In this document: positions 1 through 43,023 of the stretch, piece after piece | Layout of the letters: every line of letters begins with the position of its first letter | Position numbering within the stretch: position 1 is the first letter of the stretch | Origin: Candidatus Schekmanbacteria bacterium | GTDB taxonomy: Bacteria; CSSED10-310; JACPHN01 | Assembly (NCBI GenBank): GCA_016188575.1 | Contig: JACPHN010000014.1 | Span: forward strand, 10,325-53,347 | Length of the DNA: 43,023 nucleotides | Direction of reading: 5' to 3' | Notes under the pieces: model-generated | What the model saw: the letters and a program-made list of their open reading frames with translations, nothing else | Databases searched by the model: none | Told to the model about the DNA's origin: nothing | Program-made: the position numbers and the translations under genes

Positions 1-1185
1 CTGGCCTGGACGATGTAGCAGTCGTGGGTCAGGCTCTCGACGAATTCCTCCCGGCAGTCCAGAATCCTGCCCGCGATCAGGTCCTGCACCTGGCGATTCA
101 CCTTCACCAGCTGCCTGCGCCTGGCGCGCCACGCGCGCGAGCTCAGCGAGGGTCTGAAGCGTGTCGCCCCGGCGAAGATGAAGCTCGAAAAGCTCTCGCT
201 GAGCCTCTTCGCCACCGGTGTCTGCCCACGCCGCGATCGCCCGCCCGTAGAGCCGCTCCGCCTCCACCGTCGCGGAGCGCGCGCTCGCTCGGTCCGCCGC
301 GTCGCGGAACGTCTGGCGCGCCTGCTCGATCTCACCGGCCTTCTCCCAATGCTCTCCTGGCTCGGCCAGGCGCTACTGGCGGTCATCGGCAGAGACCGTC
401 ACGATCCCTTCGGCCGCGGCCCGGTGCAGCTCGCGCCGGCGCCCGCCGTCGATTCCCTCGAAGGTGACCTCGCGGAGCTTGTCGTGCGCAAACTGCAGGC
501 CGCCCCCGCCTCCACTGACAGGACCTCCCGGCTGCGATCGCCTCCGAGCTGGGTCGCCAGGCCGAAGTCGACGCGCACATTGTCGGGCTTGAGGTCCCGG
601 TGAACGATCCTCCATCCATGGAGACAGGCCAGAAGGATGCACAGCCGCCTCATCAGGGGAGCATGCCCGGGAGCCCCGCCGGCGCGTCGCGCGAGGTTCT
701 CGCTACCACGGCGGCGCGAGGCCGCGGTGCTCCTGCAACCGCCGCGCCATCGATCGCCGCGAGCCCGGCCGTGGCCACCACCGGGTCGAGCCCTGAAGCG
801 GTTTCGCCAGCAACCGCCTCCATGGCAGCGGTGGACGGCACGAGCCCCGCCGTCGCTTCCGACTCGACCTCCTATCCGATCGAGCCGGTTGGCTCCAGCG
901 GCGAGGTCTCCACCGACCTCTCGGCCGAAGCCCCTCCGCTGGTTCGCGGCTTCACGGCCGCCGGTACCACTCCGAAGCGCCTCAGGGTCACGCCCTCGAG
1001 GAGCTCCGTCGCACACCAGGGCAAGCCGCCATCGACCCCGTGGGCCACCACCCGGACGACCCCAGGATGGCGAATTCGCGAGAGCGCATCGAGCCGCGAC
1101 CAGTCGGCAAACCCGCCCCGTAGAGCTGCGATCCGACGTGGTGATCCTCCTTGAGCGCGCCGCCCTCGCCCGGGACCAGGTCTCC
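1..1185 (-). pseudogene. Decayed Ser/Thr kinase-ATPase-TPR gene
   Basis: Remains of a large signalling protein of the kinase plus AAA ATPase plus TPR type, broken by frameshifts and deletions. Reading right to left on the minus strand, 1000-1175 gives N-lobe text resembling a kinase (RIRHPGVVRVVAHGV, then TELLEG). Positions 537-656 give the catalytic loop HRDLKPDNV followed at once by DFGLATQLGG. Another frame at 376-495 gives QFAHDKLREVTFEGI, typical of the ATPase module of such fusions, and 90-370 gives helical TPR-like text. The pieces lie in different frames, and the section between the N-lobe and catalytic loop is low-complexity, so no intact product is possible. The gene runs off the left edge. 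The last ~110 bases read in yet another frame and I could not assign them. Confidence 0.7.
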
Positions 1186-1201
1186 CCCGCTCCGGATCCC
1201 G

Positions 1202-1615
1202 TCACCCGCCACTCGTGAACGGATTGAGCAGCGGGACGCCACACCCGTCGAAGTGCCGGACGTTTCGGGTCACCAGAATGCGCCCGGCACGGAGCGCCGA
1301 AGCCGCGATCAGCAGGTCGGCCTGAGCGACTGTGTGCCCGTGCCGGTCGCTCTGCGCCCGCAGCATGCCGCAGAGCTCCGCCACGGATTGATCGACCGGC
1401 AAGACCGCCAGCGGGATCGCGAGCAGCTTCTCCAACCAGGCCTGCAGGCGTCCCGCCTTCTCCGCCGTTGCCCGGTGCACTCCATAAACGAGCTCCTCGA
1501 GGGTGATCGCACTGACCACGATCTCCTGCTGCCGCGTGATCCAGTCGAAGGCTCCGGGATCGGGTCTGCGCTTCACGGTCTCCGAGAGCACATTGGTATC
1601 GATGAGGTATCTCAG
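1202..1615 (-). CDS. vapC: VapC-like PIN-domain toxin
   Basis: PIN-domain ribonuclease, the toxin of a type II toxin-antitoxin pair; the family cuts RNA with Mg-bound acidic residues. The N-terminus reads RYLIDTNVLSE with Asp6. A central LEELVYG supplies the next acidic residue, AQADLLIAA a third (near residue 100), and TRNVRHF closes the domain. An internal GTG would remove the LIDTN aspartate, so it cannot be the start. I choose a CTG at 1613-1615: it restores the full N-terminus, sits about 6 bases after a purine-rich GGAGGAGGA and overlaps the antitoxin stop as CTGA. At 137 residues it is a normal VapC. The CTG start is inferred; the family call is firm. Confidence 0.85.
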   Translation of the reverse strand: MRYLIDTNVLSETVKRRPDPGAFDWITRQQEIVVSAITLEELVYGVHRATAEKAGRLQAWLEKLLAIPLAVLPVDQSVAELCGMLRAQSDRHGHTVAQADLLIAASALRAGRILVTRNVRHFDGCGVPLLNPFTSGG

Positions 1616-1911
1616 AGCGCGTCCTCCTCCTGGAATGGAGAGGAGCGGACTTCTCGCGGGGGCAGCTCGAGCTCCGCTCCGCCTTCCTCCTGAATCTCTT
1701 TACAGGTGCGAAGAAACTCGGCGATGCGCGTATTCTGGGCGGCGACAGCTTCGTGCGCCTGAAGTCTGCGGTATGCGGACATGTCCAGGATGATGGCCAT
1801 TTCCTTGCCTCGGTTTTCGATGATTTGGGGCTGTACCCGGGCGCGGTCGAGCACTTCTGAGAAGCGGGCCTTGGCTTCGCTGACACTCCAGCGCGCATCT
1901 CTATTTTCCAT
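1612..1911 (-). CDS. Phd/YefM-family antitoxin
   Basis: Antitoxin partner of the downstream PIN toxin. It would bind and neutralise the toxin and repress the shared promoter through its N-terminal fold. The first 50 residues match the Phd/YefM pattern: WSVSEAKARFSEVLDRA, then an IIENRGKEMAIILD strand pair and SAYRRL. The C-terminal half is acidic and probably disordered until it wraps the toxin (QEEGGAELELPPREV). The ATG at 1909-1911 is the natural start for a 99-residue protein. Its stop shares bases with the toxin start, which points to translational coupling. The pair lies among decayed genes, as expected for mobile or addictive modules. Confidence 0.85.
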   Translation of the reverse strand: MENRDARWSVSEAKARFSEVLDRARVQPQIIENRGKEMAIILDMSAYRRLQAHEAVAAQNTRIAEFLRTCKEIQEEGGAELELPPREVRSSPFQEEDAL

Positions 1912-2023
1912 GTAAGCACCTCCATCATAGTCATCATGGTCTCATCAACCGCGAGGCCGCAACGGCCCGCGCCAAACCCGAACGCGCCGCTCGCCGCCGC
2001 GCGTTGAAGGCGCCACGCCGACT

Positions 2024-2156
2024 TGAATCCACCGCCTGTCCGCCTGCGAGCTGCGCGGAAAGCGCATTGCGAAGACCCCCACCTCACCTCCTCCCGCTCG
2101 CGGAGGGAGGGACAGAGGGGCGCTGTCGGTTCGACGCCGAACGAGCGGTGGATTCA
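2024..2156. repeat. Nested inverted-repeat element
   Basis: A perfect 12-base inverted repeat, TGAATCCACCGC at 2024-2035 and its complement at 2145-2156, encloses about 110 bases. Near the centre is a second GC-rich hairpin (CCTCCTCCCGCTCGCGGAGG around 2086-2105). No credible gene overlaps it. The layout resembles a MITE or a REP-type palindromic unit; I see no flanking target duplication that proves transposition. Confidence 0.5.
2076..2112 (+). repeat. Dispersed GC-rich repeat, copy A
   Basis: A 37-base stretch beginning CCCCCACCTCACCT and ending AGGGA. It matches the stretch at 31301-31337 at roughly 31 of 37 positions by hand alignment, including the first 14 bases. Both can fold into a C-rich/G-rich hairpin. 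Copy A is intergenic, whereas copy B is inside a coding sequence. Confidence 0.5.
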
Positions 2157-2473
2157 GGAGGGCAAGGACACCCTGCGCTGCTGCTCGGTTAGCCGGGGAG
2201 TCCTGGCTAGCGCGGGTCCGAGTCAGCATTGGTCGAAGAAATCGGCGGAGGAGGCAGGGCGGTCGCCGTCACCGGTGAGCTCAGCTCATCGGCGCTGGCG
2301 GCGATTCCTGCGACAGGTTGAAGCTCGGTGAGCAGCACGGGGATTTCCATCCGTCTGTTCGGCGTCACGGCGGACTGATCCGCATCGCGCCCGCCTTCCC
2401 GAGCGAGCCCGCGTCTTGGCGCTCGGGAGGTAAAGGCGGGCAGGAAGCCAAGGTACCGACTGGCTGCGGTTTC
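2157..2473. other. Intergenic stretch without a convincing gene
   Basis: About 320 bases between the repeat element and the end of the secreted orphan protein. A short open minus-strand frame near 2205-2400 has plausible composition but no recognisable domain or start signal. I treat it as non-coding. Confidence 0.4.
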
Positions 2474-3280
2474 CTATTCGTTCGAGATCCCACAGTCGGT
2501 GGCGGCGGCACCGTCGACCTCGGATACCTCCAGTAGCTCGGTGCCGATGCCGCTGAGGTAGTCGAAATAGCCCTCCGAGAACCACGCCACGCCGACGCCG
2601 CCAAGTGGGAACTCCTGGCCGACCGGAACGAAGTCGGAGGTCAGGCCTGCTGCTGTCCACTCGAAGTGGACTCCCTGTTCCTCGAGTTGGGCGGTGATCG
2701 CGTCCTCGATCTCCATGGAGCTCATCGTTCCGTCCGCGACCACATAGGCCCATTCCCCCGAGGTCAGCATGACGAAGAATTCCATCCCTTCGGGAGGCAC
2801 GCCCCCGTTGGGCGCCGCGCCGACCACCCAGCGGATCACGCGCCAAAACCAGTGCTCGCCGTTGCCGCCCGATTCGTCGGTCGTGAGGCCGCCGCCCTCG
2901 CCCGTGCCGTCCGCGCTGATCGTCGCCGTGGCGCCGCCACCCCCCTGTTTGAGGATGTCGACGCGAGCTCCCGTGGCCGTGGCCTCGAAGAGCCCCTCCA
3001 CCGTGCAGGCACTGGCGTTGAAGGCGCTCGCGATGGCTGCGGCTTTCTGCGCCGGAGTGGCGTTTGCGGGAATCGTCGCGCTCCAACTGCACTTTCTGCA
3101 CGTATTGCTGTCGGTGATCTGTATGGTCACCGTGCCTCTACGAACGGGGGCAGTAACATCGATATAGACATGGACCGCTGCTGACACAGACTGCGCTCCG
3201 GCCAGCATAATTAACACAGGCAGCATCAGTAGAGCGGCTCTTTGGGTATGAAAAACGGTGAAAAAGAAACTGACTTGCAT
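2474..3280 (-). CDS. Secreted protein of unknown function
   Basis: I do not recognise the family. The 268-residue product starts with a typical Sec signal peptide: MQVSFFFTVFHTQ, a hydrophobic run (ALLMLPVLIMLAG), and a probable cleavage site after SVSA. The mature part begins with beta-rich text (VHVYIDVTA) and has a CRKC motif near residue 62. A glycine-rich segment (KQGGGGATATISADG) and a tryptophan-rich patch (HWFWRVIRWVVG) follow. The ATG at 3278-3280 is chosen because the signal peptide starts exactly there and AAAGGG lies upstream; a longer reading would add a charged, non-signal leader. It has no operon partners and probably acts in the envelope or outside the cell. Confidence 0.6.
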   Translation of the reverse strand: MQVSFFFTVFHTQRAALLMLPVLIMLAGAQSVSAAVHVYIDVTAPVRRGTVTIQITDSNTCRKCSWSATIPANATPAQKAAAIASAFNASACTVEGLFEATATGARVDILKQGGGGATATISADGTGEGGGLTTDESGGNGEHWFWRVIRWVVGAAPNGGVPPEGMEFFVMLTSGEWAYVVADGTMSSMEIEDAITAQLEEQGVHFEWTAAGLTSDFVPVGQEFPLGGVGVAWFSEGYFDYLSGIGTELLEVSEVDGAAATDCGISNE

Positions 3281-3585
3281 AATAACTGCCCTTTCTATGT
3301 CCTGATTCGCATTCGCGTCGGACGATTGCGGACCAATTCGGACCGGCTGACGAATGGATGATCGAATGGCAATCATGATTGCAAGTCAGGGGCCAGGAGT
3401 GGTCGAGGCGACGAAGCGCCCGAGCGCGGTCCTCCCGCGCACGACGATCCTCGCGAGCCACGCCGATTTGCTGAAGAAGGCGCAGCTTTTCTGGCTCCGG
3501 CGCAACAATTGTTGTACGTCGCACGAGGGCGAGGGCGCCGACAGGAGACCCGCGGATCACCCGAGATGGTCGAGTCTTCAGCGGC
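3281..3585. other. Intergenic gap, no gene seen
   Basis: About 305 bases between the end of the large kinase and the start of the secreted protein, both on the minus strand. Open frames here have no family resemblance and no ribosome binding site. It probably holds the promoter of the secreted gene, but I cannot point to clear -35/-10 boxes. Confidence 0.4.
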
Positions 3586-6500
3586 TCATCGCGCCGGCCC
3601 TCGCGGCAAGCGAACGAGACCCGCTCGATAGTTCCTCCAACCGGCTCCGCGATCGGCGTAGCTGCTGACCCAGACCGCGTCCCGGGCCAGGGCGATCCCG
3701 CTCACGATGGGGCCCGGCAAGCCGTCTTCCTGGCGGTAGAGGCGTGCGGTGAGGGTCCTCCGGTCGAGCCGTACCAGCCCGTGCTGCTGCCCCACCCAGA
3801 CGGTGTCCCCGTCCACGACGACGCGGGCGCCGCCGACGGCATGTCCCTCGCGGCTGCGCTTGATCTGACGCCACTTGCCGCTCGTCAAGTCGAGGACGCT
3901 GAGACCCGCGTTCTCATGCCAGTGGGCGACCCATAGCTCCTGGCCGTCCGCGGCGATCGACGCGCAGTAGGACAGCGCCAGGCCATCCTGGGGCGTGTAG
4001 CTCCGCCAGGCGCCCGTGCGAAGATCGAGGCGCGACACGCCTCCGCCGGTGTAATCGTCGGCTTCCTTCAGATGCTCGCCGTACATCGAGAACCAGGCCG
4101 TGTTTCCGGCGACTGCGACCTCGCTCACGGACTGGTGCAGGAGCCCGCGCGGTTCCGGCTGGTATGCGGTCGCTGCGCCGGTGGCCAGGTCATGGGACTC
4201 GACACCCCGGCTGGTTGCGAGCCACAGGCGGCGGCCGTCCCAGTGGAAGTCCCAGCCGCTGCTGATATGCAACGGCATCCACGACTCGGCCACGGGGTCG
4301 AAGAGGAAGCTCCCGACGCCCATGATCGAGCCGGGTCCGGTGATTTTCGAAAGCCCGACTGCGACCTGGTCACCGGCGACGGCGATCTCGCCGGCATGAG
4401 CGCCCGGAATTCCGCTCGCCGCGCCGTAGAGGCGCCACTCGCCACCCGCGAGGTCGTGGCGGAGGAGCCCGCGTTCGGTCGCGGCCCAAACGGTGCCTTC
4501 GCTCACGTCCAGGTCGAGCGGGCGAGCCGCGGCGAGTGGCGGCTCGAAGTGAAACGCGAGCAAGTCCGAGCGCTGTTCCTGGCGCACGAGGGGGCGAACG
4601 TCCAACGGAATGGCGGCTGGGAGCACCGGCTCCGGCCCGGGGGTCGCGCGCGGGCTTGGAACCTCCGCGAGGCCCGCAGCCGCGGCGATCTCCGCGGGCG
4701 TGCGCGGCGCCGCGAAGATGGCGAGCTCGTCGATCGCGACCGGCGGTCCACCGCCCTCGGCGGGACCGAGACGGAGCTCCCCGAGGCGATCGGCAAGCGG
4801 GACGCCGTACTGTGCGCTCTCGTCGCTCACCCGCGTTCCGTCGATGTAGACCTGAATTCGGGCGGCGTCATGGACGACTGCGAGGTGGTACCAGCGGCCC
4901 GCTGCGAGCGGACCGATGATCGGCCGGAGGCTCGTCTGAGCGTGACCTGCGGCCCCACGGAAGTGATGGAAGAGGAACGCGGCATCGCCTCCGCGAATGT
5001 CGAAGGTGAGCGCCTCCGTCTCGAGCACCCTCACGATCGGGCGCGCCGGGAGCGCGGCGGAGCGGCGAAACCAGAGCTGGAAGGTGAAGGTGGAGAGCGG
5101 GATCTCGCGGGTTTCCGGGAACGCGATCGGGCCATAAAGCTCGACTGCTTGCTCCGTGCGGCCCTCGACAAACCGGACGGTCGCATCCATCGGAGAAAAT
5201 CGCGTTGGAATCACGCCTGCGCCCTCGAGCAGGCCGTTGGACGAGAGTGCGACGACCGGCTCGCCACTCGGGCCCGCTGCCACCGCGGGCTCGGCCGGCG
5301 CCTGGACCGGCGCCTGGACCGGCGCCTGTTCCCGCACGTCCCAGAGCAACACGGTGATGTCGGCGCTCCCGGAAGCGAGCTGGCCGCCATCCGGCGAGAA
5401 GGCGAGCGCGTGGATGGGGGCGCCATGACCGGGCAGGACGGCTGGACGCTCTCCCGGCAGCATCGCCTGGACCGCGATATCGTGTGCATCGGGGTCGACG
5501 GCCGCCACTCGCTTTCCGTCGGGCGAAAACGCAAAACGGCTTCCCTTTAGCGTCACTCCCTTGGCGGCGCTTCGCCCGAGCGGGTCGAAGAACGTCACGA
5601 AGCGCTGTGACGGCATCCCCATCAGCAGCCCGTCCGGGGAGAACACGATGGAACGGACCGGACCGTTGTTTCGTATCTGCCGCCTCACCACACCGGTGGT
5701 CCGGTCCCAGAGTCGGACGACCCCGAAACGGTTGCCGCCAGCGACCAGCTTACCGTCGGGCGAGAAGGCAACGGCGGTGGGCGATTCGCCTTCCGGGTCG
5801 GCAATGCGCCCGAGCAGTTCCCCGGTCGCAGGGTCCAGCAACGCGACCCCGCCATGATCCGCGACGGCGACCGCATCGCCTTGCGGCGAAACGGCCACCG
5901 AACGGGCGCCCAGAGGAGCGTTGGGTCGGAGCGGGGTCTCCCGAATCTCCCAACCCGAGGCGAGGTCCCAGAGGTGGAGCTTCGCGTCGCCGATGGAGAC
6001 CGCTCGCCCACCCGGGATCGCCACGACGTCGCGGACTTCCACGTCGCGCCGCTGGACAGACACGGATTGGCCCGTGCGGAGGTCCCAGCGCCGGGTCGCG
6101 CCGTCGCGGCCGCCGGACACGAGGTAGCAGCCGTCTGCCGAGAAGGCGATGGCCGTGACCTCGCGCGTGTGTCCGCCTGCGGGGATCCGCTCCTGTCCCG
6201 ACTCGACATCCCAGATCCGGACCGCGCGGTCTGGTCCGGCGGTGGCGAGCGACCGGCCGTCGGGCGAGAAGGCGAGGGCCTCGCTACCGCCGGACGACTC
6301 GCCGAGGTCGGCGAGTCGCTGGCCAGACGCGATGTCGAGGCGTGCGGCGGCCGCGGGCAGCGTGGAGCCGGCGGCGAGCATCCGGCCGTCCGGAGAAAAG
6401 GCGACGGCTCGGATGGGGTTCCCCAGGCGAAGCCTGCCGACCTCCTTCCGGTTCTCCATGTCCCAGACGATGGCGTCGCCGCCGCTCGCGCTCGCGAGCA

Positions 6501-8133
6501 GGCGGCCGTCGGGAGAGTAGGCGAGGGCATAGGTGGGCCTGCCGGCCTGCTCCGGGACAAGCCGGAAGGTGGATTCCCCGGAGGTCGGATCGAGGAGCTG
6601 GATCGCGCCGTCGTTCGCGCCCGCGGCGAGTGAACGGCCGTCCGGAGCGAACCGCAGCGCGGTCGGCCGGCCGCCGGTGACCGCGAGCGAGCGGACGAGA
6701 TAGGCTTCCTCGGGGTCCCAGAGGTCAACCCCGGACTCCGAGACCACGGCGAGCCGACGACCATCGGCCGAAAGGTCGAAGGCGCCGCGGGTAAAGTCGT
6801 GCGCGCGGGGGGCTCGGAGTCCCTGGATCCGGAGGAGCGCCCGATCGCCGGTTCCATCGCTGGGCCAGGCCCGGATCGCGTCGTCGGTTCCGCCCCCGAG
6901 CACCCACCGGCCGTCCGGCGAGAATCCGACGGCCATGACCGGAGCACCGTGGTCGAAGCTTCGGACCTCCCGTCCGGTTGCCGCCTCCCACAGGCGGACC
7001 CGATGGTCGTCTCCGGCCGACGCGAGTAGCCGCCCGTCGGGAGAAAAGGCGACGCCGTGGACCCCGGCGAGATGGCGGAGCCGCGTCGATCCCAGGCGCA
7101 GGATCGCACCTGGCGGCAGCGGATCGCCGAGATGATCGAGCTTGCCCGCCGCGCGCCCCTTCCCCACCTCACGCGGCCCGGAGACCGCCAGGAACCCGGG
7201 CGCCGTAATCCCCGCGGGCCGCTCGCGCGGCGAAAGAAGCAGCGCCCGGGCGGAGATCGCGGCCAGCCCCACCGCTGCAGCCGCCAGCCCCACGAAGCTC
7301 CGAGACCGCCTGGGGCGCCTGGCCCGGTGGCGCTCCAGATCACGAATCAGCCGTTTCGCGCTCCCATACCGGCGCCGGACGTCCGGCTCGATCATCCGCT
7401 CGAGCATCCGGGCGAATCGGCGGGAAACGCTCGCGTGCGGCCGAAAGTCGATCCGCATCGCGTCTTTTTCGAGATCGATCGGGTGCCTCCGGGTGAGCAG
7501 GAACGCGAGCGTCGCCCCGAGGGAGTAGATGTCCGACGCCGGTACCGCTCGCCCCGCGAATTGTTCGAATGGCATGTAGCCGTAGGTCCCGACGATCGTC
7601 GATCCGCCCTTCGAGCGCCACTCGTCCCGAAGGACCGCCTCCTTTGCGCCCCCGAAATCGACCAGGTAAACCCCGCCATCTCCCGCGAGCAGCACGTTGG
7701 ACGGCTTCAGGTCCCGGTGGATGAGCGGCGGCGAAAACCCGTGGAGGTAGGCGAGGACCTGGGCGAGCGCCAGCGCGATCCCCACGACTTCCTCCTGGTC
7801 GAAGAACCGCCCCGCGTCGACGAGCTCCGCCAGGTTTTGCCCATCGACCCATTCCTGGACGAGATGAACGCGATAGTCGCTGCCCTGTTCTTCGGAGACA
7901 AAGTCCACGAACCGGGGAATGCGCGGATGGCTGAGGTTGGCGAGCGTGCGCGCCTCGCGCTCGACCATCTCCAGCGTCTTGAAGGAATCGATCGTCCGGA
8001 TCGAGATCGTCTTGACCACGCAGCGCCGCCCGGCGCCGAGGTCGGTCGCGAGGAAGGTTTCGCCGAAGCCCCCGCGGCCCAGCGGTCGCTCGATCCGGTA
8101 CCGTCCCGCGATGGGCTCGGACACTTCCGACAT
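3586..8133 (-). CDS. Transmembrane Ser/Thr kinase with WD40, LamG-like and propeller domains
   Basis: A 1515-residue Hanks-type kinase. The kinase domain has the glycine loop GRGGFGETF (19-27), Lys41, the catalytic loop HRDLKPSN (139-146) and DFG at 159-161. The usual APE motif reads MPFE (187-190). A hydrophobic span at about 279-300, flanked by Arg, would anchor it in the inner membrane with the kinase in the cytoplasm. The long second part starts with about a dozen WD40 repeats built on FSPDGR. A concanavalin/LamG-like domain follows (FTFQLWFRR to WYHLAVVHD), and a further propeller at the C-terminus resembles two-component regulator propellers (DLDVSEGTVWAATERGLL). The start is the ATG just before the kinase fold, with GAGG about 12 bases upstream. 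The signal sensed is unknown. A shrunken copy lies at 12639-13387. Confidence 0.9.
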   Translation of the reverse strand: MSEVSEPIAGRYRIERPLGRGGFGETFLATDLGAGRRCVVKTISIRTIDSFKTLEMVEREARTLANLSHPRIPRFVDFVSEEQGSDYRVHLVQEWVDGQNLAELVDAGRFFDQEEVVGIALALAQVLAYLHGFSPPLIHRDLKPSNVLLAGDGGVYLVDFGGAKEAVLRDEWRSKGGSTIVGTYGYMPFEQFAGRAVPASDIYSLGATLAFLLTRRHPIDLEKDAMRIDFRPHASVSRRFARMLERMIEPDVRRRYGSAKRLIRDLERHRARRPRRSRSFVGLAAAAVGLAAISARALLLSPRERPAGITAPGFLAVSGPREVGKGRAAGKLDHLGDPLPPGAILRLGSTRLRHLAGVHGVAFSPDGRLLASAGDDHRVRLWEAATGREVRSFDHGAPVMAVGFSPDGRWVLGGGTDDAIRAWPSDGTGDRALLRIQGLRAPRAHDFTRGAFDLSADGRRLAVVSESGVDLWDPEEAYLVRSLAVTGGRPTALRFAPDGRSLAAGANDGAIQLLDPTSGESTFRLVPEQAGRPTYALAYSPDGRLLASASGGDAIVWDMENRKEVGRLRLGNPIRAVAFSPDGRMLAAGSTLPAAAARLDIASGQRLADLGESSGGSEALAFSPDGRSLATAGPDRAVRIWDVESGQERIPAGGHTREVTAIAFSADGCYLVSGGRDGATRRWDLRTGQSVSVQRRDVEVRDVVAIPGGRAVSIGDAKLHLWDLASGWEIRETPLRPNAPLGARSVAVSPQGDAVAVADHGGVALLDPATGELLGRIADPEGESPTAVAFSPDGKLVAGGNRFGVVRLWDRTTGVVRRQIRNNGPVRSIVFSPDGLLMGMPSQRFVTFFDPLGRSAAKGVTLKGSRFAFSPDGKRVAAVDPDAHDIAVQAMLPGERPAVLPGHGAPIHALAFSPDGGQLASGSADITVLLWDVREQAPVQAPVQAPAEPAVAAGPSGEPVVALSSNGLLEGAGVIPTRFSPMDATVRFVEGRTEQAVELYGPIAFPETREIPLSTFTFQLWFRRSAALPARPIVRVLETEALTFDIRGGDAAFLFHHFRGAAGHAQTSLRPIIGPLAAGRWYHLAVVHDAARIQVYIDGTRVSDESAQYGVPLADRLGELRLGPAEGGGPPVAIDELAIFAAPRTPAEIAAAAGLAEVPSPRATPGPEPVLPAAIPLDVRPLVRQEQRSDLLAFHFEPPLAAARPLDLDVSEGTVWAATERGLLRHDLAGGEWRLYGAASGIPGAHAGEIAVAGDQVAVGLSKITGPGSIMGVGSFLFDPVAESWMPLHISSGWDFHWDGRRLWLATSRGVESHDLATGAATAYQPEPRGLLHQSVSEVAVAGNTAWFSMYGEHLKEADDYTGGGVSRLDLRTGAWRSYTPQDGLALSYCASIAADGQELWVAHWHENAGLSVLDLTSGKWRQIKRSREGHAVGGARVVVDGDTVWVGQQHGLVRLDRRTLTARLYRQEDGLPGPIVSGIALARDAVWVSSYADRGAGWRNYRAGLVRLPRGPAR
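5295..5330 (-). repeat. Three tandem 12-base units inside the kinase gene
   Basis: CCGGCGCCTGGA occurs twice and then a third time with its last two bases changed. On the coding strand it gives APVQ repeated (APVQAPVQAPAEP), a flexible linker between the last WD40 repeat and the LamG-like domain. The in-frame unit length makes slippage harmless to the frame. Confidence 0.8.
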
Positions 8134-8267
8134 GATGTTGCTGCCTCTATTCGGTCCGGCTTGCGACCGCTCCGACCCCCGCGATCGGAACCCGGTACAA
8201 CGGTATCGCGAGCAATGGCGCTCAGCAAGGTCCCGACCCATGAGCCGCCGCGCAACCTTCAATCAGC

Positions 8268-8476
8268 GCGAACCGGCCGAGGCGCTGCGCCGGAACCCCG
8301 ACTACGTTTTCGCGCTGCTCAATCGCGCGTATCTCTACCAGCAGACCGGCGAGCTCGGGCGCGCCCGTGCCGACGCGGCACGCGCCGTCGAGGTGGCCGA
8401 AGCTATCGGCGACATGATGCTCGAACAGGCCCGCACGGTGTTGGCGAGCTTGACCCAGGGCGAGCGGGACTTGTAG
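8268..8476 (+). pseudogene. TPR-protein C-terminal relic
   Basis: Reads EALRRNPDYVFALLNRAYLY, then QTGELGRARADAARAVEVAE and a short helix before the stop at 8474-8476. This is about one and a half tetratricopeptide repeats from the end of a larger protein. Its left end coincides with base 8267, the edge of the block copied at 12639-13387, so the 5' part was probably lost in the rearrangement that also made the copy. No start codon or ribosome site belongs to the fragment. Confidence 0.55.
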
Positions 8477-8519
8477 CCAGAGTAACCCTCGGTCTATCTG
8501 GCCTGTAGGCCAAAGGCGG

Positions 8520-8725
8520 CTGCCGGCGTACCGGCGGACAGGGCAGTGCTCTTGCCCAACACGCGCGAGAAGGACTGCGGGCGCATCATCCCGCGGACCT
8601 GTTCCACATCGTGCGGGAACTGGCCAATGGGGTAAGCGTGGTGCCTGGGCAGCGCGCACAGCAGGTGGCCAAGAAGCTCTCCGGAGCGCGGAGGCGACAA
8701 AGCGAGCGACCTCAGGTTCGGTTAG
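8520..8725 (+). pseudogene. Possible transposase relic
   Basis: One plus frame reads ALAQHAREGLRAHHPADLFH and continues IVRELANGV, a helical stretch that resembles the middle of DUF6399-type transposases, where a PDxFH motif is followed by a long helix. Only about 65 residues are recognisable and no start, end or terminal repeats are visible. The family assignment is from memory of the motif and is tentative. The following stretch to 9164 holds no gene I can support. Confidence 0.35.
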
Positions 8726-9164
8726 CCGTTGCGCGAAACGCGCCTTGGAATACCAGCCCCCGGCTCGACGATACTGGCGGCCTGCCGGCAGTGCAGAGCC
8801 GGCGACGGATCGGCGGCAGCGTCCTCACCTTGCTTCCTCCTCGGCGCGGCGCGAGCTCGGCGGCAAAGTTCGTTCGCCTTCCGATCTGGTTTGCCCGGAT
8901 CCGGGCGCGGACGATCGCCTCGCGATGACGCGCCCCACGGCTTCGATCTGCAGCGACCTTGCGCGCAAATCTTTGTGTCACACTCATCTTTGTGCACCGC
9001 TGCTGGCGCCCACTCCTTCCCCATCGCATCTCCTGGGTCCCGCCCGCCCCCTCCGCCTGCGCAATCTCCCCACCCTGGATGGCGGCGTCTTCAGGTTCTC
9101 CGCGTGGCATCTCGGTTGCATCCATGACCATCGACCATCCAATCGCTCTCCAAGGAGACATGCC

Positions 9165-12047
9165 ATGAGCCTCGCGAAACCCAAAGTCACCCGCCACACG
9201 ACGACCTCCGTTCACGCCGATCAGGCGGCGCCAACCCCGGCGACTCTGATCGTGGCGCTCTGCCTCCTGGCCGCATTCGCCAGCCTCGGCACCGCGGCTG
9301 TCGCTCTCGCCGCCTCGCCGCCCAAGCCCGGCTCCTGTCATCTCGGTCAGCTCGATGAGGACGGCTGCGCGATCGTTCCTCTACGTTCCGGGCCGCTTGC
9401 CGGAGCCGTGGATGGATTCATGACCGATGGCGAGTACCAATATCCGGTGGCCCTTCCCATCGCCTATCCCGAGCATACCAAGCAGAAGCCAGAGGCAGTA
9501 CGCATCACCGCCGCGAAGATCGATGCCGCCGCGGGTTCCAAATACGTGCTCAGAGTCTTCCTGCAGGACTTGCTCGTGGAAACCCCTGACCCGATGAAAA
9601 TGGCTCCGCCCCCGATCGCCGTCTACCTCGATCTCGATCGTTTCTCGAGCGCGACGCCCCTGGCAGCGGGGGATCGCGGCTTCCTGCTCTCCGCGCCCAA
9701 GACCACTCAGCAGGGGTCGGCTACCGCCCTGGTCCCAGACACCGCAGGAAGTGCCTGGATCGAGCTGACCACAGCCAAGAGCGATTGGGCCGGTGCCACC
9801 GTGCTAAAGAGCACCCTGGACCTTGGCAACGGCGCGAAGGCCTATGTCGTGGACGGGGAGATCGAGCTGTCCATCCCCGCTGGGCTGGCGCCGCTCGCGC
9901 AAGGATACGCGGGCATCGGCCTGGCCGTAGCGATCGCGTACGACTGGAAGTCCGGCAAGTACGCCCACGCCACCTTCCCGGAAGCCATGCTTCAGGCGGC
10001 GAGCGACGCGCTGGGCGCGGACACGAAGACCGCTTCCGTTTCCGACCGCCTGAGCTACTACACCCTCTTGCTCGGAGAACCGAAGGGAAAGCCGGTCAGC
10101 TTCATGAGCTGGAATATCCATCGCTTTACTCCGGCGATGCACTTCTTCGACAGTAGCGACCATTTCGACGACTACCTCGTCTCAGACTACGATGTCGCCA
10201 CGGCGCTGTTCGACCTCGATGTGGTGGGGATTCAGGAAGGCTTCGATGGCAAGAGCGTCAAGGCGATCGCCAAGGAAGCGAACAAGATGCGCGCCGCGCG
10301 GGGACTGGCTCCGTACCAGGTGATCGGACCGGTAGAGTGGAAGGGCGTGTGGAGCAGCAGCGCATCGTTCTGGGGTTATCTCGTCGACAACCAGCAAGTC
10401 GGGGGGGACGATCAGGGGGGGGTGTGGATCTTGAGCTGCGGAAAGTTGGTCGAGACTGACCAGACCGTGTTCGAGAGTTGCAGCGGCTTCGATTGCCTCA
10501 AGCCCAAAGGAGTGCTCCATGCCCGGCTGAACCTGGAAGCCTGCGGAAAGTGCGAAAACGGCCGGTGCCCGGAGCCGGAGTCCGACTTTGCCGCCATCGA
10601 CGTGTTCAACACCCATCTCAATGCCTCGGAAATGGTCTGCGGATCGCCGAGCCTGATGACGCAGCTCATGGAGCAGATCAGTGACGCGGCGGCGGCGGCA
10701 TGGCAGAGATACGCAGCATCTTGCTTGAGCGGCGCGAGCGGCGGCCAGTTCGGGTGGGGGGCCGGGAGCTTGCCAGAGCCTTGCGAAGAGGCGAATCCAT
10801 CCGCCATCGCCAAGCTCGAGGAGCTGGCGGGCAAGACGGTCGAAGAGATGATCGAAGAGATGGAAGGACTCTGCGCCATGAGCACGGCCAAGGTGCAAAC
10901 GCGGCAGCTCGAGCAAATGGCCGCCTTCATCGCATCGCACACCCAAAAGGACCGTCCCGCGGTCGTCATGGGGGATTTCAACATCGACGGCAAGGCGCTG
11001 GGGCTACTGGACAACGACGGTACGCTCCAGCCCGATCCCGACAAGTTGTATGCGAAAGCTCTGCTCCATGCGGCGAATTCCGGGCAATCCCTCGCTTCCC
11101 TGCCCGCCGGAGCGATCCCGAGCTGCAAGGTGACGCCATGGACTGGCCAGTTCGACTGGCAGATCGAGGAGTGCGACGTCGCGCGCGAGGTCGTGCAGGA
11201 GTCGGACTGGCTCGCCGGAGGGCCGGGCACCTATATCGGGCAAGACAACGCCAGTGCCAATGACCGGTTCGACTACATCTTCGTCCGGCCGCCCTACCCC
11301 TCGTCGAGCCCGAAATGGAAGGGCGGAGATCCGGGCGTCGACTACCTGATCAAGAAGCGCGACGGTGCGCCCGTCTGGCAGACGGTGCCGCAGGTCGCGG
11401 GCAAGCCGGGAGCGCCCACGTCCGATGAGGGACAGCCTTTGGACCGCCTGTCCGATCACTTGCCGGTGGTCGCGCACGTGGAGCTCTTCCCGCTGCAGGT
11501 GTTGCCCGCCTTTCATATCGAGTGGCCTCACTCCTTCGATTATCACGTCGCCTCGTACGATGCGTCGGGAGTCGAGGACTGCTGGCTCGACATGTGTGGT
11601 CCTGTGGACCCCTACGCCAAGCTCAACTTGAAGGTCTCGGCCGATGGCTTCCCGACCTTCGAGAAGAAGACGACCACTAGCGAATGTACATCGAAGCCGT
11701 CCGCAGCTTTTGAAGCTGCCGCGTGCATGAAGGACTGGAAGCGGTCCAGCTCGGAGTCGGGCGCCAGCGGGAAGCTCGGGTATGCGCACGTGGCCGCGAA
11801 GCTGTACGAGGATGACGACCCGAGTGGCGATGACGCTCTGATCGGCGGCTGGTACCGCTGGGCATTCGACTTCGGCGTCGGCAAATTCCTCCATGGGTGG
11901 GACGGCAAGACCCTCGAGAGCCTGAAAAAGGCGACTTTGGGCGATATCAGCACCTGCTCCTCCGGGCATCCGAACCTGTGCGGCACGGTGCGCCTCGAGG
12001 AGGTTACCACCGGCCTGCCGGTAGCGGAGTGGTGGGCCATCGACTGA
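9165..12047 (+). CDS. Secreted endonuclease/exonuclease/phosphatase-fold protein
   Basis: A 960-residue exported protein with the DNase I-like EEP fold, whose members hydrolyse phosphodiesters in nucleic acids, sphingomyelin or inositol phosphates. The start ATG follows AAGGAG by 8 bases. A hydrophobic segment at about 28-50 (TLIVALCLLAAFASL) forms a signal peptide or anchor. The EEP motifs appear in order: SWNIHRF with Asn317, IQEGF with Glu358, FNTHLN, MGDFNID with Asp604/Asn606, DRFDYIFV, and LSDHLPV with Asp764/His765. All catalytic positions are present, so it should be active. Residues 70-300 form an unassigned beta-rich domain. The last ~180 residues, with acidic loops (YEDDDPSGDD), may be a C2-like calcium module; that is inference. 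Substrate unknown. Confidence 0.8.
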   Translation: MSLAKPKVTRHTTTSVHADQAAPTPATLIVALCLLAAFASLGTAAVALAASPPKPGSCHLGQLDEDGCAIVPLRSGPLAGAVDGFMTDGEYQYPVALPIAYPEHTKQKPEAVRITAAKIDAAAGSKYVLRVFLQDLLVETPDPMKMAPPPIAVYLDLDRFSSATPLAAGDRGFLLSAPKTTQQGSATALVPDTAGSAWIELTTAKSDWAGATVLKSTLDLGNGAKAYVVDGEIELSIPAGLAPLAQGYAGIGLAVAIAYDWKSGKYAHATFPEAMLQAASDALGADTKTASVSDRLSYYTLLLGEPKGKPVSFMSWNIHRFTPAMHFFDSSDHFDDYLVSDYDVATALFDLDVVGIQEGFDGKSVKAIAKEANKMRAARGLAPYQVIGPVEWKGVWSSSASFWGYLVDNQQVGGDDQGGVWILSCGKLVETDQTVFESCSGFDCLKPKGVLHARLNLEACGKCENGRCPEPESDFAAIDVFNTHLNASEMVCGSPSLMTQLMEQISDAAAAAWQRYAASCLSGASGGQFGWGAGSLPEPCEEANPSAIAKLEELAGKTVEEMIEEMEGLCAMSTAKVQTRQLEQMAAFIASHTQKDRPAVVMGDFNIDGKALGLLDNDGTLQPDPDKLYAKALLHAANSGQSLASLPAGAIPSCKVTPWTGQFDWQIEECDVAREVVQESDWLAGGPGTYIGQDNASANDRFDYIFVRPPYPSSSPKWKGGDPGVDYLIKKRDGAPVWQTVPQVAGKPGAPTSDEGQPLDRLSDHLPVVAHVELFPLQVLPAFHIEWPHSFDYHVASYDASGVEDCWLDMCGPVDPYAKLNLKVSADGFPTFEKKTTTSECTSKPSAAFEAAACMKDWKRSSSESGASGKLGYAHVAAKLYEDDDPSGDDALIGGWYRWAFDFGVGKFLHGWDGKTLESLKKATLGDISTCSSGHPNLCGTVRLEEVTTGLPVAEWWAID

Positions 12048-12066
12048 CGGGTTACGGGTTCGGTCC

Positions 12067-12094
12067 GCCCTCCCCGCGCGGGTGCGGGGAGGGC
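12067..12094 (+). terminator. Strong hairpin after the EEP gene
   Basis: GCCCTCCCCGC and GCGGGGAGGGC form a perfect 11-base-pair stem around a 6-base loop, starting 20 bases after the stop codon. There is no T-run behind it, so it could be a terminator of the stem-only kind, an mRNA-stabilising hairpin, or a dispersed palindrome. Confidence 0.5.
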
Positions 12095-12638
12095 CTGTGG
12101 CCGGAATCCGGCAGGTTTTGTTCCCCATGCTCGGATCGTTGCGAACGGACAAGTCTCGGTCGGGCCCGCGCAGGTCATGAAAAGCTTGGTCTGGCGCGAC
12201 ATCCACGATCGCGAGCCGTTCTCGGAGGCGACGCTGTCCATCGGGGGGGCAGCCGTGGGCAGCGGATTACTGCCGTGGTGAAGGCGGGCACTCGCGGCCT
12301 CGACGGGAGCTCGGTGAACATGGCGGTATCCCATATTGCAGAGCCTATCGAGCCCACGACCGCGAGGTGGGAGATTTCTGAGCCGTGCTCCTGCTGCGGA
12401 TGACTGGCGGTGTTCGAGGCGCCGCCGTGCCCGGAAGCCACACGGCCCAGGTCAGGTTGGCGGTTCTCGCACTAGCGGGTCAGGTGATGAGCTGCTGCTG
12501 GTTCGTGAGCTTTCGGCAGGGGTGCGCACGGAATAGCGGCGTGGTGGAGCAGAGCGACCACGACGACACAAGACCGCTATTTTGCCCGGATCGCCCGCCC
12601 CATCTGCGAGATGGCGCTTTGGCCGTGACGCCGGGGGC
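12095..12638. other. Intergenic stretch, no gene supported
   Basis: About 540 bases between the EEP gene and the kinase copy. A 34-codon plus frame at 12177 (MKSLVWRDIHDREPF) has plausible composition but no recognisable relative and no clear ribosome site. I see nothing else definable. Confidence 0.4.
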
Positions 12639-13387
12639 CGGCCCAAACGGTGCCTTCGCTCACGTCCAGATCGAGCGGGCGAGCCGCGGCGAGTGGCGGC
12701 TCGAAGTGAAACGCGAGCAAGTCCGAGCGTTGTTCCTGGCGCACGAGCGGGCGCACGTCGAACGGAATGGCGGCTGGGAGCACCGGCTCCGGCCCGGGGG
12801 TCGCGCGCGGGCTTGGAACCTCCTCGAGGCCCGCAGCCGCGGCGATCTCCGCGGGCGTGCGCGGCGCAAGAAGCAGCGCCCCGGCGGAGATCGCGGCCAG
12901 CCCCACCGCTGCGGCCGCCAGCCCCACGAAGCTCCGAGACCGCCTGGAGCGCCTGGCCCGGTAGCGCTCCAGATCACGGATCAGCCGTTTCGCGCTCCCA
13001 TACCGGCGCCGGACGTCCGGCTCGAGCATCCGGGCGAGCATCCGGGCGAATCGGCGGGAAACGTTCGCGTGCGGCCGAAAGTCGATCCGCATCGCGTCTT
13101 TTTCGAGATCGATCGGGTGCCTCCGGGTGAGCAGGAACGCGAGCGTCGCCCGGCGCCGAGGTCGGTCGCGAGGAAGGTTTCGCCGAAGCCCCCGCGACCC
13201 AGCGGTCGCTCGATCCGGTACCGTCCCGCGAGGGGCTCGGACACTTCCGACCTGATGTTGCTGCCTCTTTTCGGTCCGGCTTGCGACCGCTCCGACCCCC
13301 GCGATCGGAACCCGGTACAACGGTATCGCGAGCAATGGCGCTCGGCAAGGTCCCGACCCATGAGCCGCGGCGCAACCTTCAATCAGC
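12639..13387 (-). pseudogene. Internally deleted copy of the WD40 kinase gene
   Basis: This block is a diverged copy of 4482-8267, shrunk from 3786 to 749 bases by two internal deletions. The first joins 4709 to 7233 across the shared GCGCGGCG (copy 12859-12866). The second joins about 7517 to 8031 across CGCCC (near 13147-13151). What remains, in coding order, is the upstream region, the start of the kinase N-lobe, the end of the kinase domain with the membrane helix, and a fragment from after the LamG-like domain. The original ATG is changed (reading IRSEVSEP) and the first coding junction shifts the frame. Catalytic residues are gone, so no kinase can be made. Confidence 0.85.
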
Positions 13388-13522
13388 TCGGATCGAAAAA
13401 TCCCTTGCAACACCGCGGAACTGGTGGAGAATTGGGAACGCGAGTGGGCCACGCTGGCTCCAGATACGGGGTTGCCGAGTCAGGTAGCCTGGGCCGCGAC
13501 CCACCATATGGGGAGGAAATTC

Positions 13523-16500
13523 ATGCCCGCTCGTCGGTACGTCTTGTCGGTCCGGCTCATCTCGCTTCTCATCGGAGTAGCCATCTCGGGTGCGGCGATG
13601 GCCAGCGGCGCGCGCGGGCTGGAGCCCGGGCGTGACTATGTCCCGGGCCAGTTGCTCGTGCGATTCCGGTCCGACCTGCAGGCCGATCAGCGGGACGCCG
13701 CCCGCGTGCGAGGGGGGGCACGACGAGTGCGAACGCTCAGGCTCCCCGGCTGGGAGCTACTCGCGCTCCCCGACGGCCAACCCGTCGAGGTGGCCGTGAA
13801 GACGTTCCGCGATTTTCGCGAAGTCCTCCATGCCGAGCCGAACTACCTCCGCCAGCTCGCCTCGACGACACCTGACGATCCGAACATGGGCTTGCTTTGG
13901 GGCCTCCATAACTACGGCCAGGAGGTGTCCGGTACCTCGGGCACCGCGGACGCCGACGTGGACGCCCCGGAGGCTTGGGATATCTCTACCGGCTCGACCG
14001 ACGTCGTTGTCGCTGTGGTCGATACGGGTGTGGCCTACGACCATCCAGACTTCACGGGCAACCTGTGGACCAATCCGGGCGAATCCGGCGGCGGCAAGGA
14101 GACCAATGGCCAGGACGACGACGGCAACGGGCTCGTCGACGATTGGCGCGGCTGGGACTTCGTCGGGATCAATAGTGGAGACCCGGCCTCGCAGGACAAC
14201 GATCCCCGCGACGTCAATGGACACGGCTCCCACGTGGCCGGCACCATCGGCGCCCGCGGCGACGACGGCTATGGGGTGGCGGGCATCAATTGGCGAGTTT
14301 CGATCATGCCGCTGCGGGTATGCGGCGTCGATACGACCACCGGTTCCGATTCCTGCTCATCCGCTGCCATCACCGACGCGCTCGTCTATGCGGCCGAGCA
14401 GGGCGCCAACGTGGTGAACGGCAGCTTCGGCGGACCGAGCCTCACGCAGGCCGAATGGGAAGCCATTGCTGCCGCCAAGGACACGCTCTTCGTCTTTAGC
14501 GCGGCCAACGACTCCAGCGATAACGATACCGCGCCGGTGTATCCGTGTGGGTATGATTCGGATAACGTGATCTGCGTCGCGGCAACCGACGCGAACGATG
14601 CGCTGGCCATGTTTTCCAACTGGGGGGCCACGAGCGTGGATCTGGGGGCACCCGGAGTTAACATTTTGAGCGCGAAACTCGCATACGGTGCCGCTGTCCT
14701 CACCGAGAGCTTTTCGGACCCGGCTGCCTTCGCGGTGAATTGGGAAACCGATGGAACCAACAACACGTGGACCGCTCAGAGCTACTTGTTGGAGGACCAT
14801 GACTACTGGGTTGACGGCGCCCAGTATGCCAACGACACCGACTCATGGGCCGCACTGACTCAACCCATCGACCTGTCCGGGCAAGTAGGGTGCCTCGCCT
14901 CCTTTGATACAAATTGGGACCTGGAACCAGATGACGATTTTCTCTACGTCGAGGTCAGCAGCGACGACTCGTGGTCGTCCCCCAAGTTTGTCAGGGCGTT
15001 AACGGGCCAGTCGCCCGGATTTCCGGATTCCCAGAACGTGAGCGTGGACCTTTCCTCGATCGACGGACAGCCGACCGCCTACCTGGCCTTTCGGATGACA
15101 ACGGATGCCGACGACCCGCGGCTGGGAGTGGACATCGATAACCTCGGCGTACGCTGCCAAAGCACCGCCTACGGCGATGCGCACTTCGTGTTCCTTGGAG
15201 GGACCTCGATGGCTTCCCCCCACGTGGCGGGAGGGGCGGCGCTGGCCTGGGCCGCGCACGGTCCTCTGGTCTGGTCCCCGTCAGTCGGCCTAGAAGATGA
15301 CGGGCTGGGTTTTTCCGTCGCCGCTGCGGGCGATGTAAACGGCGACGGCCATGGAGACGTGGTAATCGGGGTTCCCGGATTCGATGGCGGCGAGACCAAC
15401 GAAGGTCAGGCCCGCGTCTACGACGGATCGGGAAACGGGCTCTCCGCGACCCCCTCCTGGTCAGCAGAAGGTGGACTCGCCGCCGCCAACTTTGGGCATT
15501 CCGTGGCGGGCGCCGGAGACGTCAACGGAGACGGATACGGCGACGTGATCGTGGGGGCGCCATTCTACAACGACGGCTTCGGGGTCTTGGGCCGGGTCTA
15601 TGTTTTCCACGGCTCCGCGACCGGCCTCGCCGCCAGCCCCGCCTGGTGGCTCGAGGGTAACCAACCGGGAGCGGCATTCGGTAGCTCCGTGGCTGGCGCT
15701 GGAGACGTCAACGGAGATGGATACGGCGACGTGATCGTGGGCGCCGGCGCCTACGATGAGGATTTCGCGGACGAGGGCCGCGTCCATGTCTACCTCGGGT
15801 CGGCGACCGGTCTGTCCGTCGTGCCCGCCTGGGTAGCCTACGGTGGACAGTCCGGCGCCGGGTTCGGGTTCGCGGTCGCCGGGGCGGGAGATGTCAATGG
15901 TGACGGCTACTCGGATGTGGTCATCGCAGCCCGCTACCACGATGGCGATGACACCGATGAGGGGCGAGCCTACCTGTTCCATGGCGCCGCTGGCGGTCTC
16001 TCCCTGACCCCCGGGTGGACGGCGGATGGCGGTCAGACCGGCGCCGATTTCGGATATTCCGTGGCCGGCGCGGGAGACGTCAACGGGGATGGCTTTGCCG
16101 ACGTGGCCATCGGCTCCCCGGGCTTTAGCGGTCAGTGGAGCCCGGAGATGGGCAAGGGCCGCGTCTACGTCTATCACGGTGCCGCAGCGGGTCTCGCCTC
16201 CGATCCCGCCTGGTTCACCGAGGGCGATCAAATGCTGCCCCTATTCGGTGGTTCCGTTTCCGGGGCGGGCGACGTAAATGGGGACGGCTACGCCGACCTC
16301 GTCGTCGGTGCGCCGCAGTACGACAACGAGCATGAAGACGAGGGGAGAGCGCTGGTCTTCCTCGGTTCAGCTTCCGGCATGTCGGACCAGGCGGCGTGGA
16401 AAACCGAGAGTGACCAAGATGGCGCCAAGCTCGGCTACTCCGTCGCCTCCGCGGGAGACGTCAATTCAGATGGATTCGCTGACCTGATTGTTGGTGCCCC

Positions 16501-17209
16501 AGCGTACGATGGTGGCCAGACGGACGAGGGCATGGCCTGGATGCACCTCGGAGGGTCGACAGGCGTCGCGGTCCCGAGTTGGATTGGCAGGCTAAAAAAC
16601 GCGGTGCTGGCCACCGTGGACCCGATCTCCAGCCTGTCTGGCATCACCGTCACGGGAGGACGGCTGAACCTGCGGAACCTTCTTGCCTCCTTCTCCACCA
16701 ACGCCAAGCTCGGCTCGTTGAAGGTCAGTGCCGGGACCATCAAACCCGCATTCGACGATGATATCCTCGGCTATTCTGTCGATGTAGGGTCCGAGATATC
16801 GTCTCTTTCGCTCATCGCACGGGTCGTGGACCCCGCCGCCACCCTGACTGTCAACGGCACCGTATATGCGAGTGGCGCTCCGGCATCGGTCGATCTGAAC
16901 GTGGGGGCCAACGCCATCAGCATCGTGGTGACGGCGGGAGACGGCAAGACCGTGAAGACCTACGCGCTGCTGGTCAACCGCGCGGCCTCGTCCGCGGTGC
17001 CGAGCGGGAGCCGGGCCAGCGCCGTCGCCCTGTTCTTGGCGTTCGGCGCGGTGCTTGCCCTCAGTGCCGGCCGGCGCCAGGCGCTCGACAAACCAGTGTG
17101 GGGGTTGGGCCTCTCGTCGCCGACTGGTGCGGTCGCGGCGACGTCGATCAGGCGGAGGATTCAGGTCTTCCCGGTGCGGCGGGGACGACTTCGTGTTATG
17201 ATGCAGTGA
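13523..17209 (+). CDS. Secreted subtilase with an inserted FG-GAP propeller
   Basis: A 1228-residue S8 serine protease. The start ATG follows GGGAGG. A signal peptide (RLISLLIGVAISGAAMAS) and a propeptide (YVPGQLLVRF) come first. The catalytic triad is complete: Asp167 in VVDTGV, His234 in GHGSHVAGT, Ser562 in GGTSMASPHVAGG. Two insertions interrupt the catalytic domain. A jelly-roll-like segment (about 390-545) separates APGVNILSA from the Ser motif. Seven FG-GAP repeats (about 583-1018; GDVNGDGYGDV units with calcium-binding Asp) then precede WIGRLKNAVLATVDPISSL and GGRLNL, which normally end a subtilase domain. A cadherin-like beta-sandwich (about 1055-1145) and a hydrophobic C-terminal stretch (AVALFLAFGAVLALS) followed by Arg suggest surface anchoring. 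Family and triad are firm; substrate and anchoring are inferred. Confidence 0.92.
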   Translation: MPARRYVLSVRLISLLIGVAISGAAMASGARGLEPGRDYVPGQLLVRFRSDLQADQRDAARVRGGARRVRTLRLPGWELLALPDGQPVEVAVKTFRDFREVLHAEPNYLRQLASTTPDDPNMGLLWGLHNYGQEVSGTSGTADADVDAPEAWDISTGSTDVVVAVVDTGVAYDHPDFTGNLWTNPGESGGGKETNGQDDDGNGLVDDWRGWDFVGINSGDPASQDNDPRDVNGHGSHVAGTIGARGDDGYGVAGINWRVSIMPLRVCGVDTTTGSDSCSSAAITDALVYAAEQGANVVNGSFGGPSLTQAEWEAIAAAKDTLFVFSAANDSSDNDTAPVYPCGYDSDNVICVAATDANDALAMFSNWGATSVDLGAPGVNILSAKLAYGAAVLTESFSDPAAFAVNWETDGTNNTWTAQSYLLEDHDYWVDGAQYANDTDSWAALTQPIDLSGQVGCLASFDTNWDLEPDDDFLYVEVSSDDSWSSPKFVRALTGQSPGFPDSQNVSVDLSSIDGQPTAYLAFRMTTDADDPRLGVDIDNLGVRCQSTAYGDAHFVFLGGTSMASPHVAGGAALAWAAHGPLVWSPSVGLEDDGLGFSVAAAGDVNGDGHGDVVIGVPGFDGGETNEGQARVYDGSGNGLSATPSWSAEGGLAAANFGHSVAGAGDVNGDGYGDVIVGAPFYNDGFGVLGRVYVFHGSATGLAASPAWWLEGNQPGAAFGSSVAGAGDVNGDGYGDVIVGAGAYDEDFADEGRVHVYLGSATGLSVVPAWVAYGGQSGAGFGFAVAGAGDVNGDGYSDVVIAARYHDGDDTDEGRAYLFHGAAGGLSLTPGWTADGGQTGADFGYSVAGAGDVNGDGFADVAIGSPGFSGQWSPEMGKGRVYVYHGAAAGLASDPAWFTEGDQMLPLFGGSVSGAGDVNGDGYADLVVGAPQYDNEHEDEGRALVFLGSASGMSDQAAWKTESDQDGAKLGYSVASAGDVNSDGFADLIVGAPAYDGGQTDEGMAWMHLGGSTGVAVPSWIGRLKNAVLATVDPISSLSGITVTGGRLNLRNLLASFSTNAKLGSLKVSAGTIKPAFDDDILGYSVDVGSEISSLSLIARVVDPAATLTVNGTVYASGAPASVDLNVGANAISIVVTAGDGKTVKTYALLVNRAASSAVPSGSRASAVALFLAFGAVLALSAGRRQALDKPVWGLGLSSPTGAVAATSIRRRIQVFPVRRGRLRVMMQ

Positions 17210-17347
17210 GCCAATTTGGCGCCGCGTCAAGCTGTCGCAGAGCGAGCTGGCGCGCATTCCTGCGCCTCGCCGCTCGCTGGTTCCACGCCGGTGCTGGCGA
17301 CCGCCCGCCGCGCCAGCCTGACCGCCACAGGGCCGGAGAGCTCCACT

Positions 17348-18085
17348 GTGCCGAGTGAAGAAACATCTGATATTTTCACCCTTAGCAGCGACTTCGAAAC
17401 CGCCTCCGTCGAAGAAATCCTCCGCTGGGCGTGGCGGCAATTCGGACCGAAGATCGCGGCTACATCATCATTTCAGACGCAAAGCGTGCCGCTGCTACAC
17501 ATCATGGCCAAGACTGTCCCCGACATGCCCGTCTTCTTTCTCGACACGGGTTTCCACTTTCCCGAAACCTTACAGTACCGCGACCTCCTGATCGCCGAAT
17601 TCGGCCTCAACGTCCAGGTGCTGACGTCGGAAGATGGACACGAAGGATTTCTCCACCGCCACGGTGATCTCTACCGGACCGATCCCGATCGCTGTTGCCA
17701 CCTCAACAAGGTGGAGCCGCTGAACCGCGCCATGGCCTCGCTGCGCGCCTGGGTCAGCGGCATTCGACGCGATCAGACGGCGCACCGCGAAAATGCGCAT
17801 ATCGTCTCGCGCGAGCGGTCGGGACTCTACAAGGTCAACCCCATGGCGACCTGGACCCGGCGCGACGTGTGGAAGTACATCGCTGATCACCACCTCCCCG
17901 AGCATCCCCTGCTAGCCTCCGGCTATACCAGCGTGGGGTGCGAGCCGTGCACGCGCCCCGTGCTTGCCGGCGAGGACGAACGGTCAGGCCGCTGGGCCGG
18001 ACAACAGAAGACGGAGTGTGGGCTGCACACCGCGTCGATAGGTGCTGTGGATCCCAATACCAATCAGGAGACTCGACATGACTGA
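17348..18085 (+). CDS. cysH: Assimilatory APS reductase (CysH family)
   Basis: Reduces adenylylated sulfate to sulfite for cysteine synthesis in the cytoplasm. It has the PP-loop-like SSFQTQSVPLLH, FFLDTGFHFPET, the SGIRRDQT loop, YKVNPMATWT and the catalytic tail KTECGLH with Cys224. The Cys116-Cys117 pair and Cys198-x-x-Cys201 would bind a 4Fe-4S cluster. In family terms that favours APS, not PAPS, as substrate. I choose a GTG at 17348 preceded by GGAGAG at 8 bases, giving 245 residues, the usual length; a longer reading adds a low-quality leader. The stop overlaps the next gene by 8 bases, so the two are probably co-transcribed. No sulfate transport or other cys genes are nearby. Confidence 0.9.
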   Translation: MPSEETSDIFTLSSDFETASVEEILRWAWRQFGPKIAATSSFQTQSVPLLHIMAKTVPDMPVFFLDTGFHFPETLQYRDLLIAEFGLNVQVLTSEDGHEGFLHRHGDLYRTDPDRCCHLNKVEPLNRAMASLRAWVSGIRRDQTAHRENAHIVSRERSGLYKVNPMATWTRRDVWKYIADHHLPEHPLLASGYTSVGCEPCTRPVLAGEDERSGRWAGQQKTECGLHTASIGAVDPNTNQETRHD

Positions 18086-19073
18086 CCGGAGCAGCAAGAA
18101 ACGCATCCTGGTAACCGGAGGCTGCGGGTACCTGGGATCCCTTCTCATTCGCGAGCTCGCGCGACTGGCGTCCGGCGAGAGGTTGAGCATTCGCGTGCTC
18201 GACAACATGGAGTTCGGCAGCTATCGAGCGCTCATGGACCTGCCCGACAGCGCCGACTACGAGTTCTTCGAGGGGGACATCCTGGATCCCGCGGCCGTGC
18301 GCCTGGCGCTCCGCGGTGTCGAATCCGTGATCCACCTGGCCTCGCTCGTGGGGACCCCGATGGGATTCGAGAATCCGACCTGGACCGAGCAAATCAACCA
18401 CTGGGGAACTGCCCGCCTCGTGGAGCTTTGTCTGGTCTCGGGGGTGCATCGCTTCATCTACGTCAGCACCTACGCGGTGTACGGTCCCGGCGGCCCGTTT
18501 GACGAGGATGCTGCCTGTCGCCCGGTCGGACCCTACGCCCTCTCCATTCGCCACGCCGAGGAGAGCATTCTCGCGGCGAGCCCTCGCGGACTGCAGCCCA
18601 CGATTCTGCGCATGGGCACGCTGTTCGGAAGCGCTCCCGCGGTGCGCTTTCAGAGCGTCGCGAATCGCCTCGCATTCCTGGCCGGGACGGGCCGCCCGCT
18701 CACGGTCTTTGGGCAGGGCGAACAGAAGCGGCCCGTGATTCACGTGCGCGACGCCTGCGCGGCGCTCGTCCACGTCCTGAGCAACGACAACGTCACGCGC
18801 AACCGCATCTTCAACGTCGCGGCCGCCAATGCCTCCGTCATCGACCTGGTCGATGCCATTCGACAGTCGAATCCCGACGTGCAGGTGCGCTTCACCGAGC
18901 AAGACGTCCTGACCCATCTCAGCTTCGAAGTCGATGGCACGATGTTCCGCAATGTCGGTCGCGGGTGGGAGCCTGCCTACAGCATCTCGGCGGGAATGCG
19001 AGAGCTCCTGGACCACTTCCGCGGCTTTCCGAGCACCTCACTGCTGAGCCCAATAATTGCGGACATCGTCTGA
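18078..19073 (+). CDS. Extended SDR / NAD-dependent epimerase-like protein
   Basis: A 331-residue Rossmann-fold protein of the nucleotide-sugar epimerase/dehydratase group. The NAD-binding GGCGYLGS (14-21) is intact and FEGDILDP, LASLVGTP and YVSTYAVYGPGG follow in the expected order. At the active site the usual YxxxK reads YALSI, with Tyr153 but Ile157 in place of Lys; the next residue is Arg158. This may reduce or alter redox activity, so a binding or regulatory role is possible. The start follows AGGAG by 8 bases and overlaps the end of cysH. The C-terminal part (LGRGWEPAYSISAGMRELLD-like) matches epimerase substrate domains. Substrate unknown. Confidence 0.82.
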   Translation: MTDRSSKKRILVTGGCGYLGSLLIRELARLASGERLSIRVLDNMEFGSYRALMDLPDSADYEFFEGDILDPAAVRLALRGVESVIHLASLVGTPMGFENPTWTEQINHWGTARLVELCLVSGVHRFIYVSTYAVYGPGGPFDEDAACRPVGPYALSIRHAEESILAASPRGLQPTILRMGTLFGSAPAVRFQSVANRLAFLAGTGRPLTVFGQGEQKRPVIHVRDACAALVHVLSNDNVTRNRIFNVAAANASVIDLVDAIRQSNPDVQVRFTEQDVLTHLSFEVDGTMFRNVGRGWEPAYSISAGMRELLDHFRGFPSTSLLSPIIADIV

Positions 19074-19104
19074 TGGCGGCCGGCGGAACTGACACGGTGA
19101 ATCC

Positions 19105-21222
19105 ATGAAGAAAAAACTGATCACCTCGGCACTGCCTTACGTCAACAACATTCCTCACCTGGGCAACATCATCGGGTGTGTGCTGTCGGCTGACGTCTAT
19201 GCGCGCTTCTGTCGGCTGCGCGGATATGAGACCCTGTTCATTTGCGGAACCGACGAATACGGTACGGCGACCGAGAACCGCGCCCGCGAGGAAGGTGTCT
19301 CCCCAAAAGAAATCTGCGACAAATATCACGCCATCCACAAGGCGATCTACGAAGCTTTCGCGATCTCCTTCGACGTTTTCGGCAGAACTTCCGCTCCCAA
19401 GCAGACGGAGATCGCGCAGCAGATCTTTCACGACCTGGACCGCGCCGGCCTCATCACGGAAGCGTCCTCACAGCGCGTTTTTTGCGAGCGCGACGGCATC
19501 TTTCTCGCCGACCGTTACGTCGAGGGCAAATGCCCCTTCTGCCAGTACGAAGACGCGCGCGGCGACCAGTGCGAGCGGTGTGGCAAGCTCCTCGATCCCG
19601 AAGCGCTGCTCGAGCCGCGCTGCAAGATCTGCGGCACGCGACCTGTGCTGCGCGAGACGAGTCATCTGTACCTCGACCTCGGCAAGCTCGAGGCGCCGCT
19701 CAAGAGCTGGTTCGAGCAGGCGGCGGTGGCCGGGTCCTGGACGCACAACGCGGTCACCACGACCGCGGGCTGGTTCGAGCGGGGGTTGTCGCCGCGCCCA
19801 ATTACGCGTGACCTCACCTGGGGCGTCTCGGTTCCCAAGGCCGGCTACGAGCACAAGGTTTTCTACGTGTGGTACGACGCGCCGATCGGATACATCTCGA
19901 TCACCGCAGCGGCACGAGACGATTGGATGTCCTGGTGGCAAAGCCCGGAGGACACCGAGCTCTACCAGTTCATGGGCAAGGACAACATTCCCTTCCACAC
20001 GGTCATGTTTCCGGGATGTCTGATCGGCACTGGAAAACCGTGGACGCTGCTTCACCACATCGACGTTACCGAATACCTGAACTACGAAAACACCAAGTTT
20101 TCGAAGTCGCGCAACATCGGCGTCTTCGGCGAAGACGTGCTGGAGACGGGGATTCCCATCGACCTGTGGCGGTACTATTTGCTCGCGAACCGCCCCGAGC
20201 GGCAGGACGCGGCGTTCTTGTGGAGCGACTTCATCGAGAAGACCAATGCCGAGCTCATTGACAACATCGGCAACCTCGTCAACCGGACCCTGGTCTACCT
20301 CAACCGCCAGTTCGCAGGAGAAATCCGGGACTTGCCCTGGTCCGCGGAACAGGAACGGTTCGTGACCGAGGCCATTGCCGGGATCGCGGCCGTGACCGCC
20401 GCTATGGAGGCCGTAGAGATCCGCTCCGCCTTGCGCGCCATCCTCGCCCTCGGCAATGCCGGCAATCGCTTCTTCCAGTCGCAGGAGCCGTGGGCGGTAA
20501 TCAAGCGCGACCGCGACAGCGCGCATGCCACCGTCTCGGTGCTGGCCTATTTGCTGCGCGCGTTGTCTATCATCCTGTATCCATTCATGCCGGACACGAG
20601 CGAGCGCATCTGGAAGATGCTCGCCATCGCGCCTCCCCGCTGGGCCTACGCGCCGTCGTTTACGGGCCTTGACGGCCACCGCATCGGCGCCGCCGAGATC
20701 CTCTTCTCCAAGCTCGATCCGGAGCTCGCTGACGGCCTCCGCGAGCGCTTTTCAGGTGCTCGGCGCGTGGGGCCGGCGCCCCATCTGCGGGTTGGGCAAG
20801 TCGTGGCCCTTGAACGGCATCCGAACGCGGACAAGCTGTACGTGGCGAAAGTCAGCCTCGGGAACGAGGAGCGGACGGTGGTCGCCGGTCTGGTCGGCGC
20901 GGTGCCGGAGTCGGAGCTGCGCGGGCGAAAGGTGCTGATCGTCGCCAACTTGAAGCCGGCCAAGCTGCGCGGCGTGTCGTCGCAGGGCATGATTCTGGCG
21001 GCGGAGGCGGGCGGGGTCATCGACCTTTTCGCTCTCGGTGACGCGCCCGTAGGCGCCGCGGTCGACCTGGGGCTCGCCCCCGCCGAGGAGATCGATATCG
21101 CCCAGTTTCAGGAAGCGGCGCTCGCGGTGGAAAACGGCGTGCTGGTGCGGCGCCGGCGGCCGTGCCGCCTCGACGGGAATGCGGTTCGCACCACCGGCGT
21201 CGAGCATGGAAAAGTCCGCTAG
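19105..21222 (+). CDS. metG: Methionyl-tRNA synthetase
   Basis: Charges initiator and elongator tRNA with methionine. The 705-residue class I synthetase has the HIGH-type HLGN at 18-21 and KFSKS at 331-335 (KMSKS loop). A zinc-binding knuckle region contains Cys143, 146, 156, 159, 173 and 176, and the alpha-helical anticodon domain follows. The last ~150 residues are the MetG C-terminal tRNA-binding OB fold (HLRVGQVVALERHPNADKLY, then SQGMILAA), present in the dimeric long form. The start ATG lies 31 bases after the SDR gene. The end overlaps the next gene by 17 bases. All functional motifs are present, so it is probably the housekeeping enzyme. Confidence 0.97.
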   Translation: MKKKLITSALPYVNNIPHLGNIIGCVLSADVYARFCRLRGYETLFICGTDEYGTATENRAREEGVSPKEICDKYHAIHKAIYEAFAISFDVFGRTSAPKQTEIAQQIFHDLDRAGLITEASSQRVFCERDGIFLADRYVEGKCPFCQYEDARGDQCERCGKLLDPEALLEPRCKICGTRPVLRETSHLYLDLGKLEAPLKSWFEQAAVAGSWTHNAVTTTAGWFERGLSPRPITRDLTWGVSVPKAGYEHKVFYVWYDAPIGYISITAAARDDWMSWWQSPEDTELYQFMGKDNIPFHTVMFPGCLIGTGKPWTLLHHIDVTEYLNYENTKFSKSRNIGVFGEDVLETGIPIDLWRYYLLANRPERQDAAFLWSDFIEKTNAELIDNIGNLVNRTLVYLNRQFAGEIRDLPWSAEQERFVTEAIAGIAAVTAAMEAVEIRSALRAILALGNAGNRFFQSQEPWAVIKRDRDSAHATVSVLAYLLRALSIILYPFMPDTSERIWKMLAIAPPRWAYAPSFTGLDGHRIGAAEILFSKLDPELADGLRERFSGARRVGPAPHLRVGQVVALERHPNADKLYVAKVSLGNEERTVVAGLVGAVPESELRGRKVLIVANLKPAKLRGVSSQGMILAAEAGGVIDLFALGDAPVGAAVDLGLAPAEEIDIAQFQEAALAVENGVLVRRRRPCRLDGNAVRTTGVEHGKVR

Positions 21223-22072
21223 CCGGATCGCGCAGGCGAAGTTCGCGAAGCTGAGCACGTTGCAGAAGCATCGCGTGCTGGCCGAGCTGGCGCGCGAGGG
21301 GCTGGTGGATGGCGACCTGGAGCGCTTCCGGGCCCGATATGACGAGATGTGCGGCTGGGCGGAGCTCGACTGCTTCGCGCCGCCGGCCTGGTTGACCCCG
21401 GTGGAGCTGCTCCTGGCATGCCGCGACTTTCACTGCCGGTTCGACCCCCATTATCGCGGCGAGAACCTCGGGGCCGAGGCGGGGGAGTGCCCGGCGCTGC
21501 CGTGGGCTCCGGCGTTTGCCGTGGAAATCGTCATGGATCAGGTGCGCAATGCGCACAATCTGGGAGCCGTCATTCGCCTGGTCGATAACTTCGGACTTGA
21601 AGGCGTCGTCTACAGTCAGCAGGCGCTGACCGTCGAGAACCTGCGCTGCCGCAAGGTGGCGCGCGGTGCGGAGCGCTGGATCCCGGCGCGGTTCGAGCCC
21701 GATCTTGGCGCATACCTCCGCCAGCGCACCCGCCCGCTCGTCGTTCTGGAGCGGAGCCCGGAGGCGATTCCCCTGACGGACTGGTCGCCGCCGCCGGCGA
21801 TGCTCCTGCTCGTCGGCAGCGAAACGTTCGGGGCCTCGGCGTTCGCGCTGCGGGAGGCGGACGCGATCGTCGGGATTCCGATGCACGGCTTCAAGAAATC
21901 GATGAACGTCACCCATGCGCTCGCGGTCGTCGCGCACTGGATCGTCTGCCGCGGCGCTGCCCGACACGGGAACGCCCCCCAGGCCACGGGCACAGGTACG
22001 GATGCGAGCACAGGAACAATCACAGGAGCAGGTAGCCATGGCCAGGATCAGCCGACTCGGCATTGCGTATGA
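21206..22072 (+). CDS. SpoU-family RNA 2'-O-methyltransferase
   Basis: Transfers a methyl group from SAM to a ribose 2'-OH of rRNA or tRNA. The SPOUT knot motifs are clear: VRNAHNLGAVIRLVDNFG (motif 1), LLLVGSETFG (motif 2) and IPMHGFKKSMNVTHALAVV (motif 3). An N-terminal helical extension of about 100 residues precedes the catalytic domain and may recognise RNA. I take the ATG at 21206, within the end of metG. An ATG nine codons earlier is possible. The last ~35 residues are a Gly/Thr-rich tail encoded by short ACAGG-like repeats that overlap the next gene's ribosome site and start. It lies in a co-directional run with metG; the target base cannot be told from sequence. Confidence 0.88.
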   Translation: MEKSASRIAQAKFAKLSTLQKHRVLAELAREGLVDGDLERFRARYDEMCGWAELDCFAPPAWLTPVELLLACRDFHCRFDPHYRGENLGAEAGECPALPWAPAFAVEIVMDQVRNAHNLGAVIRLVDNFGLEGVVYSQQALTVENLRCRKVARGAERWIPARFEPDLGAYLRQRTRPLVVLERSPEAIPLTDWSPPPAMLLLVGSETFGASAFALREADAIVGIPMHGFKKSMNVTHALAVVAHWIVCRGAARHGNAPQATGTGTDASTGTITGAGSHGQDQPTRHCV

Positions 22073-22853
22073 CCCCGAGAACCCCGACGTTCAGGAAATC
22101 ATGGCCCAGATCCAGGTCGCGGTAGGGGCGAAGCGCCGGCGGAATGACGCGCTCGCGGCGCTCGCGCCCGGCTCCGACGCGGGTGACGCCGCCGCTTCCG
22201 AGACGGCGCCGCGGGACGAGCTGTGGAAGTCTCACGACGGTCTCAAGAAGCACTTTGCCATGGGACTGGAGGCCGGCGGCAGGGAGCTGATGTTCAAGCA
22301 CGTCGCGCTGATGAACTACCGCTACGACGTGCGCCCGCCGGCGCCTCCCGAGCTCATCGACATCTCGCTGCCCCCCCGGGAGACCACGGTGCGCGGAAGG
22401 CTCGCCGGGAAGGTGCGCAATGCCGTGTTCAGATGGCTCGAGCGACCGCTGCGCCAGATCGTCGAACGCCTCACTGCCCTCGACGAGGCCGTATTTCGCC
22501 AGGTGCAATTCAACGCGGAAGCGGTGCGTCTGGCCAATGACCTCAAGGTCAAGATCGAGTCGCAACGCCGCTTCAACGAGCACACGACGCAGTTTGCGCA
22601 GGACGTGATTTTTCGCCTGCACGATCACGCCATGGAGATCAACAATCGCGTGATCGAGATTCGCGACCGCGCCAGGGAGATCGTGGCGCTGGAGGAGAAG
22701 GCGGACATTCTGCAGCGCCAGCAGGACACCTTGTTCGCGCTCGGCAACATGGCACAGGTCGTCGAGGAACACCTGCTGCTGGTGCGTGCGGAGCTCGCGG
22801 CGTTGCGGCAAACGCCCGACGGGGGAGCTCCGCAGCATCCCCCGTCGGCGTGA
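22038..22853 (+). CDS. Helical coiled-coil protein, unknown function
   Basis: I do not recognise this 271-residue family. It begins MARISRLGIAYDPENPDVQE, after AGGAG upstream, and overlaps the end of the methyltransferase gene by 35 bases. There is no signal peptide and no strong membrane helix. A central part mentions a short conserved-looking patch (MFKHVALMNYRYDVRPPAPP). From about residue 130 on it is long amphipathic helix with heptad-like spacing (KIESQRRFNEHTTQFAQDV, then EIRDRAREIVALEEKADILQ), ending in a proline-rich tail. It could be a structural or scaffold protein. The gene ends 9 bases before a convergent gene. Confidence 0.7.
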   Translation: MARISRLGIAYDPENPDVQEIMAQIQVAVGAKRRRNDALAALAPGSDAGDAAASETAPRDELWKSHDGLKKHFAMGLEAGGRELMFKHVALMNYRYDVRPPAPPELIDISLPPRETTVRGRLAGKVRNAVFRWLERPLRQIVERLTALDEAVFRQVQFNAEAVRLANDLKVKIESQRRFNEHTTQFAQDVIFRLHDHAMEINNRVIEIRDRAREIVALEEKADILQRQQDTLFALGNMAQVVEEHLLLVRAELAALRQTPDGGAPQHPPSA

Positions 22854-22862
22854 GGATTTTGG

Positions 22863-24956
22863 TTATCGAGCCGGCGGCGGCGGCGCGGCGGCGGTGCGGA
22901 CGCCGCCGTTGAGCACCACCACGCGGCTGCGGCCGTTCGCTGCGATCTCCACCGTGAGCTCGTAGTCACCGTCGAGCACGTCTCCGGAGCCGTTCACCCA
23001 GGTGTCCGCGACGATGTAGTAATCCCCGGGATACACCTTGTCGACGGTGAAAGAAACGTCGTTTCGCGCGATGCAGGAGGCCGGCTCCAGCCCGCTCAGC
23101 AGGTGCGGATCGACGTCCACGCCGTAGCCGTCGGAAACCGTAACGGTCACGGTCGAGGTGGCTTCGAGCGCCAGACTGTAGTAGACCTCCGGGCCCGACT
23201 CGTTCGTCCCAGGGGCACAGCCGTAGCTGTCGATCAGCTCTTCCGCGGAATCCGCGGTCGAGTTGTTGTCGGTGAGCTCCGTTCCCACGATCTCGATCGG
23301 GTTATCCGCGGTGCCGGGCTTCACGCCGGTGTCGCCGGTGACGTAGAAGTAGCGGCGCGGGGTATAGCCGCTGTTATCGCCGATGGTGCGGACCGTGTAA
23401 TCGACGCGCCAGGCGTTGGAGCCGGCGTAGGATTCGACCATGTCGAGAGTGCCGTCGGAGTTCCTGGCGACGAGCATGCGCACGTGGGAGGACGCCTTGT
23501 TGTAGACGTCGCCGGCCGCCATGGCGCTCGCGCTGATCACGTCAGAAATCTGCTCGAGCGTTGAGGTCCCGTACTTCGTCGTGGTCTTCCAGCAGCGCGA
23601 TACGAAGCCGGAGCAGTCGACGCCCACGGCACAGGATCCGCCCCAGCCGGTGGTCGTCTTGTCCCCGGCGAAGGCGCAGGCGGCGATGCCGTCAACGAAT
23701 TCGTCGACCGTCGAGAACCCACCCCACTTGTACGGAAGGCCGGCGTGGCTGCCCACCGTGACCCAGCTCGGCGTGACCACGTCGACGCCGGAGCAGGAGC
23801 CGCTGCCGATGTTGCAGGAAGACGCGTACCACGAGCGGCGGACGTAGTCGTCGGCGATGGCGAGCATCTCGTCGCGGGTGACAAGCTCGGCCTGGGGTGC
23901 GACAGCGCCGAGCGGCGCCGAGAAGTCGGGATCCGGCAGGCCGCGGGGAGCGGCGAAGGTAAGCGGCAGCGACCGGGGAAGACGCAGCTCGGCGGGCGCA
24001 TCGCCGGCCGCGGGGAGGGCCCACCGCAGCAGGTGCAGGCCGTCGGGCGCCGCAACCATGGCCACCAACTCCTGTCCGCCGCCCGCGACCGCAACGTCGC
24101 GGCTGGAAAGTGCATGGCGCGCGGCCGGAAGCGCGACGGACCAGGCGACATTGCCCGCGGCGTCGAAGGCGGCAACGCGGCGCTCCACGACGACGGGGGC
24201 TTGCCCAACGAGGAAGGACTGGTCGACGACGACGCGTTCTTGCGCGTCAATGCCGACCAGGCGTGCGGAGAACAGGTCGTCACGGCCCACGGCAATCTCT
24301 CGCCTTCCCCGGTCCTCGGCGGCAGTGGTGGCAGCGCCATGGTCGATCACGCGAAACGCGGCGCCGGAAACCACCTCGACGGACAGCACGGACCGCCCCA
24401 CGCGCAGACCTGCGTCGACCGCGTCGAGCTCATCTGCTGCGGCCGGGGAAGTGCCGGCAGGCGGTGCTCCGAGACGGAACGTCCTGGCCGCGCGCTCTTC
24501 GAGCAGCACATCGCCGCCGGCGGCAAGGGACAGGCCGGTCACGAACCGCAGCTCCTCTGGCAGGCTCCGCCGGGCGATCCGCTTTCCGGAGCGATCATGC
24601 ACGTGGACCTCGCGGCTGTACAGGATGGCGACTGCGTCACAGTCAGCAGCGGTGCCGAGCCCGGTGCCTCCGGGCGCAACCGGAAAGCGGCCGACCTCGC
24701 GAAGCTCCCGGTCCATCTCGACGATGGCGCCACCGACGGCGTCCAGGAGAAGCACGCGGCTGCCGCACGCCGCCAGTGCCTCAGGACCATAGCGGCCGTC
24801 CGGGGCCTCGAGGAGTTGCATCTGGCCGCGCGCCTGGCCCCAGGGGATGAGGCGATGCGCAGGTGGTTGACCCGCGAAGGCCGGCACCGCGGCGGCGCTG
24901 GCGGCGGACGCGAGGGCGAAGCTGATGATCCAATTTTTCATGAGAGTAGCGCGCAT
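22863..24956 (-). CDS. Secreted NlpC/P60-like protein with propeller and PPC domains
   Basis: A 697-residue exported protein. The signal peptide runs MRATLMKNWIISFALASAAS to AFA. Residues 40-340 look like a degenerate beta-propeller (repeated short strands such as VLLLDAVGGAIVEMD). A papain-like NlpC/P60 segment follows: GLPYKWGG, then VGVDCSGFVSRCW with Cys448, and ASSHVRML with His491. This arrangement is typical of cell-wall peptide hydrolases. The C-terminal ~120 residues match a bacterial pre-peptidase C-terminal (PPC) fold (EVYYSLALEATSTVTVTVS, then YPGDYYIVADTW). The ATG at 24956 has GGAG 8 bases upstream; a second ATG five codons in lacks one. Probably periplasmic or secreted; substrate not determined. 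Confidence 0.8.
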   Translation of the reverse strand: MRATLMKNWIISFALASAASAAAVPAFAGQPPAHRLIPWGQARGQMQLLEAPDGRYGPEALAACGSRVLLLDAVGGAIVEMDRELREVGRFPVAPGGTGLGTAADCDAVAILYSREVHVHDRSGKRIARRSLPEELRFVTGLSLAAGGDVLLEERAARTFRLGAPPAGTSPAAADELDAVDAGLRVGRSVLSVEVVSGAAFRVIDHGAATTAAEDRGRREIAVGRDDLFSARLVGIDAQERVVVDQSFLVGQAPVVVERRVAAFDAAGNVAWSVALPAARHALSSRDVAVAGGGQELVAMVAAPDGLHLLRWALPAAGDAPAELRLPRSLPLTFAAPRGLPDPDFSAPLGAVAPQAELVTRDEMLAIADDYVRRSWYASSCNIGSGSCSGVDVVTPSWVTVGSHAGLPYKWGGFSTVDEFVDGIAACAFAGDKTTTGWGGSCAVGVDCSGFVSRCWKTTTKYGTSTLEQISDVISASAMAAGDVYNKASSHVRMLVARNSDGTLDMVESYAGSNAWRVDYTVRTIGDNSGYTPRRYFYVTGDTGVKPGTADNPIEIVGTELTDNNSTADSAEELIDSYGCAPGTNESGPEVYYSLALEATSTVTVTVSDGYGVDVDPHLLSGLEPASCIARNDVSFTVDKVYPGDYYIVADTWVNGSGDVLDGDYELTVEIAANGRSRVVVLNGGVRTAAAPPPPAR

Positions 24957-25193
24957 GGCAGTGCTCCGGAGCGGCGGTCACATCACTGCGCCCAGTGTTG
25001 CAAAAATCACGCCAGCAGACGCCGCGCATCCGGCCCGGCACACCCCGAGAAAATGGCGGTACCGTCGCGTTGGCGGCAACCAGGGTGAGGATAATAAAGC
25101 CGGCGGGCGAGACCAGAAGGACACATTGTGGAGCGCGCATTACACCACGAGCGATCACATGCGCATTCAGCCTGCCCCGTTGGAGCCAGTCGC

Positions 25194-25237
25194 TTGACGG
25201 TCGCTTGCGAGAATTCTATATTGGTCATATTGACCAA
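25194..25237 (+). promoter_or_regulatory. Promoter and operator of the phd/vapC pair
   Basis: TTGACG (25194-25199), a 17-base spacer and TATATT (25217-25222) form a good sigma-70-type promoter. It overlaps a perfect palindrome, TTGGTCA TAT TGACCAA (25221-25237), placed over the -10 and start region. Such palindromes are where Phd-type antitoxins repress their own operon; the role here is inferred from position. Confidence 0.8.
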
Positions 25238-25252
25238 TTTTGGAGCGGAACC

Positions 25253-25534
25253 ATGAGCGAAGCAGTGTCGGTTGCCGCCGCGAAAGCCCGGCTCGCGGAG
25301 TGCATAAGAAGAGCGGAGGAGGGAGATCGCGTCGTTATCACTCGCCACGGTAAAGTTGTCGCCGCCCTCGTCTCTGCGGCAGACCTTGCCGAGCTGAGGC
25401 GCCTGCGGGTCCGGTCGGATCGCGGTAGCTTGCTGGAGCTCGTAGGCCTCGATGCAGAGGATGCCTTTGCCGAGATCGCTCGCGAGTTGATATCGGAGCG
25501 TGGCGAGCCGCGCGCGGTGCCGGACTTCGCATAG
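25253..25534 (+). CDS. Phd-family antitoxin
   Basis: A 93-residue antitoxin of the Phd/YefM type. The N-terminal DNA-binding half reads VSVAAAKARLAECIRRAEEG, then DRVVITRHGKVVAALVS, the usual strand pair. The C-terminal half is variable and would contact the toxin (LELVGLDAEDAFAEIARELI). The ATG follows GGAGCGG. It lies just after a palindromic operator, consistent with autorepression. The downstream PIN toxin starts 3 bases after its stop, so the two form one transcript. This pair is unrelated in sequence detail to the one at 1202-1911. Confidence 0.88.
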   Translation: MSEAVSVAAAKARLAECIRRAEEGDRVVITRHGKVVAALVSAADLAELRRLRVRSDRGSLLELVGLDAEDAFAEIARELISERGEPRAVPDFA

Positions 25535-25537
25535 CGC

Positions 25538-25960
25538 ATGGCCTACCTTTTTGATACGGATGCAATCTCCGAGCTTTGGAGGCCGCGACCGTCGCCGCCC
25601 TACTTGGAGTGGGTGGCGACTGTTCACCGCGAGGAGCAGTTTATCAGTGCCGTGTCTGTTGGCGAGCTTTACAAGGGAGCGTTCAAGTCGCCAGCCAAGG
25701 ATAAGTATCTATCAATCATCGAAGCTCACACGCTTCCGTTGTTTACAGTTCTGCCATACGATACAAAAGTCGCCAGGGTCTATGGCGAGATTCGGGCGAT
25801 GATGGAGATAGAAGGCAAAGTTGTCGCTGATCCAGACCTGCAAATAGGAGCGACAGCGCTTTGCTTCGGCCTGGCTCTCGTGACGGGCAATATCAAGCAC
25901 TTCCAGAAGATCCCTGGCCTGATGTTGGAGCCGATTTCGCGCACCGGTCCAACCCGCTGA
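25538..25960 (+). CDS. vapC: VapC-like PIN-domain toxin
   Basis: A 140-residue PIN ribonuclease, toxin of the pair. Catalytic acidic positions are visible: Asp6 in LFDTDAISEL, Glu43 in VGELYKG, and Asp98/Asp100 in VADPDLQIGATAL; TGNIKHF closes the active site. The length is normal. Its last 68 bases overlap the end of the convergent parA gene, so the two convergent transcripts share sequence and there is no room for a terminator between them. The toxin-antitoxin pair looks inserted at the very end of the gas vesicle operon. Confidence 0.9.
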   Translation: MAYLFDTDAISELWRPRPSPPYLEWVATVHREEQFISAVSVGELYKGAFKSPAKDKYLSIIEAHTLPLFTVLPYDTKVARVYGEIRAMMEIEGKVVADPDLQIGATALCFGLALVTGNIKHFQKIPGLMLEPISRTGPTR

Positions 25961-26738
25961 CACGCGCCCGAGCCTCGCTCGCCAAGGCGGCGTAAGCGGC
26001 ACCCGCCGGGGTTGGACGCGCCGCGGCGGCGAGGATTTCTCCGGCCTGGCTCGCCTTCGCAAGGCTCGTGGAACGGGGGATGACCGTGTCAAAAACCCGC
26101 TCGCCGTACCGCTCCCGCAGCGACAGGAGTGATTGCCTGCTCATGTCGGTGCGCGCGTCGTATTGGGTGGGAAGCAGCCCCAAGAGCTGTAGCGGCTTGT
26201 TGAGGCGCTTGCGGACCTGCTCGGCGAACTTCAGCGTCCGCTCGATTTCCGCCATCGCCAGGAACTCGGTCTGCACGGGCACCAGATACCACTGACTGGC
26301 GACCAGGGCGTTCACCGCGAAGATTCCCAGGTCGGGAGGGACGTCGACAATCACCCAGTCGTACGGCAGCCCGTTACCCCGGCTTGCCGCGCGCTCCTCT
26401 TCGATGACGTCGCGGAGAATCGACTCGCGGGCGAGCTGTCGCTCCAGCCCCTCGCGCCTGTCCATGAGCGACGGATCCCCCGGAAGCAGGGCGAAGCGCT
26501 CCCGGTTCGGTAGCGAAACCACCCCTTGCGCGAGCCCTGCCCCCGGTTGCTCGAGTAGCTCGCCAAGCGCCAGACGCGGCGCCGCTGTCGATCCCAGGGC
26601 CTTGCTGGCGCTGCACTGGGGATCGGCGTCGACGAGCAGCACCGCCTGCTCACCGGCGAGCGCTCCCGCGAGCTGCACGGCGGTAGTCGTCTTACCCACG
26701 CCTCCTTTGCTCGACAGTATCGTCACGATGTGCGTCAC
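25893..26738 (-). CDS. ParA-family ATPase, last gene of the gas vesicle operon
   Basis: A 281-residue cargo-positioning ATPase. The deviant Walker A SSKGGVGKTTT (9-19) has the signature Lys11, LLVDADPQCSASKAL follows, and VIVDVPPDLG is the Walker B region. ParA proteins dimerise on ATP, bind nucleoid DNA and move plasmids, chromosomes or protein assemblies. It starts 4 bases after the stop of the MinD-like gene. The final ~20 residues (SGLDRCAKSAPTSG on) have a different, low-complexity character and are encoded antisense to the end of vapC, so the original C-terminus was probably replaced when the toxin pair arrived. No ParB gene or parS-like repeat is seen. Confidence 0.88.
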   Translation of the reverse strand: MTHIVTILSSKGGVGKTTTAVQLAGALAGEQAVLLVDADPQCSASKALGSTAAPRLALGELLEQPGAGLAQGVVSLPNRERFALLPGDPSLMDRREGLERQLARESILRDVIEEERAASRGNGLPYDWVIVDVPPDLGIFAVNALVASQWYLVPVQTEFLAMAEIERTLKFAEQVRKRLNKPLQLLGLLPTQYDARTDMSRQSLLSLRERYGERVFDTVIPRSTSLAKASQAGEILAAAARPTPAGAAYAALASEARARVSGLDRCAKSAPTSGQGSSGSA

Positions 26739-26742
26739 CTGG

Positions 26743-27564
26743 TCACTTCCTCCTTTTCACGCCGCCGCCGGCCGTCTCGAGCATGGAAGCCGCATAACTG
26801 CGCCGGCCGTTCCCCACGGACTCCTGGAAGATCGAGCGCAGCAACTGCTCGCTGGCCGTCGCCAGCGCCTTCGCCGCCGGGATCTCTCCGGCGAGGTCGT
26901 ACAGCAGCGTCGCCTCGCGAATCGCCACGGTGACGTTGGGATCGCGGGGCACCGAGCCCGCCCAGCGCGGCTTCATGAACAGAAACCGGTCGCAGACCTG
27001 GGTGAACTGGGCGAACACCCCCGCGGCAGAGGCCGGGCTGTCGGCCATGTTGACCAGCACCCACGGCAGGGTTGCCGGCGCCCGCCCCTGATGCACCTTG
27101 ATAAAGGCGTAGCAGTCGGCGATGGCCGTGCGGTCGGTCGTGGTAACTGCGAGGACGTGATCCGCCGGCGCCGCCAGCTCCAGCACTGCGGGACCGATGC
27201 CGGCGCCCAGATCGAGCACCAGGAGGTCGAACAGGTGCTCCATCCGCCCGATCTCGGATAGCAGCAACCCCAGCTTGTCGTTGTCGACCGTCGCCAGCTC
27301 GAGCACTCCCGATGGGGCCGGCAACACCCGCAGGCCGCTCGGCAGCGTCGCCATGACCTGCCAGAGCCGCTTGTCGCCGCTCAGCACGTCGCTGATGTCA
27401 CCGCGCGCCGGCAGCTTCAACAGGATCCGGACGTTGCCGAGCCCGAGGTCGGCGTCCAACAGGCAGGTGCGAATCTTCTTGCGCGCCGCGTGCTCCGCCA
27501 AGTGCACGGCGACGAGCGTCTTGCCGACGCCTCCCTTTCCTCCAGCCACTGCTATCGACAGCAT
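26743..27564 (-). CDS. MinD/FlhG-like ATPase in the gas vesicle operon
   Basis: A 273-residue ParA/MinD superfamily member closest in feel to FlhG/YlxH: GGKGGVGKT (8-16), then CLLDADLGLGNVRILL and LLVLDLGAGIG. FlhG-type proteins set flagellar number and place; MinD places division. It lacks an obvious C-terminal amphipathic membrane helix of the MinD kind and ends in a basic GGGVKRRK. The start ATG lies in a tight run, 21 bases after the preceding gene. It is the second of three distinct ATPases of this superfamily in one operon. I infer a role in distributing or limiting gas vesicle clusters. Confidence 0.85.
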   Translation of the reverse strand: MLSIAVAGGKGGVGKTLVAVHLAEHAARKKIRTCLLDADLGLGNVRILLKLPARGDISDVLSGDKRLWQVMATLPSGLRVLPAPSGVLELATVDNDKLGLLLSEIGRMEHLFDLLVLDLGAGIGPAVLELAAPADHVLAVTTTDRTAIADCYAFIKVHQGRAPATLPWVLVNMADSPASAAGVFAQFTQVCDRFLFMKPRWAGSVPRDPNVTVAIREATLLYDLAGEIPAAKALATASEQLLRSIFQESVGNGRRSYAASMLETAGGGVKRRK

Positions 27565-27585
27565 CCTCGCGTCCCGGTTGGTGGT

Positions 27586-28659
27586 CTAGCCCCAGAGGGC
27601 CTCGTCCTCCGCCGCGCTCACGGCGGGGCTGGAACGAGTCTCTGCTACGGGTGGCGGGGTGCGGGCCACCATCGGCGGCTCTGCTTGCGGGGGCATCTCG
27701 ATCCGGCGTGACGCGCGGCCGAGCATTCTGTCGACGAGTGGTTGCAAGCGTGCCAGGTCCTCCGCGATGTGCGGTGGCAGATCCACGGCGCGCCTCCGCT
27801 CCCCATCTCCCCCGAGCTCGCCCGGCAGTGCAGGGTCCTCGGCCAGGAGCGTCGCGTTCTCCTCGTGCTCCTGTGGTTGCCACGGCGGGCACCGGAGCAC
27901 GACCTCCTCCGCGAGCTGCCGATACGCCGCCGCGCCGGCACCCCGGGGGTCGTGCGCCAGCACCGTGCTGCGAAAGGAAGGCGCCTCGGCGACGCGCGTG
28001 TTGATCGTCACCTTCGCGTCGAATACCCAGGGGCCGAACAGGCTCGTGACTTCCCGCGCCGTTTGACTCGACAGGTTGGTGCGCCGGTCGAACATCGTCA
28101 GGAGCACGCCCGTAAGCACGACGGGGTGGCGAAGGCGCTGGGTCATGTTGAGCATCAGCTTGGCCAACTGATCAACACCCTCCCACGAATAGTACTGCGC
28201 CTGGATCGGCAAGAGCCACTCGTCGGCGAGCGACAGCCCATTCATCGTCAGCAGCCCGAGGGACGGCGGTGTATCGATGAGCACGAAGTCGTACGATGTC
28301 GCCGCCAGGCCGGGCAGCGTGTTGTCTCTGAGCACCGTCTCCCGGGCGATCATCTGCTCGAGGAGCTGCTCGCTCCGCGTCAGGTTGATGTGCCCGGGTA
28401 CGAGATCGACGCCCTTGGTGCGCGTGGGCAGAATCACGTCCCGGACGTCGAGCGGATCGTCCTTCAGAAGTGCGGTCACCGAGTATGGCGTCGAGCGCTT
28501 GTCGACGCCGAGCGTCACCGTGGTGCCGGCCTGCGGATCGAGGTCGAATACCAGAACCTCGTGGCCGCGCTCGGCCAGGGCGGCGGCCAGGTTCACCACC
28601 GTCGTGGTCTTGCCGACGCCCCCCTTCTGGGCGCAAACGACCAGGATACGTCTTTTCAT
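27586..28659 (-). CDS. ParA-family ATPase with proline-rich tail
   Basis: A 357-residue ParA. Walker A is AQKGGVGKTTT (10-20), followed by VLVFDLDPQAGTTVTLGV and VLIDTPPSLGLLTMN, close to chromosome- and plasmid-type ParA. After the ATPase core (about 265 residues) comes an extension with PPHIAEDLARLQPLVDRML and a Pro/Ala-rich tail, which could bind a partner. I choose the ATG at 28659, with GGAG 9 bases upstream inside the end of the histidine-kinase-like gene; only 4 bases separate the genes. A longer reading would add an Arg-rich leader without family match. Confidence 0.9.
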   Translation of the reverse strand: MKRRILVVCAQKGGVGKTTTVVNLAAALAERGHEVLVFDLDPQAGTTVTLGVDKRSTPYSVTALLKDDPLDVRDVILPTRTKGVDLVPGHINLTRSEQLLEQMIARETVLRDNTLPGLAATSYDFVLIDTPPSLGLLTMNGLSLADEWLLPIQAQYYSWEGVDQLAKLMLNMTQRLRHPVVLTGVLLTMFDRRTNLSSQTAREVTSLFGPWVFDAKVTINTRVAEAPSFRSTVLAHDPRGAGAAAYRQLAEEVVLRCPPWQPQEHEENATLLAEDPALPGELGGDGERRRAVDLPPHIAEDLARLQPLVDRMLGRASRRIEMPPQAEPPMVARTPPPVAETRSSPAVSAAEDEALWG

Positions 28660-28663
28660 CGAT

Positions 28664-29365
28664 TCACTCCGATATCTCCGCCGCGGGCAGTCGCATTGTC
28701 GCCAGGCCACCGCCGCCGTTTCCGTTACCAAGAATCAGGCAGCCACCCAGTGTCGTTGCCACCATTTCCGCGAGGAACAGCCCGAGCCCTGGGTGGGGAT
28801 CTCCCTTGCTCGAAACAAACGCCAGAGCCGCTTTCCCGGCGCGCTGCGGGGAAAAGCCGGGACCGCTGTCGGCAACGCGAAGCGACACCCACGCGCCCGC
28901 CTCCGGGGCGACCGCGACGTGAACGGTTCCCCCCTGGCCCGCGGCGTCACCCGCGTTGAGGAGGAGCGCCGACACCGCCTCCTCGAGCGGGCCGAGCGGG
29001 CCGTGCACACAGGGCGTCTCCGGATGCGCCTCGATCGTCAGCGTAATGCCTCGGCGGCGCCACTCGCGATCCAGAGCCCGGATGAGGTCGCCCACGAGCC
29101 AGGCGAGCGAAACCGGCTCGCGCGGCTCAAGCAGGCGCCGGCCCATTTCGTCAGCGCGCACCGCGGCGTTGATCGTGCGGATCAGGTCCGCCAGACGCGC
29201 GGTGGCCTGGGCCGCGGGTGCCTCCGCACCGCTTGCGGTGAGCTCGCCCAGATCCTCGCGCAAGTCCTCCACGAGCGCGGACAGGCGGTGCGCCAGCGCT
29301 CCCATACCCCTGGCCTGGCCCCGCAAAAAAGCCGCCCGCTCCTGTTCCTCGACCTGCGCCAACAT
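28664..29365 (-). CDS. Stand-alone histidine-kinase-type ATPase
   Basis: A 233-residue protein with the GHKL ATP-binding fold of sensor kinases. The N box is EAVSALLLNAGDAA (Asn137), G1 is DSGPGFS (166-172) and G2 is SSKGDPHPGLGLFLAEMV. The first 100 residues are helical. A histidine at 26 (GALAHRLSALVEDL) sits where a phospho-acceptor might be, but the H-box is not canonical. There is no membrane segment, sensor domain or receiver. Its ATG overlaps the stop of gvpJ as TAATG, so the genes are translationally coupled. It may phosphorylate a remote regulator or act as a plain ATPase; either is inference. Confidence 0.82.
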   Translation of the reverse strand: MLAQVEEQERAAFLRGQARGMGALAHRLSALVEDLREDLGELTASGAEAPAAQATARLADLIRTINAAVRADEMGRRLLEPREPVSLAWLVGDLIRALDREWRRRGITLTIEAHPETPCVHGPLGPLEEAVSALLLNAGDAAGQGGTVHVAVAPEAGAWVSLRVADSGPGFSPQRAGKAALAFVSSKGDPHPGLGLFLAEMVATTLGGCLILGNGNGGGGLATMRLPAAEISE

Positions 29366-29739
29366 TATCTATACCGCTCTTCGAGAGCCCCAAGTCGGCT
29401 TTTCAACGTGTCCAGCTCCGCAGCAACGGGGCTCCGCGGCGCCTCCGCTACCTGCCCCTCGAGAAGCGCCAACCTCGCCGCGATCGACTCGAGCTCCTCG
29501 TGCGGCGGCAATGAATGCGCCCGCGACGAAAGCTCGGGGTTATGGGTCCACCAATCTAGGCCCATCTCCTTGGCCTTGTCAACCGACGCGATCATCAACC
29601 GCAGTTGGATGGTCAGCAGCTCGATATCGACGAGCTTGATCTTGATGTCTCCGGCGATGATGATGCCCTTGTCCAGCACCCGCTCCAGCACGTCGGCCAG
29701 CGTGACCGAGTGCGTCGATTTCATGATTTCCCTTGCCAT
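29365..29739 (-). CDS. gvpJ: Gas vesicle protein GvpJ (A family)
   Basis: A 124-residue minor gas vesicle structural protein. Residues 6-62 are the GvpA-family fold: SVTLADVLERVLDKGIIIAG, DIKIKLVDIELLTIQLRLM, then DKAKEMGLDWW, a form typical of GvpJ/GvpM. Unlike the major shell protein it has a C-terminal extension of about 60 residues, mostly predicted coiled coil (ELESIAARLALLEGQ). In known clusters such proteins help nucleate the conical tips. The start could also be the ATG five codons in. It lies 26 bases after gvpK. Confidence 0.9.
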   Translation of the reverse strand: MAREIMKSTHSVTLADVLERVLDKGIIIAGDIKIKLVDIELLTIQLRLMIASVDKAKEMGLDWWTHNPELSSRAHSLPPHEELESIAARLALLEGQVAEAPRSPVAAELDTLKSRLGALEERYR

Positions 29740-29765
29740 GTCGGCTGCTCTCCTGCTGCTGCTGT

Positions 29766-30074
29766 CTATCGATCGAAAAGCTTCCCGAGCGGACCCAGGT
29801 CGAGATTGAGGTCGTCGTCCGTCAGCCCGAAGTGCTCCTTGAGACGATCCATCTCATCGCGCAGCCCCGCGAACGTTTGTCCCATCCGTTCGATCTGCTC
29901 GTCAGTCACGGTTCCCGCCTCCACGCGCCGCACTGCCTGCCGCTCGAGGAGCTCGCGAATGAGCTCAACGAGCGTGAGCACCAGTTGCCCGAGCCCCTTG
30001 CGGACGTTGTCGGGGTCCAGCGCCAGGCGCGAGACCGGTCCCTCGTCGCGCTGCTCCTCAGGTGCCGCTGCCAT
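29766..30074 (-). CDS. gvpK: Gas vesicle protein GvpK
   Basis: A 102-residue accessory protein needed for vesicle formation in characterised systems. It matches GvpK throughout: LALDPDNVRKGLGQLVLTLV, ELIRELLERQAVRRVEAG, then IERMGQTFAGLRDEMDRL and the ending LNLDLGPLGKLFD. The ATG at 30074 begins just before the conserved part and overlaps the upstream gene by 17 bases; a longer reading adds an Arg/Ser leader foreign to the family. Cytoplasmic, no membrane segment. Confidence 0.95.
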   Translation of the reverse strand: MAAAPEEQRDEGPVSRLALDPDNVRKGLGQLVLTLVELIRELLERQAVRRVEAGTVTDEQIERMGQTFAGLRDEMDRLKEHFGLTDDDLNLDLGPLGKLFDR

Positions 30075-30312
30075 CTCGCTCGCGTTTCTTGGCCGGTGGC
30101 GCCGCCCCGAGCTTGCCGCGCGCGGTGTCCCACGAGCAGGCCACGAGCTGCAGGCCGATATACAGGAGCTCAACGTCAGCCACCTTGATGGCAATGCTGC
30201 CGGACACCACGACTCCCGTCTCGAGCAGCCGATCGAGCGCGTCGCACAGGGACGCTCCCTCGGGTGCGACGACCGGCACGGTCACCGCGATCCTCTCAAT
30301 GTCGTCATTCAT
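30058..30312 (-). CDS. Small GvpA-domain protein (GvpS-like)
   Basis: An 84-residue member of the GvpA superfamily. The core reads ASLCDALDRLLETGVVVSGS, then IAIKVADVELLYIGLQLVA, which aligns with the A domain. The N-terminal part (MNDDIERIAVTVPVVAPEG) and the basic end (PPAKKRERDGSG) differ from GvpA and GvpJ. It fits the minor A-like proteins called GvpS in some clusters; I leave the symbol blank because naming varies. The ATG shares bases with the stop of the ATPase gene (ATGA) and the end overlaps gvpK, so three genes are translationally linked. Confidence 0.85.
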   Translation of the reverse strand: MNDDIERIAVTVPVVAPEGASLCDALDRLLETGVVVSGSIAIKVADVELLYIGLQLVACSWDTARGKLGAAPPAKKRERDGSGT

Positions 30313-32345
30313 TGCGTTATCTCTCTCGCGAGAATAATTTCTCCGATCCTGGTGAGCGCATCCACGCCGACGGGAGGTTCCAGGCACTCCTCCACGCCGT
30401 GCCAGACGGCCCCGGCGGGCAGCACCGACTGATATGCCTTGCGAAAAGCCGCGGATCGCGACACCGCCGCCGCGCACAAGTCACAGCCGGGTTCCGCGGA
30501 CGCGCGATAGTGGTTGAGCACCCCTCCCCGAACCGCCAGACCCGCGGTGCGGAGGCGCGCGCACAGCCTCTCGGTCTCCGCGAACGAAAGCTGCGTGGGA
30601 ATGGCCACGGGAAGCACGACGCAGGCAGCCGGGTCGGTGAGCGTCTTTTGCAGCTCCCGGATACCACGCGACAGGCTCACGAGGAATTCCTTTACCTTGG
30701 GCACCCGGAACACCTGGCGGTACTTCAGAAAAAGCTCAAAGAATCCCCGAGACCAGTCCCGGATCAGCTCGGGGAGCTCGAGCAGGCGCAGGAAATGCCC
30801 CGTGGGCGCCGTGTCGACCACGATTCTGCGGTAGGTGTTGGCGCGTAGGTGATCGACGAGATCCGTGAGCGCCATGATTTCGTCGAGCCCCGGAGGGGAC
30901 AGGTCGATCAGATGCTCCATGGCGACGCGATCGACCGAGGCATCCAGACCGTCCGCGGAGAAGAGCGAGGTGAAGAACCCATGCACCTCATCAGCGTACA
31001 GTTTCCGGAACGTCTGGAAGCGCGCCGCGGCGTCGACCTCGACGGCGTCGAGCCCTGGGTATACTTCCGTCGGCTGCTCGCCTACCGGCAGCGCCAAGGC
31101 ATCGGAGATGGAGTGCGCCGGGTCGGTGGAAAACAGCAGCGTGCGCCCCTGCCCCGCGCGGCCGGCCGCGCCTCGGGGCAATACCAGCGCCAGCGCCGCG
31201 GCGATCGTGGTTTTGCCGACGCCGCCCTTGCCGCAGACGAGCACGAGCCGGGCCTCGTCCAGGGCGCGCGCGAGCAGCTTCGGAGGGGCATTACGCGGCC
31301 CCCCCACCTCACCTTCACCCGCTTCCGGGGGCAGGGAAGGAGGACGTTGTGGGGCACTGTCAGGCGCCTGTCCGCGGGCGTCACCGCTTAACACCGACGC
31401 CATGGCCGAGAGCTCGTGCAGCCCGCGCGGCTCCACCGCCTGTAGCGGCACGGTCAGCAATGGCAGCGGCCTGCCAACGAGCGCCGCTCGCAGCTCGACC
31501 GCCGCCTTTTCTGCCCAGACCAGGTCGCGCTGCTGGCGCTCGTGGCACCACGAACAGGCGGGCGTGCCCGGGATTACCCGGTTGAGGATAACCAGTGGAA
31601 CGAAGATGCCGATGCCCGCGAGACTGCACAGCAGACGGCGAGTTTCCCACAACGCCAGCGGGTCCGGCACCATCACGGGGAGAAACGCCACCTTGCGGTC
31701 GTCGCGAAACAGCTTCCTGATGGCGGCGAGCAGCTCCTCGAGCTCAGACAACAACGCATCGGCTTCATCGGCGACCCGGCGGCCGCGGAACATGCGGGCC
31801 ATTACGCGGTGCTTCTCCATAAGCGCGTCGAGAGCGTCCCGCCAGCGGTCCAACACATCGGGAAGCTCGAGCAGGCGAAGCGTGTGGCCAGTCGGTGCGG
31901 TGTCCACGATCAGTCGCGCGAGGTCACCACGTGCGCTGCGCTCGGCGATGGCCTGCAGCGCCGCGAGCTCATCGAGGCCGGGCATGCCGAGGTCGATGAA
32001 GCCGGCCAGATCCTCATCGTCCAAAAATGTGCCGCGCAACGCGATCTGGCGAATTCCTTCCCGATGGCGCGCGCGAAAGGCCGCGAACAGAGAGGCGCTA
32101 TCGAGCTCTTCGACGAGCAGGTTCGGTGGCAGCGCCGGTCCGGCGTGCGGCCCGGCCGCCAGCGCGTCGCTCACCGAGTGCGCGGGGTCGGTGGAGAGAA
32201 GCAGCACGCGCTTTTCCGGGTCTCGCCTCGCGAATAGCAGGGCAATGGCGGCCGCCACCGTGGTCTTGCCGACACCGCCCTTGCCGCCCACGAAAATCAG
32301 GGGCCGATCGATCTCCGGCAGCGGCAGCCGATCAATCCTGCTCAT
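30309..32345 (-). CDS. Tandem ArsA/Get3-like ATPase of the gas vesicle operon
   Basis: A 678-residue protein made of two ArsA-type ATPase halves. Each has the P loop GGKGGVGKTT or CGKGGVGKTT (about 20-29 and 371-380), a STDPAHS switch and a VDTAPTGH motif. Each also has a CxxC (PACSWCHERQ in the first, PGCDLCAA in the second), a place where Get3 binds zinc between subunits. ArsA proper uses other cysteines for arsenite, and no arsenic genes are near. I infer a chaperone or membrane-targeting ATPase for hydrophobic Gvp proteins. The linker (about 325-365) is Pro/Gly-rich and holds a dispersed DNA repeat. The ATG at 32345 lies inside the end of gvpG; an upstream TTG is less likely. Confidence 0.9.
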   Translation of the reverse strand: MSRIDRLPLPEIDRPLIFVGGKGGVGKTTVAAAIALLFARRDPEKRVLLLSTDPAHSVSDALAAGPHAGPALPPNLLVEELDSASLFAAFRARHREGIRQIALRGTFLDDEDLAGFIDLGMPGLDELAALQAIAERSARGDLARLIVDTAPTGHTLRLLELPDVLDRWRDALDALMEKHRVMARMFRGRRVADEADALLSELEELLAAIRKLFRDDRKVAFLPVMVPDPLALWETRRLLCSLAGIGIFVPLVILNRVIPGTPACSWCHERQQRDLVWAEKAAVELRAALVGRPLPLLTVPLQAVEPRGLHELSAMASVLSGDARGQAPDSAPQRPPSLPPEAGEGEVGGPRNAPPKLLARALDEARLVLVCGKGGVGKTTIAAALALVLPRGAAGRAGQGRTLLFSTDPAHSISDALALPVGEQPTEVYPGLDAVEVDAAARFQTFRKLYADEVHGFFTSLFSADGLDASVDRVAMEHLIDLSPPGLDEIMALTDLVDHLRANTYRRIVVDTAPTGHFLRLLELPELIRDWSRGFFELFLKYRQVFRVPKVKEFLVSLSRGIRELQKTLTDPAACVVLPVAIPTQLSFAETERLCARLRTAGLAVRGGVLNHYRASAEPGCDLCAAAVSRSAAFRKAYQSVLPAGAVWHGVEECLEPPVGVDALTRIGEIILAREITQ
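31301..31337 (+). repeat. Dispersed GC-rich repeat, copy B, in the ATPase linker
   Basis: Shares its first 14 bases and about 31 of 37 overall with the intergenic copy at 2076-2112. Read on the minus strand it encodes part of the linker, SLPPEAGEGEVGG, between the two ATPase halves. An intergenic-type palindrome has thus apparently been accepted in frame in a coding sequence. Confidence 0.5.
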
Positions 32346-32601
32346 CGAGCTGCTCGTCGGTCCCAATTCCGCCCGAGCCGTCGGCTTTCACCCGGTCCAG
32401 GCGGTCCAGCAGGTCGGCTTCGAGCGCGTCGAACTCGGATTCCGAGATGCGCCCCGTCTCGAGCTGCATGTAGAGCTCCTGGAGCTGCTCCACGAGCGAG
32501 TCCGCATCGTCTGCTTCGGCGCGCACGGCCTGGTGGATTTCACGAAAGACGAAGAGGAGGCCGCGGACGGGAAAGGTGAGCAGATCATCGACGAGTAGCA
32601 C
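32332..32601 (-). CDS. gvpG: Gas vesicle protein GvpG
   Basis: An 89-residue accessory protein. The conserved N-terminus LTFPVRGLLFVFREIHQAV is diagnostic for GvpG. It continues as helix (VEQLQELYMQLETGRISESE) with an acidic, probably flexible end. GvpG works with GvpF/L as an assembly factor in characterised systems. The ATG at 32601 follows the gvpF/L gene by 33 bases. Its last 14 bases overlap the start of the tandem ATPase gene. Confidence 0.93.
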   Translation of the reverse strand: MLLVDDLLTFPVRGLLFVFREIHQAVRAEADDADSLVEQLQELYMQLETGRISESEFDALEADLLDRLDRVKADGSGGIGTDEQLDEQD

Positions 32602-32634
32602 GACGCAGGCACCCCGGATGCGGAAGGGGAAAAA

Positions 32635-33408
32635 TCAGGATTTCCCGAGAGCGACGCGGACAAAATGAAACGGTGGAAACGGCCCTGAGTAGTCGAAGGC
32701 GTAGTTATCGTCGAAGAGCGCCGCCGCGGCGAAGACGGCCTGCTCGAACTCGGTCGCGCGCGCGCGCTCGACCAGGCAGGTCAGGTTCATGACTTGCTCC
32801 TCGCGTTTGACGGGTCCTTCGTGGATTTCGAGCGCGACGTTCTCGAGGATTGCCTCCACATTCGCGCGATGGCGCTCTCTCGCGTCATGCAGGAGCGATT
32901 CGAAGGTACGTCCCAGGGCAATGCGCTCGTCCCGGGACGATGGGCCCCACTTGTTCTGCAAGCGGTCCCGCAGCTCCGCGAGCTCCGGATTGCGAAACAC
33001 GAAAAATTCATAGATGTTGGGGACATCCCAGCTCACTTTCAGCGTGAGCTCGACTTTCCCGGCGAGGCGATCGAGCTCCTCGGCGATCGTCGCTTCGTTC
33101 GCGGCGAGCAGCGCCTGAAGATTCGACAGGCTGGGCGCGACAACGCCGAACGCCACGGGGAGAAAGGCCACGGACGACTGCATCAACGCTTGCAGGACCG
33201 CATGGTGTGCGGCGATATTGGCGCGCTGGGGGCGGACCTCGCGGCCGTGAAACGCGCTGGTGATGAAGGCGATCGCGCCGGCACGCACCACCCTCAGCTC
33301 GTCGCCGGCTTGCCCGTCCGCGGAGGCTACCGGCGTCAGGCCTCGCAGGTCGCACGTGGCCTCCGGCGCAGTTATCGCGTAGAGGTACCAGCCCGTCGGG
33401 TCAGCCAC
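32635..33408 (-). CDS. gvpF: Gas vesicle protein GvpF/GvpL
   Basis: A 257-residue accessory protein of the GvpL/F family. It opens with WYLYAIT, continues through IAAHHAVLQALMQSSVAFLP, VAFGVV, ELTLKVSWD, and ends with the family closing motif YSGPFPPFHFVRV. GvpF contacts GvpA in known systems and is thought to act early in assembly. The start is a GTG at 33408 (VADPTGWYLYAI) with AAAGGAG 7 bases before it; an upstream reading would add a leader with no family match. A second copy of this family survives as a fragment at 36416-36622. Confidence 0.94.
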   Translation of the reverse strand: MADPTGWYLYAITAPEATCDLRGLTPVASADGQAGDELRVVRAGAIAFITSAFHGREVRPQRANIAAHHAVLQALMQSSVAFLPVAFGVVAPSLSNLQALLAANEATIAEELDRLAGKVELTLKVSWDVPNIYEFFVFRNPELAELRDRLQNKWGPSSRDERIALGRTFESLLHDARERHRANVEAILENVALEIHEGPVKREEQVMNLTCLVERARATEFEQAVFAAAALFDDNYAFDYSGPFPPFHFVRVALGKS

Positions 33409-33451
33409 AGCAGTGCTCCTTTCTCCCGAATTGCCGTTGGCAGGCGTCGCG

Positions 33452-33802
33452 TCAGTATCGGATTCCAAAGCCCGGGGCCTCATCGCCGCCCGGCAGCGAT
33501 TCATCGCCCGCGGGCACCGCCGGCGGCGCGTCCCTGCTCAAGGCTGGCTTTTCGTCTTTCTTGCGCGCGGCTACGGCGTCGGCAACAGATGCGAGCAGCG
33601 GCTGGAGCTCCTCCTCGACCCCGGCCAGGTAGCTGTCCAGATCGACGAGACGAGCCTTGATCGCCCTGCGCTCCTGCTCACGCAAGCCTTTCTGTAGGGT
33701 CAACAAGGCCATGCGCAGGAAGACGCGATGCGGAGCCCCGGTCGCGGCTGTGGAGTCAGACATCGTGCGGATGTTTTTGAGTCCTCGTTTGGGTGCGCTC
33801 AT
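33452..33802 (-). CDS. Small helical protein of the gas vesicle operon
   Basis: I do not recognise this 116-residue protein. It has a basic N-terminus (MSAPKRGLKNIRTM), a helical core (HRVFLRMALLTLQKGLREQE, then LVDLDSYLAGVEEELQPLLA) and a Pro/Gly/Asp-rich tail. There is no signal peptide or long hydrophobic span. Its ATG shares bases with the gvpN stop (ATGA), so it is translated with GvpN. Position between gvpN and gvpF suggests an assembly or adaptor role; that is inference only. Confidence 0.8.
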   Translation of the reverse strand: MSAPKRGLKNIRTMSDSTAATGAPHRVFLRMALLTLQKGLREQERRAIKARLVDLDSYLAGVEEELQPLLASVADAVAARKKDEKPALSRDAPPAVPAGDESLPGGDEAPGFGIRY

Positions 33803-34842
33803 TCTTCTCCGGAATCCTCCTCATTATTGCGCCAGGCAGGCGCCGCGCCCGCGGGCATGTCCAGTGTGTCCAGGTCGCCTCCAGAGCCCACCGCGCTGAT
33901 TATTTCTTCGAGCTTCTTGCGCATCAGGGAGCGGCCGCCGCGGGTGACTTTGACGGTGTCGGTGCCCAGAAGCACATCGTCGAGGACGCACCGGAAAAAA
34001 GGATCGGTCGGATCGGGATCGGCACCGTGCCGTGCCAGGACCTTGCCGATGGCGATGCAAGCGCGGATGGTCGGCCGGTGGTTATGGACACCTACGCCGC
34101 GCAGCGCGCGGACGATTCTCACGATGACCTGCGCGGCGGCGCGATCGATACCACCGCGGCTCATGGTGATCTGCACTTCGGTGTCTTGGTCGAAGTGACC
34201 GAGGTTGATGGTGATCATGCGGTCCATGAGCGCGTCCTGCGCCTTGTGAACGCCGGCGTATTCCTCGGGATTGGACGTGAAGATGGCCCGGAACTGCGAG
34301 TGCACGTGCATGTACCCCTCGCCGCGGGTGCGCAAGTGGGGCATGTTCAGGATGCCCTCGGCCAGGACGCTGAGCAGGACGTTGTTCGTCTCCGGCCGAG
34401 ACCGGTTGAACTCGTCATAGACGACGGTGTACCCGCGATGGCACGCCATGGTGAGGCGATTGTCGACCCACAGCGTGCGCATCTCCTCTTCGGTCTTGAC
34501 GACCGAGTGGATGTAGTTGTCGACGAGGCTGCGGCGGCGAAACCCGCTGTTGTGGCCGATGAGGTCGGCGCTGGTGAATTGGTCGTCGCCATGGATGAGC
34601 GCCACGGGGCGGCCGAGAAGCGCCGCGGTGTGCAGCGCCAGAGTGGTTTTACCGGTACCGGCCATGCCCGCGAAGTGCACGGGGTAGCCGACCTCGAGGT
34701 ACGTCAGCGCCCGGCGGGCGATCTCGTCGACATAGGCGGTCTGCACGAAGGACTCGCTCGCCTGGGGCTTGACGGTGTCGTGCCCGGGCTGGACGCGTTG
34801 AATGGGCGCGGCCACGGTGGCCGTTGACTGCTCCTTCATCAT
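33799..34842 (-). CDS. gvpN: Gas vesicle AAA+ ATPase GvpN
   Basis: A 347-residue MoxR-type AAA+ ATPase. Walker A is GMAGTGKTT (59-67), Walker B is VVYDEFNRS (140-148), and LLSVLAEGILNMP, IFTSNPEEYAGVHK and ALMDRMITINL are characteristic of GvpN. GvpN is needed for vesicles to widen from bicones to full cylinders in known systems, probably by remodelling GvpA or GvpC. The C-terminal ~100 residues carry the helical lid and an acidic end. It sits 12 bases after the coiled-coil gene. Confidence 0.96.
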   Translation of the reverse strand: MMKEQSTATVAAPIQRVQPGHDTVKPQASESFVQTAYVDEIARRALTYLEVGYPVHFAGMAGTGKTTLALHTAALLGRPVALIHGDDQFTSADLIGHNSGFRRRSLVDNYIHSVVKTEEEMRTLWVDNRLTMACHRGYTVVYDEFNRSRPETNNVLLSVLAEGILNMPHLRTRGEGYMHVHSQFRAIFTSNPEEYAGVHKAQDALMDRMITINLGHFDQDTEVQITMSRGGIDRAAAQVIVRIVRALRGVGVHNHRPTIRACIAIGKVLARHGADPDPTDPFFRCVLDDVLLGTDTVKVTRGGRSLMRKKLEEIISAVGSGGDLDTLDMPAGAAPAWRNNEEDSGEE

Positions 34843-34854
34843 CTCTCCCCGCGG

Positions 34855-35787
34855 CTAGTCGGGCAACGACAGTCCCCGATTGGCGAGAATGCGCTGGATT
34901 TCCCGCACGGATCCCGGCCCGATTCCCGGGAGGGCGAGCAGCGCTTCCTGGGAGGTGCGCAGGAGCTCGTCGATGGTATTGATTCCTCCCTCCCGCAAGA
35001 GCACGCCCACCCGCTCCGAAAGGCCCAGCGCGCCGATGGCGGCAGCGCCAGCGGCCGGGGCCGCCTCGGCGACGGTGGCGGCTTCCTGGGGCGCGGCCGG
35101 CGCGGGAATCGGGGCGGCGGCCGGAGGAGCGGTCGCCTCCGCGGTGGCCCGCGGCACCACCGGAGGTGCGGCCGGCGCGGCTGATGCGCTCAGCCCATGA
35201 AAGACCCGAAAACCCTCTTCCACCTCGGCGCGAAAATCAGCGAGCGTGTGGCGAACATCTGCCCGGAGCGACGCCACGCGGGCAGTAAGCTGCCCGACGT
35301 GGGACAGAATCTCGTTCTTTTCCAGCCGGCATCGTTGACGGCGCGCGGTTTCGGAGTCGAGACGATTCTTGCGGCAGTTGTCGAACGCCTGAGCGAGCGT
35401 GTCGGCGCGCTCGCGCAGCGCGGTTTGACGAGAGCTCCGGTCGGCGTCGGCGCGACCGCGGCGCTGCTCCTCGTGCTGGCACAGATCATCCCGCAGCGCC
35501 GCGAACGCCTGGCGCATGGCGCGCGCGTGCGCGGCGTGCTCCAGGCTTCTCGCCTCCCGCGCCCTGGCCGCGGCGCCGCGCCGGTCGGTCTCGCCTTCCA
35601 TGCGGGATCGCCGGGCGCCCCCGACAACCGTATTGAACCGGTGCCTGAGGTCGCGAAGTTGCCCTTGCGCCTCGCTCAGCACGCGGCCGGTTTCTTGCCG
35701 GGTATGCGCCAGGTCTTCTGCTCTGTTGTCGTGGGCCTGGCGAATCCGCGCCGCCACGCTCTGCATTGAGGCCAAAAATTCCGCCAT
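34855..35787 (-). CDS. Coiled-coil protein with C-terminal helix-hairpin-helix
   Basis: A 310-residue protein in the position where gvpC often follows gvpA. Residues 1-195 are almost entirely charged helix rich in Arg, Glu and Ala (MAEFLASMQSVAARIRQAHD, later RQAFAALRDDLCQHEEQRR), with no membrane span. A Pro/Ala linker (about 200-250) leads to a helix-hairpin-helix at 258-308: INTIDELLRTSQEALLALPG, then IGPGSVREIQRIL. This resembles the RNA polymerase alpha C-terminal domain fold, which binds DNA or protein. No clear 33-residue GvpC repeat is visible. I infer an outer-surface protein or an adaptor to the ParA-type ATPases or to DNA. Confidence 0.8.
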   Translation of the reverse strand: MAEFLASMQSVAARIRQAHDNRAEDLAHTRQETGRVLSEAQGQLRDLRHRFNTVVGGARRSRMEGETDRRGAAARAREARSLEHAAHARAMRQAFAALRDDLCQHEEQRRGRADADRSSRQTALRERADTLAQAFDNCRKNRLDSETARRQRCRLEKNEILSHVGQLTARVASLRADVRHTLADFRAEVEEGFRVFHGLSASAAPAAPPVVPRATAEATAPPAAAPIPAPAAPQEAATVAEAAPAAGAAAIGALGLSERVGVLLREGGINTIDELLRTSQEALLALPGIGPGSVREIQRILANRGLSLPD

Positions 35788-35895
35788 GTCCTTAACATCC
35801 CTCCATGAGCCGATCCCCTCTTACGCCCAGGCTTGAGAGGCGCCTGCTTGCCGCGGAGCTCACTTGCTCGCCGCGCCCGTTCCGCCCCATCCGTC

Positions 35896-35913
35896 GCACG
35901 CGTAGATGCGTGC
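35896..35913 (-). terminator. Weak hairpin between gvpA and the coiled-coil gene
   Basis: GCACGC and GCGTGC form a six-pair stem with a six-base loop in the 171-base gap after gvpA. In other clusters a hairpin here partly stops transcription so that gvpA mRNA is in excess. This one is weak and has no T-run, so the role is uncertain. Confidence 0.3.
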
Positions 35914-35958
35914 AAGCGATGACAGGGCCGAACGGTGCGAGCTTGAGCTACGCCCTCA

Positions 35959-36177
35959 TCATGCCGGCGCCGCTGCGGTGGCCGTGAGGCCGATGGCTTC
36001 GGCGTACTTCAGGTAGGTATCGACCGAGGCGATCACGACGCGGGCCTCGATCGAGAGGAGCTCGATACCGACCAGCGAGACCTTCACCCAGGCGTCGATG
36101 ACGATACCTTTGTCGAGGATCCGATCCACGACCTCGGCAAGGCTCGAGGAGTCCGTGGACTTGGTAACCTGTGCCAT
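35959..36177 (-). CDS. gvpA: Major gas vesicle shell protein GvpA
   Basis: A 72-residue protein that would polymerise into the vesicle wall. It has the canonical core [40 protein letters not shown], then [14 protein letters not shown], with no extra domains. The ATG at 36177 has GGAG 7 bases upstream. It is the first complete gene of a minus-strand operon running to 25893. The 238-base region upstream holds a candidate sigma-54 promoter, and the gap behind it holds a weak hairpin. Confidence 0.97.
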
Positions 36178-36263
36178 GCAGCACTCCATTCTGAGAGTGG
36201 TTGCCGTGCTCACAGCCAGACCGAGGCAGTGCACCCCAGCGCCGAGCACCCTGCGTCGGGTCT

Positions 36264-36279
36264 TGCAAGAAAGGCACCA
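36264..36279 (-). promoter_or_regulatory. Candidate sigma-54 promoter of the gas vesicle operon
   Basis: On the minus strand, TGGTGCCTTTCTTGCA has GG and GC exactly 10 bases apart. It matches the -24/-12 consensus (TGGCAC, five bases, TTGCA) except at two positions. It lies about 87 bases upstream of the gvpA start. No activator gene or enhancer site is identified in the window. Confidence 0.45.
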
Positions 36280-36415
36280 TCTCGGCAACGGCTGTGCGCC
36301 GAGCGCGGCATGGCATGGCTGACGGCTTTTCGTGCCGGGCCGCCGATGATACCGCACCGCGAGGTATGGTGCATACTCCCTATCGCGGGTCTGACTAGGG
36401 AACCGGCGCCCTGTT

Positions 36416-36622
36416 TCACGACTCGGCGCCATCCGCGTGGTCGGAAAACGCCTCGGATACGAACGTGAACGGCGGCCACGGTCCGGTGACCGTGAGCGCC
36501 ACCCCGTGGGCGCTTTCCGCCGCGGCCTGGTGGGTCATGGCCGCGCTGAACGCTTCCTGTCGATCTCTGCGGACGAGGCACGCCAAGTTGAGAAAAGGCT
36601 TGCCGGGCGTTTCACCCGGTAC
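36416..36622 (-). pseudogene. C-terminal fragment of a second GvpF/L
   Basis: About 68 residues that match the end of GvpF/L: FLNLACLVRRDRQEAFSAAM, then [16 protein letters not shown]. The whole N-terminal domain is missing. The frame is open upstream into an IS5-type transposase fragment, so a chimeric product is formally possible but has no plausible start of its own. It shows the gas vesicle cluster once extended further upstream and was cut by an insertion sequence. Confidence 0.8.
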
Positions 36623-36895
36623 AGCGCGGACAGGCAACGCGACCACCTCGATTTCGATCCCGAGGTCTTCCCGGACGTTCTCAACGAACCGGCCCCTGTA
36701 CGCCCCATCGCTCCAGGTCTTTTCCAGCGTGGTGTCCTTGACTTTGGCGGCCATCCGTGTCGGCAGGCCACCGTCGCGATCCTGGATGTCGGCTTGGTAC
36801 CCGTGGATCGCAATGAGCAGGCCCAGGGTGTCTACGACGATGTGGCGCTTTCGTCCTTTGGTGGTGTCCCATACTGACTCAACATGCCGCTGCAA
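36623..36895 (-). mobile_element. IS5-family transposase fragment
   Basis: Reads TTKGRKRHIVVDTLGLLIAI, then ADIQDRDGG and WSDGAYRGRFVENV. These are the central DDE-region motifs of IS5/IS427-type transposases (KGRKRHI, VDT, QDRDG, DGAY). Both ends of the transposase are absent and no terminal repeats are visible. It is joined in frame to the gvpF/L fragment. Confidence 0.8.
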
Positions 36896-36970
36896 AGCGG
36901 TAGTCCGATCAGCGAGAACCGCTAGAAATCAATGCGTTGAGCCCAGTGAGGACACCACCCGATATCGTAG

Positions 36971-37837
36971 CTACTTACAGGCGTCCTGATTCGTGAGCTC
37001 TTCCGAGAGCTCTTCAATAGACGTCCGCTCCTCTGATCCGATTGTCATTGACCCGGCGATTCGTTTCAAGTCATCGGCGTCCGATTGCCTTCCTTGCGCG
37101 CTGATTGCTGGCATAATGAAGGAATGGTCCCAAAACCTTATGGACTTCGACTGCGTGATTTGTTCAAGCAAGGACATTAGCATATCCGCTGCCCCCGAAT
37201 CGCGCACATTGCAAAAGTACGAATACGCATCAGTGTCTGCAATCTTCGTTTTCGCCGCAATCGCGAGCTGCTCTTTCCAGTAAGCGAGATCCTGGGGCAC
37301 GGGTGGACGCACCTCGAGTCGGCGTGGCGGCGAAGACGCTGACCCTCTCGCGATGGTGAAGCCTTCGAGGCTTATGGGTCCAGATGAGTAGTAATCAACG
37401 CGCAACTCATAAATACCGGTCCTCGCGGGCAGGAAAAACCCCTCCTCGCACTGTTCACCAATTCTAATGGTTGCGAATGTGACAAACTCAGAGCTAACGG
37501 GCACGTAAGAACAGTCAAGGCAAGACGCTATGCCAAGTCCATATTTGTACTTGCAGCTTCCATCAGAAGCAGTTAGCGAAATCTTCGCGTCAAGCGACGG
37601 GTCAAGGTATACTACGCCTGGAATCTTTGCACGCACGCGCACTTTTATTACATATTTTGACCCCATGTTTACTTCATTGGGAGCATCGAGATCAATTTCT
37701 ATTGCTCTAAACGCTTCGTTAGTATCTCTCTCCGGGAGAACGCAATTTTCGTAATCAGCCAGAGATACATTACTGATATTAAAACAACTCCACAGTAATA
37801 GTGCGGTTGCTATAGTCTTAGGCATGATGTACGGCAT
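36971..37837 (-). CDS. Exported protein, candidate immunity to the RHS metallopeptidase tip
   Basis: I do not recognise the family. The 288-residue product has a signal peptide (MPKTIATALLLWSCFNIS, cleavage near SLA), a beta-rich N-terminal half with several Cys (CKYKYGLGIASCLDC) and a helical C-terminal half (DADDLKRIAGSM). The gene is AT-richer than the window. It begins inside the last 28 bases of the RHS gene, with AAGGAG upstream, so it is co-translated. A small gene right behind a polymorphic toxin tip is usually the immunity protein; export would fit protection in the periplasm. That function is inferred from context only. Confidence 0.65.
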   Translation of the reverse strand: MPYIMPKTIATALLLWSCFNISNVSLADYENCVLPERDTNEAFRAIEIDLDAPNEVNMGSKYVIKVRVRAKIPGVVYLDPSLDAKISLTASDGSCKYKYGLGIASCLDCSYVPVSSEFVTFATIRIGEQCEEGFFLPARTGIYELRVDYYSSGPISLEGFTIARGSASSPPRRLEVRPPVPQDLAYWKEQLAIAAKTKIADTDAYSYFCNVRDSGAADMLMSLLEQITQSKSIRFWDHSFIMPAISAQGRQSDADDLKRIAGSMTIGSEERTSIEELSEELTNQDACK

Positions 37838-40800
37838 TTCTTCGTAAACTCCTTCCAGCCAGGTGAATCGTGTTCATTGGTTCTGTCCTGTCTTGCCAAA
37901 TGACCCATTTCGTGAAGAATATTAGTGGCAATCTCACATGCCGACGGTACTTTGCTAAGAAAATCCTCGTCAATGGTTATGCGTCCCCATACGCCTGGCC
38001 TTGTACAGGCATTCGGGTTATGGCCAGCACACTGACCGGTAATAATAGTGGGCGGCGTCCCCTCGTTAAGCACGTCGTTGATGTTCTTCATAATCTGGTT
38101 AGGTTGCCCTTGAAAATAGTCTGTGCATGATTTACATGGACCGGTGTTACCAAGGAGCTCGGAAACAAGCTTAACTAGCCCTTTCCTGATTAGCTTTGGG
38201 TATCTTGCCGTAGGGTAAATCACATACGAGCCGAGCGGGTCCCGTTTCAGCAGCGGCGAGCTTTCCGCGTACTGATACCCGGCTGTGCCCATCGACGGCC
38301 TGGGGTCGGGTCCCGAAAACCTCCATGTCGACGGAAGATAGATGCGGGCGCGAAAGTCGTAAACCGGTACATCACCGCCAACCAACGCCTCCCGGCTCCC
38401 GAAGCCGAACCGATCCAGGACTGACGATCCGGCCGGGATGCCGCGCCGAAGCTGTCATACGCGTACGTTCGCACAATCGCGCCGGTGTCGGCGGTAACGG
38501 CTACCACGTCGTTGCGCTCATTTCGCGCGTATGCCAGCGTCGTCCCCCCGATCTCGCCGGAGAGCAGCTCGTCTATCCCTTCCGCATACGTGTAGCTCTC
38601 CGTAGCCCCGCCGCCATTGTCGACCCGGATGAGATTTCCTTGATCATAGAAGATCTGCTCGCGCTCCCCGGCCAGCAGGTCTTCCTTATCGGCGCGCCGG
38701 TCCGCGCCGTCGAAAGAAAACCGGAGATCGTTGAGAATTTCCCCGTCCGAGCTTCGCCGGCGGCGAATCCCCGTGTTTCGGCCGAGCGCGTCGTACGCCA
38801 GCGCGATCTCCTCGCCGTCCGTGACGTGTCGAATGAGCGACAACTGGCCGTTCGCGTCGTGCGCGTACGCGTACGCGTCGTCCGCCACCAGTCTTCCGGC
38901 CGCGTCGTATTCGTAGGTCCCGCTCAGGTGCGACGCGGTCCGCCGCCCCAGCGCGTCGTAGGCGTACCATTCGTCCACCAGCGGCCCGCCGTCCGGATGA
39001 TCCGCCCCCGTCAGCCGGCCGGCCGCGTCGTACGCATAGACGTGCTCTCCAAGGCCGTCGGTGATTCGCAGGACCTGTCCCTCGGCGTCGTAGGTATAGG
39101 TGTAGCTCAGCTCCGGCACGACCGACGGGTTGCGCGTCGTCATCGCGGTCAGCCGCCCGAGCTCGTCGTGGGCGTAGAGGCGAGTCGCCCCGCCGGCGTC
39201 CGCCGGTACAGATGCTCGGTTCCCTCGGGGCCCACCATCGTCTTGCGCCGCCCGGCCTTGTCGTACGTGTAGCGCGTCGTCAGCCCCGCCCACGTCTCCG
39301 ATGCCATCCGTCCCCCGGCGTCGTAGCTTCGCTCGATCACCCCCACGGCGTTGGCGATCGCCAGCGGCCGCCCACCCACGTCGTAGCTCCACGTCGTCTC
39401 CGACCCATCTGATGCGAGCTGCCGCGTGCGCTGGCCCGCCGCGTCATACTCGTCGCGCAGCCACTCGCCACCCGGGCGCCGTTGCTCGATCTGTCGTCCG
39501 GCGCGGTCATACACCCACGTCTCCCGGTTCCCGAGCGGATCGCTCCGCGCCACGACCCGCCCGCGCGCATCGACCTCGCTGCGCCAGACGTTGCCGAGAG
39601 CATCGACCACGGCGGTCGCCGCCGTCCCCGCGCCCTCGTAGCTTCGCGCCGTCACCGCGCCCGCCGCGTCGACCTCCCGCACCACCCGCCCAAGCGCGTC
39701 GTACCACGTATCGCGCCGCCGCCCGAGCGCGTCGATAACCGCCGTTACCTGCCCGTGGGCGTCCCGCGCGTAGCTCGTGACGTTCCCGAGCGGGTCCTCG
39801 TCCCAGGCGACGTTGCCGAGCCCGTCGTAGCCGGTCTCCCAACGCGCTCCCGCCGCGTCCGTCACCGCCGTAAGCAAGCCGCGCGCGTCGTATTCATAGA
39901 TCTCGTAGGCTCCGCCCGGCCGGTCGACGCGCGTCACATTGCCGCCCGCGTCGTAGGTGAAATCCGTGCGCGCGAGCAGCGGGTCGGTGATGCGCGTCAA
40001 GCGGTCGGCCGCGTCGTATTCGTAGCGGGTCACCGCTCCCGTCGCCAGCTCCTCGATCGCGATCGCGTTGCCGCGCGCGTCGAAAGTCGTCTCCGTGGCG
40101 CTGCCGTCCGGCCGCGTCACCGTCTCGGTCGACCCGTCCGCGGCGCGAGCGACCGTCGTCACGCGCCCCACCGCATCCTCGGTCGCGGTCACCCGCCCGC
40201 CGCCGTCGATCGTAAAGCGCGTTTCGCCGCCGAGCGCATCCGTTCGCGTCGCCACAACCGCCTCGGCGAGCAGCGCGGTTGCCGGCACCGCCCGCGTCCC
40301 TGAGCCCGCGGGCAGCTCGTCGATCAGCCCCACCGCGGCGGCTGGCACATACGTCCGCACCTCGCCATCCGGCAACACCCGTGCTCGCAGCCGGCCCCGT
40401 CCGTCGTAGGTGAACGTCGTCGCGGCGCCCGTGCCGTCGCGGCGCGACAACAGGCGGTGCACCTCGTCGTAGGCGAACAGCTCCGCGTTTCCCGCCGGGT
40501 CGACGACCGTCACGAGATCGCCGTGCGTGTCCACGACGAACCGCGTCACCCGGCCGCCTGGGTCCGTGTAGGTGCTCAGGCGACCCTCGGCGTCGTAGGC
40601 CAGAGCGCTGACCTGGCCCGCGGGATCCGTGATCTCGGTCAGCCGCCCCGCGGCGTCGTAGCGATACGCCGTGGCGTTGCCCACCGCATCGCGCCGCTCC
40701 GTCAAGCGCCCGGCCGCGTCGAAGCGCTCGCGCTCGCCGCCGGCAGCGACCCGCTCGTAGGTGCCGTCCGCCATTTGTCGCAGCCGCTCCGTGCCTCCCT

Positions 40801-41308
40801 CGCCCAGATACGCGCCCGTCCCGCGCGCCAGCCGCCACAGCGCGGAAGTCCCGCCATCGAGCATCGCCGTCACCACGGTGCCGTCGGGCAGCGCGAGCAC
40901 TCCCGTCGGCCGGCTCGGGCCGTCGATCGCGCGATAGCGGAGGTAGGGGCGCCCACCCAGGTCGAGCTCGTAGATTCGTCTGCGGTCCGCCACCGCTACC
41001 AGCAACCCGGCGTCGCTCGCGGCCAGCCCGCTGATCCCCGAGCGCACAAACCAGCGCTCGGCCGCGTCCATCCCGGGTACCAGGCGATGGATCGCACCGG
41101 CCGCGTGCACGTAGAGGCGCCCATCCGCCGCCACGGCGAGCTGGCCCGCGTCGCCGAGCGCGCGCGTCTCGACGCGCACCGGACCCGCCTCCCGCCACCC
41201 GCTTTGGCGAGTGCTCACCGACGACCGAGCTTCGTCCGGTATTCCGGACTGACACCCAGCCAGGAAGCAAGTTCTCGGCACCACCTCATGAGATCTCCAA
41301 TGCCCCAT
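37810..41308 (-). pseudogene. RHS-repeat toxin with metallopeptidase tip, two frameshifts
   Basis: A polymorphic RHS protein of about 1,166 codons. The core has many YD repeats (for example RYDAAGRLTEITDPAGQ) that would form a toxin-enclosing shell. It ends with the conserved boundary FGFGSREALVGGDVPVYDFR and SPLLKRDPLG. The ~130-residue tip carries ATNILHEMGHLAR, an HExxH zinc-peptidase motif (HEMGH, 37900-37914). The reading frame shifts near 39190-39205 and again near 38411-38428; protein similarity continues on both sides, so the breaks are single-base changes or sequencing errors. The 5' end is uncertain: LAGCQSG resembles a lipobox but no proper signal precedes it. Confidence 0.8.
38878..39176 (-). 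repeat. RHS core duplication, copy 1
   Basis: Nearly identical to 42725-43023 over 299 bases; I count three differences by eye. It encodes the last shared YD repeats, from DAYAYAHD's upstream neighbour back through SYTYTYDAEGQ. Identity stops abruptly on the tip side, where the two RHS genes diverge. Confidence 0.9.
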
Positions 41309-41419
41309 CCTTGCCGAGTCTACGCCTCCACGCGGAGCGTTTCCTCATGCATCATTCGCCACCATTGGGCGACACGCAGTACGCCTCACGTGGGCTTGCG
41401 GGCGCCGAACAGATAGTCC

Positions 41420-41761
41420 TCAGTCATAATCAGAAAACGCAGCAACTTCGGTAACTTTTCCATCTCGAAACTTTATGAATCGCACATAGTAGGACGAACC
41501 CGATGCGTCTGAGTAGTGATATACGACAGATGAATCGTCATATTCAATAGTTGATAATGGTTCACCGAGAATATCCAATACATGTTTCTGTGACATTCCG
41601 ATCTTTATAGACGTAAAGGCTCTCTCACTGTAGTTTTTACTATATAAAGTACCGAGTCCTGGATGTAGAAAGTAAACCCAAAACGCCATAAACAAAGACA
41701 CTAACAACCATATTATGATACGCAGAGTCAGCATGATCCAATGAACGTATCCCGCCTTCAT
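41420..41761 (-). CDS. Small membrane protein with BamE-like domain, candidate immunity
   Basis: A 113-residue protein with one strong N-terminal membrane helix (LRIIIWLLVSLFMAFWVYFL) followed by a domain that resembles the SmpA/BamE fold: FTSIKIGMSQKHVLDILGEP, then YYVRFIKFRDGKV. I take the ATG that overlaps the RHS stop as ATGA; an ATG six codons earlier is possible. The gene is AT-rich, like the adjacent tip. Its position directly behind the RHS tip suggests an immunity protein held in the inner membrane facing the periplasm; this is inference. Confidence 0.65.
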   Translation of the reverse strand: MKAGYVHWIMLTLRIIIWLLVSLFMAFWVYFLHPGLGTLYSKNYSERAFTSIKIGMSQKHVLDILGEPLSTIEYDDSSVVYHYSDASGSSYYVRFIKFRDGKVTEVAAFSDYD

Positions 41762-43023
41762 GATGGACACTTCGGCCATCCTATTTCATCGGGGTCGACC
41801 CATACACAAGGCTTTAGGATTCCAACTATGCCATGCCAGCATTCAACATGAACCTGTCCGAACTTGCATGTAATATTTGCTTCACCTTGATCTGGTACTT
41901 TCAGCACCTTCTTTTCTTTATGACCACAAAAGTATACGCCGTCAGCATTATACACTGTGCGGCCTGGCCAATCGTGGTGGATCAGATTATTTCCGCATTC
42001 TGGCTTTACATATATTCCATACTCACTGCATTGGCATCCATCATTTACAATGACTCGACCAGGTTTGAATGGATTCCAGAGAGGAGAAAGCCGCAACGGA
42101 TCGTTAACGCGAAACTCGAATGCTCTCCCTGCCAACTGGCCTCCGCGGTCCGGCTGCCAGTATCTTCCCACTTCGACATCCAGCACCCGGGCACGCACGT
42201 CGTAATGCACTGCGGAAGTGACGGGGATGCGTTCCCGTGCGGCAAAAGTAAATCGGTCTACCGAACCATCGTCTTCGGCGGGGACCGGGAGGACGCCAAA
42301 GCTATCGTAGGATCGCATACGCGACGCTCCGCTAGTCGTCAGAATGCCGACTACGTCGTTTCGCTGATTCCGCGCTAGCTCTTGCTTGTCCCCTGCGATT
42401 TCACCGCCCAACACCTCATCGATTCCTTCTGCATAAACGTATCGTTCCTGACTCGCGCCTTCGCCTTCGACCCAAACCAAGTTTTCGCCGTCGGACCACC
42501 GGTGCGTCAGTTGGCCCGCAAGTGTGTTCTCGTCAACCGCGCGGCGACCCTCCGGATCGTGCTCGTAGCGCCATGAGGCCAGAAGGGTGGCGTCACTCGC
42601 CCGCGTCTCCTCCCAGCCCGAGAGTAGCCCAGAGGCCTCATAAAAGAACGCGATTTCAAGATTCTCCGCGGAGCTCACAAGACGTTCCAGCTCACCCCCT
42701 GGCGCACTCTCGTAGGCCCGGTGCTCGTCCGCCACCAGTCTTCCGGCCGCGTCGTATTCGTAGGTCCCGCTCAGGTGCGACGCGGTCCGCCGCCCGAGCG
42801 CGTCGTAGGCGTACCATTCGTCCACCAGCGGCCCGCCGTCCGGATGATCCGCCCCCGTCAGTCGGCCGGCCGCGTCGTACGTATAGACGTGCTCTCCAAG
42901 GCCGTCGGTGATTCGCAGGACCTGTCCCTCGGCGTCGTAGGTATAGGTGTAGCTCAGCTCCGGCACGACCGACGGGTTGCGCGTCGTCATCGCGGTCAGC
43001 CGCCCGAGCTCGTCGTGGGCGTA
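41758..43023 (-). CDS. RHS-repeat protein with Cys-rich tip (partial)
   Basis: The C-terminal 421 residues of an RHS protein that continues beyond the right edge. The core part has YD repeats (HVYTYDAAGRLTGADHPDGG) and a degenerate boundary (YDVRARVLDVEVGRYWQPD, where RHS proteins usually have FRARYYDP). The last ~105 residues, after NPFKPGRV, are the variable tip: AT-rich, with at least eight Cys and HHDWPGRTVYN. I cannot assign its activity. The frame is unbroken here, unlike the neighbouring RHS gene. Confidence 0.85.
   Translation of the reverse strand, partial: YAHDELGRLTAMTTRNPSVVPELSYTYTYDAEGQVLRITDGLGEHVYTYDAAGRLTGADHPDGGPLVDEWYAYDALGRRTASHLSGTYEYDAAGRLVADEHRAYESAPGGELERLVSSAENLEIAFFYEASGLLSGWEETRASDATLLASWRYEHDPEGRRAVDENTLAGQLTHRWSDGENLVWVEGEGASQERYVYAEGIDEVLGGEIAGDKQELARNQRNDVVGILTTSGASRMRSYDSFGVLPVPAEDDGSVDRFTFAARERIPVTSAVHYDVRARVLDVEVGRYWQPDRGGQLAGRAFEFRVNDPLRLSPLWNPFKPGRVIVNDGCQCSEYGIYVKPECGNNLIHHDWPGRTVYNADGVYFCGHKEKKVLKVPDQGEANITCKFGQVHVECWHGIVGILKPCVWVDPDEIGWPKCPS
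42725..43023 (-). repeat. RHS core duplication, copy 2
   Basis: Partner of 38878-39176, offset by 3,847 bases and in the same orientation. It runs off the window, so the repeat may be longer. Recombination between the copies would delete or swap the tip and immunity genes that lie between them. Confidence 0.9.

Follow-up and report, generated by a model that had tools for sequence, protein, structure and literature searches.

Gene Content and Layout of the Operon

We analysed a stretch of DNA of 43,023 nucleotides (the window), in which a compact gas vesicle operon of 14 genes runs along the minus strand from gvpA at position 36177 to a ParA gene, ParA2, ending at 25893. The genes stand in the order gvpA, a coiled-coil protein, gvpN, a small helical protein, gvpF, gvpG, an ArsA-type ATPase, gvpJ1, gvpK, gvpJ2, a histidine kinase, ParA1, an FlhG/FleN-type ATPase, and ParA2; we call the last four genes the tail. 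Pfam and NCBIfam matches place every gvp and ATPase gene listed in an earlier note on this DNA at the position and on the strand it gave. That list is correct in what it names but omits the ArsA-type ATPase (30309 to 32345) and the histidine kinase (28664 to 29365). The note's description of genes overlapping or parted by a few bases likewise holds for most of the operon, where spacing is mostly -53 to +33 nt, but not for the sole wide gap, 171 nt 3' of gvpA.

Within the tail the spacing is -1, +4, +21, and +4 nt, and G+C at third codon positions is 0.79-0.89, the same as in the gvp core and uniform across the operon. Because of this tight spacing and matching third-position composition, an assembly join or a chance neighbourhood is unlikely. 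An assembly artefact or frame error was ruled out: every reading frame is open, no start or stop falls out of register, and composition is uniform. The gene content, order, spacing, ATPase motifs, and family assignments are firm. As the host genome encodes only about eight ParA/MinD-type proteins in 9.2 Mb, three consecutive ATPases of this type beside gvp genes lie far beyond chance. The 3' end of the operon abuts a VapBC-type pair of differing base composition, and neither a plasmid replication gene nor a ParB gene is found nearby.

The gvp Core and Two Helical Proteins

The locus carries the gene set that marks a gas vesicle operon, namely gvpA together with gvpN, gvpF/L, gvpG, gvpJ, and gvpK, all recognized by Pfam or NCBIfam and all on the minus strand. 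The main shell protein gene gvpA occupies 35959 to 36177 (PF00741, E 1.8e-17), its ATG start at 36177 having been set by comparison, and is accompanied by the AAA+ ATPase gene gvpN at 33799 to 34842 (TIGR02640, 323 bits against an equivalog cut-off of 266.8), gvpF/L at 32635 to 33504 (PF06386, E 8.5e-55), and gvpG at 32332 to 32601 (PF05120, E 1.4e-17). Further downstream lie gvpJ1 at 30058 to 30312 (PF00741, E 5.3e-15) and gvpJ2 at 29365 to 29739 (PF00741, E 4.7e-17), both of the GvpA family, with gvpK between them at 29766 to 30074 (PF05121, E 2e-33). Between gvpG and gvpJ1, at 30309 to 32345, is a two-domain ArsA/GET3-type ATPase of 678 aa (PF02374, E 5.6e-98, in two stretches), which agrees with the gvp-associated ArsA type in its two domains, its length (about 640 aa in that type), and its place inside a gvp operon. 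ArsA-type ATPases in gvp operons were described in 2010 from cyanobacteria and others (PMC2963123), and two of the clusters we read (L029 and L082) have one at the equivalent position. By its sequence, the gvp core of this operon is of an ordinary, widespread type.

The coiled-coil gene at 34855 to 35787 (minus strand) ends in an RNA-polymerase alpha-CTD/HhH domain (PF03118, 33.2 bits against a cut-off of 23.8). AlphaFold2 models the last 70 residues as an RNA-polymerase alpha-CTD with a pLDDT of 85, and the best Foldseek match of this model is the E. coli alpha-CTD (TM 0.86, 33% identity). Relative to that domain, R265, the main DNA contact, is retained, and N268 and K298 are changed. Coils occupy the position between gvpA and gvpN in most clusters examined, and the protein here shares with GvpC both that position and the coiled coil. 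The small helical protein (33452 to 33802, minus strand) is probably GvpV-like, with 25-30% identity to proteins at the same position in six other gvp clusters, proteobacterial plasmids among them. In the Serratia gvp gene order, GvpV occupies the matching position; the function of GvpV is treated elsewhere (PMC4982088). The earlier note had cast these two proteins as candidate adaptors for the ATPases, a proposal that the comparison does not support, because counterparts at the same positions occur in gvp clusters lacking ParA and the two are thus not specific to the ATPases. Both belong to the gvp core, present with or without ParA.

The Tail: Two ParAs, an FlhG/FleN Paralogue, and a Kinase

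Two of the three tail ATPases are ParAs, as the earlier note had it, and both are of the Soj type. ParA1 (27586 to 28659, minus strand; PF13614, E 5.1e-47) matches Soj and ParA structures and runs on for about 100 aa at its C-terminus, and ParA2 (25893 to 26738, minus strand; PF13614, E 9.7e-33) matches Thermus thermophilus Soj at E 3.6e-38. Identity to the Soj that the genome encodes elsewhere is 43% for ParA1 and 36% for ParA2, and the two are 34% identical to each other. When aligned to that Soj, both keep the KGGVGKTTT, DPQ, and Walker B motifs intact, and the D-x-R-T loop retains its Arg in all three proteins; this residue is required for nucleoid DNA binding in ParA/Soj. Both therefore show the sequence marks of the family: a deviant Walker A with its signature Lys, a Walker B, and the Arg. 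Intact deviant Walker motifs are in fact found in all three tail ATPases. No ParB-like ORF was recognized within the operon, nor any McdB-like or ParP-like partner. The absence of a ParB-like partner asserted earlier is thus borne out, there being none nearby and the genome's ParAB lying elsewhere, on contig C5. Capture of plasmid partition genes together with a ParB seems unlikely: the neighbourhood holds no ParB, and identity to the closest ParAs of plasmids is at most about 45%.

The ATPase between them (26743 to 27564, minus strand), previously described as MinD/FlhG-like, is a diverged FlhG/FleN paralogue and no true MinD: its best match among solved structures is FleN (E 8.6e-39, against 2.7e-12 for MinD), and in a tree it falls in the FlhG/FleN clade, split from MinD with 100/100 support. 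Its branch in the tree is very long, and a change of function is therefore possible. The DQAxxLR motif, an enhancer helix that stimulates FlhF, is missing from it and present in the genome's own FlhG; P. aeruginosa FleN likewise lacks the motif. By inspection, no C-terminal amphipathic membrane helix is evident in the protein, and the operon contains no MinC gene. Identity to its nearest relatives elsewhere is only 36-38%, and most of these are flagellar FlhGs, with flhF, fliA, or flhA present at 27 of the 29 loci holding the best matches; here the context is gvp and not a flagellar operon. The earlier note had reasoned that its proposal would fail if the same ATPases stood beside plasmid or flagellar genes in relatives without gvp, and no such case came up for the FlhG-like gene, of which we found no close copy in genomes of the same phylum that lack gvp.

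The first tail gene, between gvpJ2 and ParA1 (28664 to 29365, minus strand), encodes a soluble histidine-kinase core (PF02518, E 3.3e-11) whose NCBIfam matches, to CreC, ZraS, PrsK, and AtoS, are all below cut-off. The genome encodes ParAB on contig C5, MinCD on C43, where the true MinD is accompanied by a MinC-like gene, and FlhG on C164. The tail genes are therefore not its sole FlhG, ParA, or MinD, and the copies in the tail are spare.

Promoter and Upstream Edge

A sigma-54-type -24/-12 promoter box, TGGTGCCTTTCTTGC, lies upstream of gvpA at 36265 to 36279 on the minus strand, with two mismatches to the consensus. In the window and in eight other clusters (L029, L030, L031, L080, L082, L096, L097, and L098), such a box precedes the first gvpA by about 90-140 nt, against a background frequency of about 0.02 per 60 nt; in most related clusters the distance is 89-137 nt, and in L082 the box is exact. 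L029, L031, and L082 each carry, ahead of gvpA, genes for a sigma-54 activator, a GvpL/F, a PAS kinase, and a response regulator. The window has lost this set, and in its place is a transposon remnant, a single minus-strand ORF at 36416 to 36895 that joins part of a transposase (PF01609) to what is left of the C-terminal end of a GvpL/F gene (PF06386). With these genes missing, substitute regulation may be needed. The host genome has 74 sigma-54-activator-like matches, none of them beside the gvp operon. We also rejected the idea that the genome holds another copy of this upstream set at a different site, as only general sigma-54 activators were found and no GvpL/F gene lies beside the three best.

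Comparison with Other Gas Vesicle Clusters

We read 28 other gvp clusters, comprising 17 gvp-positive genomes from 16 families (drawn from a 386-genome sample across the bacterial tree), two Acidobacteria, four Pseudomonadota found among 398 genomes, and five named plasmids. Large gvp-bearing phyla are thinly sampled in this set, some contigs stop inside the cluster, and most stretches cover only about 10 kb from gvpN. None of the 28 has a ParA/MinD gene near its gvp genes, weak matches coming from the ArsA genes alone. The co-occurrence of the ATPases with gvp genes across genomes that was proposed for this operon therefore finds no second case here, and a conserved gas vesicle system is ruled out for the sample. 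Since the tail is missing from every other cluster read, it is no general feature of gas vesicle operons, and conservation lends its vesicle role no support. Octadecabacter plasmids matched both the GvpN and the FlhG-like queries, yet their gvp region is without ParA/MinD.

Syntenic operons without the tail are found in Poribacteria (L029, on the same contig as L085), in another phylum (L082), and in Acidobacteria (L031, which also lacks ArsA), and the window's GvpN shares about 60-63% identity with its counterparts in the Poribacteria and Acidobacteria loci. The ArsA-type operons L029 and L082 (compare PMC2963123) share with the window the core in near-identical order, the two-domain ArsA, the GvpV-like protein, and the coil, but have intact upstream regulatory genes and no kinase-ParA-FleN-ParA tail. 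In the literature library searched, no paper turned up that reports ParA/MinD-type genes in a gvp operon. On this comparison of sequences, we regard the tail as a lineage-specific addition to a known operon type, seen once.

What the Tail May Do

Members of the FlhG/FleN family count flagella and inhibit a sigma-54 activator, so regulation explains the paralogue in the tail at least as well as positioning does. ParA/MinD ATPases position many kinds of cargo (PMC10241942), gas vesicles of Chloroflexales are located near septa (PMC7332563), and in Pseudomonas FleN inhibits the sigma-54 activator FleQ (PMC10723142, PMC12826062). The case that the tail ATPases act on vesicles is drawn entirely from operon membership and such family knowledge, and with modest confidence we favour mixed roles, in which the ParAs would position vesicles or divide them up and the FleN paralogue would limit vesicle number or expression. 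A widespread gvp operon type would have gained a 3' tail of histidine kinase, ParA1, FleN paralogue, and ParA2. As nucleoid-bound ATP dimers, ParA1 and ParA2 would space vesicles or vesicle nuclei, or share them between daughter cells, and a vesicle-bound protein would release the two ParAs. A likely linker would be the alpha-CTD-bearing GvpC-like coil or the C-terminal extension of ParA1. The FleN paralogue and the kinase might limit vesicle number by restraining the sigma-54 activator of the gvp promoter, on the model of FleN and FleQ in flagella. Consistent with these mixed roles are the co-directional, tight packing of the tail with the gvp genes at matching codon composition, the motifs and the Arg kept by both ParAs, the presence of ParAB, MinCD, and FlhG elsewhere in the genome, the grouping of the middle ATPase with FlhG/FleN, the sigma-54 box before gvpA here and in relatives, the activator gene upstream in syntenic operons, and the DNA-binding-type alpha-CTD fold predicted for the coil protein's C-terminus. 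Against them, no other gvp cluster read has the tail, no ParB-, McdB-, or ParP-like partner was recognized in the operon, a candidate activator target of the FleN paralogue is not adjacent to the operon, the window's box has its two mismatches, the FleN paralogue has its very long branch, and ParA-less clusters encode counterparts of both candidate linkers. The source genome, moreover, is an incomplete assembly of 275 contigs.

A stronger version, in which two nucleoid ParAs and a FleN-type counter form a dedicated machine for vesicle positioning, inheritance, and number, linked to the vesicle by the GvpC-like coat protein, seems doubtful to us; in it, the modelled alpha-CTD might act as a handle for DNA or ParA. 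The dedicated positioning or inheritance system of the earlier note draws strength from the intact, co-directional, tightly spaced ATPases and loses it through the lack of co-occurrence (0 of 28) and through a supposed MinD that fits regulation too. Because the FleN paralogue and the kinase sit in a sigma-54-type operon, a regulatory role is a serious rival to positioning. If the tail were wholly regulatory, its kinase, FleN paralogue, and ParAs would tune the sigma-54-driven gvp promoter, coupling the production of vesicles to flagella or to the cell cycle, and would move no cargo. The homology of the middle ATPase to FleN/FlhG, the resemblance of the kinase core to kinases such as ZraS and AtoS, the sigma-54 box, and a transposon remnant where relatives keep their regulatory genes all favour this; however, no role in gvp regulation is known for a pair of Soj-type ParAs that carry a DNA-binding loop, and no activator gene is linked to the operon in the host genome. 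On balance we think it rather unlikely.

The tail might instead be a passenger, unrelated partition or regulatory genes joined to the operon's end by rearrangement and without action on vesicles. Its absence from all other clusters read, the flanking VapBC-type pair of different composition, and the transposase remnant that breaks the upstream edge speak for it. The tight register and matched codon use of the four genes, the intact ATPase motifs, and the lack of a plasmid replication or ParB gene nearby speak against it, and we judge it unlikely. It is quite improbable that the extra ATPases power vesicle assembly in the way proposed for the ArsA-type ATPase, for instance by loading growing shells or capping them; that enzyme is of the same P-loop class and present in this and other gvp operons, but no assembly-chaperone role is known for either the Soj or the FlhG family, and the other gvp clusters manage without these ATPases.

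Known systems offer partial parallels to this operon. ParA1 and ParA2 resemble chromosomal Soj/ParA of ParABS in sequence, Walker motifs, and DNA-binding Arg but lie in a gvp operon with no ParB recognized, and ParA1 has its 100-aa C-terminal extension. The middle ATPase shares sequence family and ATPase motifs with FlhG/FleN and differs in its very long branch, its non-flagellar operon, and its lack of DQAxxLR or an evident C-terminal membrane helix. As in carboxysome positioning by McdAB, a ParA-type ATPase is encoded with the organelle it possibly serves; here, however, no McdB-like partner was found, ParA2 matches McdA weakly (9e-12), and the neighbours of the ATPases are a kinase and a FleN paralogue. 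The placement of gas vesicles and their sharing at division have been little studied. Should the tail act on vesicles, ParA-type positioning would reach a gas-filled organelle and FleN-type counting would go beyond flagella, and engineers would have in the tail a ready-made means of setting the number and placement of vesicles in engineered cells.

DNA-binding-type modules recur at the ends of the coiled-coil proteins encoded in the GvpC position, between gvpA and gvpN in the window. The window protein (34855-35787, minus strand) ends in an alpha-CTD fold, while HhH is the terminal module in two loci from other genomes, L082 (8575-9399) and L071 (10540-12486). In three further loci, L070 (8616-9551), L076 (7946-8977), and L081 (6057-6863), the coils share a winged-helix-like tail with the last residues LYF(P/I)x.

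At the operon's upstream edge (36416-36895, minus strand), only the C-terminal part of a GvpL/F gene remains, joined in frame to a transposase fragment, and this fusion marks the loss of upstream gvp regulatory genes retained in relatives. Also upstream are RHS/YD-repeat genes, apparently repeated (37810-43023). A sigma-54 activator query against the whole 9.2-Mb genome gave at least 74 matches.

At the opposite end, a PIN-domain (VapC-type) toxin gene (25538-25960, plus strand; G+C 0.55, below its surroundings), immediately preceded by an antitoxin-like ORF, is convergent with the Soj-type ParA2 gene and overlaps its 3' end. Elsewhere, the FlhG-like ATPases of L116 (genome G178) and L122 (genome G316) form a separate clade, and flagellar genes are absent from approximately 3.7 kb around their genes.

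With their DNA-binding-type end modules, the GvpC-position coils may tether gas vesicles to the nucleoid.

Follow-up and report, generated by a model that had tools for sequence, protein, structure and literature searches.

How the hydrophobic protein GvpA stays soluble and enters the shell is an open question, both in gas-vesicle biology and in the use of gas vesicles as ultrasound reporters. GvpA is proteotoxic, and GvpF, followed by GvpG, have been proposed as its chaperones (Iburg et al., PMC11445434). The gvp operon described here lies in a window of 43,023 nucleotides (the whole stretch of DNA that was analysed) from a Candidatus Schekmanbacteria bacterium, and it includes a gene for an ArsA-like ATPase. 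Its genes are read from the same strand in the order gvpA, a coiled-coil helix-hairpin-helix protein, gvpN, a 116-residue protein, gvpF/L, gvpG, the ATPase, a GvpS/J-like protein, gvpK and gvpJ (Table 1). As had been predicted, the ATPase gene sits between gvpG and the A-domain genes; its start overlaps gvpG by 14 nt and its end overlaps the GvpS/J-like gene by 4 nt. Gene overlaps of this kind on either side are consistent with translational coupling.

Table 1. Features of the ATPase gene and of the surrounding gvp operon (positions refer to the window).
Feature	Position	Strand	Basis
Single-chain tandem Get3/ArsA-like ATPase, 678 aa	30309-32345	-	PF02374 twice, TIGR00345; AlphaFold model
N-half P-loop GGKGGVGKT, residues 20-28	32262-32288	-	sequence
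N-half counterpart of the TRC40/Get3 insert, 51 aa, residues 163-213	31707-31859	-	alignment
N-half CxxC (CSWC), residues 264-267, start of helix 265-288	31545-31556	-	sequence, alignment, AlphaFold model
C-half P-loop CGKGGVGKT, residues 371-379 (GKGGVGKT 372-379)	31209-31235	-	sequence
C-half counterpart of the TRC40/Get3 insert, 44 aa, residues 526-569, with many aromatic and aliphatic side chains	30639-30770	-	alignment
C-half CxxC (CDLC), residues 621-624, start of helix 622-641	30474-30485	-	sequence, alignment, AlphaFold model
gvpA, main wall protein, candidate client	35962-36177	-	PF00741
Coiled-coil protein between gvpA and gvpN, RNA-polymerase-alpha-CTD-like helix-hairpin-helix end	34855-35787	-	
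gvpN, AAA+ ATPase	33799-34842	-	TIGR02640 above cut-off
116-aa protein between gvpN and gvpF, no Pfam or NCBIfam match	33452-33802	-	
gvpF/L	32635-33504	-	PF06386
gvpG, immediately upstream of the ATPase	32332-32601	-	PF05120
GvpS/J-like A-domain protein, immediately downstream of the ATPase, candidate client	30058-30312	-	PF00741
gvpK	29766-30074	-	PF05121
gvpJ-like A-domain protein, candidate client	29365-29739	-	PF00741

The ATPase is a member of the TRC40/GET3/ArsA family, with scores above the curated cut-offs. Its open reading frame, which runs from 32345 to 30309 and encodes 678 residues counted from the ATG, matches the Pfam family ArsA_ATPase (PF02374) twice (E 5.6e-98; 328 bits against a curated cut-off of 24.3) and the NCBIfam model TIGR00345, GET3_arsA_TRC40, with 344 bits (cut-off 135). 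The P-loop and the STDPAHS switch, both of which had been read in each half, are intact in the translated sequence, the latter within the motifs LLLSTDPAHS and LLFSTDPAHS. DTAPTGH is likewise present twice, and the Get3 combination of a P-loop with signature lysine, STDPAHS and DTAPTGH is thus found in both halves. An AlphaFold2 model was obtained from 34 aligned sequences (mean pLDDT 84.6, pTM 0.85). Its single-domain structural matches, several of which carry bound transmembrane segments, are headed by closed-state TRC40/Get3, the top match being TRC40 of Methanothermobacter (M. thermautotrophicus), captured in its ADP-AlF4 state (3zq6_B; Z 31.2 over 276 residues, 2.5 Å). Superposition of the whole chain yielded Z 28.3 over 542 residues at 3.5 Å for closed ArsA (9nbw) and a poorer fit for algal ArsA1 (Z 19.4). 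Because the whole-chain model fits closed ArsA and the single domains match closed TRC40/Get3, the model supports an intramolecular pseudodimer of the two halves.

Membership of the same family, the same two-domain layout and the fit of the whole-chain model to ArsA structures could mean that a true arsenite-pump ATPase has been placed in a gvp operon by chance, but we give this explanation hardly any credence. The protein contains nine cysteines, namely those at positions 240, 371, 575, 595 and 654 and the four of its two CxxC motifs, and comparison of this list with the alignment placed none of them at the positions of C113, C172 and C422 of E. coli ArsA. The arsenite-pump equivalog TIGR04291 scored 153 bits, below its cut-off of 650, and no ars gene was found among the open reading frames annotated around the ATPase gene. 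The ArsA proteins of E. coli and L. ferriphilum share the single-chain pseudodimer fold with the ATPase but differ from it by their short inserts, their arsenite cysteines, the lack of CxxC and their placement in a separate clade. The missing cysteines, the separate clade, the helical insert and the gvp operon agree with the original prediction that the protein is not an arsenite pump, and the corresponding label of the protein family is corrected here.

A CxxC in each half at the Get3 zinc position had also been foreseen, and this is what the alignment indicates for both CSWC and CDLC; in the model, a long helix begins at each site. CSWC aligns with the CxxC of the M. thermautotrophicus and M. 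jannaschii Get3 proteins, both of solved structure. The pairing is not a matter of chance, since both motifs are kept in 25 of 25 gvp-type proteins, whereas none of 35 ars-type ArsA halves has a CxxC. (In one of the 25, L153, the aligner displaces the motif, but CLTC is present and was counted.) The 61 tandem proteins compared comprise 38 with both motifs, 23 with neither and none with a single one, and three independent changes were traced; a sign test on these concerted changes gave p 0.25, three events being too few for significance. Because the two motifs are always retained or lost jointly, an intramolecular zinc site joining the halves is credible, and we refer to it as putative. Zinc is not essential across the whole gvp-linked family, as cyanobacterial gvp-linked tandem proteins lack both CxxC motifs and most Chlorobi single-domain proteins carry SxxC, a single one (L269) having CxxC. 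We also considered CxxC as a hallmark of gas vesicles; this was ruled out by its absence from the cyanobacterial gvp proteins and its presence in one group of non-gvp tandem homologues from myxobacteria.

Both halves, as judged from the alignment, carry a helical insert of near-Get3 length. The region was measured from the switch II helix to the next conserved strand and corresponds to the client-binding helices of Get3. Across all 25 gvp-type proteins it comprises 51-52 residues in the N halves and 44 in the C halves, compared with 37 and about 25 residues, respectively, in ars-type ArsA; it is 51 residues long in the Chlorobi gvp single-domain proteins and has a median length of 56 in an archaeal set. 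The hydrophobic fraction of the insert amounts to 0.48 (N) and 0.52 (C) in gvp-type proteins versus 0.41 and 0.36 in ars-type ArsA.

Scans of genome collections revealed 24 gvp-type tandem proteins besides that of the window, with hosts that include purple sulphur bacteria, a Labilithrix MAG and other deltaproteobacterial MAGs. The ATPase gene is adjoined by gvp genes in 24 of the 25 cases, following directly after gvpF/gvpG in 23 and after gvpF alone in one; the remaining gene (L157) is close to the end of its contig, where no gvp gene was within reach, and gvpK is found on another contig of its genome. Within one order, gvpK is present in 10 of 11 genomes with the ATPase gene and in 11 of 199 without it (Fisher 1e-10), and within one phylum in 6 of 6 versus 7 of 323 (Fisher 1e-9), both values being uncorrected for relatedness. 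The P-loops and ATPase sites are intact in both halves of nearly all gvp-type proteins. A scan of eight genomes of the window's own phylum found a full-length homologue in no other genome, and the viral contigs searched contained no relative. In the genome of the window, two more pairs of adjacent ArsA-like open reading frames (G000:C65, L212; G000:C38, L213) lie outside gvp genes. The myxobacterial tandem proteins (L191-L202 and L216-L238), common in one group of myxobacteria, are encoded away from any gvp gene within the stretches examined. Most of them lack the signature lysine in the second P-loop (GQGGVGKS and similar), and two sublineages have lost the CxxC pair, each time from both halves.

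Phylogeny against ArsA and Get3, put forward with the original prediction as a check, separated the halves of the ATPase from ars-type ArsA, all halves of which form one clade of their own (100/99). The gvp-type N and C halves fall into two clades (97/95 and 100/97), each including cyanobacterial and myxobacterial tandem proteins, the latter nested within the gvp clade. When more Chlorobi single-domain proteins were included, many of them gvp-linked, these were sister to the entire tandem clade (97/95). In Chlorobi gvp operons (L255-L269), the single-domain homologue, with SxxC or CxxC, adjoins GvpN, GvpJ and related genes. A single tandem ancestor shared with ArsA was rejected when N halves were paired with N halves (AU p 0.004); pairing of the C halves was borderline (p 0.064), and a loose grouping of the tandem halves as a whole was not rejected (p 0.19). 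The simplest reading of the trees is that a single-domain Get3-like gvp protein duplicated and fused independently of ArsA. The ATPase would then exemplify the conversion of a Get3 dimer into a single chain separately from ArsA, with the single-domain sister still extant in Chlorobi gvp operons.

The ATPase gene is absent from roughly half of the related gvp operons. Most of 16 such loci from the same groups read gvpF-gvpG-A-domain-gvpK with no intervening gene. A comparison of GvpS between operons with and without the ATPase gene gave no clear signature. In two close relatives, L239 and L215, which are 93% identical upstream and 88% identical downstream of the site, the ATPase gene has been cleanly deleted from L239 (7440-7720, versus 7950-9916 in L215), in an operon that is otherwise intact: only its first codons remain and the neighbouring gvp open reading frames were found. 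Because ATPase-less operons keep the gene order and one strain has a clean deletion, the comparison indicates that the ATPase gene is accessory and can be lost, unless the L239 strain has stopped making gas vesicles or its assembly is wrong.

We consider it on balance probable that the protein is an accessory factor dedicated to gas-vesicle assembly, with the architecture of a Get3 dimer folded from one chain. GvpA-type proteins are hydrophobic, and a chaperone role for them is likely. The best-supported reading is an ATP-driven holdase for A-domain proteins, which is plausible because the ATPase gene lies between gvpG and an A-domain gene, and GvpF and GvpG are proposed GvpA chaperones; its client binding, zinc and release are steps that we infer. 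GvpF/GvpG would pass the client on to the ATPase, in which the four cysteines of the two CxxC motifs may hold one structural zinc bridging the halves. On ATP binding the halves would close and bring the two helical inserts together into a hydrophobic groove able to take the amphipathic alpha1-beta segment of a GvpA-type protein, either GvpA itself or the small GvpS/J, whose gene adjoins that of the ATPase. Hydrolysis would then open the halves and release the client at the growing shell. The ATPase is a testable candidate for an ATP-driven factor in GvpA solubility and shell feeding. More tentatively, a zinc-locked single-chain Get3 may have evolved in gvp operons, separate in origin from ArsA, as an ATP-driven chaperone whose clients end up in a shell made solely of protein rather than in a membrane.

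The paired CxxC motifs also bear on a different proposal, in which they act mainly as a thiol switch, oxidation leading to zinc release and disulfides, and the protein is a redox-controlled, ATP-independent holdase that protects Gvp proteins under stress. An oxidation-regulated chaperone function tied to CxxC is described for Get3 (PMC10248533), and the motif is paired and conserved throughout the gvp-type clade. The intact ATPase sites of nearly all gvp-type proteins, however, argue for an ATP cycle, and the cyanobacterial gvp versions do without CxxC, which makes the redox proposal unlikely. The nearest domain structures, Get3/TRC40, several with bound transmembrane segments, would suit a factor that works like eukaryotic Get3 and targets a membrane protein, tail-anchored or of another type, that gas-vesicle cells need, and the tandem algal ArsA1 reportedly handles tail-anchored proteins. 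Such delivery is quite unlikely here: a hydropathy scan of the operon proteins revealed no clear transmembrane segment, the peak 19-residue value (1.99) lying within the ATPase itself, and no candidate for a membrane receptor was seen in the operon, nor were Get1/2 or Get4/5 partners seen. Of the targeting chaperone for hydrophobic Gvp proteins that had originally been envisaged, the chaperone part remains likely, whereas targeting to a membrane finds no support.

Downstream of gvpJ, the same strand encodes three consecutive ParA/MinD-like ATPases (27586-28731, 26743-27564 and 25893-26738) and an HATPase_c protein (28664-29365), together spanning 25893-29365. These genes, and the common P-loop superfamily, would fit a ParA/MinD-like ATPase that supplies energy for nucleating or positioning gas vesicles instead of holding a client. 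We regard this as improbable, since the helical inserts and the CxxC motifs are Get3 features, and no ParA/MinD genes were seen in the related gvp loci examined, so that these genes do not travel with the ATPase gene; as conserved partners of the ATPase they were ruled out on the same grounds. The ParA/MinD-like genes themselves could have a role in gas-vesicle positioning.

The group to which the ATPase belongs has been known since 2010. Castillo and Saier described two-domain ArsA homologues of about 640 residues in gvp operons (their Clusters 4 and 6), in which the arsenite cysteines are not conserved, and suggested an energised step in gas-vesicle biogenesis (PMC2963123). The ATPase matches these proteins in its two domains, its gvp linkage and the absence of arsenite cysteines. 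Their paper makes no mention of CxxC, Get3 or the origin of the half domains, and their Cluster 4 is mostly cyanobacterial, a group whose gvp proteins lacked CxxC in our comparison. As far as the literature searched shows, the findings that appear to be new are the zinc motif in paired form, an origin apart from that of ArsA with a sister of one domain, and the loss of the gene by deletion in a natural strain. Our literature search found no paper linking gas vesicles with Get3, and for gas vesicles and tail-anchored proteins the sole match has the term only in the title of a reference. Archaeal and eukaryotic Get3/TRC40, which provide the best single-domain structural matches, share the P-loop, the switches, the CxxC and the long helical insert; Get3 forms its homodimer from two separate chains, whereas the ATPase unites two domains in one chain. 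Chlamydomonas ArsA1 (5zme, 5zmf), the top PDB sequence match (E 4e-52), is also a single-chain tandem protein, but CxxC is absent from its aligned stretches. Get3d, a member of the same family, lacks CxxC and has a C-terminal alpha-crystallin domain (PMC10248533); the ATPase, in contrast, has CxxC, and the Pfam scan found no alpha-crystallin domain in it.

Further genes of the window and its genome were noted. On the minus strand at 36416-36895, a piece of a DDE transposase is fused in frame to a GvpL/F C-terminal end, probably reflecting the disruption of a gvp gene by an insertion element. A second, isolated GvpL/F gene of the same genome (G000:C31:6955-7722; L029) lies on a 12-kb contig on which no other gvp gene was found. 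A Phd/YefM antitoxin and PIN toxin pair adjoins the ParA genes on the opposite, plus strand (24995-25960), and RHS/YD-repeat proteins, apparently in two partly duplicated copies, occupy 38247-42990 on the minus strand.
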